In this document: positions 1-64,000 of the stretch, one piece after another
How positions within the stretch are numbered: position 1 is the first letter of the stretch
How the letters are laid out: each line of letters starts with the position of its first letter
Assembly (NCBI GenBank): GCA_014904845.1
Contig: MU119313.1
Coordinates: 1 to 64,000, forward strand
Length of the DNA stretch: 64,000 bases
DNA from: Acephala macrosclerotiorum
Lineage: Eukaryota; Ascomycota; Leotiomycetes; Helotiales; Mollisiaceae
Direction of reading: 5' to 3'
Made by a program: the position numbers and the translations under genes
Notes under the pieces: generated by a model
What the model saw: only the letters and a program-made list of their open reading frames with translations
Told to the model about the DNA's origin: nothing
The model's database searches: none

Positions 1-474
1 TTAATCTTTAAATTAAAAATTAATTTAAGAATTTAAAAGTACAAATTTTTGAATTATTATTTCTAAATAAAATTCGTTTTAAAAATTAGTTTTTATTTAT
101 ATCGTTTTCTCGTAAAAAAATTTTTATTTCAATTTTTATTCGAAATTTTACTCGTTTATTCGTTCTAATAAAATATATTTTTTAAATAAATACTTTTTTA
201 ATCGATTTTTTTCGATTGAAATTTTTTGTTTTAATTTTTTTTATATTATTTTTTAAAATTCGAAATTTATTTTAATTTTACTATTTCAATTTAAAAATAA
301 TTACAAATAATTCGCGAATTACAATTTTTAAAAAAATTAAAATTAAAATATAAAATAATAAAACAATTTCATTTTTTAATACTATAATTTTTTTTCTTTT
401 TCACATTAAAACTTTTTTTTTTATATTTCAATTTCTATTAAAAATAAAACCAATTACTATAAATAATCGTCGCG

Positions 475-510
<36 letters not shown>

Positions 511-3500
511 TAATTATTTTAAGTAATTCAATATGTAATTTTTATAAATTAATATTTTTTTATAATTTCGCAATCTTATAATCAAATTATTTAATCTCGA
601 ATAATATAATCAAAACAAAAAATTCTTATTAATTGATTTTCAATCTTCGATTTTTAATAATTTGAATTTCTTTTTAATAATAATAAAAAACAAAATATAC
701 AAATCGCATATAAACAATTCTTAATAAAGTCTATTAAAACAATTTATTTCTCGACGTCGTTTTATTAATATAAAAAAGTAATAAAATACAAAATAAAAAA
801 ATTCAATCGTAAATTAATTCGTTTTAATCAATAAATTAAATTTATTCGAAGTAATTCGTAATTCGTAAATCAATCAATTAATTAATTAAAATAAAAATAG
901 AAAAAATTATTAATTAATTTATAATAAACGAAAAAATTTTATGTACTAAAAAATACGTAATCAATATTACTCTCGAAATTAATTATTTTACAAAGATTTT
1001 TAAAAAGAAAATATATAATTTTATTATAATAATTACTTATAATATTTGTCGAATTCAATAAAACGTTTATTTTTTTTATTTAAAATAATTTTTATTTTTA
1101 ATATTAATTTTAAATTAATATTAATTATAAGTTTTAATTTATTAATTATAATTAATAATTTAAAATAATTAATAACGTTTATAATATTTTTAATTTTTAT
1201 TAATTTTTTAATATTATTAATAAATTTAACGATTTTTTTAATTAATTTAAATTTCTTTTTATTTAATTATAATTTTTTACGTATAAAATTTAATAATTAT
1301 TAAATTATTTATATAAAAAAAATTTTTACACGATAATTATTTTTATATTTTTTATTATTATATTTTTGTAATTTTCGTAAATTTTAATTTCTTTTTCAAA
1401 AAAAAATTCGTATAACGTTTTTTTCGTTTTTTTAAAAAAAAAAAAATTTTATTTATTATAATTATTTTTAAAATAAAATATTTGTATTAATATCGATTTT
1501 AAATTTGATTATATTATTGTTTTCAATTTTAATATTTAAAAATAATTCGTTTTTTAAAAAAAATTTATAATATTTTAAATAAAACGATAATTGTTTTTTA
1601 AAAAAATAAATATTTATAATAAATAAAATTTTAAATTTATAATTACTCGATTTGTATAATTTTTATATATTTTTAAAAACGTGTTTTTTTATTGATTTTT
1701 TCGTTATAATAATTGATTTTTTAATAAGAATTTTAAAAAGTTCAATTTTTGATTTAATTTTAATAATTAAATAAATTTTTATAAGAACGATTATTTTGAA
1801 ATTTTTTTTTCGAAATTCTTTTTTATTTTCGATTATTTTTTTATTTTTTTTTTCGAATATTTTTTTATTTTATTTTGAAATTTTAATTAATTTTTTATAT
1901 TTTTTTTTTTTTTTTAATATTTATTATAAATTTCGAACATTTTTTTAACGATAAAATAAAATAATCAATTATTTTTTTTTTAAAAATATTGTAATTTTAA
2001 TATTTTATTGTTAATATTTAAATTTTTTATAATATAATTCGTTTTATTTATTATAAAAATTGTTTTATTTACGAAAAATTTATATAAAATATAATTCGAA
2101 TATAAATAATATTAAAAAACGTAATTTGATTATTTGTTGATTATAGTAAATAAATATATAAAATTGTAAAATAAATTATTTTTATATTATATTATTGATT
2201 TTTTGTTTTTATTTTTATTAATTTAAATTTTAAATATTAAAAACGCGTTTTATTAACGATTACGCGTTATTTTAATAACGTTTAATAATATTACGAATAA
2301 TTTAATATTGATAAAAAAATATTATATTAAAATACGATAATAATTATTAATATAAAATTGTATAAATAATTTTACGAAAAATCGAAAATTGAATTAAAAA
2401 AAAAATATTATAATTTATATTCGAGAAAATAATATTTTTACGAGATTTAAAAATTTTTATTATTAAGAATATTATTTTTTTTAAAAATATATATTTAATA
2501 AAATAATTTTTAAGTTTTTAATTTATAGTATTTTTTTTTTATTATTTTATTTTATAATACATTTTTTTTTAAGTATTTTTCGTATTTTAAAAAAAATTTT
2601 ATTTTATAAAATTATTATTTTTCGATTAAATATATTGAAAATTTTAATTTAATTCGTTTGTATAAATTATTGTTTTTAATTTCAATTTAAAATATATAAT
2701 TAAAATTATTAAATATATTTTTTTTATTGAAAGTAATAATTTTATTTTATAAATAAATTTGTTTATTTTTTTAATTACTAGAAAAAATTTAATAATCGTT
2801 AATATTAAAATATATATTTTTAATAATTTATATTTTAATTTGATTTTTTTTACGATTTTAATATATATTTAATTTTGATTTTTATGAGTTTATAATTTTT
2901 ATTAAAATATATTTTTATTTGTATTTAAATTATTTTAATTATATTAATTATTTTTTATCGAATTTATATTTTAATTTCAATAATATTATTAAAAATCAAT
3001 AAAAAAAAATTCTATTTTTATTTTATTATTATATAATAATTTAAATAAAATAATTTTCGTTAATTAATTAATCGTATTATTTAATTCGAATTTAATTATA
3101 AAAATTAAAATATTTTAATCTTTGTAATTTTTAATATAAACGAGAAAATATTATAAAATTATTTTTACGATTTATATTATTTTTTTATTTTATTTATTTA
3201 TTGAAAAATAGTAAAAAATAATTATTATTAATTTAAAATTTTACTATTTTAAAAATTGTTTATTAAAAATTGAAAACAAATTTAAAATTACAATTATTAA
3301 TAATTTATTTAAATAATTTTTATTAATAATATATTATATTGAAAAACGTTTTTATTTATTCGATTATTATTTAAATACTTTTTTTTAAAACGAATATTAT
3401 AACTTTAAAAAATCTGTAATTTATTAATAATAAACAATTGTAATTATTATTCGTTTATAGTAATTTTATTATAAAATTTAAATTTATTACTTATTGAAAT

Positions 3501-6500
3501 TTATTGAAAATTATAATCAATTACAATTTTTCAAAGAATTTATATTAAAAAAATTTCAATATTTAATATTTGTAATAATAAATAATATATTTTTTTTTTT
3601 TTTTTTTCATTTTAAAAAAAACAAAATATTATTATATTTTCTCGAATGTTTTTATTTTCTCAATATAAATTACATTATAATTTTACTCGAAAATTATTCG
3701 AATTATTTTTTTCAATATACAAAAACGTTTTCAATTATTATTCTTTTAATATAAGAATTTAAAATCGAAATTTAATTTGTATAACTCGTAATAAGATTTT
3801 AATTCTTTTTAATTTTTGATTTTCTCTATTAACAAATTATAAATTAATTCGTAATACTTATTTCTAAGTATATATTTAATTATTTTTTTCAAAAAATTAT
3901 TATTTAAATATAAAATATAAATAAAAAAATAATCGAATTTAATTATTAAAATTTTAAACAAATCGTTTATATTATTATAATTAATATTTAAACAATAAAT
4001 AATATTTATTTGATTTATAAAACGATTTAAAAATAATAATTAATATATTAATTTAATATTTTTTCTTATAAAAATATTTATATTTCAAAACGAGATTAAA
4101 ATTTTATAATCGATAATTAAAATCATTTTATTTTCGTTTAAATAATAATAAAATTTATATAGCGTTTATATAATATATTTTATTTTTAATTTCGAAAAAA
4201 AATAATTTTTTTCGTATTTCAATAATAATTTTAAAATAAAAAAAATTAATTTTTTAATTTTATTTTTATTAATTTAATAAAAAGCGATTTTGTAATTTTT
4301 TATTAATATTTTATTATAATAAAATTTCTATAATCGATAGAAATTAAAATATATTAATATTATATTCGAATATAATTTATTTTTTAAAGTATTTTATATT
4401 TTTTTTAATTTTATTATTAAAAAACAATTTTTAATTATTCGAATCGATTATAAATTTTTTTTATATTAAATTATATCGACGAATAATTATTATATATTTA
4501 TTTTTTATTTTTTTTACAAAAAAAATTTTGAAATTTTTTTTTAAAACGAAATATTTTAATAAATTTTTAATTTTTAAATATATTGTTTTTTTAGTTCATT
4601 TTTAATTAAAAATTTTTTAAAATTTTCTATTTTTAATTTAATAAAAATTTTTAATATTTTTACGTAAAACGAAATAAATTTATAATAATATTCGAAAAAT
4701 TTTAAATTTTATTCGAATTTTTATAACGTTTTCAAATAAATTATTATTCGAATCGTATTTGTTTTTTTTTTCATTATTATCAATTTTAATCGAACGATAT
4801 TATATTTTAATAATACGATTAATAAATATACAAAATAATATTTCGAAATTAAAAATATAATATTTGCATTTTTAAATACTTGTAAAACGTTTATTAAATT
4901 CTGAAAGTAATTTTTTAACAATTTGAAATAAATTAAAATATTATTTATATAAATTATAATCGATTTTCAAAAATATAATATAATTATATTTTTTATTCAA
5001 TATTATATAAATATTAAAAAAATTATTAAATTTATAGTATTTATTATTAATCGTTTATAGTTTTAATAAAATATTATAAAAATTGTTTTTTAATAATTTT
5101 TTATTATTATTAATTATTAAAAAAAAAATTTAATTATATTTATAAAAAAAAAAATTATCGTATTATTAATTATTATTAAAACGTTGTTTATCGCGAAAAT
5201 AAATATAAATTCAAATAAATTTATTCGTTTACGTATTATAAATTTATTATTATTTTTGATTTTTTTTTTTATATATAATAAAAATCGATATTATTACAAA
5301 ATAAAATTCGTTTAAAAATATATTTTCGATTTATTTTTTTAATTTAAAAAAATCGAAAATTTTATTAATTATTTTTTTGTTTTTATATTTAAATTATATA
5401 AATATTATTTTAATTTTTAACGTTAAATTTATCGATAAATAATATAAATATATATATTTCGTCGTTAAATTTTTTTAATTTTATTTAATAATTTTTTTTT
5501 AATAATTCGAAATATTGATTTTTGTTTTTGATTTTTTTTAAAAATTAATTACAAAAAATAAATCGTTTTTTTACGATATTTAAAATTTTTATTTATAAAA
5601 TCGATATTATTATTGTAATTTAAAAAATAAATTTAAATATTCGAATTTTCGATTAAAATAATTTAATTTAAAATTCGAATTTAAAATAATTTTAAATTTG
5701 TATATAATATAAACGTTTTATTTTTTGAAATAAAATATTTGATTAAAAAAAAATATTAATTAAACGTTTTATTTTTATATTATACGAATTCGAAAAAAAG
5801 TTTTAATAATATTAATACGTTTCTATAAATGATTAATATATTAATAATAATTTTCAATTAAATAATTAATATTTTTATTGTATATATTGTTTTTTTTTTA
5901 AAAAAAACTTTTTAATAAATTTTTTTGAATTATTTTTTTTTAAATATATATTTAATTTAAAAATAAATTTACAATTTTTTATTTATATTTTTTAATTTTA
6001 TTTTTATAGTATTTAAATTTTTAATATTATTATTTGATTTTAATTTTATAAATAATAATATTTTATTATATATTAAAATTAATTTATTATTTATAATAAT
6101 CGTATTACGTTTTTTTAATTTATTGTAAATCAATTTAATAAATATTTTAATTAAAATAAATAAATTAAATTCGAAAAATAAATTGTAATTTAATTTATTG
6201 ATAATATAAATTTTTCTTTTAAAAATTATATTTTGTTTTTTTTGAATTCGTAGTAAAATTTCGAGTATTATAAATTGATTAATATAAAAATTATTTTCGA
6301 TTTTCGATAATTGAATTTTTATTTTTTTTATTTTTTATAACGAAAATTTATTTTTGAAATATTTTATATATATATTTCAAAATACAAAAAAAAAACGAAA
6401 TATATATTTAAATTTGTTTTTAATCGTTTATTATTTATACGATAAATAATAATAATATTTATATATTTTTAAAACTCGAATTTTAATAATAATATATAAT

Positions 6501-9400
6501 AAAAATCGTTAAAATTAAATTGAATTTTAAAGTAATTATTTTTTCTATTTATTAAAATAAATTAAAATTTGTAATATTTTTTAAACTTTCGTTTAAATTA
6601 AACGAAATTTAATATAAAACGTATAAAAATCTTTTTTTTTTATTTTCGATTATTATTTAATATTTTAAACGCGAATTTAATATTAATAAAAATTTTAAAT
6701 TTAAATTTTTAATTTATATAATAATAATATATTTTTTAATTTTGAAAATTCTAATTTTTTATAATATATTATTTGAAATTAATATATTATATACAAATTA
6801 TATAATAAAATATTAACGCGATTTATTTTATATATTAAACGATATAAAAACGAAAAATATTCGTATTTTAAAAATCGTTATATAAAAACAAAAACGAATT
6901 AATAACGTTTTAATAAATTGTAATAATATATTAAATTTAATCGTAATATTTAATAATATTTATAAATAAATTAAATCGATAAATTTTATTAATTTAAGAT
7001 TACGATTATTTATAATTAGTAATTTCGTAAATCGTTTTTCAATTCGTTTATTAAAAAAATATTTAAATCGTTATTCGTATTTTCGTTTAATATTTTACGT
7101 ATTTTTTTATATATTTTAAATTCGTTATTATTGAAATTTATTTTCGTAAATAAATCGTTTTTTATTTTCGTAAAATATATTTTAATTTTTATAATATTTT
7201 CGAATTTGTATATTTTATTTAAATAATTATTACTATAAAAACAATAAATATATTTCGATAAAAAAAACTCGTTTTTAAAATGAATCGATTTTAATTTATA
7301 TTTAGTAATTACAATAAAAAATTTTATATTTGAATATATATTATTCGAAAATTTTATATTGAATTTTTTAATATAAATATTAAATATTCGTTTAATTTTC
7401 AAATAAATAAAAAAAAATTGTTTATTTTATTTATTATTAAAAAAACGTAATCGATTTTATTAGAAAATATTAAACAATATATAAAATAATATTCGATTTT
7501 GATTTTGATTAAAAAATCGAATAAATTTTTTATTAATTTAATTAAATAAAATTTTAATTAAAAAGTTTTTATTGTAAATTTTATATTTTAAAAATTTTAA
7601 ATAATTTATTTATTATAATAAAATTTAAATTTTTTTAAATTTTTTTTTTAATATATTTGATTTTTTTAATAATATACGTTTAAATATTATATTTTTGTAT
7701 AATATTGTATTTAAAATTTTCGATTTTTTTTTATTTTGAATTTATTAAAAATAAATTTTATTTTGAATTAATTAATTTATTTTTATATATTAAAACTTAT
7801 TTTATTAATTATTATAAAATTAAATTTTATATATTATTTTTACGTTTTTTTTTTTTAAATATTTTAATAAAATTAATAAAACAATTTTTTTATTATATAA
7901 ATAAATATAAATATAAATTTATTAAATAAATATTAAAAAAAAAAGTTTTATTTTCAAAATTATATAATTCGATATTTTCGAAATAAAATATTATTTTTTT
8001 AAATTTAAATATATTTTCGTTTTTTATATTATTTATTCGATAAAATTTTTTTTTAATATTTTGAATTCGATTTATTTATTTTTAAATTCGTTTTTAATTT
8101 GAATATATAAATTAAAACGATTTTATTGAATAAATTGAAATTAAAAAATTAATTTAATATTTATAGACTTTAAATCGATTTTTAATTCGATATTTATAAT
8201 TTTTATTTTAATATTTGTAATAATATTATATTCGAAAATTGTTTTATTGAAATTTTGAGAGAAAATTTTTATAATATTAAAAGATTTACTATTAATATAA
8301 TAAATACGAAAATTGATTATTTAAAATATAACGTGATTAAATATTTTAAAAGAAAATTCGATCGAATTAATTTGATTTTTGTAAATACGAATATCGATAT
8401 TTTTATTTCGATTAAAAATATTATTTTAAATTTAATTATTTATATACGAAATATTCGAATTATTATTCGATTAAAAAAAAAAATTTATTTTTTATAAAAT
8501 AATTTGTATTTGTTTAAACGTAACTTTTTCGAGAAATAAATTATTATTACGAAATATAATAACGATTTTATTTTTTAAAAAAAAATTATTAACGATTTAA
8601 TTTTTTAATAAATTAATTTTTTATTTGTTTTTTAAATATATTATACGAATAAAAATATAATTATCGAATAAAAAAAAAATTTTATAGTAAATTATTTATA
8701 ATTTAATTTTATTTTTATTAAAAAATATATTATTGAATTTAAATTCAATTATTTTTAAATAATAAATTTTATTATTAAATATAAAATTATAAAATATTTT
8801 TTTATTATTTTTTAAAATAATATTTATTAAAATCGTATACAAATAACGAATTTTTAATATTAAAATTAAAATAAAAATTCGATAAATTTTTTATATTATT
8901 TTTTTATTTTTATTTTTTTTTTGATTATAATTTTTTTATTTTTAAAATTCGTAAATTTTAATTGAATAATTTTATTAAATAATAATATATTATTTATAGT
9001 ATATTAACGTTTATTATTTTATAAATTATAATTATTATTTGTTATAATTTGTAAATTATTAAAAAAATCGATTAATAAAAATTTGTTTAATAATTTGAAA
9101 TTTTAATAGTATTATTATTAAAATAAAATTATATAAAATTGTAATTGTAAATTTTAATTGTTTGTAATCGATACGAATTGTTTAATATTGATTTTAAAAA
9201 GAATCGAAAAATAAAATTAATCGTTGAAACGAGTTTTTGATTCGTTGATCGATAATGTAATAAAGTTTTCGATAGTATTATTGAATGATACGAGATTATG
9301 TAAGGTTTAAATTGTAGATTCGAAAATTGATTTAGTGTCGATTAGTTTTAATCGGATACTAAAAAAAATCGGTTTAAATTTGTTTTTAGATTTGAGAACG
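1..9400. repeat. AT-rich RIP-type block, gene-free
   Basis: About 9.4 kb of extremely AT-rich sequence with homopolymer runs (a T run near 478-508) and no credible gene. The few open frames (for example 3494-3754 and 7016-7402) encode only K/N/I/F/Y-rich strings expected by chance at this composition. Nearly all remaining C residues are in CpG; CpA, CpT and CpC are almost gone over long stretches. This fits repeat-induced point mutation acting on old transposon copies. The right edge (about 9180-9480) is a gradient in which + strand C is depleted outside CpG while G remains common. No terminal repeats or coding remnants could be recognised inside. Confidence 0.85.
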
Positions 9401-9503
9401 TGTTATTAGATTATTATGGGAGCTTCTAGACGGAGTAGAGTGACGAGTAGTAGTAGTAAAGTATTATGTATTCTTGATCTATCTATTGCTACGACTATGG
9501 GTA

Positions 9504-9917
9504 CTAGTAGTAGATGTCCCTGGCTCCTTCCTCACAAGGCATATCCGCCTCGAGTCCGGGTGCTTGGCCAAGATGCGATAGCATATGATCACTTCTTGAG
9601 ACAGGTATCCCGTCGCGGCTCCCTCTAAGTTCCTCTTCTCGCTGTTCTTCATCGAGAACCACAGTCTGAACATCATCTAGTGATGTGCAGCTAGAGCACT
9701 CTTCCTCCAACCGTTGACTAAATATTTTGCTTCCCTTAGCGCTGCTTGGGCTCGACGACAATGGAACTGGTGGCAATAGTGATCTATTTTCAGGTAGTAG
9801 ATGATGGGACGAGACTTCGGGGCCGCGGTGTAAAGATTCAAGCATTGCCTCTGTGTTTCCATCATTGATTCCGCTTCGATCATCCTCTATTTCTTCATCT
9901 ATCGCATCTTCGCTCAT
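9504..9917 (-). CDS. Hypothetical acidic ORF at AT-block edge
   Basis: A single open frame of 137 codons starting with ATG at 9917. The product is acidic and Ser-rich with no recognised domain, signal peptide or membrane segment. It lies directly against the AT-rich block and about 80 bases downstream of another small minus-strand ORF (9994-10200). I tried to join the two across the GTAAGT at about 10036, but the reading phases did not match. It could be a separate small gene, the 3' part of a truncated gene, or non-coding. I do not recognise it. Confidence 0.2.
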   Translation of the reverse strand: MSEDAIDEEIEDDRSGINDGNTEAMLESLHRGPEVSSHHLLPENRSLLPPVPLSSSPSSAKGSKIFSQRLEEECSSCTSLDDVQTVVLDEEQREEELRGSRDGIPVSRSDHMLSHLGQAPGLEADMPCEEGARDIYY

Positions 9918-9993
9918 TGGGCTTCATATGAGTGGATTGTATTGCGGAACTGGTTCGGCAACTACTTAGTATCTATCTCCGTAAATTGTAGTC

Positions 9994-10200
9994 TTACTTG
10001 TTAGTTCGAGTGTTATGAGGGACCAGGAGTCGACTTACGACCACAATCCCGACTGTGATCGCTGTCGCAATCACCCCTCCAAAAAATGTAGTGTCTCCCA
10101 CGCCGAGCATAATCCCTAGCCCAAATCCTGGGTGGCAGGTGCCAAAACCCGCGAAGAAAGGTATAATGAAAATAGAAATATACGATTGAGAGATAGCCAT
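9994..10200 (-). CDS. Hypothetical small membrane protein, possibly first exon only
   Basis: Open frame of 68 codons starting MAISQSY. It is strongly hydrophobic and glycine-rich with one or two likely membrane segments (roughly residues 8-54). A good donor (GTAAGT) follows the hydrophobic part at about residue 54, with a CTAAC branch-like sequence after it, so the real protein probably continues into another exon that I could not fix in frame. It sits downstream of the SesB-like hydrolase on the same strand. The family is not recognised. Confidence 0.3.
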   Translation of the reverse strand: MAISQSYISIFIIPFFAGFGTCHPGFGLGIMLGVGDTTFFGGVIATAITVGIVVVSRLLVPHNTRTNK

Positions 10201-10651
10201 TTTTGATGCGATGTATTTATTGTAGCTTAGAAAGAGTGGAGTCTTCAGAAACAGTCTCGCAAGCTGGGGAAGGGCGAGTCCTCAGGGGTCGCCATTGTCA
10301 GCCGCCAGTGGCAGTGCAGACAGCCACCAACCTCAGTGCTTTCATTTGCATTTACTCGACCTCATTTGGTGGACAATTGGGGTCAATGCTTCAAGCCTTC
10401 AACAGGTGAATTGCGGCGCAGTAATTGAGGATGAAAAGCAATTGAAGCTCTGTGCGACGACAAGAATTGCGCTGTTTTCATATCTTGCCCTGGGTTCTTA
10501 CGAGTTACTGTACGGAGCGCTCCTGGCCTAGGCTTTAAGCACTGTAAACTTAGCGAGCACGACCACTACTGCTGATCCCAAAATGGTCTTCTTCCAAGAA
10601 TCCTTAATCAATTGCTGTGGAAAGTTGCTCTACAAGGAATGGCATCGTCCC

Positions 10652-11855
10652 TCAATCGTCATTCCCTTTATCCTTCTTTTCCTTGCTACCATAGTAGGTG
10701 TTCTGCGTCTTGATGTTTTGCGCGCCGGAAATTACATTCTGATTGAAACCACCATAGATGTTCTGCTCGTACTTGATGCCAAACTGCGATGCATGTCAAC
10801 ACGGAGCTCAAGCGTTGCATCGCGTTATCACTTACAGCTTGCTCTTGGACCTTCGTCTTCCCTTGCATCAATTCCATAATTTTGCTCTTAACGACCTTGT
10901 ACCCATCATCGTTGGAAGTTTCGAATTTGCAAATGTCGATGTGATTTGTGCGCATCGGCAAGATCTCCCCAACCCCAGGATACGATGCTGAGCTCTCAGG
11001 AACAATCTAATAGAAACTTAGTACAATCCGTGATATAAACTAGGTTCATTCGTTACCCTGACTCCTAAAGTGTCGAAGCGCTCATAAAAGAAAACCACTC
11101 TGATCCTCTCTTCAGGCTTATCACGACGCTTGCTCACAATGCTTGGGAAATCTGTTCGAAGGTCCGCCAGATCTTTGCTATCTGGTTTGAGAGTCTTCAA
11201 TGTCTTCTGATCTGTTTTCTTCATCTCAGCTGAAGATTTTTTGAGCTAGATCACCCCATACCGCAGAGTTAGACCCGCCAAATGGCGTTCCTAAAAATAC
11301 CATTCCCCTGATGCTCCGGGCGATCTTGCTGATACTTTCGTCTTCCTTCACTTTGTCTCCGGACACAATCACTTGAGCGCATACGAGGCCTCCGAGGCTG
11401 TGCGCTACGGTCACAATGGGACGATCCTCCTAAAAAAGTTGTCAAAAATTGTTAATTGTGTTTCCTAAAAACTTTGATGCAGCTTTCGCTGGAGTGAAAC
11501 ATACAGTCCCATCCTTGGATCTTTCAGAGGTCAATAGAGAGCACAGATCGCGAGCATCACTCTCGAGGCTGCCTTGTGTAATCACGGCAGTGTCAGAGTG
11601 TACGATCCCCGAATCGTACCCGAAACTAATCATGCGGCATTTTTCTAGATCTTTTTCGAGCAGGTCTTCAGGCCAAAACACTCCGTTCTTCGTCCATGTC
11701 TCTTTTCGACTTCCTCGCAAGCCATGCACAAAGACAATACTTAGCAGATAATTAGCACAGGCCCGCAAACCAGACCCTCTCAATTATGTCTCTTACTCAA
11801 ATTCCGCATCTGACCGGTCATTCCACATCTCCAACCCATACTTTGCCTTTTCCAT
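10652..11855 (-). pseudogene. SesB-like alpha/beta hydrolase with C-terminal amyloid-like motif; one frameshift
   Basis: Lipase/esterase-type effector of the kind found in fungal NLR cell-death systems (SesB-like). Five exons: 11855-11797, 11739-11505, 11429-11057, 11006-10836 and 10783-10652, all with GT...AG introns of 50-75 nt. Exon 1 joins exon 2 to give the N-terminal DIVFVHGLRG oxyanion-hole motif. The nucleophile elbow AHSLGG (Ser about 109) and MVFLGTPFGG follow, then IVPESSASYPG and the late NHIDICKF, typical of the family. Exon 5 encodes a separate Asn/Gly/Gln-rich tail containing NIYGGFNQNVISGAQNI, about 43 residues, reminiscent of prion-forming motifs (HET-s/sigma/PP classes). Exon 3 is 373 nt, one base too long, next to a six-A run near 11240. 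The frame therefore breaks, and this is either a real mutation or an assembly error. About 323 codons if that base is ignored. It is transcribed divergently from the NLR. Confidence 0.8.
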
Positions 11856-12160
11856 TCTTTCTTTGTGAGTATGATTTAGAGAGAGTAAAAGTAAGTTACC
11901 GAATAAAAGTTGGTAGTGTTCATGTATATATAGAGCAGCCACGAGGCAGAAAATGAAGGGTTGAGTGGCTTTGCTCTTAGGCAGCTGAAAAAGAGGTGCC
12001 TAAATCATGTCGGCCTGTGGAACAGACCCTCGCACTGCGTCGTGTGATTGCTTGCTTTTTCACCCTAAAAGAGAAGTGGCTGCATTTCGCCCACATCTGG
12101 TCACCGACTCAGCCCCACAGACAGTTTGCCAAATACCCTGACATTCAGAGCCTCATCTGA
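11856..12160. promoter_or_regulatory. Divergent promoter between hydrolase and NLR
   Basis: About 300 bases separate the hydrolase start (minus) from the open frame of the NLR (plus). It would serve as a shared bidirectional promoter. A TATA-like TATATATAGAG occurs near 11925-11935. The NLR has no in-frame ATG after the stop at 12158-12160, so an upstream first exon may lie in this stretch. Such an exon could not be identified. Confidence 0.35.
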
Positions 12161-14733
12161 AGATGGCGCCAGGAAGTCGCTTCCGTTCATCTCAAGGCTC
12201 TTGAGACTAGTACATCACAAACGACAGTGAGCAATCAAAATAGCTTGCAACATACAGGAGCCGGGGACCACGGCCAGGGAAGTGCTATGGAACTCCCAAT
12301 CAGGCCCAATCAACCCAGTTCTATACGAGGACTGACAAGTATTTCCATGAATAAATACTCAGGCTCTGTCAATACGGCGCATATACAGAACATAGGAATA
12401 CAAAATATAGACTGAGAAAGCAGTCCAATTCCTCCTGCAATTCCCAAAGGTAAAGTCAAGGAGCAAACTTATTTAAAGGACGAAATGTCTCATGCTGATC
12501 TAGACACGCAAGCCAAATCACTGTCCGATCTCTCAGAGTATCAAGTGCCAGATGCAGAGCACGTTGGGGGCCAGCACAAAGAAATGGTAGAGCACCTCAA
12601 ACATCATTTGGTTTCTGATCCAAAAATGCGCCTAGCAATTTGTGGTCAGATTGGCTCCGGGTAAGTCAGAAGCTCAGGTCTTCACGAGCATCAAGTCATA
12701 TTATTTCTAACTCAAATTAGCAAGACAGAAATGGCATGCCGTGTTGCCAGGCTCATAGTTACTAGACATCAAGTCTAGCATACGTTTCTGGTCTTAGCAA
12801 GTACTCCGTCGCCGCTAAAGAAATATTACAAAGATATATTCAGCCTCATGTTCGAGAAGCAGAGCGAGATTGATTTTGACGAGGTACTGCGCAAGGTTAG
12901 ATCAACCGCAGAACGGATCTTGGATCATGATCATGGACGACTTCACAGAGCCTGTCGAGCAAGACGGAGGATTAGGAACTTCGGCGCGCCATGTGTCGTC
13001 AACGTGTTCGCATAGGCACTTAATAATTACACAAGCAATAAAGCGACGGCTTTAAAATTCATGGGTGGAGTTAAAGCTTTTTGCTTCGAGGCTCCTCCCT
13101 TGCTCAAGGAAGACGCATGCGACCTACTTCGCAAAAGACACCCGAATCTGCTTGGCGTCCGACAAATGATTGTAGAGAACACTCATCAAGCTTGGTTGAA
13201 AGGATAGACTACAACCCATCGGCAGTCATCCTCGCAGGGTTCTACATCACTCTACGCAGCAGTTCAGGCGAGACAATCCCCACGTACCTAGCTTCTCTTA
13301 ATTAGGACTGCGGTTTAGACATGTTTTCTATAATTTCCTCTGGAAGCCATGGTCTCGGCCGCTCCCCAATGCTCGCTTGGGTGAACATTTTCATTCGGAT
13401 CCAAGCCACCAACCCAGAAGCCACCAATCGTCTCGCCCTCATGTCCAGCCTCGATCGAACTGACATTTCCTTTTCCCTCCTTAGACTCCACACTGCCAAG
13501 GATTTCAAACTTCGCAGCCAATTAGGGCTCCTCGCAGACTACCACCTCGCTACACCCCTCGAGCAAGGAACAGTTTACACCATGCCCCCGCTTGTTCAGA
13601 TTGCGGGTCAAAACTGGCTGCACCAAGGAGAAAAGCGTTTGCACTGGCAATGTCAAGCTCTATCACCCCTCTTCCAAGCCTATGAAAAGGCAGCCACCGA
13701 CTCTGGCGACAGCCCCGTCCGCGCCTACCCCTCGCAGCTTCAGTTACTGCCTCACCTCGATATCCTCCTGCGTTACTGCAAGCATATCTACAAAGATTCT
13801 GCCCCATATCGGGAGCTAGTATCTCCAGAGCTCGTACCTGCACTCATCTGCTTTGCAAGCCTATATATCTGGGAAGGACGATCCAAAGCCGTCAAAATAC
13901 TGCTATATCGTGTCCTCAACGGTTACAAAAAAAAGCGACAAATAGAATATCCTGGCTTTGACCTCTTCAGCAGAAATCATGCGAGCCTATCCTTCCTCAA
14001 CAGACTCCAAATACCGCATCACAGAGCTCAAAAAAGCCCACGACATACTTAGACAATCTAACAAGCACAAACAATCGCGATACATCTCCATAGCAAAGAC
14101 ACTGAAATCGACATCCTTTCCGCACTAGCTCTGAACTATGTCGAAGACTCGTGGTTCAAGCTCGCCGAAGCGCAAAAGTTGAAAGTTGTCGGCTTCAGGG
14201 AACTGCAGTACCCGCCTGGACGAGAAGGTATCCAAGGGGAGGTTGTAGAAGCGAGGTTGAGACTTAGTAAGATATACTACTTGAGAGGAAAGGACATGCG
14301 GAGAAGAGAAGCGTGCTATTTGGAGAGAGCGAGAGTGTTGCAAGAGAAGTTGCTAGCGGAAATGGAGAAGAGGGGGAGAGTGGATATCGATTGGACATCT
14401 AAGTTGTGTGAGGTTCAAGCTGCAGTTGCGAGGACTTATTACGCGCAGGGCAAGTTGGAGAAAGCTCTGCAGTGGGCGAAGAAGGCTCATGAAGGGAGGC
14501 TAAAGGTTTTTGGTAAGTATGATCTGGCGACGCTGGGTGTGGAACAAGACTTGGCATTTTGTTTGGCAGAGGTGGGAAAAGATGGGGAAGCGGTGAAGTT
14601 GTTTGACAGAGTGAAGAGATTATTGGAGGAGAAGTTTGAGAGTGGGCATTTTGAGGCGAGGAAATGCGAGGAGAGGCGGAGGAGAATGCTGGAGAGATTT
14701 CGGCAAAAGCTTCAGGTCAGCAAACCCAGTTGA
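12161..14733 (+). pseudogene. Broken NB-ARC/TPR NLR with N-terminal amyloid-like motif
   Basis: STAND/NLR receptor remnant. The N-terminal frame carries an Asn/Gly/Ile-rich segment NKYSGSVNTAHIQNIGIQNI ending at 12412, followed by an in-frame TGA (12413-12415). The same frame then runs into a nucleotide-binding domain. Walker A, GQIGSGKTEMA, is split by an intron at 12661-12720, and Walker B, WIMIMDD, lies near 12921-12941. Later NB-ARC pieces (DACDLLRKRHP; AVILAGFYITLRSSSGETI; a winged-helix-like LALMSSLDRTDISFSLLR; PPLVQIAGQNWL) and TPR-type helices (14179-14733) follow in order. It is interrupted by TGA, TAG at 12776-12778, TAG at 13303-13305 and several frame changes near 12890, 13190 and 13960-14110. 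TAG/TAA in place of likely CAG/CAA fits C-to-T change at CpA. Introns may explain some breaks but not all. Confidence 0.8.
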
Positions 14734-14910
14734 ACAGAATGAGATGAAGAGAAAACGAAAACCTTTCTCCACCTACAGATCTACCATCTAGAAACCTATT
14801 ATGGAAAATCCTACGTTGGATTTCTAGTATCGGCAAATACCTTGAGGATTTGAAGGTTATATCTCTGACGAAGGAAAGGGCTAGTAAGATCACGTAGCGA
14901 CGCAGCTTCA

Positions 14911-15471
14911 GGGGCTCGGTAACGAGCCTGGGATTATAAGTCTGTGTTTTCCAGGCATTTTTTAAGGCACTTTTAAGCGACGAAAACTAAAATCGACGAT
15001 TTCATTTTAAAAGTATAGAGTATGCACAAATCGGAATCATTTAATATTATCCGTTACGCTGCTATCAGGATTGCACCTCGCCTAATTTTGGCGGGAACAT
15101 TAAAACTCCCCCAACTCACCTATTTCAACCCTTCTTCGATCGAGCAAACATTAATAGAATTTAATGCGAAATGGATGCAATTAAAATATAAAACCCAATA
15201 GATCATTACACTAAGCAATAGGAATTTTACACAATTATATTGCGATTAGTAAGCGTCGCAAATCGGGCGAGATTTAGCGATGAGGTGCAATCCTGATGGC
15301 AGCGTAACGGATAATGCGATACTTATAAAAAGCTATAATAAGTTTATAAAGCAAATCCGAGTTAATTTAACTTCGTAGCTAAAAGTCGAAATTTAGTTTC
15401 AGCGTTCATTGATTAGCGAAAAGCCCTATAAAACACAGACTTTTGATCCCAGGCTCGTAACTCATAGCCCC
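14911..15471. mobile_element. MITE-like element with about 40-bp terminal inverted repeats
   Basis: The left end at 14911-14950 contains ACGAGCCTGGGATTATAAGT. The reverse complement of the right end (15431-15471) contains ACGAGCCTGGGATCAAAAGT. Both continue into CTGTGTTTT. The roughly 560-bp interior has no ORF. A TA next to the right end suggests a Tc1/mariner-type target, but the left TA is not clear. It carries a second inverted-repeat pair inside (15046-15315), so it is a nested or composite structure. Confidence 0.7.
15046..15315. repeat. Inner inverted-repeat element nested in the 14911-15471 element
   Basis: 15046-15079 (TTATCCGTTACGCTGCTATC, then AGGATTGCACCTC) matches the reverse complement of 15282-15315 (CGTTACGCTGCCATCAGGAT, then TGCACCTC) with a single visible T/C difference over about 30 bases. 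The 270-bp unit has no ORF. It looks like a second MITE inserted in the first, or the inner part of a foldback element. Confidence 0.7.
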
Positions 15472-15615
15472 TATATTCTCAGGGCTGGGGCTCACAAAAT
15501 TTCTGCGACTTTGAGCTCGCATTTTCCACGCAAATTTGAACCTTTAGTATCATGAACTAGAAAAATACTCTACAGTAATAATCTAGTCTGTATACTCTTC
15601 CTAACTTACGCCCCC

Positions 15616-17590
15616 TTACTGAAGGAAAGGACCAACAGCCTTTGACACAGCACTCAAGTCCTCAAAAACATGCCAATGTCCAATCTGCGGCAGCACGACG
15701 ATCTTCGCACCGTTTATTTCCCCAGCATACTTCTCACAGACAGCCGGAGGAGAGACTTTATCTTCATCACCAGTAACGATCAAAGTGCTTGCCTTGATCT
15801 GGCTCACGGGCAGAGCATCGACAGCACCAGCCAACGCCGTACATCCCTTCGCATATCCTTCTGGATCCTGCCCTAGGAGACTCAGTCTCGCAGCTGCAAT
15901 CCCGATTGGATTGTTGGTTTTTGAGTGAGTAGAAGTACCCGCTATAATAACAGCATCAACAACCGCAGCCATTCCTTGAGCTCTAACTGTGGCCGCGCGG
16001 GCGATAGAGCCGTTGCGACCTGCCTCTGGGACAGGGGAAGGTGGTGGTCCCAGTAACAAAAGTTTGGAAACGAGTTCAGGTTCCTGGATAGCGAGCGCGA
16101 GGGCGACGAGACATCCCATGCTGTGAGCTATTATTGTTGCGCCGCTGGTGATGTTGGCGTGTTGAGCCAAGGCGGCGAAGTCGGATGCATAGCTGGAGAT
16201 TGAGATGACTGATGCAGCGGATGTAGGCGAGAGTCCGTGGCCTTCTAGATCGAGTAGATGGAGGGAATGAGATTTATCTAGTCCAAGAGATGATATGAGT
16301 GGAGTGTAGAATTCTGACGAGCCTCCTAGGCCGTGGATGAATATTGTTGGAGGTCCGGATGCTATACCAGCTTGGCGGTAATAAAGTTCCTTTGAACTCA
16401 AGGAAGTGAGGCCGTATCCTCCACATGTTTTGGAGAGGTTACTAATCGGGATGCGAGATTCTTTTGCGAGACGGGAAATAGTTGTGTTTTGGGATGTCGG
16501 TTCGGCGATGGTGTTCTTGAGGACTCCGAGACCTGTAATGGAAACTTCGACGACGTCTCCTGGCTTGAGGAAGACGGGAGGCTTTTGACCAAATCCTACT
16601 CCGGCAGGTGTGCCTGTTGCGATGACATCTCCTGGTTGCAGGGTTTGGCCTTCTGAAAGTGTTTTGACGAGAAATGGCACTGAGAAGATGAGTTTGTCGC
16701 TAGTTGAATCCTGGCGGGGTTGTCCGTTGACATGTGTCTGAACTCGAAGGACTTCCGGAAGTTTGTTTGCTGGCACTGCAATCGGGCCCTGATTTGCAAG
16801 TCAGACATCTAATTTGAAACTTTAGTGAGGTTGCTTACCATAGGGCAGAACGTGTCTGGAGACTTCCCAATGTAGAACTGCTTGTGATCTCTTTGACGCT
16901 CTCTCGCAGTCACATCGTTGATGATTGTATAACCCCAGACATGGCTCATCGCATCAGCTTCCGCGATCTTTGAGCCTCCTTTTCCAATGATGACACCAAT
17001 TTCGCCTTCATAGTCAACCGTGTCTGTAAAGCCAGGATGTGGGAAAATTGGCTCCCCATGTGGGATGATACTCGTGGCCCGCTTGGTGAAGATCACAGGA
17101 TGAGTGGGTTGGTCAACTTTCTGTCACCGATTCAGCATCTAATCGGCAAGAAATGTGAGGAAAGTCTTCAAATGTTTTCAGACGAAAGTGGGGTGGAAAA
17201 AAAATTGCAATATCCCAAATGTGCAGGACATTCAGGAATGGAGGATAAACATACATCGCTGGAGTCATAGCCTGAAGTATTGAATTCGATAGCATGTTCA
17301 AAATAGTTCTTTCCCACTGCGAGAATGTCCCTGCCACCAATTGGGGCAAGAAGCTCAACGGAGGAAAGAGCGAATGGCTCGCCTGCTGGTTCGATATTCG
17401 ACTCTCCGATTTCGATGACTTGATAAAGGTTTGATAAAGGAGCTCCAGATGCGAAGCTTAAAGGTATAACTGAGGATTTCTCGAGGTCGAGATGGCCTAT
17501 TCGTGATTGTCCCAAAGCTTTGGGGTCACGATATGCGACATAGTTCGTGTACCCAGCTTGGGTGCCGTTGACATGGCCATCAGGAGCCAT
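15616..17590 (-). CDS. Fumarylacetoacetate-hydrolase-family / alpha-beta hydrolase fusion protein
   Basis: Two enzymes in one chain, about 596 aa. Exons: 17590-17255, 17120-16839 and 16788-15616, with phases that close exactly. The N-terminal half is an FAH/MhpD-type domain, with ILAVGKNYFEHAIEF, then the acidic metal site DYEGEIGVIIGKGG, INDVTARERQ, KSPDTFCPMGPIAVP and GDVIATGTPAGVG. From about residue 330 a complete alpha/beta hydrolase follows: oxyanion hole IFIHGLGGSS, nucleophile AHSMGC, acid in VTGDEDKVSP and histidine in GHWHVFED. In bacterial meta-cleavage pathways an FAH-like hydratase and a C-C-bond alpha/beta hydrolase act in sequence. A related paired activity on an aromatic catabolite is a guess; the substrate is unknown. 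It stands alone, divergent from the acetate-transporter gene. Confidence 0.88.
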
Positions 17591-18468
17591 TGTGAAGTTT
17601 GAAATAGGGATTGCTGACTTGACACGACGTGAAAAATGGTATTTGAGCTACAAAATTGGGCCTTTTGATGGTGGTGCAAGAATATTTGTAGAATGCAGAG
17701 CTGGAAGGAGGGCCTGGAAGAAAGCTCTGCCGCAACCAGAAACCGATGTAAAGGTGCGATTGAAGACACAAAAATAATTACTTGGAAATATTCTAGCTTC
17801 ACTTCACCCCACCATAGCGCTTTGTCGTCGGCCCCGCACTACGGAGTCATGCATTCTGTTATGTCACCAAAAGGTTGGTGTTCGATTCGCTGGGGAAATG
17901 GAAAAATTCCGGGTGTTGTTGATTCGGTATTCGGCAATCATGCGCTGGCTCCACACAAAAGCCACCTCCGCCCTTCGCCTCCTCTTCTTTTCCTCACTAC
18001 TCCGCCATCGCCGTCGTCCCCTCTTTTCATCGTCGCCGTCCCCGTCTGTCTCCGCATCAACATCCCTTGTGATAGCAATCAAGTGGTTGAGGCGCAACGC
18101 CTATCAAATCCGGGGATAGAATTCTTTGGCTCTAAGCTTCCCCCGCAAATGACACACTCGATTGTTGAGGATTCAGGGGAACTGGGGATGGCTTGGATCT
18201 CTCCCAACTCGATCAGTCTTCTCTAGGTAGATTTGTTCAGACATTGCTAGATCTCGGAGAACTAACCTTGCTCGGACGTGGTCAATCTAGGATATTGGGT
18301 ACCAAAAGGAGTGAGGCTTCGCCAGCTTGACTAGTCAACAAGTTCGAGCTCACTCAAAGCAGGAGAGCTTCTCAAATTGTAGAGCTCTATACTGCTTATT
18401 CTCGACTCGCTTCTACTAAAAGTTTTCTCAGTACTGTTTACTTTGAAGTTCACCTTTCATCTCTCAAG
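17591..18468. other. Intergenic region, no gene seen
   Basis: About 880 bases between two divergent genes. Open frames here are short and have low-complexity Ser/Arg content around 17900-18100. I see no domain, repeat or RNA gene. It presumably holds both promoters. Confidence 0.5.
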
Positions 18469-19390
18469 ATGTCTCCCTCAAATTCAGAGGCCTTCAACCA
18501 TGCCGTCAAAACGGAAGAAGCAAATGGTGGAAACGCAGCTCAACTCGAGAGGTTGAGGACTGTAGGAGGCCACGTCGATGACCGAACACAACCTTCTCTT
18601 CCTGTTGTGCATCGTCGCTTCGCGAATCCAGCACCCCTTGGCCTCCTCTCTTTTGCTACTGGTACAGATTTCTCAAACCTTCACCTGAACATCTGCTAAA
18701 GTTTAATAGGAATCTTCCTCATCTCCATCTACGGCGTCAAAGTCCGAGGCGTGGCAACTCCAAACGTTCTCATCGGCGTCCTCATGTTCTTCGGGAGCGT
18801 CTGCCAATTCATCTCTGGCATTATGGAATTCATGTCCGGAAACACCTTCGGAGCAACAGTTTTCCCCTCCTACGGCGCCTTCAACCTTTTCTACGCCATG
18901 ATTTATCTCCCTGGTACCGGTATCTTAGCCGCCTACACCGACCCAACAACCCCGCGAACTCAACTCCCAATTCCCCAACGCAATCGCCATGTATCTTTGG
19001 GCTTGGTTCATTTTGACAGTAATCTTCACTGTTGCAGCAATGCGAAGCTCTTGGTTTCTTTTCCTAGATCTGCTGTTCTTGGATTTGGTACTGTTGTTAC
19101 TGGCTTGTCGATATATGTTGAATAATCAGAGCGTGGAGACAGCAGGGAGTGCTTTGGGATTTGTGGTTGCGTTATTGAGTTATTGGGCGGGGACGGCGGG
19201 GCTTTGGGCGAATGGAATCACGCCGATTAATTTGCCTGTGTTGCGATGTATACGGAGTCTTGATGCAAATGTTGGTGATGACGCTGGACTTACTACGCCA
19301 ACACTACAACTTCAATGTCTGTGTACGGGCGGGATACTGTATGCAACCTCCATCCTTCTAGCAAAGCTTCTTTCTAATAAACACATCTAG
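18469..19390 (+). pseudogene. GPR1/FUN34/YaaH acetate transporter family gene, one frameshift
   Basis: Membrane transporter of the AceTr (Ato/GPR1/FUN34) family, which moves acetate or other small monocarboxylates and ammonium-related substrates at the plasma membrane. Exon 1 is 18469-18661 with a 48-nt intron to 18709. The conserved NPAPLGLLSFATG, PNVLIGVLMFFGSVCQFISG, FPSYGAFNLFYAMIYLPGTG and LWANGITPINLPV are all present with about six membrane helices. Near 18950 the frame changes by one base: the frame reading ...AAYTDPTTP continues as ELNSQFPNAIAMYLWAW in another frame, with one base too many in a CCCC run. The C-terminal tail after INLPV is also longer than usual. It is either a recent pseudogene or a sequence error. 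Confidence 0.8.
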
Positions 19391-19857
19391 GTTACCCTCA
19401 ACTGCCGCCTACAGGGTTTCAACTGGGTAAACCCTCCGATGCTTGATCCAGGAATTAACGCCATAAAAGGGGAAGCAGACGCAGCATGTAGCGTAGGACC
19501 AGGATCACTACCTTTTAACTGTGTTGCATTATCTTGTACCGATCATACGAAAATGGAAATTTGCAATAGTGTTCGTATCCAAAACTCTCCTTCTCCTCCA
19601 CTTTCCTTACTCTTTCATAACTGAATGCTAATATGACTTGTTTTTATTTGTAGGACCCCAAGAATAATTTTCAACCCAAATGCGCAGTTGTTGCAGGGTG
19701 GGTGAGCTGGATTCAGTCGGATTGTCAATACAAGAAACATGGAAAGGGACAAATTTTTGTTGCTGGTCAGGTTGTGAGTCCGACTTGGCAGGTGAATATT
19801 ATGGGTGATGATCAGAACTGTGGAACTAGGGGCTACAATGGCCCTTCATCTTGGTAG
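19391..19857 (+). CDS. Possible cysteine-rich protein, two exons, 5' end unknown
   Basis: Two open stretches look coding. 19391-about 19573 follows a TCTAG acceptor and has five Cys. 19654-19857 follows a TTTGTAG acceptor, has three Cys and ends PSSW-stop. They can be joined only with a weak donor (GTTCGT). The even Cys count and small size suggest a secreted disulphide-rich protein, but no start codon or signal peptide could be placed convincingly. A short MSVYGRDT start exon at about 19317 is possible. The family is not recognised. Confidence 0.3.
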
Positions 19858-20021
19858 CAGCTGGATGGGCTGTCATAGTAACATCGGGCTGGTCCTCATA
19901 TGAAAACTCTTGTATCGTTTGCGTGGCTTTATGATCATAAAGCCTCTGATCTTCTATAGCAATTCAAGACCTCTTGAGAGTGCACAATGTGTGATTCAAA
20001 GTTCCAAACGTTAACACTTTT

Positions 20022-20553
20022 TCAATCCCAATCACCCAACCTCCTCAAACCCACATACCTCTTTGGCTCCTCAAACCTATTCTTCAACCCCTTCGTCCTA
20101 CCCACTCTCAACGGACGTCCAAACTCCTCCATCTCACCCTTCCCATGAAAACGCCAGAATTGCCAACTGCATTCTGTTCCTGCGAAGGATTCTATGATTT
20201 GGGTTCCGCCAGGATGCTTGTGAATGAAGTCGGTAAAATAATATACAATCTCGTGTACGACAATAACTGCAAGATTATCAGTGGCTTGCTGAGAAGTGGA
20301 AATGAAGGTGTGATTCACAGAGACCTCCCGTCTCTGCGGATTTTCGCTTGCTGACTTCCTCACTAGGTATGAATGGTAGCTCGTGGTCAGGGGCGGAGAG
20401 AGGTACCTGTTGATGCCGATGTATTGGTGGCGTTTCCGGACTGGGATTTATAGGGATGTTTTCGATGTGCTGGATTGTGTATTTCGAGTCTTCGTGGAAT
20501 AGAGTTTCTGGAGCTTTGGGGACGGTGCGAGCACCGAGTTTTAGCTAGCCCAT
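20022..20553 (-). pseudogene. Cytochrome b5-like heme-binding protein, nonsense codon at third position
   Basis: Cytochrome b5-fold protein of the fungal type in which LPFIP precedes the domain. Exon 1 is 20553-20325 and exon 2 is 20266-20022, with a 58-nt intron that keeps phase (weak donor GTCTCT). Conserved parts are HELPFIPSEEVSKRKS, VYYFTDFIHKHPGGTQII with the axial-His motif HPGG, and FAGTECSWQFWRFHGKGEM. The only in-frame start visible gives ATG GGC TAG, a stop at codon 3 that would derive from CAG or TGG by a single C-to-T-type change. Alternatively a further upstream exon splices into ...GGGCTAG as acceptor, which would rescue the gene. So it is a gene with an unresolved start, or a pseudogene. 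Confidence 0.6.
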
Positions 20554-21325
20554 TTCCTGTTGTTTTGGGGGTAATGGGATCTGATTTCGAGTCCAAGATA
20601 CTGACGTGTGAATGATGAGTGCTTGAAGCTGCCGGTCTTTCTAAGTCAGAGGTCTGGAGAGCTGTCACGTGGAAGTGATACAGAAATAGTTTTCGGGTAG
20701 TAGATTTGCTTCAATCTGAGTTTACCCAATTTGTGTATAATTTTTGATCGTGGAAGAGGCGCGGAGATGACGCCTCGAGGAAGCTCTTGTGGAGGAAGAT
20801 TGTTGCGTCGTTCCCCTAAGCGCGGAGAAGGCGGACCTGGTGTTCTTGGGTACAAAAAAGGGGAGAAGCCAAGCGGTTGCACTAATATCCCGCAACCCCG
20901 CATTTTGAGATCTCCCATCCAATTGCCTTGCAGCAGCACCCACATGAACTACTTCTCGTGGCACTACTATCTATCCACAGCAGTCTCAAGTTGGTCTTGT
21001 CGATATCAAATGGCTTGACTGCGAGTCTAATTCTCGAAGGAAATTTTTTCGGCCCAGTGCCTTTGCTTTGCTCTTCCGGATTCCCGAGGCGGGGTTCCTT
21101 CCTGAAGCTACTCGGCCCCGACTTATAGCCCCGTCTTTTTATCCGAAAATCAGTCTATTGTTATTTAATCGAATGAGAGAATCAAGGACTCTCACTCCTC
21201 CATTTCTACTCCCAAAATCCAAAGAAAGCACTTGTCACTGTCACCAAAATTATCAGCTGTCTCTCTTCATTTACTCTTTTTCCAATACACCAACACATCC
21301 CCCTTTCAGCTTCACACACATCACC
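20554..21325. other. Intergenic region, no gene seen
   Basis: About 770 bases between the cytochrome b5-like gene and the amidohydrolase gene, which are divergent. Several overlapping open frames exist on both strands, none with domain-like content. The last 100 bases are CT-rich with a CACACATCACC leader before the amidohydrolase ATG, as is common for fungal genes. Confidence 0.5.
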
Positions 21326-22991
21326 ATGGCTCCATCCAAAATCGACGAGCCCCTTCCCTCATTTTCTGCAACCAACACAACCACAGAGCCCTACCGCGGC
21401 CCACCTCGCAACATCAAGCATATCGACGCCATCAAATTCGACCCTTCCCTCCAACCCAAACACTACGCAATCCTCGGCACCCACCCCGAATCCCGCATCC
21501 TCTTCCTAGACGTCAATATTCTCGATTCCACTGGGCGAGATCCCTACCGCGGCGATGTTCTCATCGAAGGGGAGCGAATCTCAAAAGTTGGAGTCGTACC
21601 TAATGTTGAAGAGTTGAGAAAGGATGCGAAAGTGAGGGTCTTTGATGGGAGAGGAAGAACACTGATGAGTGGATTGGGAGATGCACATACGCATTTCACC
21701 TGGAATGGAGGGGATTTAAATCGGCTGGGTGATTTGGAGGTCGAGGAACATGTGCTGTTGACGGCGAGGAGTGCACAGTGTTATATTGATTCTGGGTATA
21801 CCATGTAAGTCCCATATTCACACAGAAACAAGAAAAAAGGGGTTGATCGACTAATTAGTGAAGGTGTTTCGGCGCAGCTTCAGCTAAAGAGAGGTTGGAT
21901 GTCGTGATCAGAGACGCCATCAACGCAGGCGATATCCCAGGCCCTAGATATCTTGCCAATGGAAAAGAGATGGCGAGACGAGATGGCGATCTCGTGGCTG
22001 GTATCACGGCTTATGCTGATGGGCCTGACGAGATGAGAGAAGTTATTCGACACCATGTCAACCTTGGCGTAGACAACATCAAACTCAGCATGAGCGGAGA
22101 AGAGGTGCCTCTTTCCCTTTCCCTTATTGAGAATTGAACTGATGATGTTGGAAAAGATCACAGAAACTCGCTCGGCGCGAGACTGCTACTTCACAGACGA
22201 AGAAACAGCAGCTTGTGTAGACGAAGGCCACAAGCTGGGCAAGCGTCTCTGTGCCCATGCCCGAGCCCGCGATTCAGTCAAGATGTGCGTCAAGCATGGT
22301 GTAGATGTCATCTATCACGCCTCTTATATCGATGATGAAGGGATGGATATGCTTGAGCAGAAGAAGAATCAACACATTGTTGCTCCTGGGATCAATTGGT
22401 TGATTGCTACTCGTGAGTCCTTATTTTCTACCTATTTTTTTAAGTTGAAAGGATAGGAGACAGAGCTGATAGGAAACAGTTCATGACGCAGCCGCATTTG
22501 GATATTCACACGAAAAAGCAGAACAAGTAGGCTACCAAAAGGAACTCGACGCCGCCATCCGCGGTCTCCGCGAGATGCACCGTCGCGGGATCGTCGTTCT
22601 TCCCGGTGGCGATTATGGCTTCGCATGGACTCCACACGGTACATACGCTCGGGACCTCTCCCACTTCGTCAACCTGCTCGGATTTACTCCCATGGAGTCC
22701 ATCATTGCAGCAACAGCCGGAGTAGCAAAACTTTTCATGCAAGAAAATGAATTGGGAAAGATTCAAGAAGGATTTTTTGGTGATTGTATCCTTGTGGATG
22801 GAAACCCGTTAGAAGATATAGCGGTGCTGCAGGATCATGAGAAGCTGAATGTTATTGTTATTAATGGAAGGGTTCACAAGGCAGGGAGAAAGGAGTATGT
22901 TGCTCCTCCTGTAGCGGGACAGGACTCGAATTCCCATCCAATTGTGCCGGATTTTCCTGAAGTGAAGAAGGAGATGCAAAAGAATTATTAA
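21326..22991 (+). CDS. Metal-dependent amidohydrolase family protein
   Basis: Complete four-exon gene, 495 aa: 21326-21804, 21864-22104, 22157-22412 and 22480-22991. Introns are 52-67 nt and all phases close. It belongs to the amidohydrolase superfamily (imidazolonepropionase/Xaa-Pro dipeptidase-like branch). There is an N-terminal beta-sandwich strand ESRILFLDVNILD, then the metal site GLGDAHTHFTW, KLSMSGEE (metal-bridging Lys region), KRLCAHARARDSVK, DVIYHASYID and the late PGGDYGFAWTPHGT. The C-terminal part ends with the usual GDCILVDGNPLEDIAVL. It hydrolyses a C-N bond in an unknown cyclic or peptide-like substrate. There is no signal peptide, so it is probably cytosolic. Flanked by a Tc1-type element 195 bases downstream. 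Confidence 0.9.
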
Positions 22992-23185
22992 GAGAAGAAT
23001 TATGTGCTTCTGTTTGTATATGATTTTGAGCACTTAACAGTTTAATCCCAAATATTCTGCTTTCAGGCTGGCCAAAATTAGAAAGGACTTCAGGGCGGCT
23101 GAGACAGATGTGGGCGACAACCTTGGAGAAATTTTCCACAACTTTCCAGCAATGTGCCTGCTACTACTTTTCATCCGCTACGGTA

Positions 23186-25413
23186 CGAAGAATCCGGCAA
23201 AAAGTGATGAGACTACAGGGCCTTAACCCCTGAGGCCCTCTAAAACCCCCTGTAAGGGCCTATGAGCAGCAACGCTATGACTCTACTGTAACTCCCACTG
23301 TAAGCACTGCATCATAAGCTCCTATTTAGGGACTAGGCCCTGTATCTTTAGGCGGTGAGACTTTTAAATGCTTTAAATCGAAGATTCAATATATTGAATT
23401 AAGCTTTCAGAGGACACTACGTAGTTAGAATGTAATACTCTTTTAAATTACTATATAACCGATTTTAAATAGAGTTAGAACTTTATATTTTTAAATTACT
23501 AAAGTCGTAAAAAGCGCTAAAGGCACAAAATTGAAAAGTGGAGAAGTGGAGTAGTAGAGAATGCGAAGTAAATAGAAAGAATTTATTTCATGCTTTAAAA
23601 CTCATTTAAGTATCTAGTTTTTATAGAACTATTAAGATTTTTAGTGTATTTTTAATTCTATAAACACAATTTCAATTTCACTAATTATAATAGCTTTAGT
23701 ATAGTTCAAAATTGGTGAAATCTTTGCTTTTAATGATTAAGATTTTTTTACATTTTTTATCGAAGAGCTCTATGATATCGATATTGAGACGGAGTTTGAA
23801 GATGAAGAGTAGAGCGTTTTCGGTAAAAATGATTTAGATTTAGAGTCTGTTTTATTAGAGTTTGACGTAGTCTTATTTACTCTTTTGACAACTTTTGATT
23901 CAGAATATTCTTTTGACTTAAACGAGTCTGCTTCAATTACTCGCATAGAGCACTCTATTGGAGCCAGAATTCAAGCTTTGATTTTACTAGAAGTCTATAT
24001 ACTAATTCCTAAGATCACAGTATAGACTAAAATTAGTAAGTCTTAGATTTATAAGATTTACGTTAAAGCTAGAAAGCGAAATTGAGTAATCGACAGCGGT
24101 ATAGTTTTGGAAGTAAAGTATGTAGAGAATACTGAGCGGTTTGATAGGCTTTTTATTTTTTAAGAGACTATTGAGTATTGCTTGAAGATTATGCTCAAAA
24201 ACTTTAAAACTCGTAGTTATTTTTGTGTTAAAATCTTAAAAGAAGTTGCTTTTAAAGGCCATTAAGTAGCTCTTTGCATTGTTTGGAAAATCTTTAAAGA
24301 ATATGGCTATTTTTTATGCAAGTTGATTTGCGAGTCAAGGCTTAATAAAAACATTAAAAAAACTCGATATAAATAGACTTTTGCTTATAAGAATTGGACT
24401 TTAAATGATTGAAAGAATGTGATTTTTACAGATGAGACAACTGTTTAATTTAAAGAGTATAAAGGCAAGCGCAAAATTTGAAAGAGATTAAATGAAAGGT
24501 TTTATAAGCATATAATTCGACGTAAATAGAAAGGCTTTTTTGAGTTTATGTTTTAAAGAGCAATCATTTATAATAAGAAAAGTCTTTACTATATATAGAA
24601 AGTCGAGACTGCACAAGAAAAGAAAAACAGAAAAGCAGATTTAAATGTGAGAAATAAAAAGAGAGAGAAAGAGAATAAATAGAAGTGGATTGAGAAATAT
24701 AGAATTTTTAAGGAGAAATATAAGAAAAAGCATAAGAAGTATCTAAGTAAAAGAAGAGTATAAAAGTATTGTAAAGAGATAGAAGCATATGAAGTGAAGA
24801 AAGGCCGTGGAGAGATCAATTGGTACAGATATCAATAGCTCATTCTCAAAAAAAAGCTCTTTTTTTTCGCTTAGAAGTGTAAGAAGTCTAGACTTGGGAC
24901 TATTGTGTAAAAGGACAATACTTCTATTTATGTTTCAAAATATCAGTAAAAAGTCTATTCTCTCTTTAAGATTATGAAGCTTCTTTAGCCAAGCGACTCA
25001 TTTGATCTCAACGCTATTGAGCTTCTTTGGTTTTGAATGAAACGGGAGACTACTAAAACAGGGAATTGCAAAGGCAAAAAAAGGCTCAAAAAAAGGTGAT
25101 TGAAATTGTGAAATGAGATTTTTCAAGAGAAGATTCAAGCGTGGATTGAAAGGATTTCAGAGCATATCAAGCAAGTAATCAAGCTAAAAAGTGGGAATGA
25201 GTATCATGAAGAAAGATATAAGAGGCAAGAAAAGAAGGCAGTATACTCTTAAATCAAATAATATATCTTCATTTTGCTCCGCTACAGGGCACGTGCTCAC
25301 TATATTTACAGGGGATAAACCCCTGAGAACTCGCGATGCTACCTTACAGGGACTCACAGCGCCCTACAGGGGATGAGCCCCTGTAGTCTCATCACTTTAT
25401 GCCGGGACCTTCG
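23186..25413 (+). mobile_element. Tc1/mariner-type DNA transposon, RIP-inactivated
   Basis: Element of 2228 bp flanked by TA on both sides (23184-23185 and 25414-25415). The ends are inverted repeats. Left reads CGAAGAATCCGGCAAAAAGT then GATGAGACTACAGGG; the complement of the right end reads CGAAGGTCCCGGCATAAAGT then GATGAGACTACAGGG. Both TIRs carry further CCCTGTA-rich motifs inside. The interior holds a dead transposase on the plus strand. Flanking DNA is ordinary. It lies between the amidohydrolase gene and a membrane-protein relic. Confidence 0.9.
23750..25250 (+). pseudogene. Degenerate Tc1/mariner (DDE) transposase
   Basis: Reading one frame through stops gives the catalytic blocks in order: VIFTDET near 24419-24440 (first Asp), KDNTSIYVSKY near 24911-24945 (second Asp) and the PDLNPIE-like block SFDLNAIELLWF near 24998-25035 (third acidic residue). 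Many TAG, TAA and TGA codons replace expected Gln and Trp codons, the pattern left by C-to-T change on either strand. No open reading frame longer than about 75 codons survives, so the element cannot encode its own transposase. Confidence 0.85.
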
Positions 25414-25459
25414 TAGATTTCGAGCAAACTCAAAATAATGATCGCCTCTACCAAGAGTT

Positions 25460-25820
25460 ATGGGACTTCACATTTTCGGCAGCATTACACTAGCCAATCA
25501 GACAACCCCCTGGACCAGCGAACCGACAGTGAGGGGAACATGGAGCATTCTTTCCCGTTGCATTATCACGATCTTCCTATGTGTTTGGTCGGCGGTGCAC
25601 ATGAATATACCTGTATACAAAGAAAAGAAGATTTTTCACCTCAGCCGTACGATATAAAAGAAGATAGGAATGCTACTGCTAGGTCTCGTCGCACCCGAGC
25701 TGGTTACTGCAAATGCTTGGTGGGTATCTCGTTCGAAGCGGGACTCATATATGGCATTTCCTGTTTTCAATTGGGAATATCTTGAAAAGGTAAGCGCGAA
25801 GCTTGCGAAATCCGCGTGAG
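25460..25820 (+). pseudogene. Relic of a fungal integral membrane protein, truncated
   Basis: The N-terminal part matches a large family of uncharacterised fungal membrane proteins. A signal-like MGLHIFGSITL is followed by SEPTVRGTWSILSRCIITIF, LCVWSAVHMNIPVY and, after an in-frame TAA at 25655-25657, KKIGMLLLGLVAPELVTANAW. The TAA fits a mutated CAA. The rest of the family's length is missing; the frame ends at 25820. It begins 47 bases from the right end of the Tc1-type element, so the insertion may have removed its promoter. Confidence 0.6.
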
Positions 25821-26230
25821 GCGTGCCATCATCCAACGGGTCTTAGTTAATTGTTTGCTATTACTTATGATTTTCGTTCCAGATCTGTATTCGAATGGTC
25901 TTTGGCGAGAGTTTTCTCGTTCTTGAGTACTCTCATCGAAGCTCTGCCACGCACTACTCGCGGAGCACGCTTTTAATTGCACTTCTCGTGCTATGGCTAA
26001 TAACATCAATATTTCCTCACGAGCGATCTTCATGCATAGTTCTTTCCTCGACTAAATAGGACGAGAAGCCCAAAGGCTTGCCGCTTGCACAAAAGTCAGA
26101 AAAGGTAATGAAATATCAAGCAGACATTATGAACGGCAGCGCTGTGAAGATACTCAATCTTGATGTAATTATGAGATACATGCAGATGGCGATGGCGGTA
26201 TACTTCATCATAACAAGATAACCCTATATG
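25821..26230. other. Intergenic region, nothing seen
   Basis: About 410 bases between the membrane-protein relic and the 3' end of the Zn2Cys6 gene. There are no coding or repeat signals I can support. Confidence 0.5.
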
Positions 26231-28431
26231 TCATAACAAGATGACTTCATATCCAAGACTATTCATGGCCGACGTCCAATCCGGGTCTGCTGTTCCACCA
26301 CCATCGGCAAGCCTCCAACACTCCTTCAAGACATCGACAACCTTCCCGATACGACGAACCGCACCCGTCTCCTCTGCACTCGCCTTCCCCGCCAGGACCA
26401 TGAGGAACTCACGGTCTTCTCCTTCAGCCAAGCACCCTGCCAGGCACAGAGGCCACGTGAGGTAGTTCAGCGCTTGTGCAGAGGGCAGTTTGCGGAACAA
26501 GTCAACCGTGGCGCGGACTCGATTCGATACGTCGGGCACCCATCTGTGTGCCCCTGAAACGACAACGTGCAGATACACAAGCGCAGCGCTGGCAAATATG
26601 TCAATTACGTGCCGCAGGACGTGTGTATGGTATTGGGCCACCGTGCCCGTGGCCTCGTCCTGGATTCCCGCTGGTAGAAGGTTCGGGAAGCGGTCCGAAG
26701 TGCCTTCTCCCGACAAGCTGGCTCTCTCGCACTCCTCAAGCCGAGTCTCGATAGCGGTTGCGCGTTTGACTAGGTCGACGACACTCAGGCGGCCGGCCTC
26801 GGCCAGCTTCTTCTTCCACGCGTCGAGCGCGGCAATCTGGGAGATACTAGCGATGACGAGGTCTTGCCAGTGGTGGTAGCAGCACTCACTGCCTGTGCTT
26901 GCCGATGAAGGAACAGTGGTCGCAGGCCACTCGAGGCTGAGTAGAGACGGCGCCGTCCGCAGCGAGCAACTTAACATGGCATCACACCAACGGAGCGACA
27001 CGGCGATGAAACGCAGCGCTGCCGAGTTGACCACCCGCACATCTGACTGGCATATTTTCCCCAGGCCAGCGAGTAGTTTGAAGGCCGCACTCATATGCAC
27101 CCTACATGCTTCTGACTGCCCTCGCAGTGTCTACTATACCAGTCAGTTACCTTATCATTTCTTGGCCTTTCTTGGCGTGTTTGAAGAGGCGTTGCTGTAA
27201 GCGTTCTGCTTGGAATGGCTAAGCGACTCGAGACGAAGGAGCGAAACCCAACCTCACCTCTAAGAATATAAGCTGAAGAGTTGAGAAGCAGCAATCTAGT
27301 GCACTGGTAAAAGCGTCCCTGCCAGCAAATGCAATAGCAGCTGGGAATGTTTTGCGCAGCTCTAGAAGCGCAAGCTCATGATAGCAAGACACGTCTACGC
27401 TAGGGAGACAAACGGTAAGCAGATTGCTCTCAGCGACATGTCGAATTTTCCACGCACCTTGACCTAGCCCATACGAGCTCAGACTGAGCGTGGCCCAGTA
27501 CGATGCCCTGGTACGTGTGATCAGCACGTACTGCCAGGCACGATCTGTGGCCCTGGGCCCGCAGAAGGGTAATTGTAGCGTTTGCATGTTATCCAAGTAG
27601 TGGAGCAGCAGCCCAGCTTCCTCGAGCGTTGGCGGCGCGATGCAGTTGCTCCTGCAGGACGATCCCGATCCCGACATAGAGGATGACGAAGCAGAAGCAG
27701 AGGGCGAAGATGAAGACGTTTGAGAGCGTGAGCGGGATTGAGAGGGAGAGAGGGGGAGGGAGAGAGATTCCGTCTCCAGGCGTGGGGACATGGGCATGGG
27801 ATGGAACGACTGTAATTCTAGTTGCAGTTCATCGGTTGGCGAGGTCGACGGCGAACTGAACAGCTGCTGCAGTTCATGTTCCGATGGATAGGTATCCTGT
27901 CCGAGTCCCTGATCTTGATGGATAGCCAACGAGTATGAATGCGCTTCCATCTGCCAAGCTCCGAACGCCTCTTCCCCAGCGGTCAGCTCCGAGATTGTTA
28001 AGTCCGGAATACCCTGACTCTGGTACGTCGCCATCGTGGCCTCCACTGACCAGTCAGGCTCGAGAGACGCGTTCTCCTGTGTGGATAATGACAGATTTGC
28101 TGGTCGTGATGTTGACTGCTCGGAGCTCTTGGATGCCCCCGAGAGACTCTTCCTCTCTCGGACTGCTTGCTTCGTCTGCTCCGCCCGCATCTTCTCCTGG
28201 TAACCGCCGTCCATCCAGAACGGCCGCTGTGCATATCCATCGCACGTTAACTGCAATTTGCTACACCTATTACGACAGACGAAGTTAGTTTATGATTATC
28301 TGCGTCTGGATCCGAGAATGAAGGTGCAATTGGCGTACATACCTCAGACATACGGGCTTGGTCTCATCGCATTTCTTGCGACGAAGCCTGCAAGTCCAAC
28401 AGCCCGTCGAGCTCCGATTTTTGGTTGCCAT
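26231..28431 (-). CDS. Zn2Cys6 fungal transcription factor
   Basis: Binuclear zinc-cluster regulator, about 660 aa, three exons: 28431-28343, 28266-27258 and 27115-26231. The 76-nt first intron splits the zinc cluster; spliced, it gives C11-X2-C14-X6-C21-X6-C28-X2-C31-X6-C38 with the basic RLRRKK between. A long Ser/Pro/Gln-rich linker follows (a Ser-rich run at about residues 180-230). The C-terminal alpha-helical region resembles the Fungal_trans_2 middle homology domain ([36 protein letters not shown]). The second intron as drawn is 142 nt and might hide a small exon. The ATG chosen is 16 codons inside the longest frame because [12 protein letters not shown] is the usual start form. The target genes are unknown. 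Confidence 0.88.
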
Positions 28432-28479
28432 TGATGCAGACCATGGCACGAAAAGCGTACATGCATGTTCAACCCGCAA

Positions 28480-28876
28480 ACGAGGCCGGTGGTGTTATAT
28501 ATATATCACAATCTCAATCGCCACTATCGAGATCTTGCGAGCAACATATGCAATTCGGAGCAAAATTCGCCGATAGGAACGAAATGATGCAGGAAGAATG
28601 AAGCTTAACTTATTCGAGGACGACATCGGAATATAGAATCGACCCGCTCGGAAGGTCGACCAGAAAGGTGTTCGTTCGTCTGTTACCCCTCCTTATCCAT
28701 AGGGTGTGGTTCGTCTTCGTTCTTCGTTCTTCGTTCTTCGTTCTTCGTTCTTCGTCTCCTTCCGAAGGCGCAGTTCAGCTGAAAGCGCAATTCAGCCGAA
28801 GGCGCCGTCGAAACGCATCGATAGTAAGACCTACGCCGCACCCGTGCCGTTACGAGACTCCCCCCGCGCTCGACGA
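28480..28876. other. Promoter region with CGTTCTT heptamer tandem repeat
   Basis: Upstream of the zinc-cluster gene. It contains about five tandem copies of a 7-bp unit CGTTCTT at roughly 28716-28754, and a degenerate GAAGGCGC/AGTTCAGC duplication just after. There is no gene on either strand. Confidence 0.55.
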
Positions 28877-28878
28877 TA

Positions 28879-29250
28879 CGGAGAACGCGGTCAAAAGTCT
28901 GGGTCTACAGGGTATGTGCCCTGTAATTGCCCTGTAATGTCTCAAGCCATGCCCTGAAAGGTGATCGTCCACAGAACTCACTGTAAATACGCCTCAACCC
29001 ACTAAAGAACAGCGCTGTAACTGCCCTATAAGGCCCCAAGCTATGCTTTGTAAAGTAATTATCCACAAAACCCACTGTAAATACGCCTCGACCCACTTAA
29101 GAACAGGCTCTCAAGCTCTGAGGAGGAGTAGAATTATGAAGGAATGCCTCAAGCGAGCCAATCAAAGGAGATTACAGGGCTTGCGTGAGACATTATAGGG
29201 CATTATAGGGCACATACCCTGTAGACCCAGACTTTTGACCGCGTTCTCCG
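28879..29250. mobile_element. MITE with about 65-bp terminal inverted repeats, TA-flanked
   Basis: 372-bp element between TA at 28877-28878 and TA at 29251-29252. The left end reads CGGAGAACGCGGTCAAAAGT then CTGGGTCTACAGGG, and continues matching the complement of the right end for about 65 bases through TATGTGCCCT and AATGTCTCA. The interior has no ORF but holds two imperfect copies of a block around ACTGTAAATACGCCTC (near 28980 and 29078). The ends resemble those of the 23186-25413 transposon (CG.AGAA....GGCAAAAAGT....ACTACAGGG), suggesting a non-autonomous relative. Confidence 0.88.
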
Positions 29251-29252
29251 TA

Positions 29253-29860
29253 CGAAGTATTGGATCTGGCTCCTCCAAGTACCACCGGAGGTAGAAAATA
29301 AGCTTACTCCTCCAATCTCATCTGCCGGTCAGCCTTTCCCGTCAGCCCCTCCCGCTGTCGAAAGTCGGGGGTTGATGCGCCGCTCTTTAAATGATGATCG
29401 GCAGGACATGATAAAAGAGGGCATTCACACTGTAAAATAATGCTTCGAACAATCCAATCAATCGCTCACAGGCACCTCCGTTTGACACCCGCCACCCGCC
29501 ACGCAAGCTTTGAGTTACCGTAACTTTAATTCTCCCCTCCAGAATCATTGAATCGCATGCATGTTTTAACCAGTCCGCCAGGGGTTGGGTTGCAAGGATT
29601 CATGAACACCAAAAATAAGCGAGATGTGTGAATCGCGAGAATCACGAAAATAATACCAATACTACCGCCACGACTAATAGGCACCCAAAACAGATCCACA
29701 AACTTTACAACTCCTCTCAAGACGAAAACCGATCAAGCTGTTTATACCACGCCGCGCAGGTCTTGCTTTTTCGATAAATATATCAATCTGAGTGATATAT
29801 TTGATGATCTTGATGAGCTGGTTGATTGATTAAGGTGATAAGATCTAGCTAGGTGCGGGG
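29253..29860. other. Intergenic region, no gene seen
   Basis: About 600 bases between the MITE and the second transposase relic. A 64-codon hydrophobic minus-strand frame (29526-29720) has no supporting features. Part of this stretch may be the unmapped left end of the second transposon. Confidence 0.4.
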
Positions 29861-29873
29861 ATATTAATATTTA

Positions 29874-30930
29874 TTGCAGTGCTTACTCAGCACTAAAACC
29901 ACTCGAAAGTTGAACAAGGTAAGACTCACGAGAGCCCGGAACGAATTAACGTCGGTTTTGCGAAGTCCACGAGCCCGATCTTGCAACTGCCTCCCAGTGG
30001 CTCCGGTACGAGAGCAGACGTACGAAGCTCAAATTGAACACTACCAATTAGGCTACAAGAAACGCTCTCTCCCGGCCAGGCTTAAGGTGTGTACAAAGGG
30101 AGGCCAGCGCTACAAAATGGCATACGTGAAGAAGAAGCTTTCCTCTCAAAATCGCAAGCTACGGACGACATATGGCGAGGCGCATCGGCACAAGACAAGT
30201 AATAGTCTCTGGCAATATATCAACACTACCGACGAAGCACATATCGGTTCCTCTTCTCAGAGCCAAGGTATATCCTCAGTGCGCAGGGAACGCGTACGGA
30301 TACGGAGAATATACAAGAACGAGGGGGACAAAACAGGTGTGAAATTACATATTCCGGCTTGGGTGAACTGGTGCGAGAAAGCAGAGAAAGTGGGCTTCTA
30401 TCACGACGAGGAGGAGTATACACAACGGTCTAGATGTCCTCCTAAGCCTAGGAACAATGTACGAGATAGACGAGTTTAAAGCCCGGAGAAGGGAGCGGGA
30501 GGCGTCCCTGCTGCACGAGCAAGTTCTCAAGCCAGAGGGCAATGCAATGATGGAAAAGTACTATATAGAGCGTCTCTTGCCAGTGTATATTGATGCAGTT
30601 CAAAAGCACGTCTCAGGGACACTCGGCCATGGATACCGTGATACTTCAAGAGGAAAATGACTGTAGCCACGGTATTGCCCCACGACCCTTGCTAAGTTAA
30701 AAAATGATAATTGGATCGATTCCTTAACCCGCCCACTACAATCGCCAGATCTTAATCCAATTGAGGGGGTTGGAATATCCTAAAGCTACGAGTATGTAAG
30801 AGGACGCTTAAGGAGCTCCAGGCGATCTTGTAGGAGTAAGATTACGATGGAAGAGATTCGCGCGCGTCTCTTGGAACATGCCAGGACGATGTGAGAAGCT
30901 AATTAAATGAGGTGGAAGGCCAATTAAGAG
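29874..30930 (+). pseudogene. Second degenerate Tc1/mariner-type transposase
   Basis: The 201-codon frame at 29874-30479 includes TTDEAHI near 30225-30240, the first catalytic Asp region of DDE_3-type fungal transposases, preceded by a basic helix-rich stretch. The frame changes, then continues at 30457-30660 (YYIERLLPVYIDAVQKHV), and after another shift shows the third catalytic block SPDLNPIE at 30742-30765. At least two frameshifts and a stop separate the parts. The sequence is less A/T-biased than the 23186-25413 element. Terminal repeats were not found, so element borders are unknown. Confidence 0.8.
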
Positions 30931-31557
30931 AAATTCGTGGTAATTGTGAATATATAAAGCATGTAAATATACAACTTCAATAGTTTCTCATATTATTTTA
31001 GTTTGCATGAATTATTATAACCCCTAGTGATTTGTCCTGTAGTTCCCTCCAGTCCAGTCATTCCACGAACGCATACAAGCAGCTACCGATCAAGCCAATA
31101 AGCTTACTAGCTCTCACGTAAACACGTTCTCTGGTTAATACCGCTTCCTTAACTACCGTGAACAACGTTGTATCCTCGCATCGCGAGCTTCCTTTGAATC
31201 TTAGCTGTCCCGCGCCCCCCGCAGTCCGAGCGTCGCGGGTAAAAAAGGCCTTCTTGGTCTCTTGGCGCGCGCCGCCGAGCGGGGACCCCATTGCGGCTCG
31301 CGCCGCTAAATTCCACGATCTTTCCTTTCCTGCTTCCTTGTTAATCTCCCCATACACAATTATTGCTCTTCACCTACTACAACAAGTCTTCATAATGATG
31401 TGTCTCCCTTGGAAAATGTGTGTCCCTGTAAGTTTCTGTCTCGTGTCTTTTCTTGGCATTTCCCACCACTGCGGACGGTCTCTGCATTCGCACACTGTTA
31501 CTGCACAGCGAACAGTAAAGCTGCAAACTGCCCCAGCTTCGCTCATCGTCCTCGAAA
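30931..31557. other. Intergenic region, no gene seen
   Basis: AT-rich to about 31020, then a GC-rich segment around 31200-31310. Open frames on both strands have no family resemblance. It includes the promoter and 5' leader of the following HxxHC gene. Confidence 0.45.
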
Positions 31558-32370
31558 ATGGCTAGAGATTCCATCACCTTAAGCAAAGAAGACGACAGCA
31601 CAACAGACGCCCTGCTCTACCGCCGCGAATACGCACCACCGAAATGGTTGGCCCGCCATAGCAGTACCTTCTGGCCATGGAAAAACAAAGAAATCGAGTA
31701 CTCCGCAACAAGCACCAACAGCTCCGACGACGAGCTATCTCTCGACCCCAGAACGCTCCCCACTAGATCTTGGCGGTCCCAGAAAACCTTCCGAGTCGCA
31801 GCCACAGTCCTGAGCATCCTGTGTCTCGCAGCCTATGTCCTCGCCACGGCACCAATGCTGCTATCTGCTGCACTCGCCCATCGTCGATTCACATGTGGCT
31901 CCACACTCGACGAAGCCCTCGCTCGCGGCTGCACCTTCGATCCCATGACTGTCCAATGGCTCCCTCCCCAATGTTCGCGTGCCGGCCTCGACGAGTTCCT
32001 CGTCGCACATGGAACCCATACTCCCTACCGAAAACGCTCCAAGTCTTCTTACCCGGATCAAATTGCCAACGAGTCGACTTGGCGCTATTACACGGACGAA
32101 ACCCAAGCCGTGGAGTACGTTGATGGGCTGCAGGCCGTGCCGATTGGCCATTATATGTATTACACCACTCGAGGCGAACACCTCGCACACTGTACCTACA
32201 TTCTGATCCGGGGTGCAGAGGCTCGTGCTGCGGGCGAGCGTCTCGATCTCTTGAGTGGGGATTTGGAGCACACGAGGCATTGTGCGCTCTTCTTGTTCGA
32301 GTACGCAAGACAGGACCCGCATTTCGACACAGTGAACACGCCGGGTGATGTTATGCTGGGGGCTTGCTGA
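31558..32370 (+). CDS. Single-pass membrane protein with two HxxHC motifs (UstYa/DUF3328-like superfamily)
   Basis: 270 aa, single exon. The cytosolic N-terminus is followed by one membrane segment (about residues 78-107). The outer part has CGSTLDEALARGCTFD, QWLPPQC and two HxxHC motifs, HLAHC at 208-212 and HTRHC at 238-242. Paired HxxHC motifs are the signature of UstYa-type oxidases that cyclise RiPP cores. The CG...GC.FD block marks a broader fungal family whose members are mostly uncharacterised, so the oxidase role is inferred. It lies 4 kb from the repeat precursor and may belong to the same cluster. Confidence 0.7.
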   Translation: MARDSITLSKEDDSTTDALLYRREYAPPKWLARHSSTFWPWKNKEIEYSATSTNSSDDELSLDPRTLPTRSWRSQKTFRVAATVLSILCLAAYVLATAPMLLSAALAHRRFTCGSTLDEALARGCTFDPMTVQWLPPQCSRAGLDEFLVAHGTHTPYRKRSKSSYPDQIANESTWRYYTDETQAVEYVDGLQAVPIGHYMYYTTRGEHLAHCTYILIRGAEARAAGERLDLLSGDLEHTRHCALFLFEYARQDPHFDTVNTPGDVMLGAC

Positions 32371-32750
32371 AGGTTGAGGTTCTGAGAAGGGCCGCCGGCT
32401 TGGTTTAAAAGAGGTGAAGAGCCATGAATTGGGAGATATCTTGTATTTCGTTTTTGAGTACTTCGTTGAATCTAATTGAAGATTTCCTCAATTTTTTAAA
32501 CTCTGTGGATATATTTGGCATTGTGAAAAGCGATTACAAGAGAATATAAACGACTCTCTTACTGAAAGTTCGTTCAAATTCTTTCCGTATTCTGTCAACT
32601 TCTCTTTCATTATTCTGAATCGACTCGAGTACAGTTCTTTGAAACTATTTGAATCCACATTTCATTTCCGTACAACTTAATCACGCAAACGGGCTGGAAA
32701 TCATCAACTGTGACGTCGGTAGATTGTTTTCTCCCTTTTCCTATGTTCTA
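32371..32750. other. Convergent 3' regions, nothing else seen
   Basis: The HxxHC gene (plus) and the MDR gene (minus) converge across about 380 AT-leaning bases. There is no gene here. Confidence 0.5.
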
Positions 32751-33948
32751 TCACTCTACATACTTCACAACCAACTTCCTCGCCGACACTTTCCCAGCCT
32801 GTAGATCCTTCACGCCCTGCAAAATCCCATCCAGCCCACCCGGTCGTACTTCATGCGGGTGCGGTCTCAGCCTACCCTCGTCCAACAAGCGTGCAATGTA
32901 GCGGTAGAAGGTGTACGCAAAGTCCGCATCCGCCGCGGCTCGCTCCTCGCTGATCCAAGCGTGCTTGGACCCATACGCGCTCGAGACCAGAGTGAAACTC
33001 AACTCAACTCTCACCGGCGGGGTCCACGCCTTCGGCCCCGGGATGTCCAGCGCGGGTTCCCAATCCAACACCTCTCCCCAGTCCAGCATGTTGAGCTGTC
33101 CGCCGGGAGCAAGTACACCGCCAGCCGCGACCCAGCTGTCCCGCCCGCCTGCACAGTCCAGCGCGTGAAGGAGCTTCTTCCCGCCCAATGCAGCGGTGAT
33201 CTCGGCTTGGATGTACTCAGCATTGCCCGCGTGGTAGTCGATGATGTGAGTAGCCGCATCCAAGGCCTTGACGAAGTCGATCCCCGCGCCGGCAACGGTG
33301 ATAATGGGGCTCAGACCGCACAGTTTCGCGAGCTGCAGTGCGAATCCACCCACGGCAGTGGCGCCGCCGTAGATCAGAACGGGAATATCCTTGACGCCAG
33401 GGGTGGACGTGTCAGGCGCGGGGAGGCGCAACGCCTGGAACAGAGCGATCGCCGCTGTCATGCTGGCCAGTGGCAGCGTGGCGCCCGCCTCGAAAGATAC
33501 GGCGGGTGGCAGGAGGAAGGTCGTTGATGCAAGCGCGAGAGCGTACGGTGCGTAGCCTCCGGATGGCTCGCCCAGACGGTGGAATCCTGCCACACGATCC
33601 CCGGGCTTGTATTCGAAAACATCAGACCCCACTGCCTCGATGATGCCAGCAAGGTCGTCTCCAGCATTGAGAGCCTCGCTCTCGTTGCAATCCTCGGTAT
33701 ACTGAAAAGCAAGGTTAGCATGACTCCTTCGATTGTCCATGTAGAAAGACAAATGAGGGGCTAAAAAATGTAAACGAAGCTACCTTCCAGTCTTTGGGAT
33801 TCAGTCCAGCCGCAAAGACTTTGATCAAGACTTCTTTAGGCCCTGGTTTCCTGAGCACGTAATCTTTAGCGATAGATAGATGAAAACGCTTCGTTTTGGC
33901 CAAAATTTCAAAACCCAAACAAACGTATCTTGGAAGGAAGGGAAACAT
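32751..33948 (-). CDS. MDR-family zinc-less alcohol dehydrogenase / LovC-like enoyl reductase
   Basis: Medium-chain dehydrogenase/reductase, about 371 aa. Exons are 33948-33784 and 33701-32751, joined by an 82-nt intron with phase kept. The GroES-like N-domain is KPGPKEVLIKVFAAGLNPKDWK, AGDDLAGIIEAVGSDV and YKPGDRVAGF. The Rossmann part has IYGGATAVGGFALQLAKLCG (NADPH site). The C-terminus carries HPHEVRPGGLDGILQGVKDL, typical of LovC/ToxD/quinone-reductase relatives often found in secondary-metabolite clusters. No structural-zinc cysteine cluster is present. The 5' end is uncertain: a MEELVIYG-type start at about 34030 in another frame might be a true first exon. The substrate is unknown. 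Confidence 0.85.
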
Positions 33949-35513
33949 CCACGCACGGGATTTCGACTATTTGCCGGCGAGCAGTCCATTCTGGAACTCC
34001 GTAGATGACAAGTTCCTCCATCTTTCCATCCATCCTAGATAGGTGGCTTTTAATGTCCGTACGGTACTCCCGAAGGTGAAAGTTGCTGAAAATGCGCAAC
34101 GCCCTGGATTGTTTTTCGATAGGATTAGATCGTGCTTTACGTTTCAATTCCTCTGAGGATAGTATTAACGAGTCCGATTCATGAAGAGTAGAAATAGGCC
34201 AGCCTTAAATATATAAGAGGTCCTTTAGCGTGTGCACGTGAGATGCACGTGGCTTTCTATCATGTAAGCATACGATACAACATCCCCCCTTTTTAATCGA
34301 GTTGTTATGATATATATGACAATCACGTAATAGCTTTGAGGACACACTAAACATCCTTCTTAGCAATTTCTTTATAGCGCAGTAGTTGCGGAAAAATCTC
34401 ACAGTTTCTCGACTTGTGAGACTCGTCGTTGCCGGAAAGTCTGTTCTATCTGTCGAAACTTTCTTTGAACAGAGTCAAAATAGGGGCTTAACAATAGTTC
34501 TCGTTTACTTAACATCGTAGACTTTTCATATTACGCATTAAAAGTATGCAATATAAGTGAGCTTTCGCCGCGCGAGTACATTTACACCAGACTTCCATTT
34601 CTCGTAATTCAACTTTCAACGACTGAAATTTCAGTATAAATCGATATTTATAGTAGCTATAGTGTAAAGATTGGTGGGTCTAAGAGGAGAGTATGGTCGG
34701 TGTATGCGAGTTTGTAGGTGGTAAAGGTAAAGAGGGTATATGTAAAGGCAGAGCGTTGCTACATATAATTCAGAGGTTAATTGATATATTGGCTTTAGAC
34801 TACCGGAGATCAATCTGAGAAGAGCTTACAATAATGTATGTTCTCGGTCAAATAGCTGTGAAGCCTAGATTATCGAGATGATTCATCGTTGTAGGAGGTC
34901 AATATAATGTGGTATGTGAAGGTGAAGTAGAATGTGAAGCCTGTTTGTAAATTGAAAGGGTATTTACCTTTCTCACCCCATGTCGTCACTTCTAAGTACT
35001 TTCTACCAACCGGAGGAGGAAAGTCCAGGTGTCTCTTAAGATGCAGGAATTGGAAGGACTTGCTCTACTTCACAACATGTATCTCTTTCATAAAGCCCAA
35101 GATTCTAGATAGACCAGTTATCATTTCCAGCTAGTTTTGGACTGCATCCATCTATTTATCATTTCAATACACACGAAAAGGTTCGAACATTTTCTAAAGG
35201 CAAGAAATTCGATGGCAATGTGATACAAGCTGGAAAGGAGAAAATTCATTCATTCGCGTAACTATCAATCTCTATCTCGATATAGAGTCTGAGACAACAC
35301 TCGGCGACTTCTAGAAAAGTGAGAAACAGGAAAGGGAAAAGACAACCAAGTTTTTCGTTATTCCAATTCGTAACCAGATCTTGAATCCCAAGCAAGCAGA
35401 CAACTTCAATTGAACCCTTCTCCCCCGGCCCGATGTCCGACCTCGACCTTAGACGCACAGCAATCGGATGAGGAATTGAATGTTCATTGCAAAACCCGAC
35501 CTCCATAAGCCAC
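33949..35513. other. 1.5-kb intergenic region, no gene seen
   Basis: AT-leaning stretch between the MDR gene and the 3' end of the repeat-precursor gene. Frames are short, with no domains. It holds the MDR promoter and the precursor's 3' untranslated region; nothing else is supported. Confidence 0.5.
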
Positions 35514-36181
35514 CTACTCGTTGTCGACAGACGTGGTCTGATCATCGTTAGTAAGCAAATCGGGAAAGGTTGGGAGACTGCATTCGGGATGCACTCTGAA
35601 AGCACAGGTGAACTTACAAACATGCCCTTAAGGTCCTCTCCACGAGCCTCAACGTCCACGGAGGTGCTGAACATGCCCTTCAAATCCTCTCCTCGAACCT
35701 TGACTGGAGCTGCGTCTTGAGAAGTGCTGAACATGCCCTTGAGATCCTCTCCGCGAGTCTCAACGTCCATAGAGGTGCTGAACATGCCCTTCAAATCCTC
35801 ACCACGCTTCTCGGCATCGTGGGAGGTAGTGAACATGCCTTTAAGGTCTTCACCTCGTGCCTCAACATCAACAGAAGTGGAAAACATGCCCTTCAAATCC
35901 TCACCACGCTTCGCAGTATCGTGGGAAGTAGTGAACATGCCCTTGAGATCCTCACCACGCTTCTCAGAGTCATGAGAAGTGCTAAACATGCCCTTGAGAT
36001 CCTCTCCGCGCTTTTCAGTATCAACGGAGGTGCTGAACATGCCCTTGAGATCTTCTCCGCGTTTCTCGGCGTCATGAGAAGTGGTGAACATGCCCTTGAG
36101 ATCCTCTCCGGGAACAGGGGCTGCGAGGCTGCCAGTGCCAAAGATGGCAACGGCAATGAGGGTCAAGCGCATGGTGTGCAT
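35514..36181 (-). CDS. Secreted tandem-repeat precursor peptide (dikaritin/Kex2-processed type)
   Basis: 195 aa from two exons: 36181-35618 and 35537-35514. The 80-nt intron (GTAAGT...CTAAC...CAG) interrupts the tenth repeat, and splicing gives ...GEDLKGMF|TTSVDNE-stop. Signal peptide about residues 1-21 (MHTMRLTLIAVAIFGTGSLA, then APVP). Ten copies of GEDLKGMF follow: seven 17-residue units, one of 20, one of 17 and the last truncated at 15. Units end in EKR/AKR (repeats 1-4 and 6), suited to Kex2, or in EAR, TR and VR. The octapeptide is invariant while positions after it vary (S/T, H/V/M/Q). This layout, beside a UstYa gene, is that of ustiloxin/phomopsin-type RiPP precursors. A plain Kex2-processed repeat protein is the main alternative. 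Confidence 0.85.
35618..36109 (-). repeat. 51-bp coding tandem repeat array, 9 full units plus part of a tenth
   Basis: DNA repeats of 51 bp (one of 60 bp) encode the GEDLKGMF units. The core-coding part is highly similar in all copies; the spacer part varies. The array lies inside exon 1 of the precursor gene and ends at the intron donor. Antisense open frames over the array are shadows. Confidence 0.9.
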
Positions 36182-36986
36182 TTTGAGATGAGTCGAGGAC
36201 TTGTAATTCCGTGAAAAGGGAAGTGAGTTGGTGAAGAGGCGATGTAAAAACGAGGTAGATGTGAAGGCTTGAGTATTCGACTGTTGTTCGATGTGAGCTT
36301 GAGTGAAGTATTGGTAGAGGGGGAATTAGAGGTCTTATATCTTGGGAGAATTGAGCATAATTTAGTGATCAGTGAACTTTGAGGCGCACCGCTCTTGCTA
36401 GGAGTTGCATCTTGCAACCGCCTGCACTAACCTCGTTACTCCCATGGCGACTGAGCAAGCTCGACGATGTGATCGTACGCATTCGAATGATTCCTCTCGC
36501 GATAGTGTGTGTGGATCGCTTGCTGTCCCCAAACGGACATTTGGCGAAGCGCGAAATCGACGACGCGACGCCAGATCTCCACGAAGGCGCCGCCGGGTTG
36601 ATGTGATATAATCGCGCGAGAGGAAATGAAGCCGCGGATTATGAGTACAGTATAGCAGCGCGGCACGTGCCGAGAGTTCGCCGCTGAGAGCCTGAGACGA
36701 GAGCGCCGCCGAGAACTTCGGTAAATCAACCAATCAAACGAAGCAACGCCGACTGTCAACTGCATGCTTGCAAGTGACATCGAGAGCATTGCGCGGTTGA
36801 GGGCAGGACGAAACGCATGTCCGTCTCGAAGGCCACTGATGGAAAATCCGACCATGAATTTTTGGAGTGTTCTTCTTTCACTCCTCTATGGGCCCCTCAT
36901 CCTTTCTTGCTGCATCTCACATCCACATTGGCCTCTCCTGTCCTTTACTCAATTACAAACCAGTCTCAAAAACGACGGCATCGAAC
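36182..36986. promoter_or_regulatory. Divergent promoter region between precursor and UstYa genes
   Basis: About 800 bases shared by the minus-strand precursor and the plus-strand UstYa gene. The part near the precursor is AT-rich, and the middle (36440-36740) is GC-rich with many CG dinucleotides. Open frames here lack conserved content. Co-regulation is suggested only by the arrangement. Confidence 0.45.
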
Positions 36987-37978
36987 ATGTTTAAGAGCTA
37001 CTTGTTCAGCAAAGAGCATCAATACATGCCTGTTTCTGTACAGAGCGACGGACAATGCCAATTGCCTATGAGCAATGACAACAAGGCCATTCGACGACGA
37101 GCCTTCGTCTATGCCTTGCTTGTTCTGGAGGCACTGCATTTGATTCTTTTTCTTGCTGTGTACGCTGGCATGCACGACTTCTCGGACATCCACTTGAGCC
37201 ATGAGCTGGATACCTGTGCGTCGATTCTCCCTCCAACGACTTCTTGGAGACGCTAAATTGACCGATGACTTCAACCTGTGGTAGACTTTGCTCTTTCCGA
37301 GTTCAACACGGTCAAGACATTCTATGGCGACTGGTCTTTGATGAACCGCAGCACTGAGTCCGATGCTCTTTTCGAGCAAATCCAAACGTGTATGTACGGC
37401 AAGGCTCTAGCCAGCCATGCTTTGTCTAAATTCCGAAGCGAAATTAGCTAATTGACGTATTTTCTTCTTCAGCGGACGGGGTTGTTGCCATAGACACCGA
37501 ATGGGCCCTTCTTCATGGCTATGCGCCCTCTGTAGCACATCCCCAGGATACTACCAAGAGCATCTATCAGATCGACATGTTTCACTCGATGCATTGCGTG
37601 GTAAGAGACCTTTTCCGCCCTCCAAGAAATTGGGAATCTCATCCCGCATTATCCATGAATACCCGAAAATTGGGACACTGCTGACACGTCGGTGCAATCG
37701 CACCGTACCAGTACCGCCTTCGTAACAAATTAACCTCTTCTCTATCGCTGCATGATTGGCCACGCAATGACGAGCACACGCTCCATTGCCTCGATTACCT
37801 TCGGGAGCAGCTGATGTGCAATTCAGATCTCACGCTTGAGGGCACCGACGACCTTCTCCACTTCAATAAAAACAGCGGTCACGTGTGCCGCAATAGCGAT
37901 GCAGTAACAAGCTGGGCTGCTGAGCATCACTGGGACGGCCATCGGCAATTCCTTATTGATACAGAGGGGTATCAGTAG
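36987..37978 (+). CDS. UstYa-family (DUF3328) oxidase-like membrane protein
   Basis: 242 aa from four exons: 36987-37215, 37285-37389, 37473-37600 and 37712-37978. All phases close and donors are good (GTATGT, GTAAGA). There is one membrane helix at about residues 40-61 after a basic RRR. The outer domain carries FHSMHC (HxxHC at 149-153, split from the next exon one residue later) and EHTLHCLDYLREQLMC (HxxHC at 176-180), then SDLTLEG, the usual end-block. In ustiloxin, phomopsin, asperipin and cyclochlorotine pathways such proteins perform oxidative cyclisation or hydroxylation of the core peptide. The direct neighbour of the repeat precursor, transcribed away from it, makes a tailoring role on GEDLKGMF units likely but unproven. 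Confidence 0.9.
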
Positions 37979-38782
37979 CCAAGTTTGATTCCTGGCCTCA
38001 AGTAATAATAATCTACGACATGGGAACCGACTTTTTGGCAACATGGCTGAAGTTATGCTTAGGGTATAAGTCATTGTTGTCAGGCACTTCATGTACCTTT
38101 TGAAGAGAGAACCGAAGATTTGGGCAATTTGGACTTTTAGCAATAGTTTGGATTCTAACGAAAACAATGCTGTCAAAAGAAAGAATACCCTTCTGAGCCC
38201 ACAACTAATTTACATTTTACTGTCTCGAAAGTTTAGTTCGGTTTCATCTTGAAAACAAACAAATAACAAAAATAGAGATGGGTCTATCTCTCGAATTCCG
38301 AAAACTGAACAACAATAACTGTAACTTTTTTGAACTTTGAAGTTTAAATCCAATAATATAAACAAATCCAACATAATTGCAGCGAACACAAGTACTTATT
38401 TTCTCTTCCCTGTCGTTTTTGGTCTAACTGCGGCGGTGTTTGACGAAAGCGCCGAACATGGCGTCGTGCCTTCAGACCAATGACAAACGATCCCGCCGGC
38501 GTGCCGCATAGAAACACGGCGGGAAGATCCTTTCGAAATGGACGTACTTCCAAGTGATCAATTCGCCCACACTTAAACAGCGGGATTATGGCCATATATT
38601 CTCTCTCGACACTCTATCCTACTTCCTTTCTTACGTTTTTTGTGCGGCCTCTCGGTCGTCAGCCTTTGCTAGTAGAAGATGTACTAAATCCGATTCATTG
38701 CCTACGACTTCCACCATTGTTTCACAAATCGGGACCCGGAAATTCATGCTCATCAAAAGCGGACGAGTAGTCACCTGACAAT
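37979..38782. other. Intergenic region, no gene seen
   Basis: About 800 bases between UstYa and the transporter. The 3' part from 38590 is CT-rich promoter-like sequence. No domain-bearing frame was found. Confidence 0.5.
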
Positions 38783-40734
38783 ATGGATCTTGACGGAGAC
38801 ATGGATGACGGCCTCGACCTGATCTGGGGGGAGCCTGAGCCAAAGATCGAGTCGCCTGAATCCTTAACTCTTCCGACGAGGAGTGTTGGATTCCTGCTTC
38901 TCTTGACGGCTGGTCTTGGTGGGCAAGTCTTCAAAAACATCGCCATTCTTATGAATTGAATATTTGATCAAGGATTGGACTAACTTGAAGGACAGATTGC
39001 AAAGCATCTTTGCCTTGATCTTCTCGAACGGCTCCGTGAGTATTTTCCCTGTCTTCTGTCCCCGAGTGCGAAAATTTCACTGCTGACTGGTAGAGAAAGG
39101 CACACTTGAGCAGTCTCGGCTTGAGCAAGCCAGTCCTCGCACTAGTCTGGATGGCCGGCCCAGTTGCAGGTATGACACTGCAGCCATACTTCGGGATCTG
39201 CAGTGATCAGTGCCGCTCGCCCTGGGGCCGACGACGGCCTTTCATTGCATGTGGAACGCTGGCAGCTGTGGTGTCTTTAATTGGCCTGGCTTCGGCCGAG
39301 AAGTTATCACAGGTGCTCGTCCACCTTTGGGCCAGTGATAGCTCCCACGCAGAAGCAGCAGCGCGCTCGCTGGCAGCAGGAGTAGCCGTCGTCTTTTTCG
39401 TGGTGCTCAATGTCGCTGTACAGCCAATACAAGGCGGAGTACGAGCACTTCTCGCTGACATTTGCCCACAAGCCCAGCAGCCGGCAGTCAATGCCGTGGC
39501 GGGAATCGTTGTCAGTGCCTCGAATATTTTCAGCTACGCTCTGGGCTTCATCGATTTACCACGCCTAGGACCCCTCCGCGCACTTGGAGGCAACTCACAG
39601 TTTTCCATCCTTTGTGTTGTTACGTCGGCAACGCTCGTGGTCTCCATAGCCCTGACATGCTTAGCTGTTCGGGAGAGGAATCCGATGCTGGATGAGGATG
39701 TGCTCCAAAAGCAGCTTGGCGCTGAGGAGGACTCAGGGGACACTGTGTACGCCATGGCGTTGTACCTCTGCACCAGCTTTCCACGCCTGCCCCAGCAAGT
39801 GCGGCAGGTGTGCAAGGTTCAGTTCTTCTCCTGGATGGGCTGGTTTCCGTTCTTGTTTTATATGACGACATATATCGGCAATAGGTGTAAGCAAAGCAAT
39901 TTCTTACAACTGCACTGCAGTCCATACCCGTAGCCGTGACGTCTAGATAATTCGCATGGCTGACCAGAAAACATAGACAAATCTAGCATGGCTACTGCGT
40001 CAGGTCGGCCATCTCCAACCGACCAAGAGGTACAGGCCAGGTCCACGAGAATCGGCTCCTTCGGGCTGCTGCTCTTCGCACTGGTGGCACTGGTGGCCGG
40101 TGCTATTCTTCCTCTCGCCCACAAACACGCCAGCTGTCAAGATAGCCGGAAAGTGGTTCCTTCAGGTATAAATGTCACCATCCGCCGGTTCGGAAGCATT
40201 CGATGCTTGTGGATCATGTCACACGTTCTATTTGCCTGTTGCATGTTAGCCACCTTCTTTATATCGTCGCTCCAAGGTGTCTGCATCCTTGTTGGTCTCA
40301 GTGGCATCAGCTGGGCCATAACCATATGGGCACCTTACGCCATAATCAGCACCCATATCTCGCACGACGGCGACGACGGTGGTACGTATTTGCACTGTTC
40401 CGAGCCCCTGGTACTTCACTACAGTGAGTCCGAAGAAGAGGAGGATGATCAACAATTCCAAGGTCGATACGGAGAAAAGGGTGATGGTAACGATGAAACC
40501 TGTGAACGCCGGCCGGGAATTGCGTTTGGCCTACATAACGCGGCAATTGCAGGACCGCAGATCGTAGCTGCTGCCGCTTGCAGTCTCATTTTCTGGATGT
40601 TGGAAGGGTCATCGCAAGACGGAATAGTCTGGGCGCTGCGAGCTGGAGGGCTGGCTGCGCTCGGGGCAGCTGTTCTGGCAAGGGGGGTTAGGGAGGAGGA
40701 TTCTGGGCTCGGACCAGGAAGGGGGAGCGGCTGA
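38783..40734 (+). CDS. SLC45/sucrose-type MFS transporter
   Basis: About 579 aa in four exons: 38783-38926, 38991-39035, 39094-39886 and 39977-40734. Phases close. The first donor (GTCTTC) is weak; the others are good. It is an MFS protein of the GPH/SLC45 type with about 12 helices. The diagnostic loop SPWGRRRPFI follows SLGLSKPVLALVWMAGPVAG, and FPFLFYMTTYIGNR, GISWAITIWAPYAIIS and GIAFGLHNAAIAGPQIVAA lie further on. Family members carry sugars (sucrose, maltose) with protons in plants, yeasts and animals. An acidic insert of about 60 residues near residues 465-500 (SEEEEDD) lies in a cytosolic loop. It is next to the UstYa gene in the same direction. Export of the cluster product is possible, but sugar uptake is equally plausible. 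Confidence 0.87.
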
Positions 40735-42832
40735 GCTTGATGATCCTCTAAGTGCTGCAATTATCTGAATCAATCCTCGATTTGTTTCGGTTCCATGAAT
40801 CTCGATCGTGTAATTGCACTGGAACTGCGTGATATCAGAGTATAATGGACCACAAAGAGTACACATAGCTCACTATTTCCGGTCGAGGAAGAGGCCGCAA
40901 TGCTGAGACTCGTCCGTATCGCAAGATGTGCGCTCATGGTATCCTCGTCCCAAATTGCCTGTGATTCTGCTATTGCTTCCAATATCAGTCAAGACTCTTT
41001 GTTATGCGATCTTCCACTAACAATGTAATTGTATCTCTTTCGAGAGCAAGGATATTGGGCCCATTGCGATTGAGTTACACGAGTTGCCGAGCTGGGTGAA
41101 GGCAGGTCAAAGTCGAAGTGGCGGACGAACGATTAGAATTATTCCAAGAGTTTGTAGAGCAAAACTTGACGGGGAAGCAGTTCGCGCAAAATGTGGTGTG
41201 AGGATGCTGTTCGGCGGAGCTATGTATCTCTACTAGTTTGTGGAAGGGATTTGTTGTGCATTGTGTTGCCACCGCGTGCAAGCAAGGCGGACAGTCTTTC
41301 CATACAGCTCAGCCCGTCTCCCGGGCCGTCCTCCCGAGAGTCGAGAGTCGAGAGTCGAGAGTCGAATCTGCCGTATTGCGGCCAGGGAAAGGCCTGCGAC
41401 GTGCAACAAAATCGTGGCCATCGTCACTTTTGCTTGATTACGGACATTGACAAAAGTCTGTTGCACATCGTAGCCCTTTCCGCCCCGCTGCCGCTGCCGC
41501 CGCCGCCGTAATACTTGATCTCTAACTAAAGATGAGAGCAATAAGATAATTTCGTTGCACTTCGTATGTCATTCCGCCCCGCTCCACTCCCGCGACGACG
41601 GATCGTTAACGGGGACATTGGTCAAGTTTCGTTGCACATCGCAGGCCTACCCTTCGTCGCAATACGGGAGGCTTCGACGGTCAACCCACGGGCGGTTGTC
41701 CTCGGGAACAGTTGTCGGGAAGGGACCCAGGCCCGGGACATGCAACCGTGTCTTGCATCTACTCAAGTCTTTGGAATGCAGATATGAGTAGTGACTCTAA
41801 CATCGCAAAGATGTTTATATTCAACCTTATTCAGGAATTGGCAGAGGGACTTAAAATAGTGATAGTCGTGATCACTGAACTCAGTGTTAGGCACAAAAAC
41901 TCCCGATTGGAACGAATTCTTCAAGTTTGAATAGGACGTTGGTGATAGTATCATTTACAGATGAACGGAAGCAGGTAGGTCAGGCTGAGCAAAACTAACT
42001 TCAAACCGTGTCGAAGTCTGGAAAATAAAGCAAGGCAGAAATAGGCAATGAATTCAAGTGAAATGCAAGATCATAAGAGTAACATTCATCGATCGTGTTG
42101 TCTGCTTAGAATCAGGAGAAGCGAGCGCCCCTGAATAAACATCCCTATTCGGCTAATTGAGGAAGTGCCACTTGGCAAGAAGAAGATATTGCGCATATAA
42201 TATTTACGACGGCTTCGTAAATATCTTATGAAGTATAGATACATAGCAATGTATCTTCCACATCTAAGAAACGTGGACCGTCTCATGCGACCCGTGAACA
42301 AGCATGCGTACCAAGTCTGGATACCACCTCACAATGCATAACCGAAGACACGCATGCGACGCCTCATCGCATTACCAAGTCGCAACACAAAAGTAGTGAC
42401 ATACCAAAAGACGGACCAAAAGAAATGTACAGATGAGACTCAAGGAAAGATTTCTAATCGCATCAATTCATTATCTATTGCCTGCCCGCAAAACAAAAGT
42501 AGGTAAGAACGGCCAGCCAATCCACCAGTCCAATCGTACCCACCGCTTCCAATGCAGACGCCCTCCTTTTCCCAAATATATGTCGTACCATGCGAACCCA
42601 AGAATCCAATCCAATCCGACTTGACACCAAGAACCAGTCAGCGAGAATGAAAGAAGTCGTCAAGACCTCTTCACTGAACCGCCTTCCAAGGCCTTATAGA
42701 AACAACCTCCACCTCCACCTCCTCCTCTCGATCCCTATATCTCTCCCCATGCCCTCCCTCCCCTCTATCCCATCTCTCCAACCACCCGCACCCCCTTCCC
42801 CTCCCCATAATTCCCGACCACCAACCCAACCT
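40735..42832. other. 2-kb intergenic region with minor repeats
   Basis: No gene is supported. There is a short tandem of AGTCGAG at about 41336-41366 (four copies). There are diverged copies of a block around TTGCACATCG (about 41460-41500, 41550-41590 and 41610-41660), perhaps an old duplication. A 10-bp-stem hairpin, ATATTTACGA/TCGTAAATAT, lies near 42199-42223. From 42590 the sequence is pyrimidine-rich; it is the 3' side of the next minus-strand gene. Confidence 0.5.
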
Positions 42833-43453
42833 CTAAGCTCCCACCCCAGCGCTCTGCTCCTTCATCGCAACCTTCGCCTCCTTGTCCGTCTTCATCCCCT
42901 GAAGTCCACCCTTAAACATATCCAACGCCAAAAGCGCCGTTGACGCAGTCCACAGCATCCAGTTGAAAGCGGCGAAAACGGCATCAGCGCGAGCAGCAGC
43001 GCAGACGGAGCCGCGGCAGAAGAGGAGTTTGCCGAGGAAGACAGCCAGGGCGATGAAGCCAGCGAAGTAGAAGAGGACGTTTAGGAGGGAGAAACCAAAA
43101 TGGCCATAAGGATGGGAGACTGTACGAGGAGAAAGCGAGAGATTAGTGCTGTGCAGTTTAAACGACTTGTAAGGAGGGGAGGGGAACGTACCCTTTGCCA
43201 TGAAGCGGGGGGAGAGTTCAAGGTAGACGAGCGAGAGGACGGAGAATATTGGGACGAAGATTAGGAAGTTGATTTGGCTGGGGGAGGCGGTTAGGGTGTC
43301 GTTATCGTACCAGTGGGCGACTGCGCATTTCTGTTAGTATGTTGGCGACGCGATTGGAGATGGGGAGGAGGTACCGTATGCTGAGAGGCCCATGACAACA
43401 ATTGCGAAGATGCCCTGGGCGATGCGCAGAGGAAGTAGCAATCCGAACGCCAT
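42833..43453 (-). CDS. Small four-helix membrane protein, MARVEL-like
   Basis: 164 aa, three exons: 43453-43375, 43320-43192 and 43119-42833. Introns are 54 and 72 nt and phases close. It has four hydrophobic helices: LLLPLRIAQGIFAIVVMGLS, INFLIFVPIFSVLSLVYLEL, LLNVLFYFAGFIALAVFLG and AAFNWMLWTASTALLALDMF. The RIAQ start of helix 1, an acidic/polar W-Y loop (AHWYDND) and a Cys pair after helix 3 (FCRGSVC) match fungal MARVEL-domain proteins of membranes and eisosome-like sites. A charged tail follows. Its precise role is unknown. Confidence 0.85.
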
Positions 43454-45660
43454 TGTGTATGTAGGTGATGATGATGATGATATCGTGTAAATATCGGGTA
43501 TCTAGTCGTATGATAGTGTCGTCGTACAATAAAAACGTTCGATGCTGCTGCAACTTGTGCGCGCGTGAATGAGTGTGTGAAGATATACGTCGGGGGGGCG
43601 AAGTGTGGTGGAGAAGCGCAGACGAAGAGAAGAAATTCAAAGTGAGAAAGTCGCAGACCACCCACTGGGTATTATTGCAATTACGGGTGTAGGAGAAAAG
43701 CAGAAGAAGAGGAGATGACAATGGCAATGGGCTGGCTTGAATTTCCGTCCGGGGCTGCCCTTCTATGAAATTGCTTGGGGACGCTGCGTCGCATAATCTG
43801 GGGGACCCTGAACGTGTGTCATATTGAAACCTGCAGGGGAGAGGACATCAGGGGTTCTAGGCCAATGAGCCCAAACGAATCGCGGCCGACCACGACGAGA
43901 CTGCGGACTAGCTCTGATCGTCCTGGTAATATTTTCCGGCGATAAAGATGATCTGGAAAAGATACAGGGGCCGAACGTGGGATATACTGTATTAAAATTG
44001 CGCGGTGATCACTTGATAGAGGGGTAATAGATTGCAATCTCCTACCCACGGGGCAATTACCTCAAGAAGCGCCTCAAGACGCCAGCGACGCAAACCTATC
44101 AACCCGTTAACAAGAGTCAGTCAAGGCTGTCAACAAAGCTTGCTCCCCCACAAAGACTTCTTGAGCTGGTGTTGACACAATAGACGCGACAGCGCATTGT
44201 CGTCCAAGAAGCTACCAAGGCCGCACATCCCCTCCATCAGCTCAGCAGTGAAACAAACATGCAGCGCCAATAAACGCCCAGCAGTCGCAGAGAACAATTC
44301 TCCATAAGAACCAAGGCTCGCCCAGACACGCATGTCTCTTGGTTTTTCTTCAGAGTTCATCGCAGGAGGGTGATGGATGATCTTCACGGGTGCCAAGCTG
44401 GGTTAAGACGTTGGCTGCTAGGAATCTCGTGACCCTGGCCCTGGATGAAGCTGCGTGAGACGAGGGTGCAGTTGTCAATGCGAGTGCTGCTGTATCAGGC
44501 TATTTTGGGTTTTCGGAGGCAAGAAAGTTGACGAGACCGCACTTGATTGGAGGCGGACGGTGTCGCATCGTTGTCTGAAAAGGGATGATACCACGTGATG
44601 GAAGCTTGAAAAGGGGCTTGGCTTCACTTGAGCCTCTTGCTTCCAGACGAAGACGAGTATCACCAAGATGCCAATTCTGGAGAATACCGCTGGACATATC
44701 CTTGGAAGAGCTTCCTTGAGCTCTTTTGCCTCTCGACCCGACGTGTCACCAAGCTTCACTTGCTCAGCTCCGCATCTTTGCGCTGTCAAAGATTTGCTTG
44801 GAAAGTTTGGGGGCATGCTTAAAGGTTAGATTGTGGTTGAGTGGCTTCCCGGAGTGACCGTTAGCCAAGCTATTATCAGGTCAGATTTGTGTCGCGACTT
44901 GGGACTTTCTTGCAGCTCTTGATCCAGAACGGTCCTGAATTAGAAAGACGTCTACAAACCGGCAATGGCTTTTGGCTTGCGAAGCTTTCTCGCACTTTCT
45001 TGCGCTTTCTTGAGATGCCAACGCTGCGGACTGAGGGGAATGTAGTGAATTGTAGGTGGAGAGAGGAAAGGAGCAGTAAGCCATACCAGAATTACTTGGT
45101 TTCTGGGGTACGCTGGGCTACGTTTAACAGGTCACTTCGGAGCTAAGAATTATTCGGATGAAAGAGGCTTCGGATCCGAACTTGATCTCCAAGGAAAATG
45201 GAACCGCCCACATCCACACCAATCATCCATTTTGTACAGTCATCAATACCCCTCGTCGATTGGGCGGGGTTCTTTTTATGCTTTTCTCCAATCTCTCTGC
45301 ATTCCTGATAAGCTTCCCACTGGACAATGCAAGGGAGTGCGACTTCGGAACTGCAGGCACAAGCACAAGCACAAGCAAACGACAAACGATTATTGCAAAT
45401 TTTCTCTGAGGCGCTGGCTCACAAGGTAGGGGGACCGAATGGGGGTGTCATTGAATGAGGCAACTCCTCTCATCCCCCGGTGGTGATCACCCAATATGGC
45501 GTGCTTGGGTGGCTTCCTTTCTCTTACCCCACATTCGATGATCGCCGACCTTTCATTCCCAAGTACCAGCGCTTGCATTTAAAGTCAAGCCATCTTCTCC
45601 TCGTTCACTAATTCACAATTCCATCCCTCCCTCCTACTTTGATCACTCACCATAAACACA
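43454..45660. other. 2.2-kb intergenic region, no gene confirmed
   Basis: Between the MARVEL-like gene (minus) and the sulfhydrylase gene (plus). The longest frames (44130-44396 minus, 88 codons; 44475-44816 minus) have no recognised domain. A CACGTG E-box, the core bound by Cbf1-type sulfur regulators, is present at about 44593, a kilobase from the sulfhydrylase start. Confidence 0.45.
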
Positions 45661-47390
<1,730 letters not shown>

Positions 47391-47929
47391 ACTTTCTGCG
47401 TCAAATTTGATTTGCATTTGCGTTCTATTTTCTGGCGTGGAACTTGAGGTTTCATATACCTTTGCAGCGATTTTCCATAAAAGCTTTTATGAATGATGGG
47501 TCTGGGTGGCGGGGAAGGAGGTACGATAGATGCTTAATGAATGCATGGCTCTCACCTCTTAGATCGGTACTTTGGAATGCGATGAATACCTGCGTTGATT
47601 TGGGATATTCTTGCAAGTGCAAAGTCTCCCCAGCTAGAGAACATTTGATTAGGGAGAATATCTGCCCCAGGCTGGAACATTAATACAGTCTGATTGTCAA
47701 TTCTATCTTCTGATATTCAAACTTATGGGCGTTCCAGCAATGGCGAGACAATTCTAAATGCTTGAAGCAAGATCTGACTAAGAGACCCGAAGCAGAAGTG
47801 AAGTCGAACACGTGAGAAGTGTCACGTGCTTTTATAACTCTCGTCTAAAATGCTTTTACGCGCTCGGAAGTCGCGAATAAGAATCAAGTAAAAGGATCGA
47901 GATTAAAAAAGTTTTATAATCGAAAACTT
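47391..47929. other. 3' flank with paired CACGTG sites
   Basis: 3' region of the sulfhydrylase gene leading into an AT-rich block. CACGTGA at 47809 and TCACGTG ending at 47828 form an inverted repeat with a 6-base spacer. Nothing coding was found. Confidence 0.4.
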
Positions 47930-50170
47930 ATACGAGAAAACGATTATAAATATATATTTTTAAATTTGAAATTAAATATATATATATATTTTTTATTAAA
48001 ATTTTTATTTTTAATAATTTACTCGCTTTTTTATTTCGTTTTATATTTCTTTTGAAATTTTATTTTGTTTTTATATATTAAAAAAATAATTATCGATAGT
48101 AAAATTTTATTTAATAATAATATTAAATATAATAATAAAATTTTTAAACGAAAATTTTTTTTTACGAAATCGAAATATTATATAAATATATTTAAAAAGT
48201 TTTTATAATTTTTTTCGAATTAAAAATTAAAATAATTAATTTAATAAATAAATTTTTAACTCGAATTATTAATTCAACGTTTATTATTAAAAAATAAAAA
48301 AATAAAAATAAATTCGTTTTATATTTGTTTTTTTATTATTATTTTAATATTTAAACGTTTTTTAATTTTAATCGATTTACGTATAAAAAAAATTTATATA
48401 TTATAATTTATAAATCGAAAATAAATATAATTATAAAAATCGAAATATAAAAAAATATATTATTAAAATAATAATAATTAATATTTTTTTAATATTTATT
48501 AAATTATTATATTTAAAATAATAAATAATTAAATAATTTTATAATTTTTATTTATATTTAATTATATAAAATATTAATTTTTATATTAAAAATATTAATT
48601 TTAAATATTTATAATTTTTAATTTAATAATAATAAATTTAATTTTTTTAAATATAATTAAATCGATTAAAAATTTATTATTAAATTTATTAAATTAATTT
48701 AAATTGAAATAATAAATTTTACGTTTAAAACGTTTAAAGTATTTAATTTAAATTAATTAAAATATATAAATTTAAAATATTAATTTTTTAAACGAAAAAT
48801 ATTAAAATTTTCGATTATATACGTTTATTTTCAATTATAATTATTTAATCGCAATTAATTATTAAATATTTTACTCGATTATATTTATAAAATATATTAT
48901 ACGTTAATTATTTTATTAAATTTTAAATTTTAAAAATAATACGATTTAAAGTATTTTTAAATTAATAAATAAAACGTATATTGAAAATTTTTAATCGAAT
49001 TAATATTTAAATTTTATAATAATATATTTTAATATATATATAATAAAATTAATTAAAAATATTAAAATAAAATTTTATAATATAAAAAATTCTATATATA
49101 AAATTTTAAATAATTTAATTTTAAATAATTTAATTTTAAATAATTTAATTATAAATTTATTAAATATTTTAATTTTAATATATTTAAAATATTTAAAACG
49201 CTTAAAAAAATAAATTATTATTTAATTAATTTAATTAAACGATTTTAATTTAATCGTAATTTAATAAACTTAATAAATAGCGTTTTAAATTAAAATTAAA
49301 CTAAATAAAAAATTGTACATTAATTCGATTATTAGTAGATTTTTAATTAAATTAAAATTATATTTTTCGATTTTTATATATTTATTAAATTTAATAATTT
49401 ATAATTAATTAATAGATTATTTATTTTATTTATTTATTTTATTTTTAATTTATTATTAATAATTATTTAATTAATTACGAAATAATTAAATTTTTTTTAA
49501 ATAATTTGTTTTTTATAAAAAAATATTTAAAATAATTAATATATTTTTAAAAAAAAAAATCGAAAATTTATAAAAATAAATTAAAATTATTAAAAAATTT
49601 AAAAATTTAAAAAAAAAATAATATAAATTTTTTTTAAAATTTATATTTATTATATAAAATAATAATATTTATAAAAAGTAAATAAAAAAATTTAAAAAAA
49701 AAAATTTAAATTTAAATTTATTTATTTAAAAATTATATTAAAAACGAATTTTTAAACGATAAACTTTTTTTTATATTTTTATTCGTTATATAATTAAAAA
49801 CGTATAAATATTAAATAATATTTATTTAAATTCGAATTAAAATTTTTAATTTTATTATTATTTATTAAAATAATAAATATATTTAAATTATAATTTATAA
49901 AATTTAAATATTAAAAAATAAAAAGTTTATTATTAATATAATTATTTATATAAATTTATATTCGTTATACGAATATTTAATTAAATTAAAAACGATTAAA
50001 AAAACGTTTTATAATTAATATTATAATTTTTTATTAATCGTATAAACGTAAAAATTTATTAATAATTTAATAAATATTATAATAAAATTAATATTTAATA
50101 AAATTTAAAAAAAAAAAAATTTAATTTTAATAAATTTTAAAAGTATTATTATTTTTTAATTTAATTAAAT
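47930..50170. repeat. Second AT-rich RIP-type block
   Basis: About 2.2 kb of near-pure A/T in which the remaining C and G are almost all CpG, on both strands. No open frames of interest occur. The right border is sharp: ordinary sequence resumes at about 50185 (ACATCTATTAATAAGCTATG). The left border is graded over about 100 bases. It is probably one or more heavily mutated transposons. It separates the sulfhydrylase gene from a HET-domain gene. Confidence 0.85.
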
Positions 50171-50483
50171 TAAATTAATTTTACATCTATTAATAAGCTA
50201 TGCACTACGCCCGATAAAGTGGAGCACTTAGGCCGAGAGAGTATGCCTAGAAGATTGACCGCTATGTGAAGTCACTACTAAGCCTCCACAACATTTCAAG
50301 GCTGCGGCGATCCCTCGACCCGGACTATAGGGACCGTGATGATGACCGTCTACTGCCCAGCCTCAGAACTCAACCTCTTCTTTCATCTTCCTTCAATTAT
50401 TATTGTTGCCTCGCTTGCATCATTTAATTTCCTTTAAGCATTGTTGTGTGAGGGTTTTGCATGTTACTACGTTTTCTTTCACA

Positions 50484-52706
50484 ATGCGCTTACTCGATAC
50501 GAAAACGCTCAAACTGCACTCATTTTTGAGCAATAGCCGAGGCCATATCCCTGATTACGCTATCCTTTCCCACAGATGGGATAACAAAGAAGTCTCGTTT
50601 CAAAACCTGGAGAGTGGTCGAGGAAAGAGCACGGAAGGCTATATAAAGATCGAAGCATGTTGCGCGCAAGCAAGGCCAGATGGTTGGGAGTATGTGTGGG
50701 TAGACTCTTGCTGCATAGACAAAACCAGTAGCGCCGAGCTGTCAGAGGCTATCAACTCAATGTATCAGTGGTACAAGAACGCGCAGGTGTGCTATGCATA
50801 TTTGCGCGATGTCGATACTCAAGGAGATATTGCTGGTTTAGATGGTGTCGGAAGCCAATCAGGCATTGATAGTGGAAGCGATATTGGTTATAGTGGTGAC
50901 AGTCGGAAACAATTCAAAAACAGCACATGGTTCATGAGAGGCTGGACACTTCAGGAGTTGCTGGCTCCATCAAGAGTAGTCTTCTTCGACTGCAATTGGA
51001 TTGACATTGGAACTAAGAGTAGTTTGGAAGAAGTTATCTCTGATATCACTGGTATCGAGGACTTCCTGTTTTATGAGAGCGCCTGCGTGGCGCAAAAGAT
51101 GTCCTGGGCTGCTGGGAGAAAGACCACGAGAGTGGAAGATGAAGCGTACTGTTTGATGGGGCTCTTCGGGGTCAACATGCCTCTTCTCTATGGTGAAGGA
51201 AACAATGCTTTCATGAGATTACAGCAGGAAATCATCAAGACATCCGATGATGAATCCATCTTCGCCTGGTCCTCGAGAACTGGACGCGGTGGCCTCCTCG
51301 CGGAATCTCCACGAGCTTTTCTCTCCTCGGGTGGGGTGAGACCAATGCCAACAGTGTCAATCAATACAATATTCTACGAAGAGAGGCCGCCATTTACCAT
51401 GACCAATCGAGGACTACACATCTCTCTGTTTCTTATCCCAGCTATCTCACTTTACGGATTAGTGACTGATGAAGAGCTTCTTGGCGGGGGCAATTTGAGT
51501 GCATCGCAAGAATTCATAGCACCGCTCAATTGTCTCTGGGCAGAGAGTGATACCATTGTACCGGCCATATTCCTACGAGAAGATTCGGATGGTCGATATC
51601 GAAGGGCGCATTGTCGCGAATTGCTCTCCCTGGACTTGTCTGAAGCAGAGATCAGATGCCGGCAATGGAGTGACGAGCCCCAGGAGCAGGATGGTTATGT
51701 GCTACCTATCCCTGGCCAAAAGTCAGTGTATGTGAAACAAGGTCTTTCTACCGTCCTTTACGGAATGCCATCGCGTACACATGAAGCCGAATTCATTTTC
51801 ATCAACACATCCATGCTGGTCGAGCATAACTTCTCGAGGCTCTGTAATCACCCAGAGAAAGGACCAGAAGGATCACCCTGGAGCGTGACCAACGACCAGG
51901 AATTAATGCTCACCGCAGTATGGGAGGTTTTCGAGGACATGTATCCGGAAGTTCATTTTGCAAATCATAAATCAGAGGAAACGATCGTACTTCTTCTTGG
52001 CGCCTCTCGAAATCATAACCCTTGGATGGTCCTGGTAGTTGTGGACGGTTGCCCGACTATGAGTAGTAGTCTTATCTCTGACTTAATAAGTCCAGCAACT
52101 ATGGTAGGTGGATCATCACATTGGAAGATTCGCTCCCATTCGATGGATGTAATGGGGTCTGATTCAGAGGACTCGCTGAAATATGGTTTCGGAGAGGGCC
52201 CCGCAAAGACGCCAAACAGAGCTTCCAGGTTTACAGGTGTTGATCGCATTTCGAAGCCGTTGAAGAATGGTATGTCAGTTTCGGCATCCCTGAGACCAAT
52301 TACAAAGGGGGGGGAGTTGAGATTTGTTGTTGATATCAATATTGATCCACTTGGCACGATCCGATGGCCGACTCCTACTTGGTTTCGAGGATTGGAGACA
52401 CAAGTGAAAGACATTGTTTCAAAACATGAGAAAACTGGAGGAAAGCTGTTGCAGGAATCACGGAATGCACAAGTGGAGGGAGGAGGAAGTGAACAAGCCC
52501 AGGGGAAGTGGTCTTTACCCCTGAGATCCATTCCCAAAGAGCCTGAACGAGTTGCCCAAGACAATGCAAGCTACAAAGGCAGAGATGAAGGAGTATACGC
52601 GGCAAGAGATTGGACCGGGGTGCCCGAAGAGATTGTTATGGAATGGTCAAGAAAGTTGGAACCTTTCCCTTCCTTAGAACGTTACGAAGATGGGAAAGAT
52701 TTCTAG
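50484..52706 (+). CDS. HET-domain (heterokaryon incompatibility) protein
   Basis: 740 aa, no intron. The N-terminal HET domain has its three usual blocks: YAILSHRWDNKEVSFQ (about residues 25-40), WVDSCCIDKTSSAELSEAIN with SMYQWYKNAQVCYAYL (about 75-110) and WFMRGWTLQELLAP, then the following VEDEAYCLMGLFGVNMPLLYGEG and AFMRLQQEIIK. This is the HET-D/E type that triggers programmed cell death when unlike fungal individuals fuse. The C-terminal 450 residues have no recognised NACHT or WD repeats. The ATG at 50484 is chosen because MRLLDTKT is the usual HET start. It begins about 300 bases from the AT-rich block. Confidence 0.92.
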   Translation: MRLLDTKTLKLHSFLSNSRGHIPDYAILSHRWDNKEVSFQNLESGRGKSTEGYIKIEACCAQARPDGWEYVWVDSCCIDKTSSAELSEAINSMYQWYKNAQVCYAYLRDVDTQGDIAGLDGVGSQSGIDSGSDIGYSGDSRKQFKNSTWFMRGWTLQELLAPSRVVFFDCNWIDIGTKSSLEEVISDITGIEDFLFYESACVAQKMSWAAGRKTTRVEDEAYCLMGLFGVNMPLLYGEGNNAFMRLQQEIIKTSDDESIFAWSSRTGRGGLLAESPRAFLSSGGVRPMPTVSINTIFYEERPPFTMTNRGLHISLFLIPAISLYGLVTDEELLGGGNLSASQEFIAPLNCLWAESDTIVPAIFLREDSDGRYRRAHCRELLSLDLSEAEIRCRQWSDEPQEQDGYVLPIPGQKSVYVKQGLSTVLYGMPSRTHEAEFIFINTSMLVEHNFSRLCNHPEKGPEGSPWSVTNDQELMLTAVWEVFEDMYPEVHFANHKSEETIVLLLGASRNHNPWMVLVVVDGCPTMSSSLISDLISPATMVGGSSHWKIRSHSMDVMGSDSEDSLKYGFGEGPAKTPNRASRFTGVDRISKPLKNGMSVSASLRPITKGGELRFVVDINIDPLGTIRWPTPTWFRGLETQVKDIVSKHEKTGGKLLQESRNAQVEGGGSEQAQGKWSLPLRSIPKEPERVAQDNASYKGRDEGVYAARDWTGVPEEIVMEWSRKLEPFPSLERYEDGKDF

Positions 52707-54014
52707 AATATAACTTTTAACTCGCCAACTAGCGGGACAAATAATGAGTTGGTACGACTTGATCTGCTATATTCGAATTTAGTGTTACAATATACGCTGA
52801 GGAGGTTGACATACCCTTTAGATATTAGTGGTGCATTCACGGGCATCATTTCTTTCTTAGAGATGAAGTTCAACACGTCATTTATTTGCTGCCTTCCGGA
52901 GAAAATCATCGATATAGCTCTATCCTTGGGTTGGGATAATCGTCGTATAAAACAACGATTAAACTTATTGAATTCGACGGCCATCTCATTTGAATATTGT
53001 GTTTAGTTATAAAAGTGTTTGATTTGAATTCTTGATAGTTAAATGAATAGGAATAGATTGCGAAAGGGAGATAGCTGGGCAATACCTTATTGTTGTGAAA
53101 TTAGAACATCGTAAATCTCCCAGCCTTGTTTGAACGTTTTCATTTCTTTGTAATTCAAGGCCCAGGTTCTGCTAAGTTGTAGCTTTACCAAGTGACTCGG
53201 ATGTGATCACAATTGCAATCACAATTGCATTGTTAAGAGAAAGGAAACGAATGGAGAAATTTGGAGCTGGTATGATTCGCCCCTTGGTACTTTCCACTTT
53301 AAGTCATTTTGCACAAATGCTTTTTCCTTAAAAGATCTCGCTATAGTGCGATCAGAAGCTTTCAGTATTACACCTAGGTACTCAAATCGTACTCATTTGA
53401 TGCTAAACATCAAAAATGGCAAGGACGTGTAACGTGTTCAATGTCCCCGAGCACCCATATCCCTCGAATAAAGAATCAAGTTAAACGCCGAAGAAGAAAA
53501 AATCTGTACATTCTCCAAGCTGAGGCGCCCTTTGCGCATCAACTCTTAGACTAGACATTTTTGGAGTATTTTCACTTCAAGCACTGGAGGTTTCGATCGG
53601 ATATTGTACTCTCAAGTACACCCCCGAATAAACAGTTCAAAATTCAAGTTCTCTTCTTTTTAGAATTTTATTGTTCCTTTGAAACCTCGCTCCAGCATTC
53701 TCGAAGACTTCTTGTTTTCAAGTCTCAAACTTGGTTCCATACATTCACGTGACACCCCTTTCTTTGGCATTCGTTTGGGTAAGGCGAACATTGTGCTTGC
53801 ACTCTAGATCTAGAATAGTTCTTGAAATAAAAACACTTTATAGTTATTCTTGCTCATACCCCTAATATATAGAGTCAAGCTTTCTTCTTTTCAAGTTCTT
53901 TTAAATAGAATATTTTAAAATTCAAACTTTCTCCCACACTTCTTAGCTTGGTAATATAGCCTGCAAAACAAAACATTCTGTTCACATCTACCAAAGCAGC
54001 AGTTTTATTCAAAA

Positions 54015-54085
<71 letters not shown>

Positions 54086-55887
54086 AATAAACATTGCTTT
54101 GACAATGGCAGCCTTGAACGTCTTGCTTCCAGCTTCAAGCATTATCATTTCTATAAACTTTTCCTGGCCCGAGTTCAAAGACCGAACATTCTCTTATTGT
54201 TTTTAACTCGATGGCAGAACTTTTGCTTTCAAACATTTCCCATGCTAAACATTTCCCAGTTTACGAATTATATTTTTCAGAAAAGACAAATAATATATGC
54301 AGCTAGACTAAGAGCTCTCGAAGCGCTTTGATTAAAAGGAAAGTAACCAACCACATAACCAGTCCTGGAAACTGCAGTTGAGATTCCAAGGCTCAGAAAA
54401 CTTAAAACAATACATACTTACAAAGAAAAATGGGAACAGACTGGGTGGAGATCCTTGTTGCCTGTAGCATGATTAATGAAGCAAACCGGGGGTTGCAAAG
54501 CTTAGCGAGCTGGAATTTCTATTTAATCCCAACGAGATATACCGCTACCACAAGAGATGTTGTCCCAGGAGAGGAATACCAGATCTGACTAGACGACTTT
54601 GGCAACGTCCAAATGTACAATCTCTTTGTAATACTGTAGTCCGCGCGAAGGTCCGTATAAAATAGTTCCGGCCAGCAGGGAAATGCATTGTTTACGACTA
54701 TCGTCGGATGCCTTATAGCTATTGATAGCCGTTGGAAATTTGACAGCAGCCTAAGCCTTGATAACAATCGTCCATTCATGAGACGACGATCACCACTATG
54801 CGTCTTTCTTACTAGGATACTTGAGAAGAGCTTGTCAAAGAAGCCGCTAAAAGTGGGCTTTGTCTATCGTTTGTCATCCGCCGTCCATTGTTCACCACCT
54901 GGACACGTTGAACCGGGTCATCGGGATGGTGCAATCGAAATATCGAAAAGTATCTCAAACGAAGGATCGATTTTATATTAATAACTAGGGAAGAGATTGA
55001 GATTTGAGACGAGACTTCAAAGAGGGGGGTCTGTATGACTCGGAAGTTGCGCAAATTGAAACAGAAACACACGACTTATATTCACAGTTAACGATTAAGA
55101 TAGTGATACGACATACGTGAATCATCTCTCAAAGAGTTGAGTCAATTTGAAAGGGAATCGCGACCCGCATACCCCACGTTTACACTTTACGTTGATGGGC
55201 GAGAGGGGTATATATGCGCTGCTTCGTTACAAGCAGCAACGCCCAACTTCCTCAAGTCCTTCCTCTGGTTGCTGCTAGTGCTCTATCGTGTCTCCCCATC
55301 CTGGATACAAAAGGCTTTTTATTTTCTCAGCTCTCTTTTATTATCCACCTTGCGTCCCACCCACCCCGCAATCTACTGAGAACCAGGAAAGGCAATAGTG
55401 CTTCTTTGTTATCACTTTCATATTGCTGTCAACCTGATCTAAGCAGTATCGTCCCAGGTATGGAGTCAGATTGCAAAAGGGTTGGCAATCAACTCTACTG
55501 GACGGAAGTAAAAGGCCCGATATTTGATAGAGACATAAAAGAAAATTTAAGAAACATTACTTCCAGACTTGACAACGTAGAAAGACTTGGTGGTAAATGA
55601 AAACTCGATGACGGCAGTAAAATGATACATAGTGAAATGGTAAACTTGGATAGGAACAGAGAGGTAGCCACTCAGCAGAATTAGTAGGAGCAAAAGATCA
55701 AGTCAAAAGAACTACATTCGTTGCTTGTCATTATTTAGCCACAAGTCCAAGATTGTGCCGAGGAGAATGTGAGTGCATAAGCAACACATCTTAATCGATG
55801 TTCATGATTTAGGATCTGATTTGCTCAGTATTACAAAGACTTTCGTCTGCGTCATCCATAGACTTCATCTCTCTTCTCAACCACTGC
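52707..55887. other. 3.2-kb intergenic region, no gene confirmed
   Basis: No domain-bearing frame. A 47-codon frame starting MESDCKRVGNQ at 55460 has a possible short coiled coil but no other support. It contains the AAAT microsatellite at about 54011-54091. The rest is AT-leaning and featureless to me. Confidence 0.45.
54011..54091. repeat. AAAT microsatellite
   Basis: About twenty uninterrupted copies of a 4-bp unit (AAAT/AATA) with one phase slip at the end. It creates a false hydrophobic open frame on the minus strand. Confidence 0.95.
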
Positions 55888-58800
55888 TCAAGCATACCCA
55901 TGAGACTTCAACCACTCCAAGATAACACCCGCATCCCTCTCCTTATACGTAGCGCGACCGAGGATGGTATCACTAACCACATTCAAAGTACGATCATAAC
56001 CCCTGTTATCCTTTCCCTCAAAGAACTTCGCAATCTCCTTCTCCGTCTCCCGATCATTGAATTTATTCAAAGACATCTTCAAGAACCGATCAAGGACCAC
56101 CATATTTTTGCCAAGTCGCTCGCGAATGGGATCAAAGTTATCTTGGATGTATTTCCAAAGGCCGTGTCGGCAGCGGGGATTGGCAGCGAGAGCGATGGCA
56201 CCGGTGTGCATGTCCTGGACGGCGACGTCGTAGAAGATGAGGTTGAGGTAATCGGAGAGGAGGGAGGCGTCTTGGATTCGGCCGAGGGCTCGGAGAGCGA
56301 TCTCCTTTCCGTCGATGGAGGTTGTGGTTTGCCATTCTTTCTTCAAGGCCTCGTATTCTGGCTTGCCACCAGTGCGGATCGCAATGCCCCAGACGGCGGC
56401 TCTCAGGCTAGGATGGATGGCAGTGGTGTCGCCCTTGATGTAGGCATCAAATTGACGCTTGGCTTCGGCGACGACCCTAAACTAAGTCAGTGAAGCGCAC
56501 AGTGGGATGAATTGACGATGGTTTACTTTTCGTGGCCATTCAAGCCTGCAGTCAGAATGAGCAGAGCGCGCATTTGGGTTGTCAGGAAGTCATCATTTGG
56601 AGATGACGCCCATCCAATCTTTTCGACGGCAGGTGTGATCAGTTTGAGTGTGAACTTCTTCAAGCCTTCTGAAATTTCTTCATTCTCTGCGAACACAGAT
56701 TTGACGGTTCCGAGTGAGCCTAGGATTTGTGACCATACAAGATGGTTACCCTCGGACTGGAAGCCTTCAACGAATGCAAGCAAACCAGGAGTTGCTGACT
56801 CTCCAGAGAGGGCCAAGGCGCCAGCGTCACCAACCAGACCTGTAGCCAGTTAGTGATCAAGTGTTTCAAGATAGCCAGACGACATACCAATCTTGTCTAA
56901 AAGAGTGAGACGGTCTGTCTGAGAACCAAGCTTGGCAAGTCTTGCCGGAGGATAATTGGTTCGGTAGAATCCGGCGGTGTCCTTATTAAGTTTGTAGAAT
57001 GAATCATCTACATCTCGGACAGTATCTTCCTTCTTCAAAAGACCGATAGGCGTGACACCTTTCGTGCCTACCTTACCCTCAAGGCCAAGCGGGACCCACC
57101 AAGTAGTTGAATCATCTTCTGCCTTGACATCACCCGTTGACAAATATCGTGACTGCTTGACACCAATCTGTCCTGGTTCCTCTGCAACAGTCACGACTGG
57201 GAAGCCCATCTTTTGAATCCACGGGTCCATTAGTGCTGGAACATCTTGTCCCGATGCCTCGCTGAGAGCCTTCCATAGATCAGTTGTCTTGGCATTGCCA
57301 TAGGAATGGGCTTTGAGATAATTGCTGACTCCTTTCAGGAAAACATCTTGTCCGAGATGAGTAGCCAGCATACGAATGACCGAGCTGCCTTTAAGGTAGC
57401 TGATACTGTCGAATATCTGGTCAACATCGAGGGCATCCTTGACAGGGACTTCGATAGGATGCGAACTGCGAAGTGAATCCAGTGTAAAAGCAGTCTGCAT
57501 GCCTTCGGAAACGAATTGTGGCCAAACATTCCAATCAGGGTGAAGATGATCAGTTGCCAACCATCCGACCCACGTCGCGAAGCCCTCGTTAAGCCAAAGC
57601 TCATTCCACCAATCCATAGTCACCAAGTTTCCAAACCATTGATGAGCCAATTCGTGTGCGACAACATAAGCAATTCTGTTCTTGAACTTCGGATCAGACT
57701 TTTCCTCGTCGAACAGGACTGCAGTGGTTCTGTAGGTGACTAGACCCCAGTTCTCCATAGCGCCGTGAGACTAGAGAGACAACGGTCAGCAAGGTTCTTG
57801 AACGACATGCACGAGAGACTTATGATTGGCTGTTTGATTAGCAGATGAATTACACATAAACTTGAAAAGAGCTTACAAATTCATGAACGGCAAGAAGATC
57901 AGACTTTGGAAGCGGATATTCAATGCCGAAGATATCAGAGAAATAGTCGATGACTTGATGAGCGTGATCCAGAGCGTATTGGCCTTGATGCTTCAAGCCT
58001 CGAGTAGTATAGACTCGGACGGGTAGGTTCTTGCCGCCGTACTTGCGCTTTGTGAAATCTTCAACATATTCAAAATCTCCAACAGCCCATGCAAGAAGGT
58101 ACGTGGACATGACAGGAGTTCTGTCAAAGGAGACCACCTTGAAGCCATCCTTGCTCTTCTTGGTCTGCTTCTCAGGCATATTGCTCAAGGCGACCTGATC
58201 CTCAGGCAACTCGATCTCAAAGTCGAAAGTAGCCTTGAGGTTGGGCTCGTCGAAGCAGGGGAAAGCTCTACGAGCATCACAACTCTCGAATTGGGTTGAG
58301 AACATCACGTGCTTGTCACCATCCTTGGGAACCGACGGTAGAGGATTGACGGCGGGCGTGTACTTTGAGCGGTAAAATCCAGCCATATCATTGTTGATGG
58401 TGCCTTGAAATTTGATGATCAATGAAGCCTTGTCAGAAGTTGGAAGGGCCTCTGCAAAGGAAAGCGTGGCTCTCTGTCTTGGAGCATCATAGGAGATGCC
58501 AGTGGCCTTGAAAGTCTGCTGAGTCTTTGTATGCTCAACGGACACCTCTGCACTGTGGATCTTCAGTTGATGAGCGTTCAGAGTGATCTCCTTGGAGCTC
58601 TCAACGAGTTTTGAGGAAATGGTGACAGTTCCTTGATAGCTGAACCCACCACCGAGCTCTAAATCATAGAGCGAGATGTCATAGTTGATAGGCTTGAGAT
58701 TGCCAGGAAGGATGTCTCGGTCGATAGCCATAGCTGCTTCTGTTGTGCAGGACCGAACACGTCTGGGTTTGAAGAGGAAGGCTGAGGCTGAAGGTATCAA

Positions 58801-58962
58801 CGAACGGCGGCCAGAGCAGGTGACAGTTCTTGATCTCGAGCTCGAAGATTGCGTGAAACTTCGTGGTTGAGGAATGTAAAATGAGAAACGAAAATTCTTC
58901 TGGGGCGGAGAAGACTTTATATTTCGCTCGAACACCGAGATCAAGTTAGATCTTCGGTACAT
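55888..58962 (-). CDS. M1-family zinc aminopeptidase
   Basis: About 956 aa in four exons: 58962-57877, 57770-56888, 56839-56527 and 56476-55888. Phases close. It has GAMEN (365-369), HELAH (401-405) with the third zinc ligand Glu in LNEGFA (424) at the standard spacing, and the C-terminal ERAP1-like helical domain ending LEWLKSHGYA. It resembles yeast Ape2/Aap1 and puromycin-sensitive aminopeptidases, which remove N-terminal residues from peptides. Two starts are likely: MYRRSNLIS at 58962 gives a basic Ser/Arg-rich leader like a mitochondrial presequence, and MAIDRDILP at 58731 gives a cytosolic form of about 879 aa. The frame stays open further up to an ATG at 59067. Confidence 0.94.
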
Positions 58963-59197
58963 GAGTAAAGGCGAGCACTTTGGGAAGGAAGATGTGTGAT
59001 CTGAATGCGGCCTGCTACATTGGGCGTCGGAATAGCTATGGTGGGGCAGCCGAGCTCCTAGCGCCAACTCCTATTGGTTACAACCGCTATCCCCATTGAG
59101 TCTCGGCGAGGCTGGCTCTCGAATAAACACCATCACACCACACTCGTCTGGGACATTACAACCACTCCCTCAAGTCAGCTCGCATTCATTTATCAAG

Positions 59198-59636
59198 ATG
59201 GCAGCTGGTCAGAAGCTATATCCGAGAGCCACAGTCAAGAAGATTGTAAAGGCACATTCGAAGCGCAATGTCAGCAAGAATGTCGATGTTTTGGTCAGTA
59301 TCTTCGACGCGTCACAACATCTTCCTTACTAACTTTCTTTGCAGATATTCCTCGATTACGCCCTCTTTCTACAAGCGTACGCGACTTTGCCCCAAATCTG
59401 CGTGATGAATCTGCGGTGGTTCACAAATGTCGGGCGTGGTGGCTGACAATGGTGTCTAGGTTAATGAAGGAGGCTAGTATCAATGCAAAGCAGGCGGGTG
59501 AACGTGGAATCAGCGCGAAGAGTGTCAAGAAAGTGACTGCAGTAAGGATCCATGATCTATGGCGTCTGCCATCTCAAATTGGAGTTGCTAATGTCTATTT
59601 GCTATTCAGATGTCGCTCTCGAAGTTCAAGGGATGA
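59198..59636 (+). CDS. CENP-W-like histone-fold kinetochore protein
   Basis: 78 aa in four small exons: 59198-59293, 59345-59376, 59460-59541 and 59610-59636. Introns are 51-83 nt and phases close. The protein reads MAAGQKLYPRATVKKIVKAH, then SKRNVSKNVDVLIFLDYALF, LMKEASINAKQAGERGISAK and SVKKVT. This is the single histone fold of CENP-W (yeast Wip1), which pairs with CENP-T in the CENP-T-W-S-X complex at centromeres. The length fits the family (78-90 aa). The gene lies 236 bases from the aminopeptidase start, in a divergent arrangement. It is easily missed because no exon exceeds 100 bases. Confidence 0.88.
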
Positions 59637-60273
59637 ATGAAGGTCGCCAGACAGAACACGAACATCAAATGCATACATGGAGGAAAGGAGACCAACGAAA
59701 GCATTGATTATGCTGTACAATACCAGAACGGCAGCTGCACAGAACCATGCAGATCAATGGTGTCGGGCGTAGGTCGAAGGGCGAGGCTACAAGGCTGCAT
59801 TGGCCAGGGGTAATGTGGTGACAACGCATCTTTAGAAATGAGAAGCCCTGTCAAAACCTCTGTTCAAGAGCCAAGAGGAAAATATTTTCGGAGGAGGGAT
59901 TACTGTTAAAGGCAGCAAATCAAGAACTCAATTAAATGTAAATGTAGACGTTCGTGCAATGTGACTCCTCGTTTGCCTTCTTTGTGCTTCTTCATGGTTC
60001 TCGCTAAGGGACGACAAGGTTTGCTTCACCAAAGCTCCTTCGAAATATTCTCTATACTTCCTTTCCGAACCTCATAACGAGCCATTCACTCACCTTTGCC
60101 TACGAAAGCGAACCGGTCTTAAATTAGATTGCCGATACCTAAAAGTCTCGATTATTTATACTTTTCGCGAAACTCTCCCACGAGAACTCCGCACGCGACT
60201 CTGCAACGAGTCATTGTACAACACCTACATCCAAGCTCCCCAGATCGATTCTCTACAACGTCCGCAACACACA
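59637..60273. other. Intergenic region, no gene seen
   Basis: 3' region of the CENP-W-like gene and promoter of the next gene. The last 100 bases are C/A-rich and promoter-like. Nothing else is supported. Confidence 0.5.
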
Positions 60274-61898
60274 ATGGCTGCATCTGCCACCCAGAACCCT
60301 GCCGTCAAGACTGAGTCGAAGTCTGCCAAGAAGAAGAAGGCTAAGGCTGCTTCCGCCGAGTCTGAAGTTTCTGCTCCAGCCGTCGCAGAAGTCACTCCGA
60401 GTGCTACCGCAGACAGCAATGCCGGCGACGGTGGTTACGAGAGCCCTTATATCAAGGAGTTGTACAAGTGAGTGATGATTTGAGATCGAATGGGTGGGGG
60501 ACTTGGCCTAATATGCGCGCAGGAACATCCGCAATGTCAACAAGAAGATTGTAAGTCCATTATCACCTACTACTCGTGCTTTGCTCCACTAACAATCTTG
60601 TTCCTAGACCAATGCCTCCAAGGTCGACAACGTCATCTCCAACAACCCCGGAAAATCCCTCGACGAGTTGGTAGCTGCCAAATTGATCAATGCCGACCAA
60701 AAGGCCCAGATATTGAAGAAGCCAGCTCTCCAAGCATCTCTCACACAACTGGAGGAGCAAATCGCACAATACAAGAAGTTCGACCAGGACTACAAGGCCG
60801 CTACCCAAGCCGAGAAGTCTGAATTCGAGAAGACCTTAACGGAGCGTGCGAACAAGGAATTGGCGGAGGCTGTTGCAGCTGCTAAGCTCGAGGCTGGGTT
60901 AGCTGCTCAGAAGGAACAACAAGACAACCTGCTGCTGCTTTCACAATTCTTGAAGTTGGCTGCTATTAGGAGGTCTGAGGAAGATGCTGCTGAGTTGGAG
61001 GAGAGCAAGGCTTTGGAGGGTCTTCTTGGTCAAGTCTACACTGGGGATGCTACCGCTGTTGCTGCTATGATGAACCTGATCCAGGGTACTAGCGAAAAGG
61101 TCGTTGCGGTCACTGGTGATGTCCTTAGCATTGATTGTGAGTTCGATTTGCCCTAGCTTCGAAGTATGTGCTAATTTCTTCTTTACAGTCGCCCATCTTA
61201 AGACGATTTCATCCGCGGTTCCACCAACAGTCCCAACTGAGCCCGAATTCGAGGTCACCGAACAGCAGCCCGAAGAGACTGTCGTCGAGACTGTCGTCGA
61301 GACCACCGAATACCCAGTCGAGAGTGATCCTACAATCGCCAATGCCAGTCTGACTGAGATTGATGCTCCGGCTGCCGCTTTGACCAATGGCCACGGCGAG
61401 TCAACATCCGAGATCCAAGGCATCCCACAAAACTCTGGGTTTGGTGATGGAGCTGCCAATGCTGCTGCTGAGGCCAACTGGGACCATAGCAACGATCTCT
61501 CTACATCGCAGGAGTGGGTTGAGGTTCCTCGCGATGCCACGGAGACTAACACCGGAGTGACTACTACACCAGCTGCTCCATCCCAAATCCAAAGCTGGGC
61601 TGATGAACAGCCGGACAGCCCAACTCAAGTAAGCCACCCCTATAAACTATACAAGATCACTAACTAACATTCTCAGCCAATCACCACCCCACCAAACCCC
61701 AACGACGGCTTCCAAGAAATCCAACGCAACCGAGGAGGACGAGGCAACAACCAATACCGCGGCGGACGAGGCGGTTCCCGAGGTGACGGATCATTCAACC
61801 GTGGCCGTGGCGGATTCCGAGGCGGACGAGGTGAATTCCGTGGAGGACGAGGTGGCCCACGAGGTGGTAACCGCGGTCGTGGATCCGACGAATCGTAG
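60274..61898 (+). CDS. YAG7-like protein with C-terminal RGG domain
   Basis: About 470 aa in five exons: 60274-60467, 60523-60550, 60608-61136, 61189-61628 and 61677-61898. The N-terminus is Lys/Ala-rich (ESKSAKKKKAKAAS). A conserved helical domain follows (SPYIKELYKNIRNVNKKI; ASKVDNVISNNPGKSLDELV; LEEQIAQYKKFDQDY), then a Glu/Ala-rich coiled coil, an acidic Glu/Thr/Val-rich low-complexity stretch, and an Arg-Gly-Gly tail with about 14 RG/RGG units (FRGGRGEFRGGRGGPRGG). The layout matches the fungal YAG7 family and resembles caprin-type RNA-binding proteins; a role in mRNA metabolism or translation is likely. The 28-base second exon is unusually small but in phase. Confidence 0.85.
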
Positions 61899-63421
61899 AC
61901 TACCACTTCTCCTATGATCTGAGCTTCTTCCCCATTACCTTGGTATGGAAAGGTAAAGCTCAGTCCACAGACTGTAATATCTCCTTGCTATTCACTTCTC
62001 GTTTTGCAGCATATCATTGGCGGGCGAAACTGGGATTTGTAGCGGCATTGCATTTGTGTCTACTTTGGTTCTTGCCTCTCTTTTTTTAGTCTCTTGTGTC
62101 TCTCTTTGAGCATATGGTAGATGAAAATGGAGCATTGGCTTTGGTGTTGTTTTGCGGACTGGACTGAAAACTCATTGCTGGCATTTTCTGGTGCGTGCTT
62201 CTCCTGGATCTGGATGGTGGGTCTGGAGGGTATGGATGGGAAAAAGTTACTTTAAAAGCATGGGGTGAAGGAAATGGCAAATGACTGGACCAAATCACCT
62301 CCTTTCCCATTTGACGTGCGTTTGTGGTAAAAAAAACAATGATTTCCATTACTCCAAGCGGCCGCTCAAGATCGCCTTGACTTTACTGTTTGCATCAAGA
62401 TGGAGTTCCGCTCAATTTCTGTACAGTATCAGATTTTCAGGACACGAAACAGGTCATCCTCCAAACAGTCTGTACAGAGACCAGAACCTCTTCATGCCCA
62501 TTGTCCACACACTTGCAATTTCCCTTCAGCCGCACATGGAAACCTTCCACTCTTGCTGCCACTGCTACTGAGGATAGCTGAACTCAATAGAAGTTAGTCA
62601 AACTTGCAGCTCCAAGATCATTTCAAATCCAACAATCACATCTTCAATCCAGTCTTAAAGAATCTACAATGCCAAAGTCTAGCTTCTTGGACGAGTTCGA
62701 ACAAGAGATCTTGGCTTTGTTGTTCGAAATGCGGGCTTGGTGACAAAGGGCGGAGGAGATATGGGAATGGAGGAGTCTCATGAGGGTGGATTGCAAGATG
62801 GGAGAGCGGAAACTTGCTGATGGAGGAGCGGAAGCTGATAAAGTAGAAGATGGAGATGCGAATCATTTCTATGATCAGCCACACTTCGTTGCTCCGCATG
62901 CGGATAGGAAGGCTTGAGAGCAATTGCTTTGCTTGGAGGAAGGCAGGAGGGGCAAAGTGGCACTGTCACGTGAGATATCGAGACAAAAAAACGTACTCCA
63001 GATGCTCCTTGCAGAACTCCCTTCGCTTTCAGATGTTGAGCTTTAAGTCCGTATGGATATACACGGTTGGGGATGAAGAAAGTAGTACGGTGTCACTTGA
63101 AGACTATCACGTGTGTGGCGAGCTCGGCGAAGTGTGTAGCAAAACATCACTCTCTTCGTACTCTGGATTCAGCATCCAAAAGGCAACAACTCTCAAATTC
63201 GTACTTATTGGTTTCCAGAGACTTTATAAGCTCCAATGGCGAACCATATGGTGGGAGATATCTGCGCAGTCCAGAAATCCTGCAGCTATTTGCCCGAAGC
63301 ATAAGGCTCCAGATTGTGGTGGCTGAGGTGCAGCTGCTTTGCCGCCAGCCTCACACGAACCTTATCGTTTCTTCCAGCAGAAGATCACGATCCATATGTA
63401 TCACCTGCCCAAGGCTAGGAC
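61899..63421. other. 1.5-kb intergenic region, no gene seen
   Basis: Contains the 3' region of the YAG7-like gene and the promoter of the Ras-like gene. Frames at 62636-63326 on both strands have no conserved content. Confidence 0.5.
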
Positions 63422-64000
63422 ATGATGGGGAAATTGACCGCATACAAACTTGTGGTCCTTGGAGATGGTGGGGTTGGGAAGACTGCGATGGTGATTCAAG
63501 TTTGTTACTCTATATTATCACTTTCCCCTCGAGCCTTGCTGACAAATGAGGCAGCTCACGCTGAAGCACTTCATAGAGACCTATGATCCGACGATTGAAG
63601 ACTCGTATAGGAAGGTGCTTATTGTTGACAATCAACCATGTATACTTGAGATTTTGGATACAGCTGGGCAGGAGGAATTTACACCTCTCCGCGCCAATTG
63701 GATCCGAGAATGCGAGGGAGTTGTTTTAGTATACAGCGTCGACAAACGGTCAACGTTCGATGGCCTTCGACGATTGCATTCGCAAATCCTCAGTTTCAAG
63801 GATGTTGACAAGTTCCCTGTCCTCATTGTGGGGAACAAGTCTGATCGGGTCACTGAACGCGAAGTCTCAACCCAGGAAGGATTTCAATTGGCATTTTTTC
63901 TTGGATGTGAATTTACGGAAAGCTCAGCCAAGAATCGCAAGAACATCGAGGAATCCTTTGAAGAGATTGTACGACAAGTGGAGAAACACCGTTTGTTATC
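63422..64000 (+). CDS. Ras-family small GTPase, 3' end cut by window
   Basis: Partial gene with exons 63422-63499 and 63555 to the window end; the intron is 55 nt and the phase closes. It has the P-loop GDGGVGKTAMVIQ, switch I YDPTIEDSYRK, switch II DTAGQEEF (catalytic Gln kept), NKSD (guanine specificity) and ESSAK. It is a Ras/Rap/Rsr1-like GTPase rather than Rho or Rab, judged by YDPTIEDSYRK. The position matching Gly12 of Ras is Gly. The C-terminal hypervariable tail and the CAAX box, if any, lie beyond 64000. ATG at 63422 is followed directly by a second ATG at 63425; either could be used. Confidence 0.93.

What the first reader, a model, noticed from the sequence alone, without database searches (positions are those of the whole stretch)
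35514..36181. Secreted precursor with ten GEDLKGMF repeats: candidate new RiPP family
Seen: signal peptide, ten tandem copies of an invariant octapeptide, spacers ending in KR in five units, and a clean intron that completes the last repeat. Known: dikaritin precursors (ustiloxin, phomopsin, asperipin) have exactly this plan and are cut by Kex2. Inference: GEDLKGMFxTS-type peptides are released and modified. I do not know this core from any described peptide. It lacks Tyr, so if it is cyclised, Phe and the adjacent Ser/Thr, or Met, would be the reacting positions, unlike the Tyr-based ustiloxins.
Basis: partly seen in the sequence, partly recalled or inferred. Interest (0 to 1): 0.87.

Follow-up and report, generated by a model that had tools for sequence, protein, structure and literature searches.

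The report
Fungal repeat-peptide precursor beside oxidase gene
A fungal gene encodes a secreted protein made of ten near-identical peptide units, and next to it lies a gene of the copper-oxidase kind that modifies such peptides, so it probably makes a small modified peptide of a known general type but with an undescribed sequence.

Summary
A 195-residue, probably secreted protein on the minus strand (36181-35514) carries ten units with invariant GEDLKGMF; an 80-nt intron (35538-35617) completes the last unit as GEDLKGMFTTSVDNE-stop. The conserved part is longer, GEDLKGMF[ST]TSxD, and octapeptide codons differ only synonymously. A UstYa (DUF3328) gene with both HxxHC motifs lies 805 bp away, divergent. 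[quoted passage not shown] UstYa-linked KEPs without Tyr are already documented (PMC7329392): a new member of a known kind, not a new RiPP class. The product is unknown. Less expected: ORF 31558-32370 is a divergent membrane protein with two HxxHC motifs and no Pfam family, resembling UstYa in a profile comparison (inconclusive by itself). Its relatives here lie within 7 kb of UstYa matches at 11 of 13 places, at four loci, window included, with a repeat-precursor candidate. It may be a second oxidase, a UstYa partner or an accessory. Relatives in other fungi could not be searched.

The parts
35618..36181 (-). Precursor exon 1: signal-like stretch, APVP, units 1-9 and GEDLKGMF of unit 10
35538..35617 (-). 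Predicted 80-nt intron (GTAAGT...CTTACTAAC...CAG)
35514..35537 (-). Precursor exon 2: TTSVDNE and stop; unit 10 has no basic end and the length of a KR unit without its KR
36182..36986 (.). 805-bp region between the two divergent start codons, perhaps a shared promoter (inference)
36987..37978 (+). UstYa/DUF3328 gene, 4 exons predicted by eye and script (36987-37215, 37285-37389, 37473-37600, 37712-37978; a second acceptor at 37775 is possible), 242 aa; HSMHC and HTLHC motifs
   Evidence: (PF11807, E 5.6e-19)
31558..32370 (+). Protein X, 270 aa: one hydrophobic segment, CG..EA...GC.FD.M...W.PP.C-like motif, then HLAHC and HTRHC; no Pfam family; possible divergent relative of UstYa
32754..33966 (-). 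Zinc-type alcohol dehydrogenase/enoyl reductase: 32754-33779 has the Pfam hits; a first exon within 33718-33966 is my reading (no Pfam hit alone). Membership in the cluster unproven
   Evidence: PF00107, PF08240
26234..28494 (-). Probable Zn2Cys6 transcription factor: Fungal_trans_2 at 26234-27130 and Zn_clus at 28288-28494; that these and the frame between (no hit) are one gene is inference. Membership in the cluster unproven
39094..40734 (+). Probable MFS transporter: Pfam hits (PUCC, MFS_2) on 39094-39930 only; 39964-40731 has no hit and is joined by reading. Perhaps not part of the cluster

Best explanation
The gene encodes a Kex2-processed repeat protein. It enters the secretory pathway by its signal peptide. 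Kex2 cuts after the KR (and probably after the single Arg) at unit ends, and a carboxypeptidase trims the basic residues, giving about ten copies of a 15-16-mer GEDLKGMF[ST]TSxDx[E/A] (19 for unit 8); a dipeptidyl aminopeptidase could remove the APVP before unit 1. The membrane-bound UstYa oxidase encoded next door then oxidises the invariant stretch in a secretory organelle with a two-copper centre and O2, by cross-linking, desaturation or hydroxylation. The second HxxHC protein X may take part. The product is secreted as a small peptide, likely a signal or defence molecule. Shown: repeats, gene structure, codon conservation, UstYa with both motifs, co-location of X relatives with UstYa. Inferred: cutting, trimming, modification, role.
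For: Ten units, signal-like N-terminus and splice completion. Positions 1-8, 10, 11 and 13 invariant with synonymous divergence. The last unit ends where a trimmed KR unit would end. Neighbouring UstYa: in an alignment with nine paralogues H149, H152, C153, H179, C180, C190, C213 are invariant and H176 nearly so. Repeat-precursor candidates were found near UstYa on 6 of 15 contigs scanned, so the pairing recurs. One match to the proprotein-convertase P domain, as expected for Kex2. DUF3328 mechanism: PMC12435403 (whole text); desaturation by UstYa homologues: passages of PMC10512285.
Against: Four of nine junctions are not dibasic, so cutting there is uncertain; on the C234 candidate all nine junctions seen end in a single Arg, which suggests but does not prove such sites are used. 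There is no Tyr, the residue linked in ustiloxin, phomopsin and asperipin. DUF3328 genes also occur in non-RiPP clusters (PMC12048977, discussion). No homologue in another species, no transcript and no product was seen. The conserved stretch is longer than the YAIG/YVIP cores.
Confidence: 0.72

Rival explanations
1. A KEP whose peptides are released by Kex2 but stay linear, acting as a pheromone-like signal, an effector or a surface peptide; the UstYa gene is a neighbour by chance or serves another product.
For: 6120 of 7878 KEPs have no DUF3328 neighbour, and known linear KEP products exist (PMC7329392). No Tyr in the repeat. APVP before unit 1 recalls the XA/XP sites of pheromone precursors. 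DUF3328 is not exclusive to RiPP clusters.
Against: UstYa is the adjacent divergent gene; in the survey DUF3328 counts peak at the position next to the KEP, and pheromone KEPs lack one with three exceptions. Only about 0.66% of this genome lies within 7 kb of a UstYa match.
Confidence: 0.2
2. An unprocessed repetitive secreted or cell-wall protein; the basic residues are not cut.
For: Four of nine junctions lack a dibasic site.
Against: Five KR sites in register, no Cys, last unit ending like a trimmed unit, UstYa neighbour.
Confidence: 0.06
3. The repeat lies on a non-coding or chance frame.
For: An antisense frame over the same stretch is open too (35717-36214).
Against: Signal-like start, only synonymous differences in the octapeptide, and exact splice completion.
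Confidence: 0.02

Closest known systems
[quoted passage not shown]
   Same: Signal peptide, tandem core repeats, KR sites, UstYa homologue gene in the cluster
   Different: No Tyr in the core; conserved stretch of 13 positions against the 4-residue YAIG/YVIP cores; no tyrosinase match on the contig; one PF11807 match on the contig plus the divergent HxxHC protein; product unknown
KEPs accompanied by DUF3328 but without Tyr (types G-3, G-8 with HH, P-3 with W in Umemura 2020)
   Same: UstYa-linked, Tyr-less repeats
   Different: GEDLKGMF[ST]TSxD has neither HH nor W; the string is in no held paper (main texts only)
DUF3328 copper enzymes CctR, ApnU, AprY (PMC12435403)
   Same: The window's UstYa has HxxHC(x)nHxxHC and a hydrophobic N-terminal segment
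   Different: Substrate and reaction unknown here; protein X has the two motifs but no Pfam UstYa match
Fungal alpha-pheromone precursors
   Same: Signal peptide, repeats, Kex2 sites; one APVP stretch before unit 1
   Different: No XA/XP spacers at the start of the other units; no pheromone-like core (core recalled, not searched); UstYa neighbour

Membership tests
Kex2-processed repeat protein (KEP) | N-terminal signal peptide | tested here: met
   Hydrophobic stretch LTLIAVAIFGTGSLA, mean Kyte-Doolittle 1.99; by composition only, no signal-peptide predictor was available
Kex2-processed repeat protein (KEP) | Tandem repeats separated by Kex2 sites | tested here: met
   Ten repeats; 5 of 9 junctions KR, the other 4 single Arg
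Kex2-processed repeat protein (KEP) | Peptides actually released | not testable with these tools
   needs peptidomics
Dikaritin (UstYa-cyclised KEP RiPP) | UstYa/DUF3328 gene close to the precursor | tested here: met
   PF11807, E 5.6e-19, 805 bp away, divergent
Dikaritin (UstYa-cyclised KEP RiPP) | Tyr in the core as the linked residue, as in ustiloxin, phomopsin, asperipin-2a | tested here: not met
   No Tyr in the 195-aa precursor
Dikaritin (UstYa-cyclised KEP RiPP) | Cyclised or otherwise oxidised product | not testable with these tools
   needs LC-MS/MS and UstYa deletion
Ustiloxin/phomopsin subtype | YxIx core and tyrosinase in the cluster | tested here: not met
   Core GEDLKGMF; 0 of 42 listed tyrosinase matches lie on contig C112
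UstYa/DUF3328 (the window's 242-aa protein) | Pfam profile and HxxHC(x)nHxxHC | tested here: met
   the TM segment is by reading only
UstYa/DUF3328 (protein X) | Pfam UstYa profile match | tested here: not met
   Window X: no family at E 0.1; among 6 X members one hits UstYa weakly, E 0.067
UstYa/DUF3328 (protein X) | Two HxxHC motifs, profile relationship | tested here: inconclusive
   Both motifs in 4 of 6 X members, the window's included. hhalign probability 38% and 47%; score 35.9 against a maximum of 20.4 in 200 column shuffles and 13.1 reversed

The most novel reading that the evidence does not exclude
Protein X founds an unrecognised branch of HxxHC copper proteins that works together with UstYa in fungal RiPP loci, as heterodimer partner, second oxidase, or the copper/electron-delivery accessory postulated for DUF3328 enzymes (PMC12435403). 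Here the pair oxidises a Tyr-free core, giving Phe-, Met- or Thr-centred chemistry not known from dikaritins.
Probability: 0.25. Interest if true: 0.72.

Novelty: new member of a known kind. Interest (0 to 1): 0.47.

Why it matters
Only five dikaritins had been reported by 2022 (PMC10512285), although 1758 precursor genes with UstYa neighbours were counted. A compact locus with a Tyr-free, long and strictly conserved core is a good test of what UstYa enzymes do without Tyr. The co-located X proteins give genome miners a possible new marker and a concrete candidate for the accessory that was proposed for DUF3328 copper enzymes.

Tried and rejected
Homologues of the precursor and of UstYa in the large protein database could not be queried, so conservation across fungi is untested. 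Strings GEDLKG and DLKGMF, EDLKGM, KGMFTTS, KGMFSTS: 0 papers in the held library's main texts. No second copy of the precursor was found in the assembly (E up to 10; one candidate scored). Pfam hits of the precursor are all below the curated cut-offs (best DUF5832, E 0.00043, 21 against 26.7 bits) and are taken as chance. No relative of the window's UstYa among solved structures at E up to 1. Single-sequence AlphaFold of X was poor (mean pLDDT 43.8, pTM 0.27); no fold search was made with it. It places helices at 73-108, 205-224 and 236-252, the last two over the HxxHC motifs, but this is not counted as evidence. A first scan for other precursors (10 fetched loci sets and the window) listed a C313 frame plus chance repeats, and my note said none; the second scan, with another score and the stretches fetched later, replaces it. 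From its list of 40 I chose candidates by eye and left out lysine/glutamine-rich, proline-rich, antisense and other low-complexity frames. Species identification through rRNA was tried (weak; unanswered) and dropped.

Full report
The window is bases 1-64000 of a 171-kb contig (C112) of a 69.7-Mb assembly of an unnamed organism. By gene content it is a fungus (introns, Zn2Cys6 domain, UstYa, HET domain). Blocks of 6-10% G+C lie at 1-8 kb and 48-50 kb, and the locus lies in the gene-rich stretch between them.

Precursor. On the minus strand, 36181 to 35514, a 195-residue protein starts with a hydrophobic signal-like stretch and continues with ten units. All ten hold GEDLKGMF. Position 9 is S or T; positions 10 (T), 11 (S) and 13 (D) never vary; positions 12 and 14 vary; position 15 is E in 8 of 10. 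Codons of the octapeptide differ only synonymously (pS 0.61), so the copies have diverged in DNA while the peptide was held constant. Five of nine inner junctions are KR and four end in a single Arg (AR, TR, VR, AR). Unit 1 follows APVP, not a Kex2 site. The intron at 35538-35617 has standard signals, and among 19 candidate AG acceptors it alone restores the unit pattern. It gives a last unit GEDLKGMFTTSVDNE that ends at the stop codon, the length of a KR unit after removal of KR. Only one such gene was found in the assembly.

Neighbour. The divergent gene at 36987-37978 encodes a 242-aa UstYa protein (PF11807, E 5.6e-19, 69.3 bits against a cut-off of 25). It has a hydrophobic, presumably membrane-spanning N-terminal segment and the motifs HSMHC and HTLHC; in an alignment with nine UstYa sequences of the same genome H149, H152, C153, H179, C180, C190 and C213 are invariant and H176 nearly so. 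In the DUF3328 enzyme CctR this double motif binds two coppers per monomer; the enzyme is a disulfide-linked dimer, uses O2 and needs electrons (PMC12435403, whole text). UstYa homologues also desaturate residues in phomopsin biosynthesis (PMC10512285, passages). So a Tyr-free core is no obstacle to oxidation, but the reaction here is unknown. DUF3328 genes also occur in polyketide and nonribosomal-peptide clusters (PMC12048977, outline and first part of the discussion).

How ordinary is it? A survey found 7878 KEPs in 1345 of 1461 strains; 1758 (22%) have a DUF3328 gene near, most often in the adjacent position, and 65.6% of the repeats of these contain Tyr, so about a third do not (PMC7329392: abstract, sections 6, 7, 9 and passages). 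The plan is therefore known, and the sequence is new as far as the main texts of the held papers go. In this genome 59 listed UstYa matches fall on 27 contigs (lower bounds). I had sequence around a UstYa match on 15 of the 27 (10, C254, C293 and C41, C243, and the window). A repeat-precursor candidate is present on 6: C112 (window), C234 (EPHHTEAQ..., resembling the described HH kind), C313 (VGIYSYYAP...KR), C41 (DIESIRKR), C243 (AGADEYGAKWAKR) and C293 (SLEYNDNNAVEKR). A signal-like start was seen by reading for C313, C41 and C243, not for C234 and C293. C293, C41 and C243 were fetched because X was known there, and C254 because it holds the closest UstYa paralogue, so 6 of 15 is not an unbiased rate.

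Protein X. ORF 31558-32370 has no Pfam family, one hydrophobic segment and two HxxHC motifs (HLAHC, HTRHC). Six members from this genome share a CG..EA...GC.FD.M...W.PP.C-like motif; four have both HxxHC motifs, one is a fragment without the second, and one has HYEKC in its place. Profile comparison with UstYa aligns both motifs (probability 38%, E 3e-4; score 35.9 against mean 11.7 and maximum 20.4 in 200 column shuffles, reversed 13.1). Column shuffling breaks the motifs themselves, so this shows motif similarity beyond chance and suggests, but does not prove, kinship. Three searches give 13 places. Eleven lie within 7 kb of a UstYa match; one (C37) is 19 kb away and about 1.4 kb from a tyrosinase match; one (C47) has no UstYa match on its contig. 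About 0.66% of the genome lies that close to UstYa; by contig, 7 of 9 with a binomial tail of about 2e-12 at twice that fraction. If X and UstYa are related, tandem duplication could add to this co-location, and some places may be exons of one gene or degenerate copies. X sits at 7 of the 27 UstYa contigs within 7 kb, so it is not a general companion. Whether it is an oxidase, a dimer partner or the accessory proposed for CctR is open.

Other genes near: an alcohol dehydrogenase (32754-33966), a probable Zn2Cys6 factor (26234-28494) and a probable MFS transporter (39094-40734). None is proved to belong to the cluster. None of the 42 listed tyrosinase matches lies on C112.

Verdict. The best reasons to look further are the X protein and the Tyr-free core.

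Noticed in passing
31558-32370: Divergent double-HxxHC membrane protein without Pfam family; relatives in the same genome lie within 7 kb of UstYa matches at 11 of 13 places.
   Followed up: yes
L040:3938-4417, L041:5609-6013, L039:8238-8459, L019:1781-2113, L023:3662-4486: Five further repeat-precursor candidates near UstYa genes, with repeats DIESIR, AGADEYGAKWA, SLEYNDNNAVE, VGIYSYYAP and EPHHTEAQ.
   Followed up: partly
L023:3662-4486: All nine junctions seen in the EPHH candidate end in a single Arg after A, E or D (three read DVEVEAR), like units 5 and 9 of the window's precursor (DVEAR), hinting at single-Arg cleavage in this fungus.
   Followed up: partly
36110-36120: APVP lies between the signal-like stretch and unit 1, a possible dipeptidyl-aminopeptidase (XP) trimming site.
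   Followed up: no
1-8000 and 48000-50000: Blocks of 6-10% G+C on both sides of the locus, perhaps repeat-induced point mutation islands.
   Followed up: no
50403-52706: HET (heterokaryon incompatibility) domain protein next to an AT-rich block.
   Followed up: no
28921-29106: Two 94-bp direct repeats, 81% matches, between the transcription factor frames and protein X.
   Followed up: no
15616-16776: One open frame holds the end of a fumarylacetoacetate hydrolase followed by an alpha/beta hydrolase, a fusion or a neighbour read through.
   Followed up: no
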